NCBI GenBank assembly: GCA_035048485.1
Contig: CM068583.1
Coordinates: 22,667,341 to 22,731,340 of the forward strand
Length of the DNA stretch: 64,000 bases
Reading direction: 5' to 3'
Source: Pteria penguin
Taxonomy: Eukaryota > Mollusca > Bivalvia > Pterioida > Pteriidae
The position numbers and the translations under genes were made by a program. Shown piece by piece: positions 1 through 64,000 of the stretch. Under the pieces are notes generated by a model that did no database searches, was not told the origin of the DNA, and was given only the letters and a program-made list of their open reading frames with translations. How positions within the stretch are numbered: position 1 is the stretch's first letter; each line of letters begins with the position of its first letter.

Positions 1-1400
1 ATTTAATTATCTTATAATTGTATATATTCTATATGTTCTCTATACTGATAGATTTGTACAGTTTATGAGGATAAAGATATTGATTGATTGAAATGAAACA
101 TGTAAAATTTTTAAATCATCAAAAAGTCCTTCTTAATTACTTGTGTTGCGTTTAATCATTCCTACCAAATGGTATACATACATTTTTGATCAGTTAAGAG
201 TTTGTGAGAGACAGGCGCGTAGGAACCGCCCCACCGTTTTGTCTTTTGTTTGTTTGTATTTTTTTTTTGTCGATCAGGTACTGCCTTTTTTATCACGCGA
301 AGAAACGTAGCGAAATTCAAAGCCCCCCCCCCCCCCCCCCTCCCCCTTTGAAATGCTTCCTACTGCCCTAAGATATACTGCTTGTTACATTTATTAACAA
401 TCTCTTATTCTGGGTTTTATATGTTTAAAATTGATAAAATCTCAATGAATCCCTCACATACCACTGACCATTGAGACCGGTATGTACACGTAATTACTTT
501 ACACTCTTTATAAAACATATTTGATGGCGGGTTAAGAGTCATGTCGCTGTCTTCACCATAGAACTAAGGGGTATAACCCCAGCTCATTATGTAGCTTCTG
601 AATAAAAGACAGAAAAAGAAATATACGGAGAAAAGTAAGGATTTAAGAGGCTCATTTACGAAATGGAGTAAATATCCGTGGAGAGCAGCTTATGCATATA
701 CTGTATATTATTCAATTTGAAATAAATATAGAAAATATATCATGTGTAACTACTAATATCCGTAACGGGTTGCATTTAGTCACCTACCAAAGCCATAGTT
801 CTCGATGTGGGCACATTTATGTGGGCAACTTACGTCATAATTATATGACGTCATTACAATCAAAAAGTGCGTGTGTATGTTAACGTTATTGTAGTTGCGA
901 TATACCGTATTCTTTAGTGACTGCCAAGACTTTAAGGAGGAGAAAATATATCGGCATAAACAACAAATCGATGGCGTAAACAACAAATCGATGTCAGTTA
1001 TAAAATCGTTATTAACACAGCTGTAATTTCAGGTAATTGAATTGTATTTTAAATAGTTTTGCATTATAAGATAGATAGACGAATGAATGGATAAAAGTGC
1101 TATACAATATCTAAATTATTCTAAATTATTATTCTATTGATTCATATTCAAGAAAGAAAATAAGCATTCTTTCTTATTTAGATATTTTAAACTGATTAAG
1201 TGGTACCTTTCCTAGAAATTAGCGCACAGTTATAACATCAAATAGATATGTAGCGATATAACAAAGTTATTTCTAATTAGGTTTTCGTTCTTCAAGTTTC
1301 AAAAACATTTCTAAATGTGTGGACAATATCTGCAGATATCTCGAAGTATATTTTTAATGTTAAGCTTCTCAAACTATAAAGAAACTGGCATAAAGGCAAA
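1..1400. other. Intergenic, no gene seen
   Basis: AT-rich sequence with a C homopolymer at about 323-340. Short open frames around 692-986 overlap on both strands and have no splice-site context, domain or composition suggesting a gene. Nothing else is recognised. Confidence 0.5.
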
Positions 1401-1680
1401 CATTGTCAGGTACGACGTTATGCGTAAACACTGTCAGGTACGACGTCATACGTAAACACTATCAGGTACGACGTCATACGCAAACTCTGTCAGGTACGAC
1501 GTCCTACGCAAACACTGTCAGGTACGACGTCATACGCAAACACTGTCAGGTACGACGTCATACGAAAACACTGTCAGGTACGACGTCATACGCAAGTACT
1601 GTCAGGTACGACGTCATAGGCAAACTCTGTCAGGTACGACGTCATACGCAAACACTGTCAGGTACGACGTCATACGAAAA
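1401..1680. repeat. 28-bp minisatellite, 10 copies
   Basis: Ten head-to-tail copies of a 28-bp unit start at intervals of exactly 28 bases (CAGGTACGACGT begins at 1407, 1435, 1463 and so on to 1659). Nearly every unit carries CGACGTCA, one base from the CRE/ATF octamer TGACGTCA, and CAGGTACG, which resembles a splice donor. A 128-residue open frame over the array is an artefact of the repeat. Confidence 0.95.
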
Positions 1681-1689
1681 TTATGTGGG

Positions 1690-2439
1690 TGGTTTGATGA
1701 GGAATAAATATCTGTGTTTGTTTACTGTTTTACACGTCACGCCAAGAGTATTTGAATTGAGTGACAACGGATACTGCCTGATGTATTGAAATGATTTGTC
1801 TTCAGTAAATCCGAAATAGTTTACCCATAATGCACCCTAAACAATAGACCGACATGAGGATTCTCATACACAATGAGTTGGGGTGGCACAGGGCAATTTC
1901 TGAAGAGATTTACAAATGTTTGTCCTTAGCAAAAATTGCTTTCTGGTGTCAACATTCCGTATTTAATCTCATAAAATATAATGTGTCACAATGCAGAACG
2001 TATTTAATGAAATCACTTTGTTCGATAATAATGTGTGTTCGCCGACTCAAGAGAAATTCCATTGAGTTATTTAGGACATACTATAGAGACTTTTAGTCGC
2101 GCATACTAGGACACCAATGTCGATATTTTATCAATATGATAAATATTAAACAAATATTGGAGGTCTGTCAAATGCGTTAGCTATAGCACACAAAAATATC
2201 TTGAATTGTGATAAAATGAAGCTCATGAAGGAAGGAGAAGAAGAAACGGAGTGGGAATCTTACCGAGACTGAACCATACATAACATACATACATGTATAT
2301 CTATCTAGAATTGTGGATGAATGGGCATTTTCTCCATAATTCAAGTCATATAAAATGTGAAATTGTGATTGAGTTATAATATTTACTGTGTTTACCATAA
2401 ATTTTTAAGATATTCATCCACACCGACACACACACACAC

Positions 2440-2485
<46 letters not shown>

Positions 2486-2619
2486 ATGCATTAAATCTAC
2501 ACAGAGAGACAGTCATGTTCCCTCATTTAATAGAAGGTATGAAAAGTCACTATTCTATGTGAGGGTACATGGATGAATTAAGTTTACATTTTAGAAATCC
2601 TTTTTCTTTCTTTAAATAG
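1690..2619. other. Intergenic or 5' region of the four-pass gene
   Basis: No recognisable gene. It ends in a GA microsatellite (2445-2480) and a pyrimidine-rich stretch leading to a probable splice acceptor (TAG at 2617-2619) just before the first coding exon of the downstream gene, so an untranslated exon may lie in this stretch. Confidence 0.45.
2445..2480. repeat. (GA)n microsatellite
   Basis: About 18 uninterrupted GA dinucleotides directly after a CA-rich stretch. Confidence 0.95.
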
Positions 2620-2648
2620 ATGCAATCCTCAACGCAAGAAAGTCAACT

Positions 2649-4293
2649 ATGAAATTACTTCTGATCATGTCGCTGATTCAAACGGTGTTAGGATTTATAG
2701 CAATAGTGGTAGGGGTTGTCTACACAGTGTATGGCTCTGGAAACAAGAAATTTCCATTCAATAATGGATTTGCGATTTGGACTGTCACTTCTGTAAGTGT
2801 ACTTAAAATATTATACACAACGCAAGCAGTTGAAAGATATTTGAATTTTAAGATTGTAAGTTTAGAACTGACAAGTACATTTGCAATCATAAATCCGTAT
2901 GTGCTTTTGCTCTCCTTTATTGACTTCGCATCAATGTGAAATACGGAAGTTTCAGGTGCGGATTGTACTATATTGTAGTATTTTAAAAGGTGTTAGAAAA
3001 TTACTAAAGATACTCAATAAATACAGATAAAATGGTGTTACGAAATCTAACATGTCAGTAATGGTTGCTGTATTGGGAATCTCTAAAATGCATTGTATTC
3101 ACTACTTGTAGTAATCATAAAGATATAGATATATATCTACCCAGAAAATAAGACATATATATATAAAGGTAAAAAATATACAGCAAAAATATGACGAAAG
3201 GAACTTTGGTCTCATTAGGTTTTGGTTAAATTATATTGTATGATTCTCATAAGATTATAAGCACTTATTTTCCAAGCACTTTTTTCGGTGTTTTTTTTCC
3301 TGGGGTGTTAAGTTTAATTTTTCCAATTTTTTTTTTGCCCAACATAACTATTTCATGTATTTACAATAAAAATAGAAGTATCATATCATGTAATGCAGTG
3401 TAATATCTTAATGTGTTTTTGTTTCGCCATTACAGTCCGTCATTGCTGGCTGTCTTGGTTTAGCAGCTTCCAGATATGATGTTGATTACGAAGATCGAGC
3501 TCCGAAAGGACTTTCTGGTCTTGTAAGTAGTCATGTAGAATAGAGACATATATAGTATATATACATATACGTAAATGTTTGATTTGTCTGGTGACGATAG
3601 AATATTAATATGCACCGAATGTGAACTATAATTTATAAGACAGTGCAGTGGCGGATCCAGGATTTCCGAAAAAAAGGGGGGGGGGCCGCATGTGTATTAG
3701 CCAAACTACTCAGCCATTTTGGTGCAAAATCTGGATTTTTACTAGTAAATATGTGGCCAAAAGGGGGGGGGGGGCCTCTTAATCCGCCACTGCAATGAGT
3801 GTTGTGTTATATTATACCAGTCAAACTGAAACGTGAGATTTTTCACAATACAAACAATTGCTTGGTAAAATGTTGGCACAGGCAATGGCATTGCGAAACA
3901 CAATACACACACAACTATGTGATCCGCTGGGTCTATAGACAAACATTTTATATAAAGGAAATTATTGGTGCAAAGCTACGTGATTGCGAAATACTCGAAT
4001 TTTATATATTTTGTCCGTGCGAAGTGTCCTTCTTCTCATTTCTGCAATGTTTAACACCACATTAGCATTGATTTTACCTACATGGTGGTAATATGTAGAC
4101 TAGTAGTGGATGAAATAGAAGTACTCGGAGAAAATCTTCCACCACAGATCACGTTCATTTTGTATCCGACCCGGATTCGAGCTCATTCTCCATTGATGTG
4201 AGGTTACCTCACATAACCATGGGAATCCTGGTCTTGCTGTACACAAATGTTGCTGGATCAATAATCACTTATGTAATATAATGCTATTGTTAG

Positions 4294-4370
<77 letters not shown>

Positions 4371-4546
4371 AAAGCACAGGTAAGCGATAACGATACTAAA
4401 ACAATTAAAAAATTGCCAAATTTTCGAAGCAATCTGCTTCTTCTTCAGGACACACACATACAAACACTTACATAAATATAAAAACACGAAAAGAAAGGTA
4501 GAAAATATATACAAAGCACTAGTCTAATAAAAACTGGTTTCTTGAA

Positions 4547-4639
<93 letters not shown>

Positions 4640-6683
4640 TCTTTGAGACAGTTCTCCTTTTAGGCTTACCTTCGCAAAAGGCTCACTAGAGTTACTGTCC
4701 GTTCGTCCATCGTAATTTTTCTGACCTTTTTCTCCTTAACCGTCGGACAGATTTTGATCAAACTTGGTATACTTGTAGTACTAAGAGACTTCTACAAAGT
4801 TTGTGTTTTTCATTTACATCTGTCAACATATGGGACCACCAGACACATAAGTATGCCTAAGAGGGTACCCTACTTTGACAAGTTTCTTCCTCAGAATGGA
4901 TTCATGGATTAAACAACTAATGGTATCTTAGTGATTTAGATGATAAGATTCAAGTTTGTTCTTTTCGTTCAAATCGATAAAAGAATTTTTGACGTTTTGT
5001 TTTGAGGTCATTGTCAATTTGGCCTAATTTCCACCAGTTTCTTGGATTTTCTCTTTGTAGGTTGGGTTGCTTATAATGAATCTATTTTGTGTCTTTTAAC
5101 TGATTTTATTGTCATAAATAGAATTGGAAAGATATGGAATACAACAATAATTTCTATGATTTTTTGGGGGCAAATTTTTGAGATGAAAAAAAGGAGGAGG
5201 GATATACTATTAGCATGTAATCGTGAGCTTTGATGGACATCTACAGAACTAATGGGATGATTTTGTTGAAACTTGGTAGGGTGAATTACTCAAGATCCCG
5301 TACAAATGTTGCTGTTTTCGACCGTCAAGGGGTGGATCCTGGGCTAAATAACATTAGTCCCAGTGGGAATCCACGTTTGACAAACTTCTTTTTTCAGACT
5401 GGCTACATAGGTCACCGAAGCGAATGTATCAGTGTGGTCCAGAAGGGTGTTTTATTAAGTATTGTTCTTTTTGGTTCCATTCTGAAACCAATTTTTTGAC
5501 AGTTTTATATCCCCGCAAACGAAGTTGGATTGGGGGTCTATAGGAATCACCCTGTCTGCCCGGTTAAAATGCTCTGAAAGCAGAGTTTTCTTACGGTATA
5601 AGGAATAGGATTTTCATATTCTCACACGCATTCACCATAACAAGTACTACATTTTGACACCAAGACATTTGACCGCGAGTGACCTTGACCTTAAACTTTG
5701 GCCTCGTGACAATATTTTGGTTAAGAGGTTCTGTAAGCAGATTTCTCTTACAAATGTACATCATGACCTTGGCCTAGACTTACTGCTCATTCTATGAAAA
5801 AAATGTTACTTAACTTTGCTACGGCGATGGTATTTGTCCCGAAAGAACAGTTCCAGTTTGGACATCTTTTTAGACTTAAACATTTCCACATATTTTTGTG
5901 TCATTTTATTGATTTAGTTAGTACAGTGAAGCAGTATATTATTTATTTGCTATTAATTATTTGCCGAAGAGAAGCAATTTACACCCTGCTAAAACCAAAT
6001 CATTACTTAATTTACTGCAAAACAAGATTTTAGATATTATTTGTGTAAATAATTGAAAAAAAATTCTGACAATTCGATGTTCGTAAATGAGCAAATTGTT
6101 TTCAGGTGAGTGACATAGGCCCAATTGGGACTCTTGTTTTGGTTTTTTTACTCGGCTCCCGGCGTTACTTATGTGATAATAGATGGTTGTTCATTGGTTG
6201 AATAGGGTTTAACGTCGCTTTCAACAATTTTCAGTCATTTCTCGATGTGAACCTGAAGGTAACCAATCTTTTTAACCTAGTAGTCGAGTCTATAAGAAAA
6301 GTGCTCAGAAAAGGTATCCGTACAGATTTGATTTGAATGCTTTCATTTCATCTTTTCAGTGGTTCGGCAAATGGATAAATGACATACAAGCCAGTTCCAT
6401 GGCAGGTTTATTCTTTGGATGGTCAATCTCGTCACTAGTTACCGTTGTCAAGGAGAAGGACAAGTCAGATTCCACATTCAAGAACACCGATACTCTTCTG
6501 CCGTTAACTATTGTCATGGTAGTGGTGGGAGTCATTTTGTTCTTCGTTGCCATCCACGAAAATTTCACACACTACCGACGCAGGGTACTTTTTGTTATGG
6601 TGTCGAATCAACAGTACCAAAGATTCTCGCAGAATCAAGGGAACGAAAAGGCCCTAGACTCCAAGGGTTGCTCTATGTATTGA
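2649..6683 (+). CDS. Four-transmembrane protein, family unresolved
   Basis: Three coding exons join in phase 0: 2649-2792, 3436-3522 and 6360-6683. Donors are GTAAGT at both introns and the acceptors are TACAG and TTTTCAG. The product is 184 residues with four hydrophobic segments at about 3-28, 41-62, 89-108 and 124-145, a short loop with the acidic DVDYEDRAPKG stretch between segments 2 and 3, and a basic cytosolic-looking tail (HYRRR) after the last segment. This layout fits MS4A, TMEM212 or MARVEL-type tetraspan proteins. It lacks the conserved cysteine loop of tetraspanins, and I cannot choose a family. The frame is open upstream to the acceptor at 2617-2619, so a few residues could come from an earlier exon. 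A poly(A) signal follows at once, so the 3' end is secure. The function is unknown and a membrane role is inferred from topology only. Confidence 0.8.
3646..3792. mobile_element. Small inverted-repeat element (CAGTGGCGGAT ends)
   Basis: The ends are CAGTGGCGGAT and ATCCGCCACTG in inverse orientation, about 147 bp apart, with G-homopolymer runs inside. A truncated copy sharing the interior lies at 32285-32400 and a diverged one at about 10843-11080. It sits in intron 2 of the four-pass gene. I found no clear target duplication. The ends resemble non-autonomous hAT elements. Confidence 0.65.
4294..4363. repeat. (AT)n microsatellite
   Basis: About 70 bases of alternating TA in intron 2 of the four-pass gene. 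Confidence 0.95.
4550..4638. repeat. (AT)n microsatellite
   Basis: About 90 bases of alternating AT, the second long tract within 300 bases. Confidence 0.95.
4660..5800. repeat. Dispersed repeat of the 'ATGCCCCC' kind
   Basis: The text carries phrases that recur through the window: GACAGATTTTGATCAAACTTGG, repeated 'tgaccttgacctt' words, and a G-rich 'gggggtctatagg' junction. Related text occurs near 36540-37920, 39480-39830, 45350-45740, 51290-51560 and 52150-52620. It has no coding capacity that I can see. It makes up most of intron 2 of the four-pass gene. Confidence 0.5.
6190..6270 (-). mobile_element. Truncated SINE (family A tail)
   Basis: The text matches the tail of the tRNA-derived SINE seen whole at 57995-58166 (TTTAACGTCGCTTTCAACAA, then GGTAACCAATC) but stops before the tRNA-like head. 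Confidence 0.6.
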
Positions 6684-6716
6684 TGCACTCCATAACCTTT
6701 TGTTGTCATCTCAGGA

Positions 6717-6722
6717 AATAAA
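6717..6722 (+). terminator. Poly(A) signal of the four-pass gene
   Basis: AATAAA lies 34 bases after the stop codon at 6683 and is followed by an A tract at about 6739-6750. Confidence 0.75.
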
Positions 6723-6970
6723 TGTAAACATCATACACAAAAAAAAAAAATGCGGATCGTCCCGAGAACGCTGAATGGATTCTTATTGATACAGTTTCCA
6801 GTTCTCGGATACTGCATATTCAGAATATCGTACTTAAAACAATATAAGTACATGTATACATAACATAAATAAATGAATAAAATGAAGTAAATCAAAATGA
6901 CAAAACAAAGTCTCCAAATTTAATTTATCGTATTTTCAGAATATTGTATCATTGATTTTATGCTTTCTAA

Positions 6971-6972
6971 AA

Positions 6973-7027
<55 letters not shown>

Positions 7028-7028
7028 A
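6971..7028. repeat. (ATAA)n microsatellite
   Basis: About 14 tandem ATAA units. Confidence 0.95.
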
Positions 7029-8204
7029 AGAATATGTAAAAACAATGAAAATTACAAAAGAAAGGTTTTAATTGTCTGATATTGAATTTGCACAATATCG
7101 TATGTTTAAAGAACAGTAATAAAATATACAGGGTGGACGAAGGACTTTTACATGGTTTATTAATGTTGGTTATATGAAATACATGCGTTATATTAAAAAT
7201 TTATCGTTTTAAACTATTTATTATTTAAAACTCATTTATAACAATGATGAATGTTGTGAACTTGTAACACATGTACTTTGTGAGAAATGTATACTTAGTT
7301 CTAAGTTTGATCTTATATGCCATATCAATGTATTCGTTTTTATTTCTGTAACACGATCTTTTCTATCTGCCTTTTATAGAAGAGGTTACTTCTAGTATTT
7401 ACATAATTTGGTTATTAAATATTTTAGAATATTTTACATTGTATGTGATGTTATAAAAAGTTTTATTACTTTGTTATATGGGGCCTCGGTGGAAAATGAA
7501 ACCAAGCATTTCATGAGGAATTCCTAGTCCGATTCCCCGGTTGCATAAAGATTCTGAATGTTCATGGTTTATGCCTGTGTTACTACGTCATCCAAAATCT
7601 CCGAATCCAGAAACAGAGGTAACAAGCTGTCAAAAATGATTATTGCAACACAGTCGCCGACTCAGTGAAATTCGTTATTGGACCGTACACATCCCTAAGA
7701 GCATCTTTTGTCTTCATATGGGTAATTTCTTGTAATGTGTACTTACGTTAGAGGACATAAAGAAGAGACGTATCCAGGCGATCGGGAGGCCTGTGGTAAT
7801 GGCATGTTTTGTACTGACTGCTTACCTCTGAATTTTAGGACACCGTGAACGTTCCCGGTGGTGCATTGTTGTTAGTGCCATAAGTCACATGACACCAGTT
7901 ACTTTCGTATTTTGCATTGGATAATAAGCAGTCAGGTGTGCGGGAGGAGTAAGCGTCTTTTGAATGGCTAGCTACACCCGCTATGAAGGCAAGGTTTGAA
8001 TCTGGCTACACGATCCTTTTGTGGGAGGGACGTATCACAAACGCTAGGCTCGCGAAGATGTTGCAATTCACATTAAAATAATTTCACCTACATAATGACG
8101 GAATGTATCTTATGCACTGCGCTTAAAGTATTACCTGTTCAGCAAACCCAACTAAAGACACGAGGGGGTCATATCACTAGACTGGAGTAAGTCTCATCCG
8201 AAAA

Positions 8205-8285
8205 ACAGACACTGAAGAATCGCCGATGGGATTGGAACCCGAGATATCCTGGCATCATCCCAATATTTTACCAACTGAGATACGT
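8205..8285 (-). mobile_element. tRNA-derived SINE head
   Basis: Read on the minus strand, the text has an A-box-like TATCTCAGTTGGTAAAATAT and a B-box-like GGGTTCCAATCCC about 35 bases apart, as in a tRNA gene. No clover-leaf acceptor stem closes properly, so it is called a SINE head and not a functional tRNA. Confidence 0.5.
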
Positions 8286-9569
8286 CGGCAATCTAAATCA
8301 TTAACACGGAGTTGTACTTTTGAAATTAAAAATCACCATTACAATTAAAATCTGAAGATATCCAACCTGTGATACTAAATCTGAGACAGGGCTCTTTCCG
8401 GAATTAATAATCTATTTAAGCACGATTTCGGTTTTCTTTTTTCAAAAATAAACATAAAATGGGACAAATGCATGTATTCTACATCATTTTACGAAATATA
8501 TGGAACCTAAGGTCATACCTCAGAGTAACGCGTTTCACGAATAAAAAATTATGAAAGTGTCGAGCCATTTTGTGAATACATGTGAATACATAAATGTATT
8601 TACACATAACAGCTATGATCCACATAGAAGATAAATGTAACAAAGATAATTTAGCTTTATAAAGCATTGAATTAATACACATGTCTATATTGCAAGTTTT
8701 TGTTCACTCGTAAGTAAATATTTGAGTACTTCAACAACGGTATGACTGATCGATAGAAGGTCAAACTCCGGTCTTTTTTTTTCAAAATTTCATTGGCCAT
8801 ATTACACAGGTACATGTATGAAGAAATGTAAAATAAATCAGTATGGAACATTTTCAACTTACTTCTACTGACAAATCAGGTTTATCAGATTCGGGACTTG
8901 GTTTGTGATGCTATCGTACAACTTAATAGGTTCGTAATTATTCGTAAAATAAAGCATCTCGGTAAATGTTGCTTTATCTGTGTCTCAATCACTAACACAT
9001 TATCAAGGTAGACATTTCATTTTTCTAAGTGCAGACAGAGCAAATTCGTTCCATCAAAGTTTAATATATCTCTGGTGCAGCTCAATAGTCAACTGGAAAA
9101 AAATGATAGACAAAACCAAATAAATAGTCCAACAATAATGAAGCCGAGAGATATATAAAATAAGCAAAAAGGAACAATAAATAGAAGACAAAACAAAGAA
9201 GTACTCAGCAAACATATGTCAGCCTTCAGAGGTAACGAGATCAGGTGTTTGCAAGAGTAAGCATCTCCTGTTTGTTAGGGAAATCCATCACATGACCTGT
9301 AGAAATTGTCGAGTCAGGTAAATCCTGAAGATGGACGGTGCTAAATTCGCTGTTTGGGCCGTCCATGGCCCAATGCATGTCTCCTATTCATATATGTATG
9401 AAGAAACTTGAAATCGTTTAAAAGAAAAGATCGTAGGTGTTGGGAATGCATACTAGTTAAAACTGGGCTTGGATACTGTACATTCATTAATGTTTGTGAT
9501 ACATAAACACATCCCATTTCAGTACTTCGTGCTGATTGTTCTGATATTTGGTTGATGTTCTAACCGAGA

Positions 9570-9640
9570 CATCGTGTGAAACACACGTGGGACCTCACGA
9601 TCTACCCCGTGGGTTTGTCCTCCGTGGGTTTCACACGATG
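9570..9640. mobile_element. 71-bp foldback element with 9-bp target duplication
   Basis: The ends CATCGTGTGAAAC and GTTTCACACGATG are perfect inverse complements. The element is flanked by an exact 9-bp duplication, TAACCGAGA (9561-9569 and 9641-9649). A second member with nearly the same ends is at 23364-23441. A 9-bp duplication is typical of Mutator-like transposons. No coding capacity. Confidence 0.9.
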
Positions 9641-9923
9641 TAACCGAGAACACAAGTATGCTTACAACTACAATACACAGAAGATGCATGGTCTGACTAA
9701 AATACTATATCTACTATTTCCTGGACAAGAGATAAAACTTTGTACTTGTCATGCTTTATTTATCATCACCAGATCGTAATAATGAACGGTTAATGGAACC
9801 CATGACATCATACAGCACTATCTATAACGTCTATTATTCATATCTTTCATTGTGGTTTGAACAATAAAATTGAGGGAGTTGTGTTATATTTTGTAACATG
9901 AACATGAAGGGACAAAATGACTG

Positions 9924-10190
9924 ATTAATTGATTTTTGTTTTACGTCACACCACGAATATTTCACGTATATGGTGCATCTGCCTGATGCGGGGCATACAA
10001 ATTTTGACCTTTGCAACGGACCCACCCGAAGCAGTGACGAATCTTGAACGTGCCATGCATACCACGACACGGGACCTCGGTTTTTACTGTCTCATCCGAA
10101 AGACATGACACAGGCATGACCAGAGCGGGACTCGAATCCCGGCCTCCCGATCAGGAGTCCGACGCGATACCACAAGGCCACGCCAGCCTG
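9924..10190 (-). mobile_element. SINE family B
   Basis: On the minus strand a tRNA-like head (CTGGCGTGGCCTTGTGGTAT, then a B box GGGATTCGAGTCCCG) is followed by a body with AAACCGAGGTCCCGTGTCGT and a tail of the 'AATCAATTAATCA' kind. Copies lie at 25772-26050 (-), 62306-62580 (+) and in fragments at 25480-25680 and 11690-11835. Confidence 0.8.
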
Positions 10191-11139
10191 GGACAAGATG
10201 AAGGCGACCGGAAGGAAAGTATGAACATGTTTATACTTGAAGTATACTTTTTTCGGAGAAGGGCTGAATGATTTTCTGATTACATCAGAAAATCATCCAC
10301 CCCTCTCCGGACTAAGTTTGCTCATATTCCCGTGTTATGTACCTAAAATATAAAAATTGTTCATTCTTTCTGTGGGCTGTGATAACATCCGTGATACCAA
10401 ACTGTGAAATGTGATAAAGTCAGTATATTTTCTTTTTCCTTTTTGTTCTACTTTCTATAATATATTTATTTATCTTCTATGAAATGCATTTTTTAATTTC
10501 AATATGTCATGCTTGTTATGCTTTGTCCGAAGAAATAATAATAAAAACTAGAATACTGAAGAAAAAGACATTTTGAATACACTTGAAAATGAGATTTTAC
10601 TCGATAAGACATCATACTTAAAATCGTGTTTAAAACGTTGGTTACAAGAAGCTCGTATGTTTCCATCTTCCATCTTCAAAGCATAGAGATGATGGCAACA
10701 ATAAAACAGGTTTTGGCTTATCTCGATCTAAATTTATTATTGGTTGCATGTATTACTTCATTGGATCACTGACTGGATTTGTTTGTGTGATTCTTGTTTT
10801 ATATCACACCACACACCAAGATTATTGCAATGACATCTGCAGTAGCGGACTTATAGTGACGGGGCCAGCCCCCCACTTTCCGCCACACATTTAGAAGGCA
10901 TATCTAGATGATAAGGTTGACAACACTCAAACCATGCATAGACATGCTATTATCGAATCTTAATTAGACTGAAATCAGAAATAATATGAGTAAAACTCCA
11001 AATTGGCATCCAAAATGGCTGATACTTGACTTTTAAATGTGGCCCCCTCCTCTTCAAAATCCTGGATCCGCTCCTGGTTTTCCTGATTCCTAATTCTAGT
11101 TTTGAAATACGGGATGAACATGTTTTTATGAAATGTCCA

Positions 11140-11236
11140 CAGGTGCTCGTTTTCATATGAAAATAAGTACGAGACGGAGACGTACAGGGGTGTACAGGGG
11201 CGGAGCCATTGTTTATATGAAAACGAGCACCTGTGA
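11140..11236. mobile_element. Foldback element, about 97 bp
   Basis: The arms CAGGTGCTCGTTTTCATATG and TATATGAAAACGAGCACCTG are inverse complements with one mismatch near the inner end. AAATGTCC occurs directly outside both ends (11131-11138 and 11237-11244), consistent with a 7-9 bp target duplication. No coding capacity. Confidence 0.75.
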
Positions 11237-11689
11237 AAATGTCCACTACATTCCGTACTCAGAGATGCCTTGGTTTTACAGGTGAGAGACCTTTATAGCA
11301 AATTGGGTCTGTTGTCTGATGTGGATAAATTTAGGATTTTATTTTCATGTGGGAATATTTTCCAAATAGTAGCCAAAACATGCCATCAAATATTATGCAG
11401 AAATAGTCACTTGTATTATTGAATGAAGTTTTTATATTAAAGGTGTGCCATACATTTGATATCTTGTAAGACTACTTTTACGCAGAAAACACACCATTAA
11501 CAATAACCTTATCTCTTTAGGTGGCACATAGTCGTAAATTTGATTTAACCTTACTGATGTGATTAGTTTCTCGTAGTTCTATTAAAAATGACAATGTATG
11601 CATTGCTATATGTTTGATGTTTTTACACTTACATATTGGTGAGATAATCTGAATCTGAAATGCTTAGAAATTTAGACCTATGCTACGAC

Positions 11690-11835
11690 TCCAACAGAAG
11701 CAATAATAAATCCTTTACGTGCCACGGAACCTTGGTTTTCACTGTCTTATTTAAAATACAGGACATCCAAGGGACTCGAACTCGGGACATCTCAGTCACA
11801 AACCAAGCACCTTGCAGACTGGGGTCGCTGATTCT
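11690..11835 (-). mobile_element. SINE family B fragment
   Basis: Shares the body (TTTACGTGCCACGGAACCTTGG, 'ttttcactgtctta') and a degraded tRNA-like head with the copy at 9924-10190. Confidence 0.55.
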
Positions 11836-12479
11836 AGTAAATGGACAATTGAACTCCCTCTCCTCTCTCTCCCTATCTGAATATATATATATATATACAT
11901 GAATTGACCTTATTATACATACTATTCTATAAACTGTAATGCTTTTATTCAATACACTGAATGAACAAAAATTAAGGGAAAACCCCTTCTTTTAAGATGT
12001 GAATTATAATTGCCGACTAAATTTAATAAAACCCCCCCCCCCCCAATAATCAAACCAATGCAACGTAGGTAATAATAATTGATACAGATGCCTCAGTCTA
12101 TATTCAAACTGTTAGCTTATTAAAACACGGTGCAAACAGAGTCCAAAGCAATATACATGTATATGTGTTCTCATTCTTATCTTTTCCTTTTGTGTCTTTA
12201 ATAAAAGAGAAAATAGATCATAATTATCATAATAAAGGACTGAGGGACAACTGTTACGAATAATGTTATAATAAAGACAATGCGTCACTCTATTGTCTCT
12301 CACACGTGTGTAACATAGGAGAGGAAGGTAGCTTTATTCCAACACAGAGAAGCTTCCGTTGTTTATCACTCATAGATAAAATTAAACGATGGAATATGAT
12401 AATGCAATACAGAAAGAAATAGCGATTTTTAGGTTTTGTAACGACATTTCTATATAAGATTTGAGATTAATAAAACGTT

Positions 12480-12545
12480 GATAGACAATCGCATCTACAG
12501 AATTACAGTTTCTAAGAAACTGGCAGAGAGACGTTAACAACAATG
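12480..12545 (+). other. First exon of the LRR gene, mostly 5' UTR
   Basis: A strong donor, ATG|GTATGT, ends this exon at 12545, so the exon's last three bases are an ATG. The next exon starts at 13324, directly after CTGCAG, in phase 0 to that ATG. The 5' limit of this exon is a guess. Confidence 0.6.
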
Positions 12546-15375
12546 GTATGTTTGTTACTATGTTTTATTTTGTTCGTAATTTCTTTGCTTTCTTGGATAC
12601 GATATATGTAGACTAATAACGTCACTGAGATAGTTTTATGCTCGATAGGAAGCTCTTGTCAGACAGTATCACATCTCGTTATCTAGAATTTTATTTCATT
12701 GGTTGGTTGATTGGGGTTTTCTGCGTTGCTTTTTCAACTATTTTACATTTATGTCGCCACATGGAAGGAGGAGGTAACCAATCTCTTAAACATAGTGGCT
12801 TAATCCGGGAATCGAACCCAGATTGTCCACGTGCAGTGAAAGCACTTAACCATTGCACTGAGCCTGCCTCAGAATCAGTCAGCAAACAAACATTCTCGCA
12901 CAACTAGCTAATAGACTGATAGAACTAGAACATAAGTTAGATACTATTAAGTCAACATCCCTTTTGAATTACCAGACAAAAGACAATGCAATCCTTGTCC
13001 AAAAATAAATAAAAGAATGCTGACTTGATTGCTATTCTATATCGCTAAAATTTAAAATCTCTTAAGAATGAAATAATGAAACATATGTTTACCTATCGTG
13101 TGGGAATGAAATATCATACCCATAAAAATCTGATAAAATTTCCATAAGTAAAGTAGTTTTCCCAAATTTATCTTTAACTGATGAGCAATTTCAAGGAAAA
13201 CCTTATAATGTTCTTTTAAAACTACTTTGCAGTAAAACGCCCACAAAACAAAATGTAAACGGGACGTTTCAATCTGGAAATATATATGATTAATTTGAAG
13301 AACATTTTATCTTTTAACTGCAGATGCTTACCTCGTCTCCAATATTGTTAGTAGCGATATGGCTGTCTCTGTTGCTTCTAGTGGACTCACAATGCCCTGT
13401 GCCAAAAAACACAAGGTGTAAATGTATTGACGGTCCCAAAGGGAAAGGACGCATCATCAGCTGCAAGGATGCAAATCTCAAGGTCATACCAAAATTCAAT
13501 CCATCTGATGAGTTATTTTCTGAGATAATCTTCAGCAACGGCTTTGATCCCATTTCGGGAAGATGTCTCTCATGTAATAAAATCAAAATCCTCCCAGCTG
13601 ACGCCTTCAAAGGCATAAAATTCGAAGCAATAGATCTTAGCCGAAATTCATTGGTAGAGGTGTCGCAAAAAGCTTTCAGAGGGCTTGAAACAGTTTTAAA
13701 AACCGTTATTATGGAAGGAGATGATACAATGGGACCCCCATACGAGGCCGTTTCCAGACTTCTTTATCTTCAGAGGTTGGTTTTTAGTAGGTTTGCACAA
13801 GGTACTATCAATCGGGAAAACACCAACATCGACTCACTACTCAACCTCGAGGACCTAGAGCTGAAGCAAATGGACATTGAAGAAATCACTCCTGATGCAT
13901 TTGTAAACCGACTTCCGAGTCTGAAAACACTTACACTCGAAAGCCTGCCTTTGAAGTATTTCCCAGTGGAAGGAATCGCTCCTCTGAAGTCTTTGGAGGA
14001 GTTGGCGGCAACAAGTGTGGATTTGGACACAAATCCAAGGGGAGCTTTCAAGAATTTGAATAATCTTCGTAAACTTATATTGTCTAACAATAAGATCGGC
14101 AAGCTTGAAGAAGGATGTTTTGATGGTATACAAGACACTTTAGAGTTCCTGGGACTAAAGTCAAACATGATTACCAATCATGAAAGCCAGGAGCTGGCCA
14201 TGTACAGATGGAGTCGTTTAGAGCACGTCAATTTAGGACACAACAGCATTACGAATCTTCCGCGTGGTTTATTTTATAATATGAACCGATTAAGCCGCCT
14301 CCACATTGACTCGAACAAAATTTCAACAATCGATAAGAACGACTTCCAAGGAATGGATAACTTACTTTACCTCGATATTTCATACAATCAGTTAGAAGGC
14401 ATACAGGAAGGAACGTTCGAAAATACTCCCAAACTGAAAGAAATTTATTTGCGCGGAGAAAATACACTTACTCCGTCAAAAGTGTTCAATTTAAACAGTC
14501 GCAGTCTCAAAGGGCTTGGTGACAGTTTACAGAAGCTAATTCTTACAGATTCAAAATTGGATGAAACTAACATGTGGGCAGCAGTGAGGCAAATGAAGAA
14601 CATAGAATTACTGGAGCTTGGAGGGACAAGTATAACCGAAATACCGGATTTTCAGTTCATGTACAGCAAGAATCTCAAGTACCTAATGTTGGAGAATAAC
14701 AAAATTACTGATATATCTCAGCTTGCAATGGCGGGTCTGGAAAACATTCTTGTCACCATCAACCTACAGAAAAATCAGATTCAGGTGATCGACAAGTGCG
14801 CGTTTGGTGGACTGACTCAGTTACGCAATATTTACCTTGGCGGCAACCCGCTCAAGTGTGACTGCAAAGCTTTGTGGCTACATGGATGGATCGAAGAAAG
14901 AAAAGCTAATGATGCAATATTAGAAAGTCTCACAAATGCTAATTGTGATAATGGGAAATTTCTAACTTCGCTGTCTCCTCAAGAGTTATGTCCCGTAAAA
15001 CCGATGGTAGAGGACACTTGTATCTCTTACTCCGACATCGTTTACCCGGCGACACAGCCTCCTACCACAACACTACGTCCAACGATCCAGCCATCTGCCA
15101 AAAGTTTCAGATTCCGAAAAGTCATCGAAGAATCGCGCTCGGCCTTTATAGAGTGGGAATTCAGGAACTATAACGAAATCGACACTCTGGTCATGGAGTA
15201 CCAACATATGCAAGAACAATACATGATTGCATACGATATACCACGAGGTGCTCTCAGTTTCAAAGCCACAGATTTGGAGCCCAACTCGAATCATCTGTTT
15301 TGCCTCAAGATTCACTACAGGAATAGCGCAAAGAAGGATATTAGACCGTGTATCGTGGTGAACACTCTTCCCTGA
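12543..15375 (+). CDS. Secreted leucine-rich-repeat protein
   Basis: The coding sequence is probably the ATG at 12543-12545 spliced to 13324-15375, giving 684 residues; if the 13324 ATG is used instead it is 683. From the N terminus: a hydrophobic signal peptide (residues about 1-23); a cysteine-rich LRR cap (CPVPKNTRCKC); at least a dozen leucine-rich repeats (about 50-500) with the LxxLxLxxNxI pattern; a C-terminal cap starting at NPLKCDCKALWLHGW (about 511-572); a Thr/Pro linker; and a roughly 90-residue fibronectin-III-like end. There is no transmembrane segment or GPI signal, so it should be secreted. The arrangement resembles extracellular matrix or recognition LRR proteins, including invertebrate proteins annotated as luciferase non-catalytic subunits. 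A ligand cannot be inferred. Nearly the whole protein is in one exon, and AATTAAA lies near 15420 as a possible poly(A) signal. Confidence 0.92.
12699..12873 (-). mobile_element. SINE family A
   Basis: On the minus strand it reads GGCAGGCTCAGTGCAATGGT at the tRNA-like head, then GGGTTCGATTCCCGG (B box), 'ggttacctcc', and a tail ending AATCAACCAACC. Other copies are at 44996-45160 (+) and 57995-58166 (-). It lies in intron 1 of the LRR gene. Confidence 0.85.
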
Positions 15376-15674
15376 CGGGAGAATGTTCGGTAATTCGCAG
15401 TATACGACGAAACCGTCGAAAATTAAATATTCACTATCTTCCATTCTTTTTGTGTAATAGCAAAGTCTAATGGTTGAGGTTAGGAAATATATGACCATTG
15501 TATGTCCCATAATGAATCTTTGACATATCTTGTCCTTTAAACGCTGATATATGATAGGTTGAATTGTAGGCAAAAAAACCCCAAAAAAACATCGGACTAG
15601 TTTTGAGCGACTGCATTTTAAGTGACGTCATGATATAACATTTTTCGACCTGTATAAATAAATAAATGAATAAA

Positions 15675-15858
15675 TATTTCGGTCACTGTTGTCCATCAAC
15701 ATATAGTGATACACGTTTATAAATACAGTATGTCCAACTTCAATCACTACAGGGGTAACAGGTGAATTTCGGTCACTGTTGTCCATCAACATATACTGAT
15801 ACACGTTTATAAATACAGCATGTCCAACTTCAATCAGTACAGGGGTAACAGGTGAATT
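15675..15858. repeat. Two 92-bp direct repeats
   Basis: The sequence starting TTTCGGTCACTGTTGTCCAT and ending 'ggggtaacaggtgaa' occurs twice back to back, with only about three differences. Confidence 0.9.
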
Positions 15859-16127
15859 ATTTACATTATCTTCAAACATACCAGTCTCAGGAAGACGAAA
15901 TTCTACACCTGCAGATCCCTATTTATGACAGGACCCAGATGTACCTTATCTGGATCGGAGTAATATGATCACTATGTCAAATGCAGTAAGTATACAACAC
16001 GTGAGTGGCGACCTAAACCACGCAGACTAAATATTCAGACTTGACCTACGATGTCTCTTTTAGAAGAGCTGGATGGATTCATATATTCACTTGTTTGCTT
16101 AAAAACAATGTATATTGTTCCTATGCA

Positions 16128-16530
16128 GATCGCCTCTTGATCTCGATGAAGCCCCCTATCACAGTGACAAGGGATGAACCACAGTCAAGTCGTGTTTGCT
16201 TTAAAGCAATGTACATATATATTGTTCCTGTGCCTAATTCAGAGATCGCCTCTTGATCTCGATGAAGCCCCCTGTCACAGTGACAAGGGATGAACCACAA
16301 GTTGTGTTTGCTTTAAAGCAATGTACATGTATATTGTTCCTATGCCTAATTCAGAGATCGCCTCTTGATCTCGATGAAGCCCCCTGTCACAGTGACAAGG
16401 GGTGAACCACAACTTGTGTTTGCTTTAAAGCATTGTACATATATATATTGTTCCATGCCTAATTCAGAGATCGCCTCTTGATCTCGATGAAGCCCTCTGT
16501 CACAGTGACAAGGGATAGGCCCATAAGTTG
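16128..16530. repeat. About 113-bp tandem repeat, four copies
   Basis: GATCGCCTCTTGATCTCGAT starts near 16128, 16244, 16356 and 16469. Each unit carries the 13-bp palindrome TGTCACAGTGACA and the word TTTGCTTTAAAGCA, itself palindromic in its core. Confidence 0.9.
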
Positions 16531-17129
16531 TGGCTAGTTACAACGCGGTTCAACTTTTCAGTTGTAACACTGGGTTTTAAACGTTGTATAAGTTTCTCTT
16601 GTTGTCGCTAGAACTGGGCAAACAGCGGCCAGAATGTCAGACAAGCCACTGCCTCACTATCAAGATTAATTGCAAGAGACATCTCTTCACGTGCAAGGCT
16701 CGAACCGATATCTACATGTAGAAATACTTTTTCGTATCACCATTACTCACCAAGCATGAACTGTCGTGCGAGCTTTCGTGTCGATTATATATTACTCGTG
16801 CTTATTGTCACAACTTGACGGAGTTCGTACAAAGGTCTTCAATTCCGGTTGCTGAAAACTCAACGAATGATATATATATATCTCCTACTGCTAGCGTACC
16901 AGTTTAAGGTGCAAGGCGTAGAGTAATGTGGGAAATAATTCGAGAAAAGACTCAGATTTCAAGGAGTGGAACGAATATCCCTACCGAAAGAAAAAAAACC
17001 CCAAAGACAACTTGAGAAATTTTCGGCAAGTTATATAATTTGCAACCTCTAGTAGCAACTTGTGACAGTATGACAGGAACTTTAATCACAGAATATTGTC
17101 AAATAGAAAGTAAAGGAACCAGTTATCAT

Positions 17130-17195
17130 TGGGTTCGAACCCGCAACCCTCTAGTGCGTAACTGAATACTATGTCGACTGACCTAAAGTGACTTG
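17130..17195 (-). mobile_element. tRNA-like SINE head
   Basis: On the minus strand GGTCAGTCGACATAGTATTC is followed by GCGGGTTCGAACCC, a B box. No proper acceptor stem is present. Confidence 0.4.
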
Positions 17196-17513
17196 ATTGT
17201 CATGTGATTCAATATTCTGAGTAACAGCACGTATAGTTTATCACATGATAAAGACAATATCTAATTATCATAAAACGTCATAAAAGACGCGCTGTCGGAC
17301 AGTGCCTTTGATTAAACCATATTTAGTTTACTTAAAGTAAACTATAAGAGAGAAAGAGAGAGAGAGAGATTAATGCTCACATGTATTTCATGCATTTGGA
17401 TTAGTCAAAAAGCCATACTATTTGGGTTTCGCGCGGGATTATCATAATATACCTTGCTTAATTATCATATTAAAACAATGAATAAAATTTACTAATTTGG
17501 GCGCTGAATTACT

Positions 17514-17554
17514 CAGAGACATAGATTACTTTACTGAAAGTAGTTTATGTCTCT
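17514..17554. mobile_element. 41-bp foldback element with 8-bp target duplication
   Basis: The ends CAGAGACATA and TATGTCTCT(G) are inverse complements. The flanks GAATTACT (17506-17513) and GAATTACT (17555-17562) are identical, an exact 8-bp duplication as made by hAT transposases. A related pair of ends is at about 58863-58911. Confidence 0.85.
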
Positions 17555-18635
17555 GAATTACTGGACTGTCCAAGTAAGGTTTTTAAAAACATATAGATTA
17601 TGAATTCAGGATAGATCTAGATCTTGCTATCTAAGTTCCGATAACAGCATAATCTCGCATTAAACAAGAACATTACAAATACTATGTATCAAACATGTAT
17701 GAAAATGAACATCACTAGTAAAGGTGAACGCCCATTTTAAAGCTCTGAATAAACTTGTAGAAACAAATATTTCTTTTGAAAATGAGTATTTTGATTCTAT
17801 ATATCCATTTTACAATTGCCGAGAAAAGGTTTTTATAGTGCATGTGTGTATAAAGTAGTCTGGTAATGCATGTAACATTACGACATGGGTGTCTTTGTAC
17901 ACGAAGTTTAACTTGACTTTGGCAAGCATATTTATCAAGGAACATAACTCTTAGATGGATACATTCATCATGTTTTCACTGTCCCATGAAGATAACAACA
18001 AAATGAGGGGACATACGGAAAATCTATAGACTTTCAATTTTCAAATTTTTATATTTAGACTAAATACTAATACAATGTGCTTATCAATTCAGTTTTTGAG
18101 GCCTCCCAATTGCCCTTAGCAACCAGGTTACTTCATCATGTGCTGAAATTATGTCTTCTGATTGACATGTGATGAATGTGTTTAAAGTGTGCTCATTATG
18201 TACTGCTTTCATATTCAAAACATGAATTATATATTTTACTTATATGGTGGCGACATCAGTGTGGTAAATGGCCTCCTCTTACACCTGGAAATTTCATATT
18301 TCAAAAACATTTACAAACCAAAAGCAGCAATTTCTGGCATCATGCATATCATCTATAAAACGAAAATACAAGTATTTGGTACAGAGAGCATTATTTTTAC
18401 ATTTCCATACATGGTTAGTTATATTCCATCATAATATCAATCGAAAAAATAAAATAATCATACCAATAAGTTGCAGTTGAGATTGAATTTTTCTTGATTA
18501 TTTAAAGAGTTTTGCAGGAATGATTTTGGTGTTATCAATAGTGGAGTGATGATAAGCTACACAAACTGAGTGCTCTATGATGTCATAGGGCTTCAATGTC
18601 TATGACTTCACATGAACATTGATGCAACAGACTTC

Positions 18636-18794
18636 GTTTCCTTAACTGCGGAGCTGCAACATTGGACAGAAAATTGATTAATATTCTCTCCAAATTTATC
18701 ACGTCATAAAGGAATCTCACGTCATTCAGATCGATTTGGAAGGAATGTTTATGATTTTGCTGTCCAATGTTATAGCTCTGCAGTTAAAGGAAAC
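18636..18794. mobile_element. 159-bp foldback element
   Basis: GTTTCCTTAACTGCGGAGCT at the left and AGCTCTGCAGTTAAAGGAAAC at the right form arms of about 34 bases that also include TTGGACAG/CTGTCCAA. No coding capacity. Confidence 0.85.
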
Positions 18795-19321
18795 AGGTCT
18801 ACTGGCATAGAACTTTTCCTTCTTTGACCTCTTCATAAAGAGAAAAATTAGTTCAAACTAAATGAAAATATGGAGATGGGAGAAAAAAAAGGTCAATTGC
18901 TAGGGTAATGTAATAGAGAAATCCACTAACCCTCATTCCAAGTTTTGTGTCTATATATTGGCAAGGCTTGACAATGAGGACCAAGCTAACTTGACACTTG
19001 GGTCTGAGGAATTCTCTATGCCAATCGTACCCTGGTGATCTACTCTATTTTATCTCAACAAAGTCAAAAGTTCTTGAACTTTCTCCATCCTAGGTCAGCA
19101 CAACCTTATAATAATTGTAAAAGTACACAGTGTTGTTGAGGTAGGTGTTTAATATTATATAACATAAAAGCTGATATACAAATAGTTTAACTTGCACATA
19201 CTGACAAAAAGATATACCAGGGATTGACTACCGGTATGTTCGTATTCTTCAAATTCAGAGAACAAAATCTATGGAATGAAACATCATCAACACCAACAAT
19301 ACCCTTCATTACAGCATATCT

Positions 19322-22300
19322 TCACTCTTGTAACATATGCAATAGTTCCCAATCCTTTTTGGAAAAATTCACTTTTCTTAGGTCTTTATTTAGTAAATTT
19401 GCATGACTGCATATACTATTGTGCAAATCTGTTTCAGTCGTTTCAATCAACTGTGATGCATACAAAATAAGAAATCTATATGATGCACTCTGATTGGTTA
19501 ATATTGGATATGGTTGGGATAAATTCAAACATTTCCGTAAAGACAGAAGTCTGTCAAGAACTTGTTCATAATTAACCTGTTCTTCAGTCTGCTGAACAAA
19601 TACAGATGATGAATTTGTGGTATCCATATGGTCTTCATTTCCTTGTAAGCCTCCTATAAATTGTTCAGGATGGGTAATATAACACAAAGTTTGGGATCGA
19701 AAAGATTGTGAATGTTCATGTTCAGGTTTGTCTTGTTGGCCGTCATTCTGTGCTCCTCTAAATTTTACATAACTCTCTGAAACAAAAAAATTGTTCAGTC
19801 ATAATTGCTTCATTGAAACAGGTCATTATATTTCGTAAACATTTTGAAACTTACAGCTCTTTGGCTTATAGGAAAAAGATCCACTTGTAATAAAACACAA
19901 ACACTCAGTTACATAAATTTTCATTATGTTTTCTGAGTGTATGTGTTTTATTACTCATACTGGACATCCCTTTGGAGAACTTTGAAAATTCTATTGATAC
20001 ATTTGTGATCATGAAACACTTATGCTTTTGGACAGTAGTAAATACTGAGTTTTTGAAAAGTATGTGTATGTCAAAGGTCACAATCAAGGCTGCAAAGTCA
20101 TACACATGGGTTACAACAAAAAGGTATTGTCATCAGGAATACAAATGTCCTATATCTTATAGTTCAAATGTTATGATCAGTGTTTAAAGTTTTTTTGCCC
20201 ATAACAAACAGACAGACCAAAAACTATAACAAACATACAGACCAAAAACTATGACAAACACACAGACCAAAAACCATAGCAAACAGAGACCAAAAACTAT
20301 AACAAACAGACAGACCAAACACCATAACAAACAGACAGACCAAACACCATAACAAACAGACAGACCAAAAACCATAACAAACAGACAGACCAAAAACTAT
20401 AACTCAGAAAAGATGAGTTTACAGAGAAAATAAATTCTGACTTAAATTCATTGTATGATGCTTATAAAATAGAAAATAAATTCTGACTTTAATTCATTGT
20501 ATGATGCTTATAAACTAGAAAATAAACTCTGACTTTAATTCATTGTATGATGCTTATAAAATAGAAAATAAATTCTGACTTTTATTCATTGTATGATGCT
20601 AATAAAATAGAAAATAAATTCTGACTTTAATTCATTGTATGATGCTTATAAAATAGAAAATAAATTCTGACTTTTATTCATTGTATGATGCTAATAAAAT
20701 AGAAAATAAATTCTGACTTTAATTCATTGTATGATGCTTATAAAATAGAAAATAAATTCTGACTTTAATTCATTGTATGATGCTTATAAACTAGAAAATA
20801 AACTCTGACTTTAATTCATTGTATGATGCTTATAAAATAGAAAATAAATTCTGATTTTTATTCATTGTATGATGCTTATAAAATAGAAAATAAATTCTGA
20901 CTTTAATTCATTGTATGATGCTTATAAAATAGAAAATAAATTCTGACTTTAATTCATTGTATGATGCTTATAAAATAGAAAATAAATTCTGACTTTAATT
21001 CATTGTATGATGCTAATAAAATAGAAAATAAATTCTGACTTTAATTCATTGTATGATGCTAATAAAATAGAAAATAAATTCTGACTTTAATTCATTGTAT
21101 GATGAGTATAAAATGCAATGTCAGTTTCCTACCTCAAACTCTCACAAGTAATGATCAATATTAAAGTGTTTTTGCCACATACAAACAAAGTGGCCAAAAA
21201 CTGCACGCCCAAAAATAAAATAGTTATGAGAGCAAATAACATTTAAAAATAAAGGTAACATTTTAATTATCTTACCTTGATCTTTCTCTAGCATTCTCTG
21301 TTCTAGTTGCTTTAAAGGTTGAAGTATAGCATGAATCAAATCTGGATTCTGTGATTTAGTCTTTTTATTTCCTAAAAATAAGAACCTCATATATGTTGTC
21401 AAATTCATTATGATATAGTAGGCCTATATATTACATGTAATATACATCCTTAAATCAAAAGTCTAAAGGACAAGGGTCAGTAATCCCCACTTCCAGCCTA
21501 ATGGTTTTTTTTTTTATATCTGACTTTGCTAAAGGATACATTTAAATTTTTGTCTCTATGAATATCTGCTCAATGACATATGTTTGAAAATTAATTCCCT
21601 TCTCTAAAATTTATGTAATATGAAGTATAAAGGCAACATCATCAGAACACTGATCTTGTATAAACTGACAGAGCTTCATTAAAATCAATTTATGATCAAA
21701 TACTTATTCGAAAATTCAAGTGCTGAATACCAGGTTTTGGAAGGGTTTGACCTTTGTTCACAATAAAAAAAGGTTTTATCATTGCATAATGTTATGAATA
21801 TTAAATTTCTAATTTCCCTTGTGAATATGAATATCGCAGGATCAGTGCATCATGCATCAAAGTACAGGAATATCAATACTCAAACTACTTACTCAGTGGT
21901 GCTTTTGAAACTTCCTTCTGCCCAAGTCTAACTTGTTGTAGAAACTGTGTTATATCTTTTACTTGATTTGGATTACTAAAGTAAATAATATACATTTTAT
22001 TTCATGATGGGTATGATTTTAAAGCTATGATTTGGAAGTGTTAGTATGTAATTTTCATACAGATTCATAATTTCTACTTTTCTAAGGTTAAGTTACAGAA
22101 TGATTTATCTTTGTTTGATGTTTACGTCACATGATACTGACGACAGTCTGATACTGCAGTACATGTGGCTAAGTTAGCAAAGCATTTTTGTGGTAAGTGA
22201 AGTACCCTAGGTTTAAGTGATTGAGACTGACTCTCACCAATCCCTTCTGTCTAAGAAAGAACTGTGACCCGACATAATAAGCAACTGAGAGAGAGAATGT

Positions 22301-25300
22301 TTTGAGTTGGCAAGGCTTCCTGACTTGAAACCTGAAATTGGCAGAGAGGGTATATAATACTTTTGGTTTTCTTCTTTCAACAAGGGAAGGATAATTCAAG
22401 AAAACAGATTAGTGGATCACATGATAAATCCCAGACATTTAATCATATAACGACATGGATACTCTGAAGCGATAGTGCCTAGTCACTATTGTGCTGTACG
22501 ACGTGTACTATCACTTTTTGCTTTACAAGAGTTATGAGGTATCTAAGGAGTACCAGCTGGCTTCTTGATGTCACAATGTATTTTGACATCATAAAGATGT
22601 TTTTCGTGATTTAAAAGCATGTGGCCATGTTCTAAGACATCCTTTCTAACGTTATTTTACTTCATTTCGATCTCCGAGAATGGATGCCATACAATTATTC
22701 GGTTCCGTGAAAGACAAAGTTTCCACAATTAGGTAGTTGTAAGGAGCAAGGGGCTTGTACAGATAGGCAAGTACTGCAATGACTGCAGATTGTAATCACT
22801 TGTAACTCGAGCAGAGGAAACTCAGTCCCTAGAGGCCTACAAAGTTTTTTTCGAAGTCCTTTCTTTGAATGTAATAAAAGTAAACATCAGGACCTACACA
22901 ACACAAATCTTAACACACATTTCACCAAAAAAACCTGGTCCAAAAATCTTTACTTATAGGTTTTATAACCCTGGTCCCCTAAACTAAGCTATAAAGAAAT
23001 CCAAAACACTTTACAGAAACTTCTGTTGTTTAAAAGTTGAAAACAAGTTTAAAGTCAAATACTGAGTAGTCACTGTGATAATTGTTATATAAATGTATTA
23101 TTGTCTACAATTTAAGATTCGTATTAGATAAAAGACAAGTAATTTATTGTGTATTTTGAAAATAACTTATGTGTCACCAGTAAAATAAAACAGCACTAAG
23201 GGATCACTTTGTCTGTCTGTCTGCTACACTCTGATATCAGATATAACGTAAGGATGGAGATGTACATGAAAGTTTGTATGACACAAATCACACCAGCAAA
23301 AACATGCAGAAGTTTCTAAAACTGGTATGTACACAGGAAATACAATAGTGCCTGCATAGTGTCCATCGTGTGAACCCCCGTCTCATCTCTCCTCCTCTGA
23401 AGAATGAGAGAAGGAGAGATGAGACAGGGGTTCACATGATGGCATAGTGTCATATGATGCACTAAACCTATCAATGCCTGTTTAAGCGGATACTATGCTC
23501 TCATAGTGTTGCTTTGGAAAGCAATAAATCTCGAGCGATAGTAAATGTTTAATGTTCTATTCTATATTCAATTGTTTTTACAATATTTGTATTTCACTTA
23601 CAATTTAGGATGTATGGGATTGCTGATATTATGACTTATGTGTTTATCCATTAACTTTATCCAGTTCTCCCAGATAAACAATTTGCCCTCTGCAAAATAA
23701 AATGATTGCTGTATTTGTCATGTAGCTGAGTACAAGAATGTGTAAGAAGTAAAATGACATTTTGAAACAAGTTTTCTTACTTCAGTTTATTCTATTGTTT
23801 ATTGCGAAAAAAATAAATGCCATAGGTAAAGTCATGTAAAGCAAATTCAAGGTACAGTATGGATCATGATCATATATGAAAAGTAATACAGTGCATGAAG
23901 AGAAAGGAAATGAAATGAATGATAAAAATGCAAATTACAAATAAATGTAGTGATATACTCTTTCCTTTTTAATTGAATACCCATGATAAAATTTCAAGTG
24001 AACACATACAATATAAGATGAAACAGTAGCACTGTACAGCAATAACATAATATATGAATAATGAATCTACACTGCACGCAACTAGAACAGTCCTAAGGGA
24101 CAACCCCTCCCCTTAAAGAAGCAAAGCTGTATTAGCAACAAATATAGTCAAAAGATCATGGTTGCCTTGACCTTGAAGATGTGACCTTGGTTCAATATCA
24201 TGATATATGTCTCATAGGTCACAATTATAACAGTCTATGTGAATAATGTTATGACTGGATTAAAAGGGTGTCAAATTAGTCTGAAAACCCTTTTAAAAGA
24301 ATATCTTGAGACCTTGACCTTTGACCATAAATATAAAATGGATCCTCTTTTGAAAGTGATGATAAGACCTAATTATAGAATATATGTAAGCAAAGAAAAG
24401 TTTTCTTGATATCTGCTACTTTAGATTACAACTTTAAATTTCTTATTGTTACATTAAAGATTCTTATACATATACCAGTACATGTATTATTAATTTGAGG
24501 AGTAAACTAAGCATCTTACCCAGTTTAAACTGAAATTCCAGCTGTTTAGCATATTTTGAAATTTCACTGCAATACAAACATCATTTTATCACATTGATGT
24601 TTTAACAGATCAAAGAATTATTCTGAAACTTTCCAAAATTTAAATTTGGTTTTAAGTAAATTTTGATAACCAGAATTAAATCATATTTAGCTGAAAATGA
24701 TGAAATAAAATTTCAAGTTGTCTCAACATGACTGACTTTTCTGATACAATCATTGCAAAATACTATCATAGAAATTTACAGAGATGATAAAAATGAACAT
24801 TTCAGTTTAAGATTCCTCGTTTACATTATGATAACATTGTATAAATAGATATGATGTAACTAACTTTTCTGTGTAGTCATCCAGTGCAAAAAGAAGCTGT
24901 ATTGTAAGAATGATGTAGGTCATAGCTATCATTTCATTATCTTCCAGTTTATGTTTCCATGTGTGGGTAATTTTAATCTTTCTAACATTCAAGGTCACCT
25001 TTCTCCACAGTGTTTGAACTAGGCGATGCATTTCAGCTAAAACACATACAATGCATTCATAACCATGATGGCAAATTTTCTATACTAAATATTTAGGTTT
25101 GGTACATGCAGGCTTTGAATGAGATGATATTTATTGATCTTGTCTACCCAAGTATTGAATGAATCATAAAAATAGTAACAATCTTGATTTTTAAAATCAA
25201 CTTAAATCTCTGGACAATTTCTAAGAAACATTGCTCTCATCTGCAAGAAGAGAGAGAAAAAAACAAAAAACGAGGTACAGCAAAAAGCTGGACAAGAGAT

Positions 25301-28300
25301 GAAGTAATCTCTATATATTGATGATAGTCTTTAAAAAAATCAAGTCCAGCGGGGAATCTCTTGGCAATACATGACTGGTCCTTTACGTTTTCCATCTCAC
25401 ATTTCTTCCCAAAACAGGGACTTGTCAGCAATTCATATGACATTGATTGATAGACAGATTGTTTTACATCATTCCACAATTCGTTCATGTATATAGGGAC
25501 AGCATCTGTCTGATGCATTGCATAGAAATTAACATCTTTGCAATGGTCCCATCTAGAGCAGTGATGAATCTTTTACGTGCCAAATTAGCCATGACACAAG
25601 ACCTCGGTTTTCACGATCTCACACTGGTGTACCACAACTGTAGTCAAACGTGATTTCCAGATGAGCATCTAATCCACATCCGCCCAGATAATATAAATTA
25701 AATGACCTTATTCACTGGTTGGTAGATTGAATCATATGTAGTCATGGAGACTTGACTGCCCAATGGAAACTTTAGACTGATTGACTGAATACTGTTTTAT
25801 GTCACTCCACGATAATTTCACGTATATGTTGACGACATTTGCCTGATGCATTGCATAGAAATTTAGACCTTTGCAATGAACCCACCTGAAGCAGTGAGGG
25901 ATCTTATATGTACCACGCCTACTGTGACATGGGACCTCCGTTTTTACTGTCACATCCAAAAGACAGAACACCGGTAAGGCCCAGGCTTGGAGTCGAACTC
26001 GGGACCTCTTGATCATGAGCCGAGAACCTTATCCACTAGACCACACCAGCTTAACTTTAAACAATGCCATGTCACAATAAGCTCTTGCATCCATAACAAC
26101 TTCAACTGCACCAATTTAGTCTATTGTGCAGTGTTAATTTTTATCTATTGATTATCATCATAGTGAAATGAAATACTGTGGATTTTATAATTGGAGAAAA
26201 ACCAACAAATGAATTACAAATAAGGATAGTTATTCATCAATACCATAAGCTTTGTTGGAAATGAAATGACTGTTTGTGAGATTTCTTTTTTTGTGACTTA
26301 CAAGGAAGTTCCATTTTTATGAGGAACTTATTCATCAAGAGGGAAACAGGAGCCTGATGTCTGGTTATTCCGACAGGAAGATCCAAGAATCTTGCCAGAT
26401 TACTGGTCACATCTAAAAATCTGGATATCTTTGGTTTCTAGAAACATAATCAGATAGAAAATAATAATAAAGACAAGCAATAATAATTTGAAGTGACACA
26501 CTGAATAAAAGGTAATTAAAGGTGACTTTTTCTGTGGAGCCAATAATGTTTTGATAAATTTTCAGGAACATTTATAAATTTACAAATAATATTTTGATTA
26601 ATGAATTTAAATTCATAATCTCAATAAAATGATTAAAGCATTTAAGATGTATGTACATGTATATGTACAACATTTTGGTCAATTCACCATCACATATATA
26701 TTTTGCTTACACTGAATGAAGTATACCTACAAATGAGCAACATGAGCCAAATGTATTCCAATCATATACACTGAACTTCATGTCTGCAGGCAGCAATTTG
26801 GTAGCTTTGTAGTATGGAATCTTACACTCAGACACCCATCTGAAATTTAATGAAATATTAGCTAAAACTAAGAAAAATACTGGAGGTTATATTACTTTTG
26901 TAGCACCATTGTCAGTATTAACAGTATTGATTATGACCTTCCTCTCTATAGAAGCTGAGTTTGTAGAAGATGACCGATCCCATCAGAAGCTCCTTTTTGT
27001 TTGTAGTTTAAAGTCAAAGGGTGCTCAATCTTAACCTCATTTGAAAACCGTAATTTATGGATTATAGGTCGACATTTCAATGCTAGAAGAAGTCTCCTTG
27101 ACTTATACAGTGCTGCCACTTGAATATGGCATAAATTATGACTTGACTTTTGCACTAAATTGGTGAAGGGAAGCAAGGATCAAAATGCTATTATTGATAT
27201 TTGTTTGTGGGAAAAAAATAAATTATCTGTTCAAAGGAATTACTGCATGTTTAATCCTTTGGATATATTTCTGACTGATAATTGTAATCATATCTATACA
27301 TGATATTATCTTTCCATAATAACTTTTATTATTATTACTGTGGTGTATACTAATAAATATTGTATTGTATATGTGAATTCCAGCTTAAGTCTCTTTATTT
27401 GGTTAACACAAAGAAACCAATGATAAATGTTTGCCACTAATATTTCTTGTTTTTTGCTTGTACATTATATAAGTGACAAAAACTTGACTCTGATGCAATG
27501 GTATCACATGTTCATGTTGATAAATTCACCTGAGTGAGTTAAATCACAGATAATGCTATTACACCAGGAAGCATATTTGTGAGTATTCTATCTATAAGGT
27601 GACAGCTGATATCACAGGTAATCCAAAATGCAATAACTGTCCATTACAATAATAGAGATCATACTGACTACTGAAAGTCAATGTACTTTCCTTTAATTGC
27701 AATAAAAAGGTTCGAAACCTAACATAAATAAGTAGTCCAACTACATAATACTGCCCTTATACAAGTATGGTAGCTCTTTGACTTATACACCTGATTTCAA
27801 GCCGCTCATTCTATACATCGAATTGACTTATAGTCTGAAATACAATTGGTCTTGCAAGTGAAGCATGCATACCAATTATCATGTCTCAAATTACTTTAAA
27901 GCTACAGGCAAAATGAAGTTTGTGACAAAATAAAAATATGGCCACTGATCTCTAAATCAAGGCATATCAAAATGAACAGAAAGGAACATAAAAGTGACTG
28001 CCTAGAACAGGTGGCTGTTATGATAGGTGTGTCTGTAACTTCTGTGAATTATGGATCTTACAATGTCTGAAAGGAGAATTACAAAATTACTCACTGTACA
28101 ATGTCTAATGGAGATTTACGTACCGTACTATGTCTGATGTAAAATTATGTACCGTACAATGTCTGATGTAGAATTACATAACGTACAATGTCTGATGTAA
28201 AATTACGTACTGTACAATGTCTGATGAAGAATTACGTACCGTACAATGTCTGATGTAAAATTACGTACTGTACAATGTCTGATGTAAAATTACTTACCGT

Positions 28301-31300
28301 ACAATGTCTGATGTAAAATTACGTACCATACAATGTCTGATGTAGAATTACATAACGTACAATGTCTGATGTAAAATTATGTACCGTACAATATCTGATG
28401 GAGAATTACATACCACAGAATGTCTGATAGAGAATTACGTACCGTACAATGTCTGATGTAAAATTACGTACCGTACAATTTCTGATGTAGAATTACATAC
28501 CATACAACGTCTGATGGAGAATTACATACCAAAGAATGTCTGATGAAGAATTATGTATTGCATAATGTCTGATGGAGAATTACTGATGTACAATGTCTAA
28601 TGTAAAATAACATAATGTACGATGTCTGATGGAGAATTACTGACCGTACAATGTCTGATGGAGAAACCATACTCTTGCAGTAAATCAAGCCAATGTAGCA
28701 GAAACATAATGTCTTCAACATGAACATACTTTTAACCTGAAAAAGAGGAATGTAAATATGTAAAACAGGATAGAAAGTGATAAATTACTTTGAGAAACAT
28801 GAAGTGAAGAAAGGATTGTATTGCTCCTTTGAATATTCGTTTTACTGTAGTTTTGTGTTATCTTTATATACATCAATAAAATAAAGTAAGTTGGTGGTCA
28901 TTCTTCGCAATACCCCCCCCCCCCCCTGCCCCCTTTTTTTACTTTTATAATATACACTGCACTGCATAAGTACCCTCTCATTTTTTGCTGCAGTTAAATA
29001 CAACAAAAATCATTTCTAAATATAATGGTTGATGATTATAATTAATGATGATTAAAATTGAAAACAGCAATTTTTGAAATGCAGATCAAAGGTCACAGTC
29101 AAGGCTACAAGGTTAATAAATAAGTGGAGTGGAGTATGCATGCCAAATATGAAGTCTCTATCTCTTACGGTTCAAAAGTTATGGTAAATAGGGTAAATTT
29201 TGAAATGTAGGTCAAAGAAAATGGTCAAAGTCACAAGGTCAATGACCTTGGTGTAATTTGAAAAGGTCTTTATTAGTGGAGTATGCATGCCAAATAAGTA
29301 GTCTCTATCTCGCAGATCAAAAGTTATGGAAAAGGTTAAAGCTGATAACAGACAGACAGACAGACAAACAGGTCAAAAACAATATGTCCCCGATCTATTA
29401 ATCTGGGGAAATATAAATACCAAGAACACATACTTTTCATTGCAACATTATACAAATTTTAAGTTGGCTATATCATTAATTTTTGCTGCTGCATCAGGAT
29501 TCATGCACACAAAGGGTGACATACAATGCCACAATGATGGAAGAGAACACAGGACCTACAAACTGTTGCTAAGTATATTGGTGGCCCTTCCTACTTGTCC
29601 TGAACTGAGATGGTACCTTACTATATGAGATCAGAGGCTACAGTGAGTTCCAGTGCAGCATTTTAGTCCACTCACCCATGGAAGTCCAAACTGCTTAATG
29701 TTCCATTGAATCCATGAAAAGTCCATTAACAAGCTAAATAAAACTTTGAATTACATCATAATAGACTTGTAACTAAATCTATTTCATAAATTATTTCAAA
29801 TGTCAAACCACAGTGTAATAATTTCTACAAACCTCAGAATATTTCTTATCTCCCTTCATGTTTCTTGCCCCATCTTCGACTCGTGTTTGCGTCCTTCCTT
29901 TGCTTTCTCCTTGGTAATCACTTCTTTCACCACCATCTGCCGCTTCCTCCTCCACTGGATATTCCTCATCCTCACTTACTGGGTTATCCTCATCATAGAA
30001 TTCCTCTCCCATCAACGAAGCTTGCAAATCCTGTTTGTTCTTAAACGAAGAAATATCTTGAAATCAACTACTTTCCGTAAAAAAAACCCACAAAAAACAC
30101 CGAAAGAAGGGAGTGGCTGATTATCATCATTTATTGCTATATGTTGGTAGGTCTCTCTAAGCTAGAGCAATAAGCCATATTTTACTGACGCTACTTATCT
30201 CTGTCTCCAGACAATCTGGCTTCTTTAACTTCTATACACTGGCTGCCACCATAAAGGTGACATGATCCTGATATGATATTTTACAGTTAAAATTCACATT
30301 TATGCATTGTTGGCAATACATGCTCAATTTTGATTCTCTTAAGAAGAACTGAGACCTAGAGTGAGTTTCTAATGATGATGCTGAACAAATGTTTTGGTTT
30401 CCTCAGCAGCAGCAGCATTTTGACAATTTTAACTTACAATAAATCTAAACTAAAGTAATTTAACATTGAGTGTGAAAAAATAAAAAATAAAAAATTGGAT
30501 ACTCTCTGACTGGCATTATTATACACTGGTCTGTTTATAAGGATGATAAGTCTGATAACTGAAACATTGAAGTTTCAAAACCCGAACTTAAATTAATTCT
30601 GTCACTTAATATCAACTAAATTATTTTTCAATTAATCTTTAAAGAGGTCTTCTATTTTTCAAATTGTTTATGATCTGAACAAATTAAACAAAATTCTTTC
30701 ATATATAAAATAGATATACAATGACAATTTTGAAGAGGATTAACAAATATGTTTTACAATTATTTATGAAATGAGCTAATGTTTTATGTGAAAGGGATTT
30801 TAAGAATTTCTTCACGTGAAACTCCTAAAAGCAAAATGGGTAGCAGTGTTTATTTTTCTTCAAATCAGATACATTATAAGGACCCTTCCCAATGGAAATT
30901 TCATTGATTTTTCCCCAAATTTCTCAAATTTTTTCTCAAACATTGATCTTTCAGCATTATGCAAATGGAATAAAAATTCCCAACTGAAATGGTACAGGGA
31001 CCTTTAAAAACAAAAACAAAAAAGCACTGGGCAGATCAAACCTTACATGGTCACTGATCTTCAGACATTAGGCAAGACAACAGATGTCTTAACAATAGAC
31101 TCTCATCAAGAGTTTTTCCGATCTTTTTACAGAGAATCATACTAACATGTTTCCCATCAGGAGGAAATCCATGATTTTTTCTCCAGGTCTCTCTGAATTC
31201 CTTGGAATCTATCTGTGGATTACTGATGGTACCAGGATACTTTTCCCTAAAAAATAAATGCTTCAATCAATCATATCCTTTACCTTAAAAAAAATCAAAC

Positions 31301-34300
31301 GCTTCTCAAGTTTAACAAGTTTGACATTTTTAAGCAGTTGTTATGTTTCATTGATAATGTTAGTCTATTGACCCAAATATTCTCTACAATTTTTAATAAA
31401 TTCATGATTCAGTAATAAACTTTATATCTGTGTTCATATCTCTAAACCATTAACTATACGAAAAGAGAAACCACACAAACCAATTCTTCCAGAAGGAAGG
31501 CCATATATAAGTAAAAAGATTTAAAATTCAATTTATCAACATTTTTAGCCACTTGGCCTGTATCAAGTGAAAAGAAGGATATTGCTATAAATGCTTTGAA
31601 CAAAATATTAGTACAAGTTCAATTTTTGAATTGATTCTTGAATTTATGCTGATACTTTTTAAGTTTGGATGTATTGTACAAAGCTTTAATACTGACATGG
31701 TCATTTTCTCTTGACAAAGGCAAAGAGGCCAAAACTTTGTGATATAAGTGCTTAGTCTTCTTATTTATAATAAAAGAGAACTGAAATCATTTGTTAATTT
31801 ACCGATGTCTCTGTAAGTAAACAATATCAAGGTTTTCGGGAAATGCTACTCCAGTTTTGTGCAGAAAATTGCACCATAATCTAAACACTACATCCTGTAA
31901 AAAACGAGAATGCAGCTGTTATCAATTTCCAAGTATATCATATATCTGTCTCAAAATGTAATTCTCAGTTTGCAATAACATGCATCGATCACTATTACAT
32001 GGTTATTTTTCTCTATGGTGAAGGTAACAAGAATGTCCAGGAAGAGTCACCATCTTCATCAGATATACTGACAGTTCTTACCAATAGTGCTGACCAGAAA
32101 ATGAAGGGTTTTCATAGAAGAGAGAGAGACTGAAATAAATTCAAGTGAGTTGCATTAGACACCTTGGCCACTATGGTCAATGCATTTGTAGATATAGCTA
32201 GTGGAAGGTGTGAATCATTTTTACATGTGTTACAGTATAAGGTAGATACTAGTCATTTTCTTATCCATTATTACAGAAAAAACACATGTGTATTAGCCAA
32301 ACTACTCAGCCATTTTTGGTGCCAAATCTGGATTTTTACTAGTAAATATGTGGTGAAAGGGGGGGGGGGAGCCCTGGGTCCCCTCTAAGTCCACCACTGA
32401 AAAGCACACTAAGGTCACCACATCAGAATCTTTTGTATCAATGGAAAGATTCTGTCATAGGAAAAACTTGTGTAAAATATCAAAGCTTAATCTATGCAGA
32501 CAGATGGACAGACGGAAAGACAGAGGAGATAAATGCTATGTCCCCAGATCACGCTGATCAGGAGTCTAAAAATGTATTACGTCTATGCTAATAGTTTACA
32601 TGGTCTCAGAAAGTGGAATCTGGCTTAAAGTTTATAGTAAAAGTCACGTAACCATATACATTGAAGATAGAATTAAAACAAAAGTATGAATGTAATTTGT
32701 ACATTTATGTTTGGCAGCAGTTTTCCAGTTTACTTCTAGCTGCATGGCTATGTATAATGATCTCATTCTATCATGTGTCTGTAATTGTATGGTTGATTTA
32801 GGTGCTCATTCACAGTACAACATATTTACATATTTATAGTGAATCACTACGGAACTGTAAAGTTGTCCATGCTATAAAGAGTTTGTTATATGCATATAAT
32901 GAATTTTACTGATGAATGAAAAATACTTTGTATAAACAATACTTCGTATAAACAAGAGATACCACTCCCTGGTATATAGCTACCTGCATTCCCCCTCAGG
33001 TTGATACAGTAACCTTTTGTTTAAAAATATGTTCTTTCTAGTTGTGCAGTTTTAAAGTACTTGAAACAATCTACAAGTAACCAAAAAAGCAATTGTCAAG
33101 ATATACCACACGTCCGGATTTACCTTCCAGACCACTAACTTGTTGGAAATCCAGTGATTCTATAGAAATATTAATACCTTCAGTTTTGGATCTGCCCCTA
33201 ATTTTATAAAGGTTTTCACTTGTTCCAGAAGTATGATCTGAAATGCCTCATAGGTATGCCAAGGTCGTCCTTTATCTAAAACTAAGGATTTAATACAAAT
33301 TACTCAGAAAGACTACAGAGAAAACTTGAGAATTATATATGTTTTCTGCACCATGAAAAATGTATTTATTCCAAAACAAAAAGACAATTTGTTGATACTT
33401 TATATAAGAAAAACTATCAAAATTTTCTAGATCTGTATTAAATATTTTAAACATGACTGTATACCTGTTACAGTTTTGATATCTTAGGATGAATTTCAGT
33501 ATCAGAGTTTTAAAATTGTTGAAAAGAAATGGTTAAATTTATGCAAATATTCTGATGATTGAATTCTCAATAAAATAAAATTCATAATAGTTTCAAAATT
33601 AATTCTTGGTCTTCATTTTATTATTACCATATAAATGTACTATGAAATTTCATCCTGAAACAGAAATCTTTGAAATGATTTCAATTTTTGATAATACTTA
33701 TACATGTGTAACAATTTGAAGACTATTTAGATATATATATATATATACTGTACCCTCTTTCTCTTTTTTGTGTGATGATTTGACCTTCACCTGTAACCTC
33801 ACATTAAAGTTTGTAACATATTCGCTGTCTTCTTCCTCTACTCTGATATCCTAAAATATTATTTTGGCATTAAAGATTACAAAAACATTAAAAGTGATAA
33901 AATATATCCTAACTTATAAATTAAATAAAAGTGGTTTTTACCCAAGATATATCACAAATGCAACTTTATTTTGATATATTCTGAATCATTATAAAGATAA
34001 AACTAAGATGAAATTGAGCAGCATCTAAATTTAAAACAAAAAAGTTAAATTTAGTTTTACCTTTTATATTTTCTATGAAATAAGGAAGGCACATACTACT
34101 CATCTGAACAACTTGAGGACATGAGAAACTTGGAAATTATAAGAATGTTCTCAAATAAGAGTCTCCTTTTTAGAAATTTTATTTCAAACTGAACCAAAAG
34201 AGAATGCTATTATTCTAAAACATTTTCATATATTGTGAAAATAAATAAAAACCTCCTGAAAATGTGTAGAAATGACAAAGTAATAAAGAGTCAAAACTTA

Positions 34301-35961
34301 ATTTTGGAACTGAACCTAAAACAACAATTCTTATGAAATCTTTATAGATCACTCTGATGCATTCTGTTTGTTGATCTATGCAGTCAATCTAAAGATGTTT
34401 GTAAAATGAGAATATCCCCAGGAGCAAATTGCTCCTCCCTGGATCCATCCTTTGATGGATCCAGCAGAAAAATATCAATACTTTTAGGGGATGTTGAATA
34501 CTTCATCAATACCAAGTTTCATCAAAATCTCTTCATTGCATGTAATTCTGAAGGAGAAGTTCATAAAAGCTTACTGTCCGTGCCACTCACTTTGTAAATC
34601 GAAAAATCTGGATTTTCACTTATTAATCTTTAAAATAGTTTTACAAAATTAATATCAATCAACAGATCTTGTATAGTCGTAACTTCTGGTGTATGTTATA
34701 TGTTTCTACAAAGAAGCATTCGTATTTTATAGGGAAAAATCATTTTAGATAGGGCGTTTTCTATGTTAATTCTGACGTGACGTAGCCGATGTTTAACATT
34801 GAGTCTATGGAAAACTTGGCGACGTCACGTCAAAATTTAACATGGAAATCGCCCTATCTAAAATGGATTTTTTTCTATAAAATATGAACGCTTCTTCATA
34901 CAAACATATAGCATACACCAAAAATTACGACTAAACAAGATATATCGAATGGTTTTGCCTTTTTGAAGTTATTCTGAAGATGAATAACTGAAAATCCAGA
35001 TTTTCCAGTTTCCAGAGTGAGTGGCGCGGACAGTAGTATTTCATTATTACATTTCCACAGCATTATAACATCAACAACAACAACAACATTCCCCCAACCC
35101 TTCCAACTCTTCTTTTTTGAATCTTAAGAGAATTGCAATAACTCCTAGAATTTACCTTTTTTGTATACCATTTCTTTCAATTTACATTTATTTCAACAGA
35201 AACAGTTAAAATACATAAAATTAAGGCATTATAAGTAACCTACAAGGAGAAAAAATCCCGGCTAAAAATCATCTGAAAATGGGCAAAAATGACAAAGTCC
35301 AAAAAAGAATTAATAACAAAAACATTAAAAAATTGGATTTCTACAGTAATCAAAAGAAAATCAACAACACTTTTTAAGACATCCTTCTAGATCACTCTAA
35401 CGCATTTGGAATTTTGATGTATGAAGCCAGTGTGATGAGGCTTGGCAAAGGAGAGTACCCTCTGTGGCCTATGTCACTCTGCCATGGATCCATCCCTTGA
35501 TGGATCTGGCTAAAATTTAACAACATTTCATCTCTACCAAGTTCTCAAGAAGAAGTAGAAAGTATAAAAGATTTATGTCAGATAAACAGATGAACACCAG
35601 ACAAAGAACGATCACAATCAGTTTGGGTCCAAAGTCGAAGGAGCTACTATGGCTTGATTGAGCTATTTTCTCTTGTTCTGGATATATCCAGTACATCCTG
35701 ATATGAACATAGACCAGATCAGGATATCAGTTTCCAGATCAGGCAAATAATTATAGCCTGATCAGGATATACATTCTATAACCAGATCAACTTTGGACCC
35801 AACCTGACTCATTTGAGCCTAAGTAGGCTCAAGCGAGCTAGAAATACTTGAAATCTGGACTGATATCTTCTAATTACCTGAGACTGTGTAAGGCAAGTTG
35901 TACAAAAGAAATGACCATCACTTTCATCAAATTCATCTCCATGACATACCTCACAAAACAT
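19322..35961 (-). CDS. TAF1B: TAF1B, RNA polymerase I SL1/TIF-IB subunit
   Basis: TAF1B bridges SL1 and RNA polymerase I at rRNA gene promoters and has a TFIIB-like architecture. Coding exons, in order on the minus strand: 35972-35878, 33850-33754, 33275-33178, 31894-31803, 31246-about 31055, 30030-about 29833, 29733-29676, 28736-28645, 26839-26731, 26437-26302, 25036-24865, 24566-24520, 23689-23602, 21975-21893, 21371-21276 and 19776-19322. Most join in consistent phase. The joins around exons 5/6 and 6/7 do not fit, so a small exon or another splice site is missing there. Diagnostic parts are an N-terminal zinc ribbon (C-x2-C-x13-C-x2-C, in CEVCHGDEFDESDGHFFCTTC minus its last residue), GRPWHTYEAFQIILLEQV, an acidic linker (VSEDEEYPVEEEAA), WVSECKIPYYKATKLLP, and IILTIQLLFALDDYTEK. 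The ATG at 35961 is chosen because it lies just before the ribbon. Length is about 698 residues, against roughly 590 in human, and the extra is in the linker and C terminus. Confidence 0.92.
19887..19954. repeat. Inverted repeat in the last TAF1B intron
   Basis: GTAATAAAACACAAACACTCAG minus two bases at the left pairs with CTGAGTGTATGTGTTTTATT at the right around a short AT-rich loop. Confidence 0.75.
20200..20400. repeat. 24-bp tandem repeat
   Basis: About eight copies of a unit like ACAAACAGACAGACCAAAAA with small variations. The same words occur singly at 29345-29385, suggesting that a dispersed repeat seeded the array. It lies in the last TAF1B intron. Confidence 0.9.
20427..21113. repeat. 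46-bp tandem repeat, about 15 copies
   Basis: The unit holds TTCTGACTTTAATTCATTG and ATGATGCTTATAAAATAG. The copies differ at one to three positions, and a two-unit pattern of variants recurs, which suggests growth by multi-unit duplication. It lies in the last TAF1B intron. Confidence 0.95.
23364..23441. mobile_element. 78-bp foldback element with 9-10 bp target duplication
   Basis: The arms run from CATCGTGTGAACCCCCGTCT to its inverse counterpart ending GGTTCACATGATG. The exact direct repeat GCATAGTGTC flanks it (23354-23363 and 23442-23451). The terminal bases match the element at 9570-9640, so the two are one family. It lies in a TAF1B intron. Confidence 0.9.
25480..25680 (-). mobile_element. 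SINE family B fragment
   Basis: Contains the body words of family B (ACCTCGGTTTTCACGATCTC, 'gcatctgtctgatgcattgcatagaaatt') without an intact tRNA-like head. It lies directly before a fuller copy at 25772. Confidence 0.6.
25772..26050 (-). mobile_element. SINE family B, nearly full length
   Basis: Runs from the 'gactgattgactgaatactg' tail to the tRNA-like head (AGCTGGTGTGGTCTAGTGGA on the minus strand, with a B box GAGTTCGACTCC). It lies in the TAF1B intron between exons 25036 and 26302. Confidence 0.8.
28060..28665. repeat. 29-bp minisatellite made of a TAF1B splice-donor region
   Basis: About 21 copies of a 29-bp unit. The outermost copy (28645-28665) is the end of the TAF1B exon itself. 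On the minus strand each unit reads roughly CATCAGACATTGTACG, then GTACGTAATTTTA. The first 17 bases equal the exon end, which encodes PSDIVR, and the other 12 equal the start of the intron. Individual copies have GTACGT, GTAAGT, GTATGT, GTGAGT or GTCAGT at the donor position. Confidence 0.93.
28905..28926. repeat. C homopolymer tract
   Basis: An almost pure run of C in a TAF1B intron. Confidence 0.9.
29040..29390. repeat. Dispersed repeat with TGACC-type words
   Basis: Two imperfect copies of a roughly 130-base stretch carrying 'gcatgccaaatatgaagtctctatctct' (written in parts in the text) and 'caaggtcaatgacc' occur in tandem, ending in a GACA microsatellite and 'aacaatatgtcccc'. The same phrases recur at 45360-45540 and 51300-51480. 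Confidence 0.6.
32285..32400. mobile_element. Truncated copy of the CAGTGGCGGAT element
   Basis: Shares 'tgtgtattagccaaactactcagcc' and 'ggatttttactagtaaatatgtgg' with 3690-3760, including the position of the G run, and ends in 'ccaccactg'. It lies in a TAF1B intron. Confidence 0.75.
34574..35033. mobile_element. 460-bp palindromic MITE with TA target duplication
   Basis: The ends CTGTCCGTGCCACTCAC and GTGAGTGGCGCGGACAG are inverse complements with one mismatch. TA flanks both ends (34572-34573 and 35034-35035). Inner arms also pair (TTTTAGATAGGGCG with CGCCCTATCTAAAA), so almost the whole element can fold on itself. TA duplication is the mark of Tc1/mariner-type transposition. It lies in the first TAF1B intron seen. 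Confidence 0.9.
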
Positions 35962-36292
35962 GCTCTTGATTCCTATATAATTATAGAATGGTATAAGAGT
36001 ATCAAGTAGAATATATATGCACGTACTTGACTGTTTATTCTAGGTAGTAAGCAATGTTTAATTTTATACTTTGTGACCATATGGTGGTAGAATAGTAAGC
36101 AATGTAATTAAAGCCTTTAAACCTACTCACAGTAAGACTGGGACAAATACCTCCATTGCAAAATGGTACACTGCAATTTGGCAAGATAACTTTGAGTATA
36201 TGCAAACTGTTTAGTTTGAAATGGCTGTTTTAAAGTAATAGAGAACTACCCCCCTTTATTTTGTAAGGCTATCTATTTGATAATATGTATAC

Positions 36293-36323
<31 letters not shown>

Positions 36324-37009
36324 CATGGAAGTTTTGTGAGAAAATGGCTTGATAAAATGAATAATTAGGGATTTTTAAAATTAGCCTAACAGGTGATTGT
36401 GACTGTCATTCCATTTATTGAGTGCAATGACCAAGTTTCGTTCGGAAAAATTTTCCCCCACAAAATGTTTGTAAACATATGCCCTCACATGGGCTTAATA
36501 TATAGCAGCAACAAAGTTTTCCTAAATTATAAGTTTTTTGGGCCATAACTCCTATAAATATTATCAGTGGTGACCTTGCCTTTTGACATATTGACATTCA
36601 AATCTATAAGGCGTCCTTCCCTATTGATAAAATTTTAAATTACCTCTGTTTAAAAGAACTTGAGCTGTAAAATATGTGAAATATAATCAAATTCTGATGA
36701 GCAGTTAATGATGTTTGATAATACATGAAAATCACCTAGAAACCAATAATTTCAGTCCTTCCTATCAGCTGTGATCTTGACCTTTGACCTTTTGACCCCA
36801 AAATCAATAGGATTCTTCCTCTCGTGATAAGTAAACACAGACTTCTTGAAAACTTTTGAAACCTATCAGACATTCAGTCTGACAAATTGATGAATCTTGT
36901 CAGACCAAACAAAATTTTGTCAGACCGAATTTTTTTTTTCACAATATTTAAAGGAGATAGTGAAATACATTATGAAGTTGAACACAAGTGGAGTCAAATG
37001 CCTTTGAAT

Positions 37010-37201
37010 TTAATCATACTCCATTTCATATTCATTTTCTCGAATTATCAATTCCATTTGCTTATCATTTTCGTCCTCGGATTGTTCATTGTCACTTTCA
37101 CTCTCATCATCATAATCATCAACATCACTCCACTTGTCCTGCTCCACATTTTCATCCGTCCTAACGGCCCTATCTTCTCCCAGCTGCTCTTCTTCTCGCA
37201 T
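37010..37201 (-). CDS. Unassigned acidic open frame
   Basis: A 63-residue frame on the minus strand, about 45% Asp/Glu (for example DDYDDESESDNEQSEDEND). It lies upstream of the first recognised TAF1B exon and downstream of a second short frame (37424-37269). An acceptor-like TTGCAG sits just before it. It could be an exon of a longer TAF1B 5' region, part of another gene, or a remnant. Its phase does not fit either neighbour as I read them. I do not recognise the product. Confidence 0.25.
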   Translation of the reverse strand: MREEEQLGEDRAVRTDENVEQDKWSDVDDYDDESESDNEQSEDENDKQMELIIRENEYEMEYD

Positions 37202-37268
37202 CTCATCTGCAACATCTCCAGTTCATTCTCATCCTCATCCCCCTTTCATCATCATGCATCAGCCATGG

Positions 37269-37424
37269 TCACCCTGCTTTCCAGTTCTCTTTAAACGATC
37301 GTACTCTATTATCCTCATACTTTAAATTTTTTGCGGTCGTTTCGACATTACTAGGAACTGTATATTTTCGCTTTCTTCCCGGTTTTGCCAATGCTACATA
37401 TTTTATGGGCCAGGACGCGGCCAT
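37269..37424 (-). CDS. Unassigned 51-residue open frame
   Basis: A minus-strand frame starts at AAAATGGCC, a good initiation context that also resembles a YY1 site in a small CpG-richer patch. It encodes MAASWPIKYVALAKPGRKRK and onward to KENWKAG before TGA. The 'EDNRVRSFKENW' stretch is weakly reminiscent of the N termini of ZBED/hAT-derived proteins. It may be the true first exon of a minus-strand gene (its GCAGG|GTGACC end could be a donor) or a retained transposase fragment. Confidence 0.25.
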   Translation of the reverse strand: MAASWPIKYVALAKPGRKRKYTVPSNVETTAKNLKYEDNRVRSFKENWKAG

Positions 37425-39885
37425 TTTGACCTTCACGTGATACACTGATCTTAATATTACAAACGCTTAATCAAGATCAAGTGAAGTCATAAGCGTTTGG
37501 GCAACTACAACAGGATGGACTGAACTAGTCCGAGTCGGAACGGTACAGAACATCCGAAATAATCGTGTCGGACAGGATGGGGATTTCTGTCGGACATCTG
37601 ATATTTTTATCGGCAAAACCGATAAAACTGACACTTTTCAGGAACTCTGTAAGTATATAACCAAATTTAGTCTTAATATAATGAAAGGTACTTGAGTAAT
37701 CATCCAGAAACCAAACATAACAGTCTATTTTCGTCAGCTTTGACCTTTGACTTTTTGACCCTCAAAATTATAAGGTTCTTTCCGTCTTGATACATAAACA
37801 TACATCAAAAATTGGTTGAGTATGATGAAAGGTGCTTAGTTATCATCCGAAAACCAATAATTACAGTCTATTTTTGTTAGCTGTGACCTTGACCTTTGAC
37901 CATTTGACCCCCAAATTCAATAGGGTTCTTCCTCTCCATTCTATTTTCCATTTTCGTCAGCTGTGCAGGGATCGGAAAGGTCATGCGCCCTGCGACACAG
38001 TCCCATTCAGATCGAAAATGGCGCATTAAACCACTTACTCCATGCGCCTTATTGCACATTAAAATTTCGAAGCAGCGAACATTGATTCCGCAATGTGCGT
38101 TTTCAGTTTTTGACATTAGTGTCTTCGTAATATCTGGTTTGATAAAGACGCATGATTTACAGCGATACGATCTTAACGGTGCTCCCGAAAACGATCCCCA
38201 AAGCCTATCCAAAGCGCTTTAAAAAGCTTAGCTTCCAGTCAGTTATTGCCTCTTTCTCTGACATTAGCGCTAGTGGTAGTTTTAGTGAAGTTGCATGTAC
38301 TCCCCAATCAGCTGATCTTGAAAAATGGCCGGACCAGTAGCCCGATTTACTAACAGTCGTAGACGTTAATCGTAACCGTAAATCAGGTATCTACGAGGTC
38401 AAAGTTCTACGCGTTCCTACTTCACAAAAATGCCCTTTCACATCATAATGAATTGACGCAACGTACGCGTAACGAATTGTAAAAATTTGACCAAGTCAGC
38501 GTAAGTCTGTGTATATTTGCTGGCATACATTGTACGCTCTGCGCATCACTTGTGTATGTTCTTTGTATGATATGCGTATGCTGTGCGTATGTTATACAAA
38601 TTGAAATACATCACATGCCATCTTTCAGTGACTATTTCCACATCCATTCATAACACTTTTATATAATCACCGATATTTCAGACTATAAGGTCAAAGCATA
38701 AAAACTCACAGTTAGGATACAGTCTGTGTGTTGACAGTGTGGTAAGCGTACACTACGCGGATGTTACTCATTTGTTTAACATATGGTGCAAGTTTGCAGT
38801 GGAAACGCCAATGATACACATATATCAAATATGCAATGCATACATCAAGAATTTTGTGCATGCACAGGATTTCTCGACGTACGGAACGAGCTGCGAGGTA
38901 CCAGTGCATACAACTACCAACTCAAAACACTTGCGTAACGTTCTCCCGACAGCATATGACAGCGAGTGCTAAAATTTCGCCATAGCAGACATACATATTT
39001 CTAATTCGTTATAGAGTGAAAGCCACATAACTTGGGTTTACACTTATGATTTTCAGTGAAACGCAGTTTTATCGTGTTCAACTACGTTTACAGTACGGGT
39101 TTACCAAAGATTGTTAGTGAAACAGGCTACAGGCACCAAAAGATCATGGTTCTATGTAAAATAAAAGTGTTGGTGAGAAATTGTTCAGAATCAGAATTGA
39201 TGGCAAATTAAGGACTTCTCAACCACAATTCTGTTAACTCATTGCAGAATTTCATAACAAAAACGTATAATTAAATCACACTGAATTTCCCTTCTCTGTT
39301 GAACAGATTTGTTATTGTTGTCCTGTCCCCTGAATTACTCAATAGTTACATCTGATAAATATGACACAAAATACAACTTTGCAAAAATTGCATTTTCTAA
39401 ATGTCCCTTTTGTAGTGAAAGATGGCCCATAGAAATTGAAAATGGCCCACTGAAGTCTGAGGAAAGAAGGCCATAGTCCCAATGATGAGTTTGCCTTCCC
39501 GATCACTGGCTGTGACCTTGATCCTTGGACCCTCAAATCAATATCAAAGTATATATCCAAATTTGGTTTGAATATGATTGATGATAGGTATACTTAAGTT
39601 ATCATTTGGAAATCTATTATTACAGACTATTTTCATCAGCTGTGACCTTGACCTTTGAACCCTAAATAAATAGGGTTCCTCCTTTCTTGATAAGTAAGCA
39701 TATATCAAGATTTGGTTTAAATATGTAGAAAGTTACTTGACTTATTATCTGGAAAACTATACGTGACGGGAGAGCCGAAGGACGGACAAAACAAACACTT
39801 ATGCCCCCTGCCATACTTGGCGGGGGCATATAATGAGTGATCGTCAATTGCCCCACATCACACATTTTGGCACACTTTTTTATTA

Positions 39886-39893
39886 TGACGTCA
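39886..39893 (+). promoter_or_regulatory. Perfect CRE octamer TGACGTCA
   Basis: It is 556 bases before the AUP1 start codon. A second one lies 42 bases further on. CREB/ATF proteins bind this octamer. Use in vivo is inferred. Confidence 0.5.
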
Positions 39894-39927
39894 TAAATAA
39901 TTGGCCCGTCAAACATTATTTTAACTA

Positions 39928-39935
39928 TGACGTCA
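39928..39935 (+). promoter_or_regulatory. Second CRE octamer TGACGTCA
   Basis: Identical to the first. It is followed within 20 bases by CTACGTGATGG, an ACGTG core of the kind bound by ATF6 and XBP1. Confidence 0.5.
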
Positions 39936-40448
39936 CAATGGAGCTACGTGATGGGCGTGGTTAAATTTGGATCTGGCGATCCTTCAATTACCGTTTCAAT
40001 AGAAAGTAGCCGTTCCTCTGTTTATCTGTGCCTCTTCTGCACGTATTGAACTTTTGCTAAGCAGTAAGCGCTGCAACTTCGTAAAAGTATCATTCAAAAT
40101 TGTGTAATGATATACCGATATTCATCGAGAATTTTCATTAATATGCGAAAGTTGCGGTTACACTTTCTACTTTCTTTTTCATTGCAGTGTCTACTTTCAT
40201 TTTGTTTTTTCTTTTTGGTGTATTCGTAAAGAATTTTCGTCAAATCCACAAATAAATTTAATTAATCTCACTCTATGTGTGGAATGCAAGTACTGATTAA
40301 CGTAATATTGTAGTACATTAAATATTACGATGGAAATTATAATACTGAATATACAAAAATAAGTGACTTTACATAAAATAATCTATATCTTTATTACGAA
40401 ATAGCTTTGATACGAAGTGGATAGTTTATTGAACTCGAGAGTTAAAAC

Positions 40449-43400
40449 ATGGACTCTATTTTTGATAAAAACAGGTATCTTAAAGCTGTTTGTTGTGAAT
40501 ATATTTATTTTTAGTCGTTCATCCATATCTGTTAATCAGAATTTATAGGTATACCTCTCTAACCTCTCTCTACAGGTGTCAAGTTTCATGTGAATCTTAA
40601 TTCTACTGTATAAATGGCTACTGTTATCCATTTCATTCAGTCAATCAGTGTGTAGTGCATTATGCTGATCATGCCTGGTTGGACAACATTTAGGCAACTT
40701 GACTACCATTATTCTGTGGTCTCTGTTTCTGCGTGGTAGTCACCACAGTTAACAGACTGGCTAGTCTAAGGCCAGTAAGGGAGCCAGGTACACTACAGAG
40801 GACGGCTTGTCCAGTTGTCATATCATTACCGCTAATAATCACCATGATCCTAGCTCTTTAATTGACCTATAGATTACGAGGAATCACCGCAACGATCACG
40901 GGAAATCACCGCAGCATCGCGGGCATTTCGCAGTGACCCTACTTCATGTATATACATTATGTAAACGCATACGTAAACCATGGTGAAATATTTTTTTAAA
41001 TACTTATTGAGTATGGTCAACATTCAGTTAAGCAAATAATGTAAGTTTTAATAAAATTTAGAACAGAATCCTGCTATTAATGATTTCAGTACATCGTCTG
41101 TAGCACAAGACTTCTGAATTCAAATGCCCTACACTAAATTAGTGACTAATTATTGCCTCGGGTGATATTTCTTATCAGCTTTATATTTTCGCATAAAAAT
41201 GCAAAAGGGATCTAAAGACAAGTACCTGCATTATAAAATAACAAAAAGGCAAACAAAAATGAATAACTTTCGATGATTTTGTTTGTAGAAAGACCATAGT
41301 TTACTTTGACGACAATTTGATTAAAAGCATTTCTGTTTATTCTGTATTTGCTGCATATACGTAGTTAATATGGAATAAACAGCAGTGCTTTTAATCTGAT
41401 TGCTTCTTGCAGTTGTGAAATCATGAGAGAAATTGTATTTTGCAATGATGATTTTAATAAATCTAAAACTAAAGGTCTATGCCACGGAAATGTTCCCAGA
41501 ATCGAACTTGAAACATATTGTCGCTTTCATAGTGTACTATGAGTCATAAAACTTAATCTTATGAATATTGACCCCCTTTTCTTTTCAAAACCTTCATATA
41601 AAGTGAAGATAAATCTTGAGACTTAACCCGCACTTAATATGGTGCATATTGGGTCATGTTACCAAACTGACTTTGAGAATTCACAGCTGTCTTTTTCCTT
41701 TGCAAATATCAAAAACATTGTTACAACGTGTGTTTAGTTAGCTGTTTGTGAGCCAACACATGAAAAATGAATGAATGTAATTGACAATCAATCTGTCCTT
41801 TGTAGGCTTCCCACACACAATACATAATATATATCATAACTCCAGAACATTTTTAAGCTAATTGTTACTGTAACCTTGAAGAACTTTATGTAAAATTTTG
41901 TTGATAATGATATATTTTGTATTAATCACTGGATTTTGTAATAAAACTTCTCAAGGGCAGATTCAGATTTTGTTGTCAGCAGTGTGAGTTTAAAATAGTC
42001 TGGACTATCTACTCTGATTGTTACTGTGTTAAAAACAAGTAGATATATATATACCTGATTATCTTATTTCATTGTAGATGTTCCAACAAAACATCGAAAA
42101 TTTTATCTATTCTCTACTTTCCATTTGGAATCGCGCTAGTGATAATTCGAATATTTATCACTCTTCACGCATTATTGGTAGCCTGCATTCTTCCAAAATC
42201 ATCAATCACTAGGTAAGTGGAGATACTTAAATCAGCAATCACTAGGTAGGTAGTTACAGTACAGTCCAGGTGGAACTTAATTTGCCCACTTGTCACAGTG
42301 GGCATTCTTAGAGTGGGCATAAAAAATGTTCACTGGACACAGTGGACATTCTTGTAAGAGTCAGTTAGAATTAACATACAGGTAAATGGACTGCTTGATA
42401 GCTCAGGTAAATGTCCACTCCTAATGCCCACTGAAATTTCAGGTGGACTGCCCCCCAGGGCAGTGGGCATTCAAAGTTCCACCCGGACTGTACTGTATAC
42501 CAAAATCAGCAATCACTAGTTAGGTGGTAATACCAAAAACAGCAATAACTAGGTAGGTGGAGTTCCAAAATCAACAATCTCTAGGTAGGTGGAGTTACCG
42601 AAATCAATCACTAGGTAGTTGGAGTTACCGAAATCAACAAAATCAGAAATCACTAGAAAGGTTGAGTTACCAAAATCAACAATCACTAGGTAGGTGGAGT
42701 TACCAAAATCAGAGATCACTAGGTAGTTGGAGTTACCGAAATCAACAAAATCAGAAATCACTAGAAAGGTTGAGTTACCAAAATCAACAATCACTAGGTA
42801 GGTGGAGTTACCAAAATCAGAGATCACTAGGTAGGTGGAGTTACCAAAATCAGCAATCATTAGGTAGGTGGAGATACCAAAATCAGCAATCACTAGGTAG
42901 GTGGAGGTACCAAAATCAGCAATCACTAGGTAGATAGAGGTAAAAGCATCAGTAATCACTAGGTAGGTTATAATACCAAAGTCAACAATTACTACATGTA
43001 GGTAAGTAGAGATCAATGTCTTGTGTGCAGTAATAAAATAATTTATAATTTACATGTGTGTGTTGTGAAAATTTATTTTCAGCAATGTTCATTGATATGC
43101 TGTGAAAATGTGCAGATGTATATATATAGTATACATGTACATGATGAACTAGTAACTTTATATTGTATGTACTTCAACATGAACATTAGTCTTTTACACT
43201 GACTGTCCTTAACACTTTACATCTGAGATTTTGCTAGCAAATACAAATAGTGTTTTATGAAATTGTTTGTTAATGCCTGACATCACACTGGTTGGCACAC
43301 TTCCATTATGATGTCATAAATAAATGGCTTGTCAAGCTTGAATATAATTGTGATAATGAATATCATAATGAAACTTCATTTTGGCCTTAGTGAAATAATG

Positions 43401-46400
43401 TGGTGGTCCTTCTTTTACTGCCAATACTTGAAGAGAGTTCAGTTAACTGATATTTACATTGTTATTTACTCATTAACAACACAAGTGACTTGATATATAG
43501 TAATGCATATAAATATGGAACCGCGCTCTCTTTTTTTTCAATCGGACAAAATCTAATATAACATGCTTAAGAAAAATATTCAGATTTGTTCTACGTATAC
43601 TGTATATCCATTTTCTACAGAAACAACTTTTTCCTAACATTTCGGATGCTTTATTGCATTGTCATTTTGAAAATTATCTTTCCAAAATGTATTTTGTATG
43701 AGTAATTTTTCTCCATAGCCTCATTTTGAAGAATATATTTGCGGTGATCGGGATCCAAGTTGTAGTCCAAGAAGATGAAAGGAAGGACAAGAATGCCAAA
43801 GTACTTGTCTCAAATCATGTGTCAAATCTAGATCACATGGTCATTGACTTTGTCATTCCCAATATTACAGTAAGACATTTTTATACATATATATACCATT
43901 TATGTTCAAAACAGAAATATTTTGGATAATTGTTAAAGGTATAAAATACTTTTTAAAAAATTAAATCTATGTAATTAATTAGAACATATTGGAAACTCTG
44001 TTCAAAAACAGTTATTTGGTAGAAAATCTCTGCAAAACTATTTACAGAATTAATATAATAAGCAAATGAAAGTACGTGTATTTATTGTTAATACTGATAA
44101 TGTCTGAGAGGGTAATTGAGTAGGATTACATACAAATTACATATCAAGAGTTTATTGGTTGTCTGAACTTTAAGATTATATTAAATGTATGAACATTTTT
44201 GCCTCAGCGTAAATTGAAAATTATTCTGACATAAATTCCACAGTAATTTAAACTAGAAATATGTTTGCTTTATGTATTGTACATGTACAATGTATGTACT
44301 AAGTGTATTTTTTGCTATACCTATAATTTAATTCTTGCTTTTTATAGTTTTGTAGATTTTATAGCTAAAACATTCAGTTCTTTCTGTTTACAGCCTGATA
44401 TGCTTGGATTTTCTCCCATGATGCAATGGTTGACAGGATTTAAAGATTTTGGTACTAGTCAGGGAGTCACTGTTTTACAAAATAACATCAGAACATTTGT
44501 ACGAGGTTAGGTTTTGTTTCACGTAAATGCCTGGTCAGTAGATCGGGAGCATCTTGTTTTTTTTTTTCGTTACTCTGTATGTTAGATGGTCTTGTAAGCA
44601 CCAAATTTTACCTGCTTTACATTGATAATTTATTAAGACGATTGTACATACTAAGTTGTGTACACCAGTCCTGGTTTATGTTTTTACCAATGTAGGCCTG
44701 ACATTAACAAAGATCTAGTGAAGTACCTATCCAATACTTTCTGATTTCAAACCTAAGTACAATCCAGTAACTCCAGTGTAACTGGTTTAGGTACATAATG
44801 ATCTGTATGAAAAGTTAAATACATGAAATATAAAGCATTCAATATGTAATATGTTTTTATTATAGAATCAAAACATCCTGTTCTGTTGCATCCCGAGAAA
44901 ACCACAACCAATGGTACAGCTCTACTGAAGTTCAGGTGAGTCATATGTTTACTTATCTCATTCATCATGTGTGCAAGGTTTCAATTTTCATGTTTAGGGG
45001 CAGGCTTGGTGTAGTGGTTAAGTGCTTGGCTTGCGGTGTCGACAATCTGGGTTCGATTCCGGATTGCGCCACTATGTTTAAGAGGTTGGTTACCTCCTGC
45101 TTTCATGTTGCAGTGTAATTGAAAAATTGTTGAACACCAATCAAACAACCAAAAATCAATTGTCATGTAATATTACAAAAGACACTGTGGATGAAGTAAT
45201 TGTCCATTGGAACAATGAATGAATTCATTTTAAGAATTATCTATTCTGTTCTCCTATTCTGTACATGTAGTTTGAAAAAATGATTGTGATATTAAGATTC
45301 TAACAGTAACAAACTAAAGTACTGTTTCCATAGTGCTTCTCATTTGAATATTATGTCATTAAAAGTCTTGATTTTTATGAACCCAGATCGAAAGATGGGG
45401 GCATATTGTTTTTGTCCTGTCTGTGTATTTGTCTGTCTGTCAGTAACTTTTACCTTGCCTGTAAATTTTGAAATGTTAAAGATAAAGACTCCATATTTGG
45501 TAAGTCTACTGCAATAAAGCCCTTTCAAATGACATCAATATCTGTGATCTTGACTGCGACCTTTAGTTTATATCCCTCCTGTTTTTTATGAAATTTCTTA
45601 AAGTTGTTGCAGAGTTATGGTATTTGTATGCTAAAAATAACCTTTTCTCAAGCTTTTATTGTCTATGTCTCATAATAACTGATGTTAGTTTTGAGAGATA
45701 TACATGATCTTGTAACACATTTAATATCCAGGCAGATTTTTGTTGCCATCTAGGGCATAGTGTTTCACAAACACATTTTGTGGAATATTCGTAAATTTCT
45801 CTTTTTTTTTTACAGTACTTTTCCTTTCACAATGGGACAAGTTCAGCCAGTGAGTATAGATGGTGTAAATCTAAAATGTTTAGTTCTAGATGTATTTTAA
45901 AATTGTGATTTTAACCTGTACATGGCTGAAAATTGTTTTTTCATAGCATCTATTTTCTTTCTTGTATTGATATTGATTTTTGATAAATAAAAGCTACATT
46001 ACAATATTCAGAGATTTATTGATCACCACTCTTGGCATACATCATTCAATGTACATATATTGAGAACATAAACAAAACCTTCAAAAGCAAATATGACTTA
46101 ATAAATAGAGGAGTTTTGAGATAGCAATCTAAATGCTCGACATTTTTCGAATTTTACGCGCTTCTCATGGCAAAGGTGGGACATGTTTAAATCTGTCTCT
46201 GTGTAAAGTTAATGACATGCTCTGTTAAAATGCTATAATATCAACAAATACACAAAGGACGATAATGAATGTTCAAATAGATTTAAAAAATAAACCTGAG
46301 AACCATTCGTTTCATAGTAAACTTTTCTATTTTTTTGGGGCTGGTTAGATCTTCAGTACAGTGGATCCCTGTGGAAAGTTGGCTTCTATAAAGAACTATG

Positions 46401-49400
46401 AAAAAAATTATTGGGAAAAATATAATACATAAACATCTAGGATATTTCATTTTGACTATGCTCAATAAATTAGTGTCTGTAGCTTCACTGGAAAATTCCT
46501 TATAATTCGCAATTACCGAGATATCCTTTGTTATAACTGCCAACAGTATCCAATCTTTACCTCAACTTGCATCTCAAGGAGCACATAAAAACCAAAAATT
46601 GGCAGTCTGGATTTGTATTTTGAAACTGACATATCCATTCTAATAAGGGACATCAATTCATATTTTAGTGAAGTTACCATGTTTTTGTGACAAAACACAT
46701 GCATCCTTGATAAATTCATAGTAATACTATGCATATTCATCTTGATATTTTGTGTAATGTTATTAACGACCGGTATATGAAAACATTCATAAAATAATGA
46801 TTACTTTAATGTGAAATTACATCTGCAGGTAGTATTAGAGTTTGGGAAAGAGTATGATTCTTATAAAATTCATTCATGAATTAACACAGATTCTAGTCTC
46901 AGTAATGCTTTTCAGATTCAGAAGTGTTTTGATAATTTTCAAGATTATTTATTAGACTGTAAATTTCAGGGCAACTTTTTCACTCTTTGACTCTTAAAAG
47001 TTGGTACACATTTTGAAACAATTTATTTTTCATTTTTCAGGTTGCAATACAAGTAACTCGCTGGCCAATGGCAATCTCTGCAGTATGAATACTTTTTTTA
47101 TACAAATATCTTTCATTTTATTTAGACACTCTGTTATCTTTAATTATATCAAAATTCAGTATATTTGAATAAATATTAATAAAGAATTTATATGAAAAGA
47201 GAACATAGTAAGGAAGAGTGTAAAATATTTGAAATGCATAATTATCTATTACATGTTTCAGTCCACTTTGGAAAGCAATATTTATGAAGATTTTTTCTGG
47301 AGCTTGTTTGTGCCTTATACAATATATAAAATCAAGTAAGTCATTCTCAATTTATTTCTGAAGAAGAAATATTAAAATAAGAGTTTATAGGTGTTAGGTG
47401 TTTTATTGGTTCCAACAGGTAAAAATATATTCAGATTAAAAATCAGTTATCTAATCCATCTTTTACACAAGCAGTGTTTACCTTTTGAAATTGCGTCAAG
47501 TTTTCCTGTTACTATGAAATTGGACATGGTTTCAACTTTGAATGTTTCTATCATAAGAAACTTTCATACAGATAGAAGGTTTCAAGAAATAAATGAATAT
47601 TCATAATGGTTGTGTCATATAATTATCTACATGTATTTATCTGAAGTTAAATTTATTTCATAAATTAAAAATTGGGGATGGTACATCTTTATTTTACTTG
47701 TCAGGTCAAAATCCATCTTGGGAGATGAAATTTAGAAGACAAAAGGAGTGAATTAGATTTATATTTGATTATTCTAAACAATATATGAAAAACAGTAATT
47801 ACATTGATTGTTTGGGGTGTTTTTTCTTTGTTCACTGATATATCAATCATTTGATATATCTCTAATGCTAGAAAAATGAAGTTAATGAAATCTACTTCAC
47901 CTCATGATTTATTAGGTTGTTACCAGAGGAGGAATGTGGAGAAACAGAATCTACCGAAGAGTTCACAGAACGAGTACGGCAAAGCATAGCTACCTCACTA
48001 TCAATTCCTGCTACCAATTACAATGAAGGTGACAAGAAAGAGTATATCAAGAGACTGAAAACTGAAGAAGAAAAATTGCAGGCAGAAGCCAGAGCGAGAG
48101 GTATTATATTGCACATGTTTCTTGAATAAAATTTCATTATGGAGACAAAATAGATCATACAACTCAAATGATCCTTATTCTCTGAAATTCCACTACTTCT
48201 ATTGGATTTTCTTAAGGAAATTTAGCAGTTGATCATGTTCTTGTCTTGCTACTTTCAGGAATTTTATCCATGTATTGTTAAGGCCTTACCTGTGTATGGT
48301 TCTAATTTTAAACTGCCTCCAAGTGCTGTTTCTATGATCAGCCATATAAGTCTGTATTATTTTAAGCCCATCTTTTATCCAGGCTCCCATACAGTTTGCA
48401 TCTCCAAGCATTTGTAAATACAGCCATATAGTTCAAAATTCAGGTAGACTTGAGCTGCCACTTTCCACTTACATATATGACTCAATGAACACATTGGTCA
48501 CATAAATTTTAACAGTAAAAATGTATATATTTTTGACATATAGACCATTTATATAATAACAATTCGGTGTTTTAGCTTGCCATAACATTTCTTTTTGACA
48601 CAAATGAGCTAAGGGATGTTGTTTGCAGAACATTTAACATATAAGAGCTGTGATGTTACTTGAATGCATACCTAATGTGAAACATAATATTATGATAAGA
48701 AACAATTTATTCAATGTTAACTTATAAAGATCAGACATACTGATGTATTATTGAATGCATATTAGTCTTCATTGAAATGAATGGTAAGATTCGGTTGTAA
48801 ACTTACGTGACCCGTCTGTTTTTATAGAAAGTAGAAGGTTAGATAACAATCAGATGACCAGAGGTTATAGAGATTTGTCAGAGAGTCATTTAGAGCAAAT
48901 GTTTCATCAAGTACAGGAGGTATTACCCAACGCATCACCAGAATCCATCAAACAAGATTTGAGTGAGTTTTTCTGTATTAAACCTTGAATCATTTCTATA
49001 TGTATGAAGTATAATCTCAGTACTCTTATTTTTCTTTTACATTTTGACAAAATCCTTTGCTATGGGAGTGATCTGTATTATAATATTTACATTTGTGTTT
49101 TCTTCGGTTTTTCTGAATTTGATGGACCATTTTTTTTCTATGTTCTTCTGTGTATACAGCTACAATAATGAATCCCTACCGGAGTTAAGATTTATCAAGT
49201 CTTATTAATTCTTACCATTTCTGTATTTCTTTATAAATCTCATGAAATCTAGGCAATTATCAGGCAAACTGAAGTTATTGCCTTCAGCCATTTTGTCACT
49301 TGACTGTGGGAATTCCAGGAACAACACTTCATGTTCCATATTTGGAATGATGCTCTTAATATGGAAAAAAACAAAATGAAATCGTATGTGTACAAGTAAG

Positions 49401-51773
49401 CAAGCAACTTCACCATCAAATTGGAGTTAAACAACTGTGGTAGGGAATTTGAGAAAAAAGTACACAGTTTCATACTTGTTTTTCCATCTTAAGAGCAGTG
49501 TTCTAATAGAAAATGTATAAAGCTTGTAGTTGGATGTTCCCATGGTCAGGTGACAAAATGACACGAGACAGTAATTTCAAATCACATGATAAAGCTGCTA
49601 GTGGATTATTCAAGGTTTCATAGGAGTTATAATGTGTTAATCTCAAAAATGGTAAGATTAAACTGGATTTGAAATGTTTTATAACCAAAATAAGGAAGTA
49701 CATTTGTAATCATGAGAATTTATGACAAAATATTGCCAAAGGTGAATCATATTCACCCTGCATGTAATAGTAAGATGAGGCAGATGTAATAGTAAGATGA
49801 GGCTGTCTTTAAGCCCTGACCCAATAACTGAAAATGTCAGAATGTCAACAGGTTGGCTAAGGGTATATTATTTAAGTTCCCATATAAAGTATCCCAAGCA
49901 TCAGGCAACACTGAATTCCAGTGTGGTACTTTTATCCACTCAGACTGAGAATTATTTTCAAATGTTGAGAACCTTGTTAAATTTTGTCTTCATGTAGTTA
50001 TCAGTTAAATTTTGTACATTGTTCAGTTTGCATGTCATAATCTTTGAAATATTAAACTTGCAGAGAGAACACAAAATGTTGATGCCACAATTGCCAATAT
50101 ATTAGAAGGGTCAGTAAATTCTTCTTCAGTAGTACAAGGCTCTTCTACACAACCATCTAGTCCAGTGTCAAAGAGAGCTGATCAGACATCATCTCCTCCC
50201 CAAACTAGTGTAGGTATCTCAATGTTGTACAGTCAAAACAAAATGTTCATATGATTTCATATAATGGAGACAAAGATGTCAAAATCTAACAATTTTGTAT
50301 AGTTTGATCTTATTAAGTTTGGAAGAACAATTGATTTTGATAGTGATGTATTACTTCAGAATCAAGTGTACTTAGAGCCACATCTGTAGATCTTCATGCT
50401 CATTAGCTAACACCATTTGGTAGTTTACCTGGAGTTTCTCACCATTATAGTCATTCCTCGGGTAGTCAATATCTCAACAATTATGGCAGTCGGTGCTTAT
50501 AAAATATTTTTTCTGCACTGGAAAATTTCTGACAATATTGTGACAGATTGTTGTACTGGACGGGATAGACCAGTGGTGAGAGTTTCCATCCTAAAAGCAA
50601 AAGGTTCTGGGTTAAATTTCTGGGTCCAGCCACAGTTTTTCACTCTTCCTGTTACAGATATGGTGTTGTGAGAGTGACCTTTATATGAAAGAGAACCGTG
50701 GTTAATTTCTCTCCTAGGTTTCCAGGGTAAGAACCCACTGACAGAGGGAAGGCTAATGGAATCTGCTATTGGACTGAATAGCTCAATGGTGAGAGCGTCT
50801 GTCCTGAAAGTTGAAGGTTCAGGGTTCAAATCCTGGGTCTGACCACAATTTTTCACCCAGTTACAATATTACTCATATAACTTATAGTTATTTGTTTTAA
50901 GTCAATGACTGATAAATGCAGTTTGATATTGTGTCCTATATGTATTTTAATACATGTATCATATCAATAAGAAACTTGATATTTGTCTCTTGCTGAAAAA
51001 TGTTGTGCTTAAAATAAATAAATAATAATAAATTGATAATAATTAATATAAGTGAATAAAATGAATTGATTGTTCATTTTGTTTTCAAAAATATGCATTT
51101 TTCATGTAAGTCATTTCATGAAATTAGATAACAGTGTAATTAATTTGACTATTTATATCATTTCTAATGTGAAATGATGTAAAATCTGATTGGTAAAATA
51201 AAAGTTTTGTCATATTTCTTAGTGAACTGGCTGTAAATGGAGTAATGAAATTCCTCTAGTAGATTATGAAAGTAGAGCTAATTTTCATAGATTGTTTATG
51301 TGCCTCCGGATTGATAGATTTGGGAGAAAATTGTTTTTGCCCTGTCTGTGTTTATTTGTCTTTCTGTTGTCAACTTTAACCTTTGCCATGATTTTCAACC
51401 TGAGAGATAGAGATTTCATATTTGGCATACTTTCTCCACTGATAATGCCCTTTCAAATTTCACCAAGGTCATTGACATCATGACCTTGACTGTGACCTAC
51501 ATTTCAAAATTTGCCTTATTTGGACTTTATTGCTGAGAGGGACATTTGTGTTTCACAAACACATCTTTTGTAAATAAACAGTTCATACATGTACATGTTC
51601 CTGTTTATAGATATACATGAGAGTATTTGACATTTCAGCCTCACAGTGATAAGTTTGGAGCCAAAACATTCTCAAATAATTCCTCAAGTAGAATGTTATC
51701 ATTTAAAGAAAGGAAAGCCATAATGCTGAACACTGCTCGCCAAAGATACAAAGAAAAACATGGACTTGTGTGA
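40449..51773 (+). CDS. AUP1: AUP1, lipid droplet and ERAD membrane protein
   Basis: AUP1 is a monotopic ER/lipid-droplet protein that recruits the ubiquitin-conjugating enzyme UBE2G2 for ER-associated degradation. Twelve exons join without a phase conflict: 40449-40474, 42078-42212, 43719-43869, 44394-44505, 44866-44935, 45816-45849, 47041-47082, 47262-47335, 47916-48100, 48828-48962, 50064-50209 and 51639-51773, giving 414 residues (human about 410). Exon 1 supplies MDSIFDKNR. Exon 2 gives the hydrophobic hairpin (ILYFPFGIALVIIRIF). An acyltransferase-like domain follows with an intact HX4D motif (NHVSNLDHM, about residue 86) and the PEKTTTNGTALLKF block. A CUE domain (SESHLEQMFHQVQEVLPNA, about 293-345) binds ubiquitin. 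The last exon is the basic UBE2G2-binding helix region (FKERKAIMLNTARQRYKE). Intron 2 holds an unusual minisatellite. Confidence 0.95.
42193..43010. repeat. 33-bp minisatellite made of the AUP1 exon-2 splice-donor region
   Basis: About 17 copies, counting the exon end itself. Each unit is CCAAAATCAGCAATCACTAG followed by GTAGGTGGAGTTA. The first 20 bases match the last 20 of exon 2 with one difference (CCAAAATCATCAATCACTAG) and the other 13 match the start of intron 2. Most copies keep CTAG|GTAGGT. Two copies have lost the donor (CTAG|AAAGGT). An inverted-repeat element interrupts the array after the second copy. Long open frames over the array on both strands arise because 33 is a multiple of three. 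Confidence 0.96.
42257..42495. mobile_element. MITE with TA target duplication inside the AUP1 minisatellite
   Basis: The ends CAGTACAGTCCAGGTGGAAC and GTTCCACCCGGACTGTACTG are inverse complements with one mismatch. TA flanks both sides. Inner words (GCCCACT...AGTGGGC) also pair. A relative is at 60904-61108. Confidence 0.9.
43278..43400. repeat. Diverged second copy of the AUP1 upstream repeat
   Basis: Similar to 39860-39985. The CRE octamer is changed to TGATGTCA here, and the second one is lost. Confidence 0.6.
44996..45160 (+). mobile_element. SINE family A, full length
   Basis: The tRNA-like head has GGCTTGGTGTAGTGGTTAAG (A box) and GGGTTCGATTCCGG (B box). Then come 'gaggttggttacctcc', a spacer with 'aattgaaaaattgttgaa', and an AATCAAACAACC tail. 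It lies in AUP1 intron 5. Confidence 0.9.
50562..50860 (+). mobile_element. Two tRNA-derived SINE units (family C) in tandem
   Basis: The unit at about 50765-50860 has TAGCTCAATGGTGAGAGCGT (A box) and GGTTCAGGGTTCAAATCC (B box), then 'tgggtctgaccacaatttttcac'. A diverged copy lies at about 50562-50645 ('agaccagtggtgagagtttc', 'ggtccagccacagtttttcac'). They lie in AUP1 intron 11. Confidence 0.75.
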
Positions 51774-51837
51774 TAAATATATTTGTGTATGTTATGTATA
51801 AAGCAGAAGTCTAAGAGTGGAAAAGTAGGAAAGTAAA

Positions 51838-51843
51838 AATAAA
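51838..51843 (+). terminator. Possible AUP1 poly(A) signal
   Basis: AATAAA is 65 bases after the AUP1 stop codon. Others lie further on, so the choice is not certain. Confidence 0.5.
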
Positions 51844-52149
51844 TAAGGTAAAAATGAAAATACATTGTTAATGCATTTGTTAGAGACATAGGCACAGTGC
51901 AAATGAAGGATATATTCCAGTGTATCTGATAGAGCTTGTGGAATGTGACAGTGTGATGCAAGATTTCTATTGAGTAAGTGTGTACTTCTGATATTTTATG
52001 TGTGTACATTATATATATGATATGGATGTATTTTATAGGATTCATTACAGACTTGTACTATCACTGCCAGTACATTGTTAAATATAGAAATATTATTATA
52101 CCTATCATATGAAATCAAATATGTAAACATATTTTAGATATTGAAGGAA

Positions 52150-52620
52150 TTTAGTCATTATGCCCCCTATCGAAGAAGGAGGAGCATATTGTTTTGCTGC
52201 TGCCGGTCGGTCAGTCCATTTACAATTTCCGCTCATAATCTCCGGAAATAATTAAGATATTAAATTGATATTTGGTATACAGATACATCTCAAGGATAAT
52301 CTAGTTTAATTTCAAACTTAGTTATTGTTCATTAATTTTTGTCATAGATATCCCCCTTGGACTTAGAAAATTTCTTAAAATTAGCCGTTTCCACTCATTA
52401 TCTCAGGAATGGATAGAGATATTGAATTGATATTTTGCATACAGATACATCATACGTATATCTAGGTCAAGAATAAATTTGGTTATGGTTCAATAATTCT
52501 TTTTTAAGAGTTATTCCCCTTGGACTTCGGAAATTTCTTAAGATTAGCAGTTTCCGAACATATCTTTGGAACCTTTGTACACTGATTTGTATACTGACAG
52601 TTTGAGAAATTCCCTCAACC
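52150..52620. repeat. 'ATGCCCCC' family repeat with internal tandem units
   Basis: Starts 'attatgccccctatcgaag' and contains two and a half units of about 165 bases, each with 'agatattgaattgatatttt' and 'ccccttggacttcggaaatttc'-like text. Confidence 0.65.
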
Positions 52621-55600
52621 TCATTTTAAATATTGTGATTGTATGACATAATTGTACATAGCAACTAGTGTACAAGCTCCTCCCATTATTATGCATGCAT
52701 TATAGTTGATTGAAAGATATATATTGATAATAGAAAAATATGTATTTATTAAAACATTGTTATATGCACATTTAGATGTTTATATCTAATACTGGATCGG
52801 GTCTTTCACTGTAAAATGCATAGAGGAATTGGTTACTTTATAATTCACAATTTATATTATATACATTTGAACCTTGATAACACAAGCACTGGAAACTCAA
52901 AACACCATTGGAAACTCGAAGTAATTATGTGGTCACAACAACTTTTTTATTGATTTCTTAACAACACAGAAATTTTGATATTTTGAATATACTGAAACTC
53001 AATCATTTCAAAGGTCTCTTACATTTCAAGTTATCAAATGTCAACTCGATATCCATGTGTTTATCATGATTGTACATATAAACTATAGATATAGTACTTC
53101 CAGTATAACTGATATGTAAAGAACATATCATAAGAGCATGGGTCGTCAGATAGAAAAAAGCATATTAAAGATGTGTTTTAGATTTCTTTGGAATACATGT
53201 ATTTGAGTGAGGATGACATTCCACAAACATTGTTTTTATGATGAAATTATTGTATCAAAAACTATGACTTTTTACTTAATTTATGATCAAATGATCTCTT
53301 GTATATTTATTAATTGGGTTTTAGATGTTTTATTTAGTCATCACTTCTTGTTGCTTGTACCAGAGTGACATCTTATTTCCTTTGACTCGAATTTGTGCAT
53401 GAATATAGAGGGTGCATTCCTTTGATTCATAATACGCAATGTTGTGACTACTGGGTCCGGTGCCATAAACTGAGAGAATACTTTTAAAAGTCATAATTTC
53501 ATATTCTTCTGTTTAACAGTGAATTAATAAGTGGGATTTGGTTTTTATTGAGTTTTATTCTATCAATAAATAGAATTAAACCATTCTGCATAACGGTTTA
53601 TTTGATTGTTTGATAATGGAACAAATTACTATGAAATAATTGACTTAAGTATTTTCTCAGTTTATGTAGCCGGACCCTGATTGACCGTTCTGACTCATGC
53701 TTTATACACACCATTTTTTTGTTCTCCAATTGGGCAGAAAATCTGCCTAAGTTTAGAACAATAGATTTGGTAGGTGATTGGAATGAGTATTTGCGATCTT
53801 ACATATTCATCTAAGTTCTACTCCTTCTCAGTTCTGTTTCCTACATTTTTCTAAACTTCTACTTCTGAGTTTGATAATGCAACTAAGAATAACCAGTGTT
53901 AAATTAAAAGAAACAAATCAATTACTTTAGTATTTCTTAATTCGTTTATAATTTCAGGTAATATTATACTGCACTGCCTCATTTGCTATTGGCATTAGTG
54001 ATTTTACAGTCTTGTCATATTAATGGGATATCCACTTTGTGAAGTAAAATATACCTTAAACATTTACATATTATAAACATGGGGAAAGTTTTGAGGATCC
54101 TGATCTACATTATCATTTTTCAGAATTGGTAAACCCTACAAAATTTTTATCCCAGTATAATAAATAGGAATATCTAATTATATGTTAAGTTCCAATTATT
54201 GACCTGTATAATATTTATGATGTTTGATCTATATCTTATGTGACTTAGTAGAGACTAGTCAGATAATTTGCTGGCATTGTAGAAAATTCAGAACTGTGCT
54301 CATATATTTGAGGAGTAAGTAATGTCCTGTCTCTATCTCACAGTATGACAGAAAAAAATGTTAAAATCGATCAGCCAATCTTTGTTTTATTCACAAATTT
54401 TTTTGGCAACTGATTGCTTGTGAATTGTGTTTTTTTTAAATTGTTTTCATACTCATATTTATTACAAAATTTTTAGCCCATTTTCTTTTTCAACATAAAA
54501 CTTAAATTTCAGGGTCATTAGCAGTAGAAATTTCTAGTTCTTACTGAGTAGAATTCGCTTTTGTAGTATTACAGTATAGTTGATAAAATACCTTAAGCAA
54601 AACTCAGGTTAATACTAAATATACTGAAAAAGAAGTTCATTTTCCATTTTACTGAAATATCAAGTGTCAGGTAGTTTTGTTAACCCTAAATGCATTGTAT
54701 ATTTTACTATTTATTAAGAATTGAGGTTTGTAAGAAATTTCAAGAAAGAGTGAAATGATATGAGAGATTTAAATGAAAATGCACCAGTTGTAGTACACAT
54801 TTTATTTTTTGATTCAGATGTCTGACAGTAATTGTCAGCTTCTTCCTCGAAAATCTACAGCTCAGTCATGTATTTACTTCTAAACATCCAAGCACCATCC
54901 CATCCTCTACATCTATTGAATTTGTAAGTTTTCACATCACTTGTAAAAATTCAGACTCTTAGCTATTAGATATATACAATTGAGAACAAGGTCTCAGATA
55001 GATACAATAGTATAGTAATGTCAACTGTTGCCATTTGTCAAAAATTCTTCCTATATCTTTAGTCCAGCTTACTTAGGATTATCAAAATATGTGATCAAAA
55101 TAAGAACTTGTACTCTATGTCATCGTGTTTACATGTATTCTTTGCTCACATGCTCTGTAAGTATTCTTTCTTCATTTACCTCTTGTAAGGTATCTAGAAT
55201 CTTCACCATCTGTCTGACTCTGTAGCACTTGTTCACTCAGATTGGCCATTGTAAAATATAGATTATTCATTATTTATGTTTCCCCAAAGTAAATATGGCC
55301 ATTATTGGACAAGATGTTGGATATACATGTATGTGAGGGGACACAAATTTGTGAAGCTTTTGCTTTGTTATGAAGTTACATTCTTTCAAAAAGAGTACCT
55401 CATAATAATGAATAAATATCTTCATTGACTGTATGTTTCTGTTGTCATCTTTTTTCCCAGACTTTGACTAATAGGTCATATATCGGAATACTTAATAGTC
55501 ACTTCTTGTCATCATTTTTACTGTAGGACTCATTCATGTATATCTATGTTTAATAACTTATTATGGTATGGCAATTTTTATCCACTCATTCAAATATCTT

Positions 55601-55829
55601 AACCAGCTTGAATGTTCTGCATACTACATATACATACTTGATACAAATATTTCTTCTACCATGGCAATGCATAATGACATGATTTTGACACTGTGTCAAG
55701 GCTTTAAATTAAGTTCACTGAGGATTACGATAGATTTTTTTTTATCTTTTTCATATTTCTTGTATGTCTACTCATTCAAGTTTATACATGGCTGAAATAT
55801 TCCTACTTACAAAGTGATGTGTTGTGACC

Positions 55830-57110
55830 TTAATTCAATGTCCTCTTTTTGATGTCAAGGTCACCATGAATTTAGAATCTGAAATAGGCCTACTGTCAGG
55901 AACATCTCCCCAATCCATCAAACTAATATTTTTAAAGGTAAGGTTACGGTGGACTTCAGAATTGGAATGCTGTTCAGGCAATTACACCATGCAGTTCTTT
56001 TGAGGAATACTGTCCATTGAACAATAACTCTGCAATTCTGTTGCAGAACATGTTAAAATCACACAAGATAGTTGTGCATGGCCTTAAAATGTTGATGCCA
56101 TAGGACCTTCAACTAAAGTCAATTCTTTAATGTCAAGGTAACTGAAGCAAAATCTGGTCTATAAAATGGTGATGTCCATCTGTGCCAACAGTTTGGTTTA
56201 GCTCTTGTGTTAAATGTCATTGTAGAAAGACCATTGACAATGATTCTTTCAAACTTCACATGTACATAGACCTTGATGAACTCTATCCATTGAACTCTTT
56301 TTTTTTCTTGACCTTGGTGATTCCCAGTTTCAAGGTCGAATGTGTAATGGACTTTAGTTCAATTACAGAAAGACTGTGAGATTTATGTCTTTCAAACTTC
56401 ACACATAGATAGACCTTGATGAGTTCTATCCATTGAAACCTTTGTTTGTGACCTTGACCTAAAAGGTTCCCGGTTTCAAGGTCAAATGTTTAATTGACTT
56501 ACCAGTAAGTTCAATTACAGAAAGACCGTGAAAGTTATGTCTTTCAAAGTTGAAACCTCGCACATAGATTGACTTTGATGAGCAATGCTTCCGGAGACTC
56601 TATTCTGTGACCTTGACCTTGAATGTTCCCAGTTTCAAGATCAGAAATATTAAAGTTTAGTTCAATTACAGAAAGATCATGAGTATTAGATCATTCAAAC
56701 CACACACATAGATAGACCTTGACGAGCTGTATTCCGAATGACCATTGTGACCTGGACCTTAAAAGTTTCCTGTTTCAAGGTCAAATACATAATTATTCCA
56801 TCTGCAACAAAGTTACATCATTAAGAATTAGCTCTTTCAAATCTCGCACATGGTTGGTTATTGATGAGCTCCATCCATCTCAACCTTTGGGACCTTGACT
56901 TTCAATACTCAGTTTCAAGGTCAAATGCACATCAAAGTATAAATCAATTACAGAAAAATCGTCAGATCCTTCAAGCTTGGCACACAGATGGACATTAATT
57001 AGCACTATAACTGGCCATCTTTGTGACCTTGAACTTTAATGTTCCCAGTTTCAAGGTCAAATACATATATGAATTTAGTCAATTACTTTAAGACTACCGT
57101 ATGAGACTTG
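55830..57110. repeat. Tandem 125-140 bp repeat rich in AGGTCA half-sites
   Basis: About seven imperfect units. Each carries TGACCTTGACCTT or a close variant, then TTCCCAGTTTCAAGGTCAAA, then 'caattacagaaagaccgtgag' and 'cacacatagatagaccttgatgag'. TGACCT/AGGTCA hexamers, in both orientations, are the half-site bound by nuclear receptors. Confidence 0.8.
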
Positions 57111-57627
57111 GGGTCTTTCTGACTGCGAGTAAATTAGAGCAAGTGTCCTTTATACTAAAATAGATTATATTGCACTCTGTTGCTTTTGTTGTCGTAGAGA
57201 TTCAATTAAACACATTCTGCTTTTAATAATTTCAAAGCTTAGCAACTAGCCATACTATACCATCTTTGGCAATTTCTTGTTAATGTCATGATTAATTATT
57301 ATAAAGCTAATTCATGGTCATGCAAGATCTTCTTCTTAAATAAATAAACATACAGCCATTTACTGATAATAAGTGCCTTTTTATGTGCAGGGGACACATT
57401 AAAATAGAATTTTTACAAAATAATTTAAAACCACATACAGGAAATAAATTATGGGCTTATGAAATTGCCTTCTGAACAGGATTGTGAGCGGAACAGGAAC
57501 GATAACTCTGTGTAGAAAATGGAGATAAGGAAGTATTTTTTAAAAATCGGGATCAACATTGCTTTATTCTAAACGCAGAGGCCTTTCGAGCTACAAGATT
57601 CTATAATCTTCATCAATTGGAACAATC

Positions 57628-60600
57628 ATGGCAATATCATCTGTTCATGTATCATGTGATGTCTACTTGGTTTGTACGGCACATGCATTATCAACTGAAC
57701 GTGAAGAAGTAATGGGCTTGCTGATAGGAGAGGTATCAATTTAATGAGTACAAAAATTAGTTACATACATCATTACATATAATGAGTAGTAGTCAAAACG
57801 GCCCAAGAAAAAACGGATGCTCCTGAATACCAGTTTCTACCAAACACTGCGAAACTTTTACTTTTTTTTCTTTTAAATGCAATTTGTAGGTGTTTCAAAC
57901 ATGTTTTATAGTCCAAACCGTCACTATCCATAGATTTTACCTGAAAATTTCACACTTTGAAGTCCCATTCATGAATGAAGACGAATAAAGGATTTGGTTG
58001 GTTGATTGGTGTTTTACGTCGCTTTCAACAATTCTTCAGTTATATCGCGACATGTAAGCAGGAGGTAACCAACCTCTTAAACATTATAAGTGGCGCAATC
58101 CGGGAATCAGACCCAGATTGTCGGCGCCGCAAGCCAAGCACTTAACCACTACACCAAGCCTGCCCCTATAAATAAATAAATAAAGGAATTACGCACGACA
58201 GTGCGCCACCGTATTGAATCAGGAACGATAATTGCTTACACACAGGAATGCTGTATTAAACTTTCAATTTCTGTTTCCTTTCCAGAATTTGCACTTAGAA
58301 AAATAGATTTTCACAAAATTTAAGAATATAACATGATTATGCCAGCAGTGGTTAAGCCAATAAGGAATATATAATTAACAATTTTTATTTTAGTTTCGTC
58401 GGATTCCACTCTGTTTTATAAACGACGGCCAGCAACCTCTAATTTCTAAATCTGTAATAAGTGAAGAATGTACTCGATAAAATAACAGTATTTAGAAAAA
58501 AATTCTTAAAAGCGAAATTTCAATACAGCATTCACGTACGAACCATTATCGTGTTACCTGTGTAAGATCAAAATGAATAATAATTCGAACGTTCTTTTAA
58601 ATTTATTTTTTATTTTTTTATCTGTTTCCATTCAAATACAATATTTAAACACATTGATAATATCTATTACCATTTTTAATCATAAATAAAATAAAAATAA
58701 AAAAAATCCAAGCAATTGAATAAATATTAATATGAGTTTTATTGTAAAAATCCATTATTATTCAGTGTATAGTTCAATTATAGTAAAAGACAACATAATC
58801 ATTCCATAATGCAGCATTGTCGTCTATCTAAAAATATAAAGTTGGGCAGTTTTTCATATATACCAGAGACATATACATGTATACACATATGATTTATAAG
58901 ATATGTCTCTGCATATACATAGTGTTTTGGTAGTGGATTTGGGCCGTTTTGGTGTGGGCCATTTTATTTTTGGGCCTATACCTACATAATGAAGGTACAT
59001 GTACATAGAAACACCGGAATTACCAGTATTCACCGGAATTACCGTTTAAGGGACCAGAATTACCATTGTGTGAATAGATAATAACCCAATGTACCTAGAA
59101 AGTGTAACTTTATACAACATAAAGTTTGTATGTAGCAAGGAATGTACCATGTTTATGTAAAAACAGAGTGGGTTCGGTATTTTGAAGTGTGAGCTACTAC
59201 CCGAGATTTATAACTCCATTTTATTTACCTTTTCATTGATCTGTTGGTAAATTTACATTCCATATTATGATTTTTTGGGAAGAACAGATGAAATTTAATG
59301 TAAAAGTATATGTAAAAAAAAATAAAATTATTATCGTGCATTAAATCAGTGGTCAGTTAGATGAAATAGATATCATGATATGGCTTTAACCCAAATCCGA
59401 TCCCAAACTGAAATTGCCCAAATGCAGAGGAAGGACATTTATTGTTATTTTTCATCAGGAACAGATTTTATGTGGTATAAAGTTATACTTTCTAGGTATA
59501 TTTGGTCATTATCTGCTCACACAATAGTAATTCCGGTCATTTCAGTGGTAATTCCGGTGAATAGTGGCAATTCCTGTGATTCTATGTACCCATATAATGA
59601 CACTTTTGTTCGGTTGTGTTAGTATTATATGTACTATTTGCCATCCTTAAACATCAGTTCCACAGTTAAAGCAGAAGGTTTTATTTTTTTGAATAATTTA
59701 ATATTTGCCTTTTGATAGACTTATCTGTTAGACATTCACTGCACACTGGCATTGACTGTATATGGTGGCTGATATTTTGCTTGAGCTACTGGCGTTACTA
59801 TATCCTATCAACAATTACAAACCAAATTAACACTTTACCAAATCACTCAACTGTCTTATAGACAGACAGACAGAGTGATATTCTATCATCAGGCTGTATC
59901 CCTCCTCCCAGCGAACCCCCACTCCCCCCCCACCCCCCCAAATCTGATGCATGGGAAAGGGCAGGGGGTAATAACAATATACCACAATAAATTTATTAGG
60001 TATAATAAGTATAATACTTAACCAGGTACATGGTGTATGGTTCTTCAAGAAACCATCAAATTGCTTTGGAGATGTCAATGTTTTAATCATTAATACATTC
60101 TACATGAGTCATGATACATGATGTTATACTAAGGTAAAAATTGTAGGATTGACCTTTGGGGAACCAAACCATGACAGTGTCTAATGTTACCATACCATGT
60201 AGTGAAAAATTTGTGTTACAAAGTCTTCACATTAACTTACATTCCATTTCAGACTGTAGGAAAATAGAAATTTTGAAAATGCCCCCCCCCCCCCCACTCT
60301 TGCGAAGAATTATTTTCAATGTAAATGTAGCACATAATCTGAAGATGAGAAACAGTCAGTAGCTCAGAGATACTTGAGTCGTCTGCTTTATAAAGCTGAT
60401 AGGAGAAAGGTTCTGAAGGGGTTGGATAGGAAGAAATTCAGCCTTCCCTTTATGTAAGCTTTAAAAAGGGGAAGTCATGTATATAGTAGCATAAGTCCAT
60501 AAACTTATATCATATATACCAGTACAGACCAGTATTTGTAATGTTTCATTAGAATAAAACATACGTTGTTCATTAGCTCCATTTCAATCATAAGAGATTG

Positions 60601-63428
60601 CCTTTTTTCCCATTAAACCTACAGTATTTCGAAATTTGATAATTTAGTTGCTGAAGCAAAGTGGTAGTGTTTGAAAACAATAATATGATATAAAAAGAAG
60701 TTGGTTTTGACCCTCTTTATTGTTTTTCTCTGGTATAAGAAGAATGAGATGTGGTCTGTAGATGAAGAAATGCTATGTAATCATTAAATGTAAACCTAAA
60801 TTCTGTTATAAAACACCTGGACAGCACTGTAAAAGCTTTCAAATTTACGTTACCTGTACAGAAGGTTGAGTTTTGATCTCTGATGTGATGGAAGCTAGTA
60901 ATACAGTACAGTCCAGGTGTTTTGTAATTTTTCCACCTACCACAGTGGGCTACATCCAGGTGTAATTTCAAGAATTTCACACTAGACAGCGTAAATAACA
61001 AAGGTGTGAATGAGCACAGGTAAATTTCCATCCAGATTCCCCCTGTGATTTTGGGTGTTTTTCCCACTGTGTTTTGTGCAATTACTCCAATACACATGGA
61101 CTGTACTGTAAATATAATATTTTGTATCAAATTCCTGTCTGTTAAGTCCTTATATTACTGAACTTGACTGAAATGTGGAATATTTTCATGTCATATTGCA
61201 CATATTCCATTTTCCACCAGATTGATGAATGTAGAGTGTCGCACATTTTCTCTGTCATCATTTTGAGAAGGTCAGATAAGCAACCAGATCGAGTGGAGAT
61301 ATCTCCAGAACAACTGTCTGATGCATCAACTAAAGCCGAGGTAAAAACAAAAAGCTTTTTATTACTAGCATTCTACCATGTTTTGTGTTTCGCCACTAAA
61401 TTAAAAAAAATACGGGGCCCAGGTAGATCCTAAATTAATTTCTTGAAATAGTGTCCTCGGAATCATATAAAATGAATAAAGCAGACTGTAATTGACATTA
61501 TACAACTAAAAAAGAAGTGGTATGTATTGATGTAAACTATTTTTACTGGGATCTTAAATTTTCACAATATGCACTTGATTTTCCCAATGTCATGGAAGAA
61601 TCAGTTTCCCAAATTGCCCCCACAAACCTTGTTGATGCATGTAATCATCAGTCCTTTATTTCAATAGATTTAAATCAGAAGTTGGCATGATAAAGCATAC
61701 TAAATTTGCTTTTAGATTTTTATTTAAATTCTCCACATTATGGATAGAATTTGAGACATATTTTCTTGTTTTATGACAGCGACTTGCTCAAGAATACAAT
61801 AAACCATTGAGAGTTATAGGCTGGTACCACTCACATCCTCACATAACTGTTTGGCCTTCACATGTTGGTAAGTACATTCTGTGAAAGCCACATTAACAAA
61901 GTGTAGCTTCATCATACTGTAAACTACTCTGCATGGATGAATGATTGGCCTTTTTAGATTTGTTATTTAAACACCGAGAGTTATTAAAGGTAGGTTGAGT
62001 GCAGTGAAGTGGTCAACATTTTGCACATCAAAAGACCACAAGTTCACACCTCTTCATGATCACTGGATTTTCCCTTTGTGTTCAGAGACAAGCAGCTCCA
62101 TGACATATTGTCTTAAACAGCTGAGAGGAAATGCCATGGGCTACTAAGGATGGTAGACAAGGCACTTCATCCTCATTGTTAATCATTGTTAACCCAACTG
62201 TAAAATGAAAGATTGCCATGAGACTTTCTCTAGAAGTAAAGTTATGATGATCATTTTATGTTGTAAAATTTTGGTCTTCTTGTGAGATTTGCTCATTGAA
62301 CTGAGGAGCTGGCATAGTTCTTTGTGGTAAGTGGTTTGTTTGTAATCAGAAGTCATGAGTTCAAATCCTGCTGGTAACATGTTGGTGTCCTGTCTTTCAG
62401 CCAAGACGATAAAAATCAAGGTGCCGTGCCACCATAAACATTGCAGATAAAAGATACCTCACTGCTTCAAGTGGGTCTGTTACATAGGGGTAAATTTCTG
62501 AGTATTGCATCAGGCAGATGCAATCAACATATCAGTTTGATGATATTGGAGTGAAGTCAACAAAAATCAAACAAACAAAACATTGAGGTAACGAGCCAGT
62601 CACATCTCAGAATGAGATATAAATTCATCTTTTTTATTTTTCAATGAATTTTTAATCTTTTGTGTGCTGACTTGGCACAGCCATGTACTTTCCTGTGTAC
62701 TGAATTGTTTTCTGCATTTCATAAGAAAAACAGTCATATGTACTAAAAGCTTCACATTCCTTGTTTTAGACTTGTTACTTCACACATTCAATAAGAAAAC
62801 ACTATGCTTTGAAATTTTACTATTTTTGTATCATTGATACCCATATGGACAATTTGTTGTCAAACTTTCAATAGACATTTGACCAGGCTGTCATATACAT
62901 GTACTTATACTTTATTTTATTAAGATTACTTTGAGTTTCCAGGGGTTTCGATGTTTGAATAAAAGTTTGACTGTATATATTTACTTGAACTTACAAAACG
63001 TTATGTATATAGCAATAACAATAAACTAAATTTTCTAACCAAGTTCTTTAACAAAAAACAAAGTTTGTATTTTTATAAAATATGCTTCACTTCCATCAGT
63101 ACATATCCATAATTAATACTCATTTAGAAATAGCCTTCACTTTATCAACTTTTAACAGATAATTTGTCAAAACTGACTTAAAAAATATTTGTACTTAATA
63201 AGCTTTTGCAGAGCTGAGAATTTGTGTATCTCATTTTAGCATATTCAGATTATGTGTTTGCAGTGTTGTTTTAATGGATTTAGATACAAATATCCCTGTT
63301 CAAACTTATGTTTTATAAAATTATCAGATGTCAGGACCCAGGCAATGTATCAGATGATGGATGAAGGTTTTATTGGATTAATCTTTTCTGTCTTCAATGA
63401 GGACAAGTCCACACCCATTGGAGAAAAA
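57628..63428 (+). CDS. BRCC3: BRCC3/BRCC36, Lys63-specific JAMM deubiquitinase (partial)
   Basis: BRCC36 removes Lys63-linked ubiquitin in the BRCA1-A and BRISC complexes. Four exons are in the window, all in phase: 57628-57732, 61221-61340, 61780-61867 and 63328-63428. The last ends in GTGAGT, so the gene continues past the window. The 138 residues seen cover most of the MPN+ domain: MAISSVHVSCDVYLVCTAHA at the start, the catalytic Glu in TEREEVMGLLIGE (E27), RRSDKQPDRVEISPEQLS, and the complete zinc signature HSHPHITVWPSHVD (H92, H94, S102, D105; H-x-H-x7-S-x2-D). Exon 1 joins exon 2 directly at LLIGE|IDECRV. Mammalian BRCC36 has a longer loop here, so the insertion is short in this species unless I missed an exon in the 3.5-kb intron. 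The start is set by the ATG at 57628 and the matching N terminus. Confidence 0.95.
57995..58166 (-). mobile_element. SINE family A, full length
   Basis: The reverse copy of the element at 44996-45160: GGGGCAGGCTTGGTGTAGTG at the head on the minus strand and GGTTGGTTGATTGGTGTTTT at the plus-strand tail end. It abuts an (ATAA)n tract. It lies in BRCC3 intron 1. Confidence 0.9.
58863..58911. mobile_element. Small foldback sequence with CAGAGACATA ends
   Basis: CAGAGACATAT and ATATGTCTCTG enclose about 27 bases. The ends equal those of the 41-bp element at 17514-17554. No exact target duplication is evident. Confidence 0.6.
58986..59600. mobile_element. About 615-bp inverted-repeat element
   Basis: Arms of about 60-75 bases at 58986-59065 and 59526-59600 pair: TATTCACCGGAATTACC on the left faces GGTAATTCCGGTGAATA on the right, and TACATAGAA faces TTCTATGTA. 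The interior holds an 80-residue open frame with no recognisable domain. It lies in BRCC3 intron 1. Confidence 0.75.
59916..59939. repeat. C-rich tract, G-quadruplex candidate on the minus strand
   Basis: Runs of 5, 8 and 7 C with one- to three-base spacers. It lies in BRCC3 intron 1. Confidence 0.8.
60904..61108. mobile_element. MITE, relative of the AUP1 intron element
   Basis: The ends CAGTACAGTCCA and TGGACTGTACTG are perfect inverse complements with TA on both sides (60902-60903 and 61109-61110). Inner words (CCACAGTGGG) are shared with 42257-42495. It ends 110 bases before BRCC3 exon 2. Confidence 0.9.
62306..62580 (+). mobile_element. SINE family B, forward copy
   Basis: The head 'gagctggcatagttctttgtgg' and B box GAGTTCAAATCC are followed by the family body ('aaggtgccgtgccacc', 'gcatcaggcagatgcaatcaacat') and a 'caaacaaacaaaa' tail. 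It lies in BRCC3 intron 3. Confidence 0.75.
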
Positions 63429-64000
63429 GTGAGTGGTATATTTTGTCAGATATTTCTTCATTTTTTATGAAAATTTAAGATGTGTAGGAATTCAGAAAAG
63501 TTTTTCAGTGACTCAAATTTGCTGAAAAAGGTGCTGCAAAGAAGTCCTGTCTATAGTAACAGGCTAAACAGCTAAGAATTTTTTTCATTCCAGGTATGTC
63601 TTTATCAAAGATAGAGAATATCAAACATTAAACAAAGCAGGATGTAAAAAGTATTGTAAATTACTTAAGATGAACAGATGAGAATCAAGACTACATTGGT
63701 TTTGTAATATTCATTAGATGCTCTGTAATTGAAAGTATGGTGTTTTAGACTAGGAAAAAATACATTCCACCCTATCATACATTTTGATTGTCAGCAAATT
63801 ATATTTACTCTCAAAAGATTTTAATTCAACTTCTGTGTTATACTGAGTATGTTATTGTAGGCAATTTTAGATGAATTGTCTGCCCTTGTTTGTTTGGGTT
63901 GTTACAGGAAATGGAAAATCTGGTGGTATAAAAGTTGTGCTATGACTGTTAATTTATTTTTTAATTGGTATGGTCAATTGACTACGATGAAATATGGTCA

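Follow-up and report, generated by a model that had tools for sequence, protein, structure and literature searches.

The window, the whole 64,000-nt stretch of DNA analysed here, comes from an 838 Mb bivalve genome and carries the genes AUP1 and TAF1B, whose names as first assigned are confirmed by spliced alignment to homologous proteins. In protein comparison the nearest AUP1 relative of the window's gene is that of a pearl oyster. The donor and intron of AUP1 were placed with the AUP1 proteins of Pinctada imbricata (P0001) and Crassostrea virginica (P0004), and those of TAF1B with the TAF1B proteins of Mytilus (P0016) and Tegillarca (P0017), plus P0018; the 5′ end of the AUP1 exon was set by eye at an AG. 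Homology allowed 24 introns to be traced in the window, and two of these, one in each gene, begin with a tandem array seeded at the donor (Table 1).

Table 1. Features at the two window arrays, other donors scored in the window, and further donor-seeded arrays in the genome.
Feature	Position	Strand	Basis
TAF1B coding exon, VKSMFMLKTLCFCYIGLIYCKSMVSPSDIV + split R codon	28645..28736	-	spliced alignment P0016/P0017/P0018; translation
TAF1B intron, phase 2, donor GTCAGT at 28644	26840..28644	-	spliced alignment
TAF1B donor-seeded minisatellite, seed + 20 further 29-bp copies	28047..28665	-	TRF, copy alignment
TAF1B array as called by TRF, 29 bp x 20.1	28085-28665		TRF
Final TAF1B copy, degenerate	28047-28075		
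AUP1 coding exon ending ...LVACILPKSSIT + split S codon	42078..42212	+	3′ end by spliced alignment P0001/P0004
AUP1 intron, phase 2, donor GTAAGT at 42213	42213..43718	+	spliced alignment
AUP1 donor-seeded minisatellite, seed + 16 further copies, mostly 33 bp	42194..43009	+	TRF, copy alignment
AUP1 array as called by TRF, 33 bp x 13.8	42498-42968		TRF
239-bp element, terminal inverted repeats (21/22 match), TA target duplication	42257..42495	.	sequence
Other AUP1 donor, score 28, reached by 0/100 shuffles	47336		
Other AUP1 donor, score 22, reached by 4/100 shuffles	43870		
Other TAF1B donor, score 21, reached by 0/100 shuffles	26710		
Other TAF1B donor, score 21, reached by 2/100 shuffles	24864		
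Other TAF1B donor, score 22, reached by 4/100 shuffles	23601		
Six further donor-seeded arrays: TSP1 protein, IFT172, IFT56, LRR protein, ENPP, EFL1			homology

Both are head-to-tail arrays with units in the roughly 10-100-bp range of minisatellites, and in both the first copy is the end of a conserved coding exon bearing the real donor. In TAF1B this copy takes in the last ~19-21 nt of the exon and reads ...SPSDIV(R), where P0016 and P0017 read SDIIR; in AUP1 it takes in the last ~18-20 nt and reads ...PKSSIT(S), the same residues as in P0001. All further copies, 20 in TAF1B and 16 in AUP1, lie on the intron side. The original prediction, that repeats of 17-21 copies sit at these two donors and have grown into the intron only, is therefore borne out: the arrays lie exactly on donors placed by homology, with conserved coding sequence in the first copy and intronic sequence in the later ones. 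The junction of the TAF1B unit consensus is ACG/GT, without AGGT, and 12 of the 16 further AUP1 copies carry TAG/GT. The AUP1 array also contains a 108-bp higher-order block, gives additional TRF rows of 30, 66 and 108 bp over parts of its length, and is broken by the 239-bp inverted-repeat element inserted inside it.

When each of 26 exons was set against its 1.5-kb flanks, only the TAF1B and AUP1 exons matched downstream sequence at a score of at least 35, in both cases exactly at the exon 3′ end, and all remaining exon-versus-flank comparisons scored 27 or less. Comparison of 24 donors and 24 acceptors of these two genes, with 100 shuffles each, gave scores of 53 and 48 for the two known donors. 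Five other donors scored 21-28, with 0-4 of 100 shuffles reaching these values, and two acceptors scored 25 and 24 (1 of 100 shuffles each). These were dropped as duplications because the matches are single, distant or very short and their scores are common for seeds outside the arrays: scores of at least 28 arise in 25 of 1624 such AUP1 seeds, and scores of at least 21 in 289 of 1624 AUP1 and 524 of 2849 TAF1B seeds.

The arrangement recurs elsewhere in the genome. Six of 23 strong-donor arrays examined outside the window begin at coding donors proven by homology (Table 1; the coding check covered donor-motif arrays). Over the eight cases the unit is 25-39 bp long, the exon contributes 1, 11, 15, 18, 21, 23, 33 or 37 nt of it, and the number of extra copies runs from 3 to more than 20; the shares of 18 and 21 nt belong to AUP1 and TAF1B, respectively. 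A common design with a constant 17-20 exon and 12-13 intron bases, as had been proposed from the first two arrays, fails on this spread; an exon share of 1-37 nt in units of 25-39 bp is as expected from random breakpoints. The proposal of a recurrent process that duplicates exon-intron junctions fares better in part: recurrence holds, but the arrays resemble ordinary repeat growth and not the work of a dedicated process. As an indicator of coding potential, the length of open frame running up to the array edge was no different in 21 donor-motif arrays and at 34 edges of other arrays (Mann-Whitney P 0.21). The TAF1B array itself has 12 further matches elsewhere in the genome at 66-71% identity, and these TAF1B-like arrays are probably unrelated minisatellites, with TRF periods of 14, 28, 30 and 31 bp at seven loci (two pairs overlapping). 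The array at locus L002 has 12 bases, ACAATGTCTGAT, in common with the TAF1B unit.

The reading we favor, with a probability of about 0.68, is that the arrays are ordinary minisatellites seeded by chance across donors, grown by slippage or unequal exchange and near neutral. The genome is minisatellite-rich, with about 0.13 arrays per kb (20 stretches of 10 kb, sampled at regular intervals on five contigs, hold 26 arrays), and at so high a rate of production many donors would be hit by ordinary seeding. A short tandem duplication running from the last bases of a coding exon into its intron would provide the seed, which slippage or unequal exchange would then extend. Growth on the intron side would leave the mRNA intact, since the first donor, still preceding the intron, would join the next exon, whereas growth on the exon side would harm the protein; this difference would explain why growth is confined to the intron. 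Arrays at donors would be tolerated because splicing still proceeds from the first copy and, once formed, would be near neutral, their spare donors free to decay. We count against ordinary seeding the excess of donor-motif arrays over the shuffled motif TGARTGGA and over pooled controls, the window P value, the rarity of acceptor arrays, the permuted-matrix scores and the scores of the TAF1B decoys, all of which are given below.

Alternatively, donors may be true hot spots of minisatellite birth, with arrays a few times commoner there than elsewhere, a possible but doubtful explanation; breaks linked to transcription, R-loops or the donor's own self-similarity (AGGT-RAGT) could, for example, be responsible. 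It draws on the presence of an array in two of the 24 traced introns, on the six additional homology-proven cases, on the excess over TGARTGGA and over the pooled controls, and on the rarity of acceptor arrays. For the window, P is 0.0072 for at least two of four intronic arrays straddling donors, and 0.031 for arrays straddling any junction. Within the window the arrays are indeed too frequent for chance, as originally suspected; among the matches listed elsewhere in the genome the ratio per motif instance is about 1.5 or 4.6, depending on the control. Distinct arrays were counted by eye on the first contigs among the matches listed (donor motif 23, shuffled motifs 26 and 17, acceptor motif 8). 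Among these matches donor-motif arrays occur at 0.203 per Mb, compared with 0.165 per Mb for one shuffled motif and 0.110 for the other. The best-matched shuffled motif equals the donor motif in composition and comes close to it in single frequency, and against it there is no clear excess among the matches listed, the rate ratio being 1.23 per Mb (0.66-2.31) and 1.48 per motif instance (0.52-4.22). On contig C1 the two motifs have 16 (donor) and 14 distinct arrays, and over the whole genome 1122 and 1193 matches. Against TGARTGGA, whose list keeps simple repeats, the ratio among the matches listed is 4.63 per instance (1.84-11.67), and against the pooled controls 3.4 (1.4-8.0). The frequencies of the single motifs used in these per-instance ratios come from 10, 25 and 12 occurrences in 264 kb.

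Arrays of the acceptor motif are less common than those of the donor motif, at 8 in 132.3 Mb or 0.060 per Mb among the matches listed, and donors may therefore not be equivalent to acceptors; but the acceptor motif contains a T run, and its reversed control likewise has few matches (240). This count, made by eye, excludes one non-tandem match and one dispersed repeat family that swamps the pattern. A set of 24 minisatellite units was not clearly enriched in donor-likeness over random pieces of equal length (P <0.1 in four of the 24, mean P 0.41). The mean best donor score of these units lies above those of all 200 column-permuted matrices, a test to which we give little weight because permutation splits the GT pair. 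A modest donor-specific excess may exist. That donors are preferred birthplaces of minisatellites in this lineage, several-fold over other sequence and unlike acceptors, with expanding decoy-donor arrays next to coding exons in hundreds of genes, we consider rather unlikely.

It is far less probable that the arrays are functional splicing decoys or U1 platforms under selection, which might tune exon inclusion, direct mis-spliced mRNA to decay or suppress early polyadenylation. The donor GT is kept in 14 of the 20 further TAF1B copies and in 12 of the 16 AUP1 copies, but it is lost in the three TAF1B copies closest to the exon and is no better kept than the rest of the unit: across copies of the two window arrays its conservation is 0.82 and 0.81, whereas the exon part reaches 0.88 and 0.90 and the other intron part 0.87 and 0.83. 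By translation, every GT-bearing decoy (14 of 14 in TAF1B, 12 of 12 in AUP1) would introduce a premature stop if used, a point in favor of this reading. Nevertheless, a selected U1 array is unlikely on this sequence evidence, because GT is not better conserved than neighboring bases and all GT-bearing decoys would truncate the protein; the earlier suggestion that the arrays bind U1 snRNP is accordingly not upheld. Also in favor of decoy function are the TAF1B copies: a small matrix derived from 20 other window donors scores 12 of 20 above the real donor, so that unaffected splicing is less obvious there, and 5 of 20 are computed to form a more stable duplex with the U1 5′ end. In contrast, the matrix gives each of the 16 AUP1 copies a lower score than the real donor, and one pairs marginally better with U1.

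Finally, it is highly improbable that the arrays mark introns newly made from tandem repeats with both splice sites in repeat copies, as proposed for some human introns (model in PMC3443670), since the TAF1B unit is without AGGT and the acceptor regions of both introns show no match to the array units (scores reached by 984 and 815 of 1000 shuffles), so these introns are not bounded by repeat copies.

AUP1, TAF1B and the six further genes, known from one assembly, amount to eight natural experiments, each with a real donor followed in tandem by additional copies of its region, 3 to more than 20 in number. They permit a direct test in vivo of how the spliceosome chooses among near-identical donors and of the tolerance of junction-spanning repeats. 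A donor excess, if real, would be a sign of a mutational process linked to splice sites, and if donors were preferred birthplaces the arrays would keep giving rise to differences in splice isoforms among individuals.

The cases we looked at resemble known minisatellites and intronic VNTRs in their 25-39-bp units and copy numbers from 4 to over 20, in the higher-order block of AUP1 and in the decayed edges of both window arrays, but differ in that the first copy lies inside a coding exon and bears the real splice donor. Introns have reportedly arisen from tandem arrays whose repeat matches both intron boundaries (Zhuo et al. 2007); these too are splice-site-bearing arrays in genes, whereas the acceptors here do not match the repeat. 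In UBC, repeats of a coding monomer carry dual-specific AGGT splice sites that are used (PMC10809524). The AUP1 unit similarly has an AG/GT site about every 33 bp, although the TAF1B unit has ACG/GT and the bivalve sites are known from sequence. In the potato RdRp gene, one tandem duplication across an intron end and the next exon created a new intron (PMC4974935). Like the bivalve arrays it spans an exon/intron boundary and provides extra copies of splice signals; unlike it, the arrays described here have many copies, on the donor side, within an existing intron.

AUP1 was traced on the plus strand by spliced alignment with its Pinctada imbricata (P0001) and Crassostrea virginica (P0004) homologs, and TAF1B on the minus strand with the proteins of Mytilus (P0016) and Tegillarca (P0017) and a further TAF1B protein (P0018); 24 introns were taken from these alignments, whose models disagree in less conserved parts. 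The donor junctions bearing arrays fall at the same position in all protein models used, which bears out the observation that two minisatellites are donor-seeded, that is, that their first copy spans coding exon end and intron start. At TAF1B the junction of CTCCATCAGACATTGTACG (exon) and GTCAGTAATT (intron) is followed by 20 additional 29-bp copies of the same unit, and at AUP1 that of CAAAATCATCAATCACTAG and GTAAGTGGAGATAC is followed by 16 additional copies, 33 bp in most, with a 108-bp block repeated. When each exon was compared with both its flanks, array-like copies were found at these two of 26 exons, precisely at the 3' end and on the downstream side only; the other 24 had no such copies in either flank. 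Because the exon parts encode residues common to other bivalves (KSSITS of AUP1, also in P0001; SDIIR of TAF1B, in P0016 and P0017), the array derives from the exon and not the other way round. An element resembling a small mariner-type MITE lies within the AUP1 array, part of which must therefore be older than this insertion. The AUP1 protein assembled from the window is nearest, of 15 matches, to that of P. imbricata (59% identity), which indicates a bivalve source, probably close to the pearl oysters. The public model P0001 lacks a segment that is present in P0004, possibly through a gene-model error.

Features of the window, and loci (L-numbers) elsewhere in the same assembly (G000)
Feature	Location	Strand	Exon share of unit (nt)	E-value	Details
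AUP1 donor	42213	+	18		phase 2, spliced alignment
TAF1B donor	28644	-	21		phase 2, spliced alignment
TAF1B copies nearest exon	28577-28634				three copies without GT
Element in AUP1 array	42257-42495				239 bp; 22-bp terminal inverted repeats (CAGTACAGTCC...), 21/22 matching; TA duplication
Second occurrence of 49-bp piece of element	60902-60950				80% identity
AUP1 exons encoding segment absent from P0001	45816-45849, 47041-47082, 47262-47335
Minisatellite	1396-1680				28 bp x 10.2; unit with CTGTCAG/GTACGA
Two minisatellites, last traced TAF1B intron	20199-21114				25 bp and 46 bp; neither junction-seeded
Open frame	13318-15375				685 codons, leucine-rich repeats
Thrombospondin type 1 domain (TSP1) exon	L039		23	8.8e-10	homology
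IFT172 exon	L042		15	6.4e-14	homology
IFT56 exon	L043		11	5.6e-13	homology
Leucine-rich repeat (LRR) exon	L046		37	1.6e-5	homology
ENPP exon	L035		1	1.9e-10	homology
EFL1 exon	L047		33	4.3e-12	homology
Four minisatellites in 10 kb	L017 (G000:C3:37000001-37010000)				one 35 bp x 41, consensus unit containing CAGGTAAGG

A search of the genome (838,482,794 bases, 49 contigs) for three consecutive strong donors (AGGTRAGT) at a unit spacing of 22-42 bases returned 1122 matches; those listed, which cover the first 113.2 Mb, were grouped by eye into 23 distinct arrays. All 23 were examined from partial sequence, which at L037 and perhaps L050 stretches short of the array start. Six start at coding exons proven by homology, and donor-seeded arrays therefore recur in this genome. 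Three more (L040, L051 and L033) look like they have candidate exons at their start, with L040 giving RRM_1 at E 0.2 only and no match at 0.001 in a second search; in the other 14, several of them without a library search, no recognisable coding exon was found. Thus the recurrence in the original prediction stands, while the special junction-duplicating process proposed to drive it is not established. Nor was the shared seed design of AUP1 and TAF1B borne out, the exon share ranging from 1 to 37 nt over eight donor-seeded cases with periods of 25-39. Break points are free to vary around the junction, as unguided duplication would give, and the likeness between the two window arrays is probably coincidence.

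Is there an excess at donors? When the four clear arrays in the AUP1 and TAF1B introns were placed at random (200,000 trials; 23,150 intronic bases; overhang into exon of at most 25 nt), at least two straddled a donor in 0.72% of trials and any junction in 3.1%, values that are suggestive only because the case was chosen after the fact. Two shuffled motifs of donor-motif composition served as controls: among the matches listed, TGARTGGA (846 matches) gave 26 distinct arrays in 237.2 Mb and AGTRAGGT (1193 matches) 17 in 103.2 Mb, and single sites in 264 kb numbered 10 for the donor motif, 25 for TGARTGGA and 12 for AGTRAGGT. The donor/control array ratio was 1.85 (1.06-3.25) per Mb and 4.63 (1.84-11.67) per single site against TGARTGGA, 1.23 (0.66-2.31) and 1.48 (0.52-4.22) against AGTRAGGT, and 3.39 (1.43-8.03) per single site against the pooled controls; these intervals assume Poisson counts and leave out of account the uncertainty of grouping matches into arrays. 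There is a donor excess over TGARTGGA and no clear excess over the best-matched control, AGTRAGGT, so a modest donor-specific excess is possible. Scaled to the genome, the 23 arrays in 113.2 Mb imply about 170, and the single-site sample implies about 32,000 AGGTRAGT sites, which puts a strict-pattern array at about 0.5% of such sites, the pattern missing decayed copies and other periods; the window's two of 24 donors thus do not look general.

Matches to an acceptor-like motif came mostly from one dispersed repeat family; with it set aside, eight arrays were found in 132.3 Mb among the matches listed. Arrays seem more frequent on the donor side, a weak comparison because the acceptor motif includes a run of T and, when reversed, is seldom matched either (240 matches). 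Copies added downstream of a donor do not disturb the first donor, and those added upstream of an acceptor introduce further AGs into the stretch from branch point to exon; this difference in tolerance alone would be enough to account for the asymmetry. Among the acceptor-motif matches on contigs C1 and C2 is a dispersed repeat that contains subrepeats of the TTTTGCAGAGTTTTTCAGTGGCGTCAG type; its nearly identical copies frequently form inverted pairs separated by about 3.6-5.7 kb, and it resembles a young DNA transposon.

A sample of twenty 10-kb stretches, spaced regularly along five contigs, held 26 minisatellites with three or more copies (0.13 per kb), and the window, under the same filter, six in 64 kb. 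This density is by itself enough to place many array edges on donors, and L017 illustrates the repeat load. The unit at 1396-1680 includes a site resembling a donor, and 4.8% of random pieces attain its score of 7.8; a coding exon alongside could not be shown, and a noncoding first exon is possible.

The suggestion that the arrays act as U1-binding sites meets contrary evidence. GT is retained in 14 of 20 TAF1B and 12 of 16 AUP1 copies. Its mean conservation is 0.82 in TAF1B and 0.81 in AUP1; the corresponding values are 0.88 and 0.90 for the exon-derived bases and 0.87 and 0.83 for the remaining intron-derived ones, so the copies show no preferential retention of the donor dinucleotide. Scored with a matrix from the window's 20 other donors, the authentic AUP1 donor (10.8) surpasses all 16 copies (best 5.3), and that of TAF1B (5.0) is exceeded by 12 of 20. 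Five of 20 TAF1B copies and one of 16 AUP1 copies are predicted to pair more stably than the authentic donor with the 5' end of U1. GT is missing from the three TAF1B copies nearest the exon and present in 14 of the 17 farther out, which may reflect decay at the array's edge or selection against decoys lying so near. Use of any GT-bearing copy is predicted to give a premature stop (14/14 in TAF1B, 12/12 in AUP1). As far as sequence can tell, these data would be better explained by a decoy array that is tolerated than by one under selection.

Most probably the arrays are products of ordinary minisatellite birth: in a minisatellite-filled genome arrays would arise at junctions too, and would persist there because the first donor still functions. 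By title and abstract start, we found no description of donor-seeded minisatellites in bivalves, most subscription papers lying outside this scope. Tandem duplication across exon-intron boundaries, with a role in intron gain, is already known (PMC4974935; the same theme in PMC3443670 and PMC2891723), as are AGGT arrays serving as dual-specific sites (PMC10809524) and the alteration of gene structure by minisatellites (PMC2812944).
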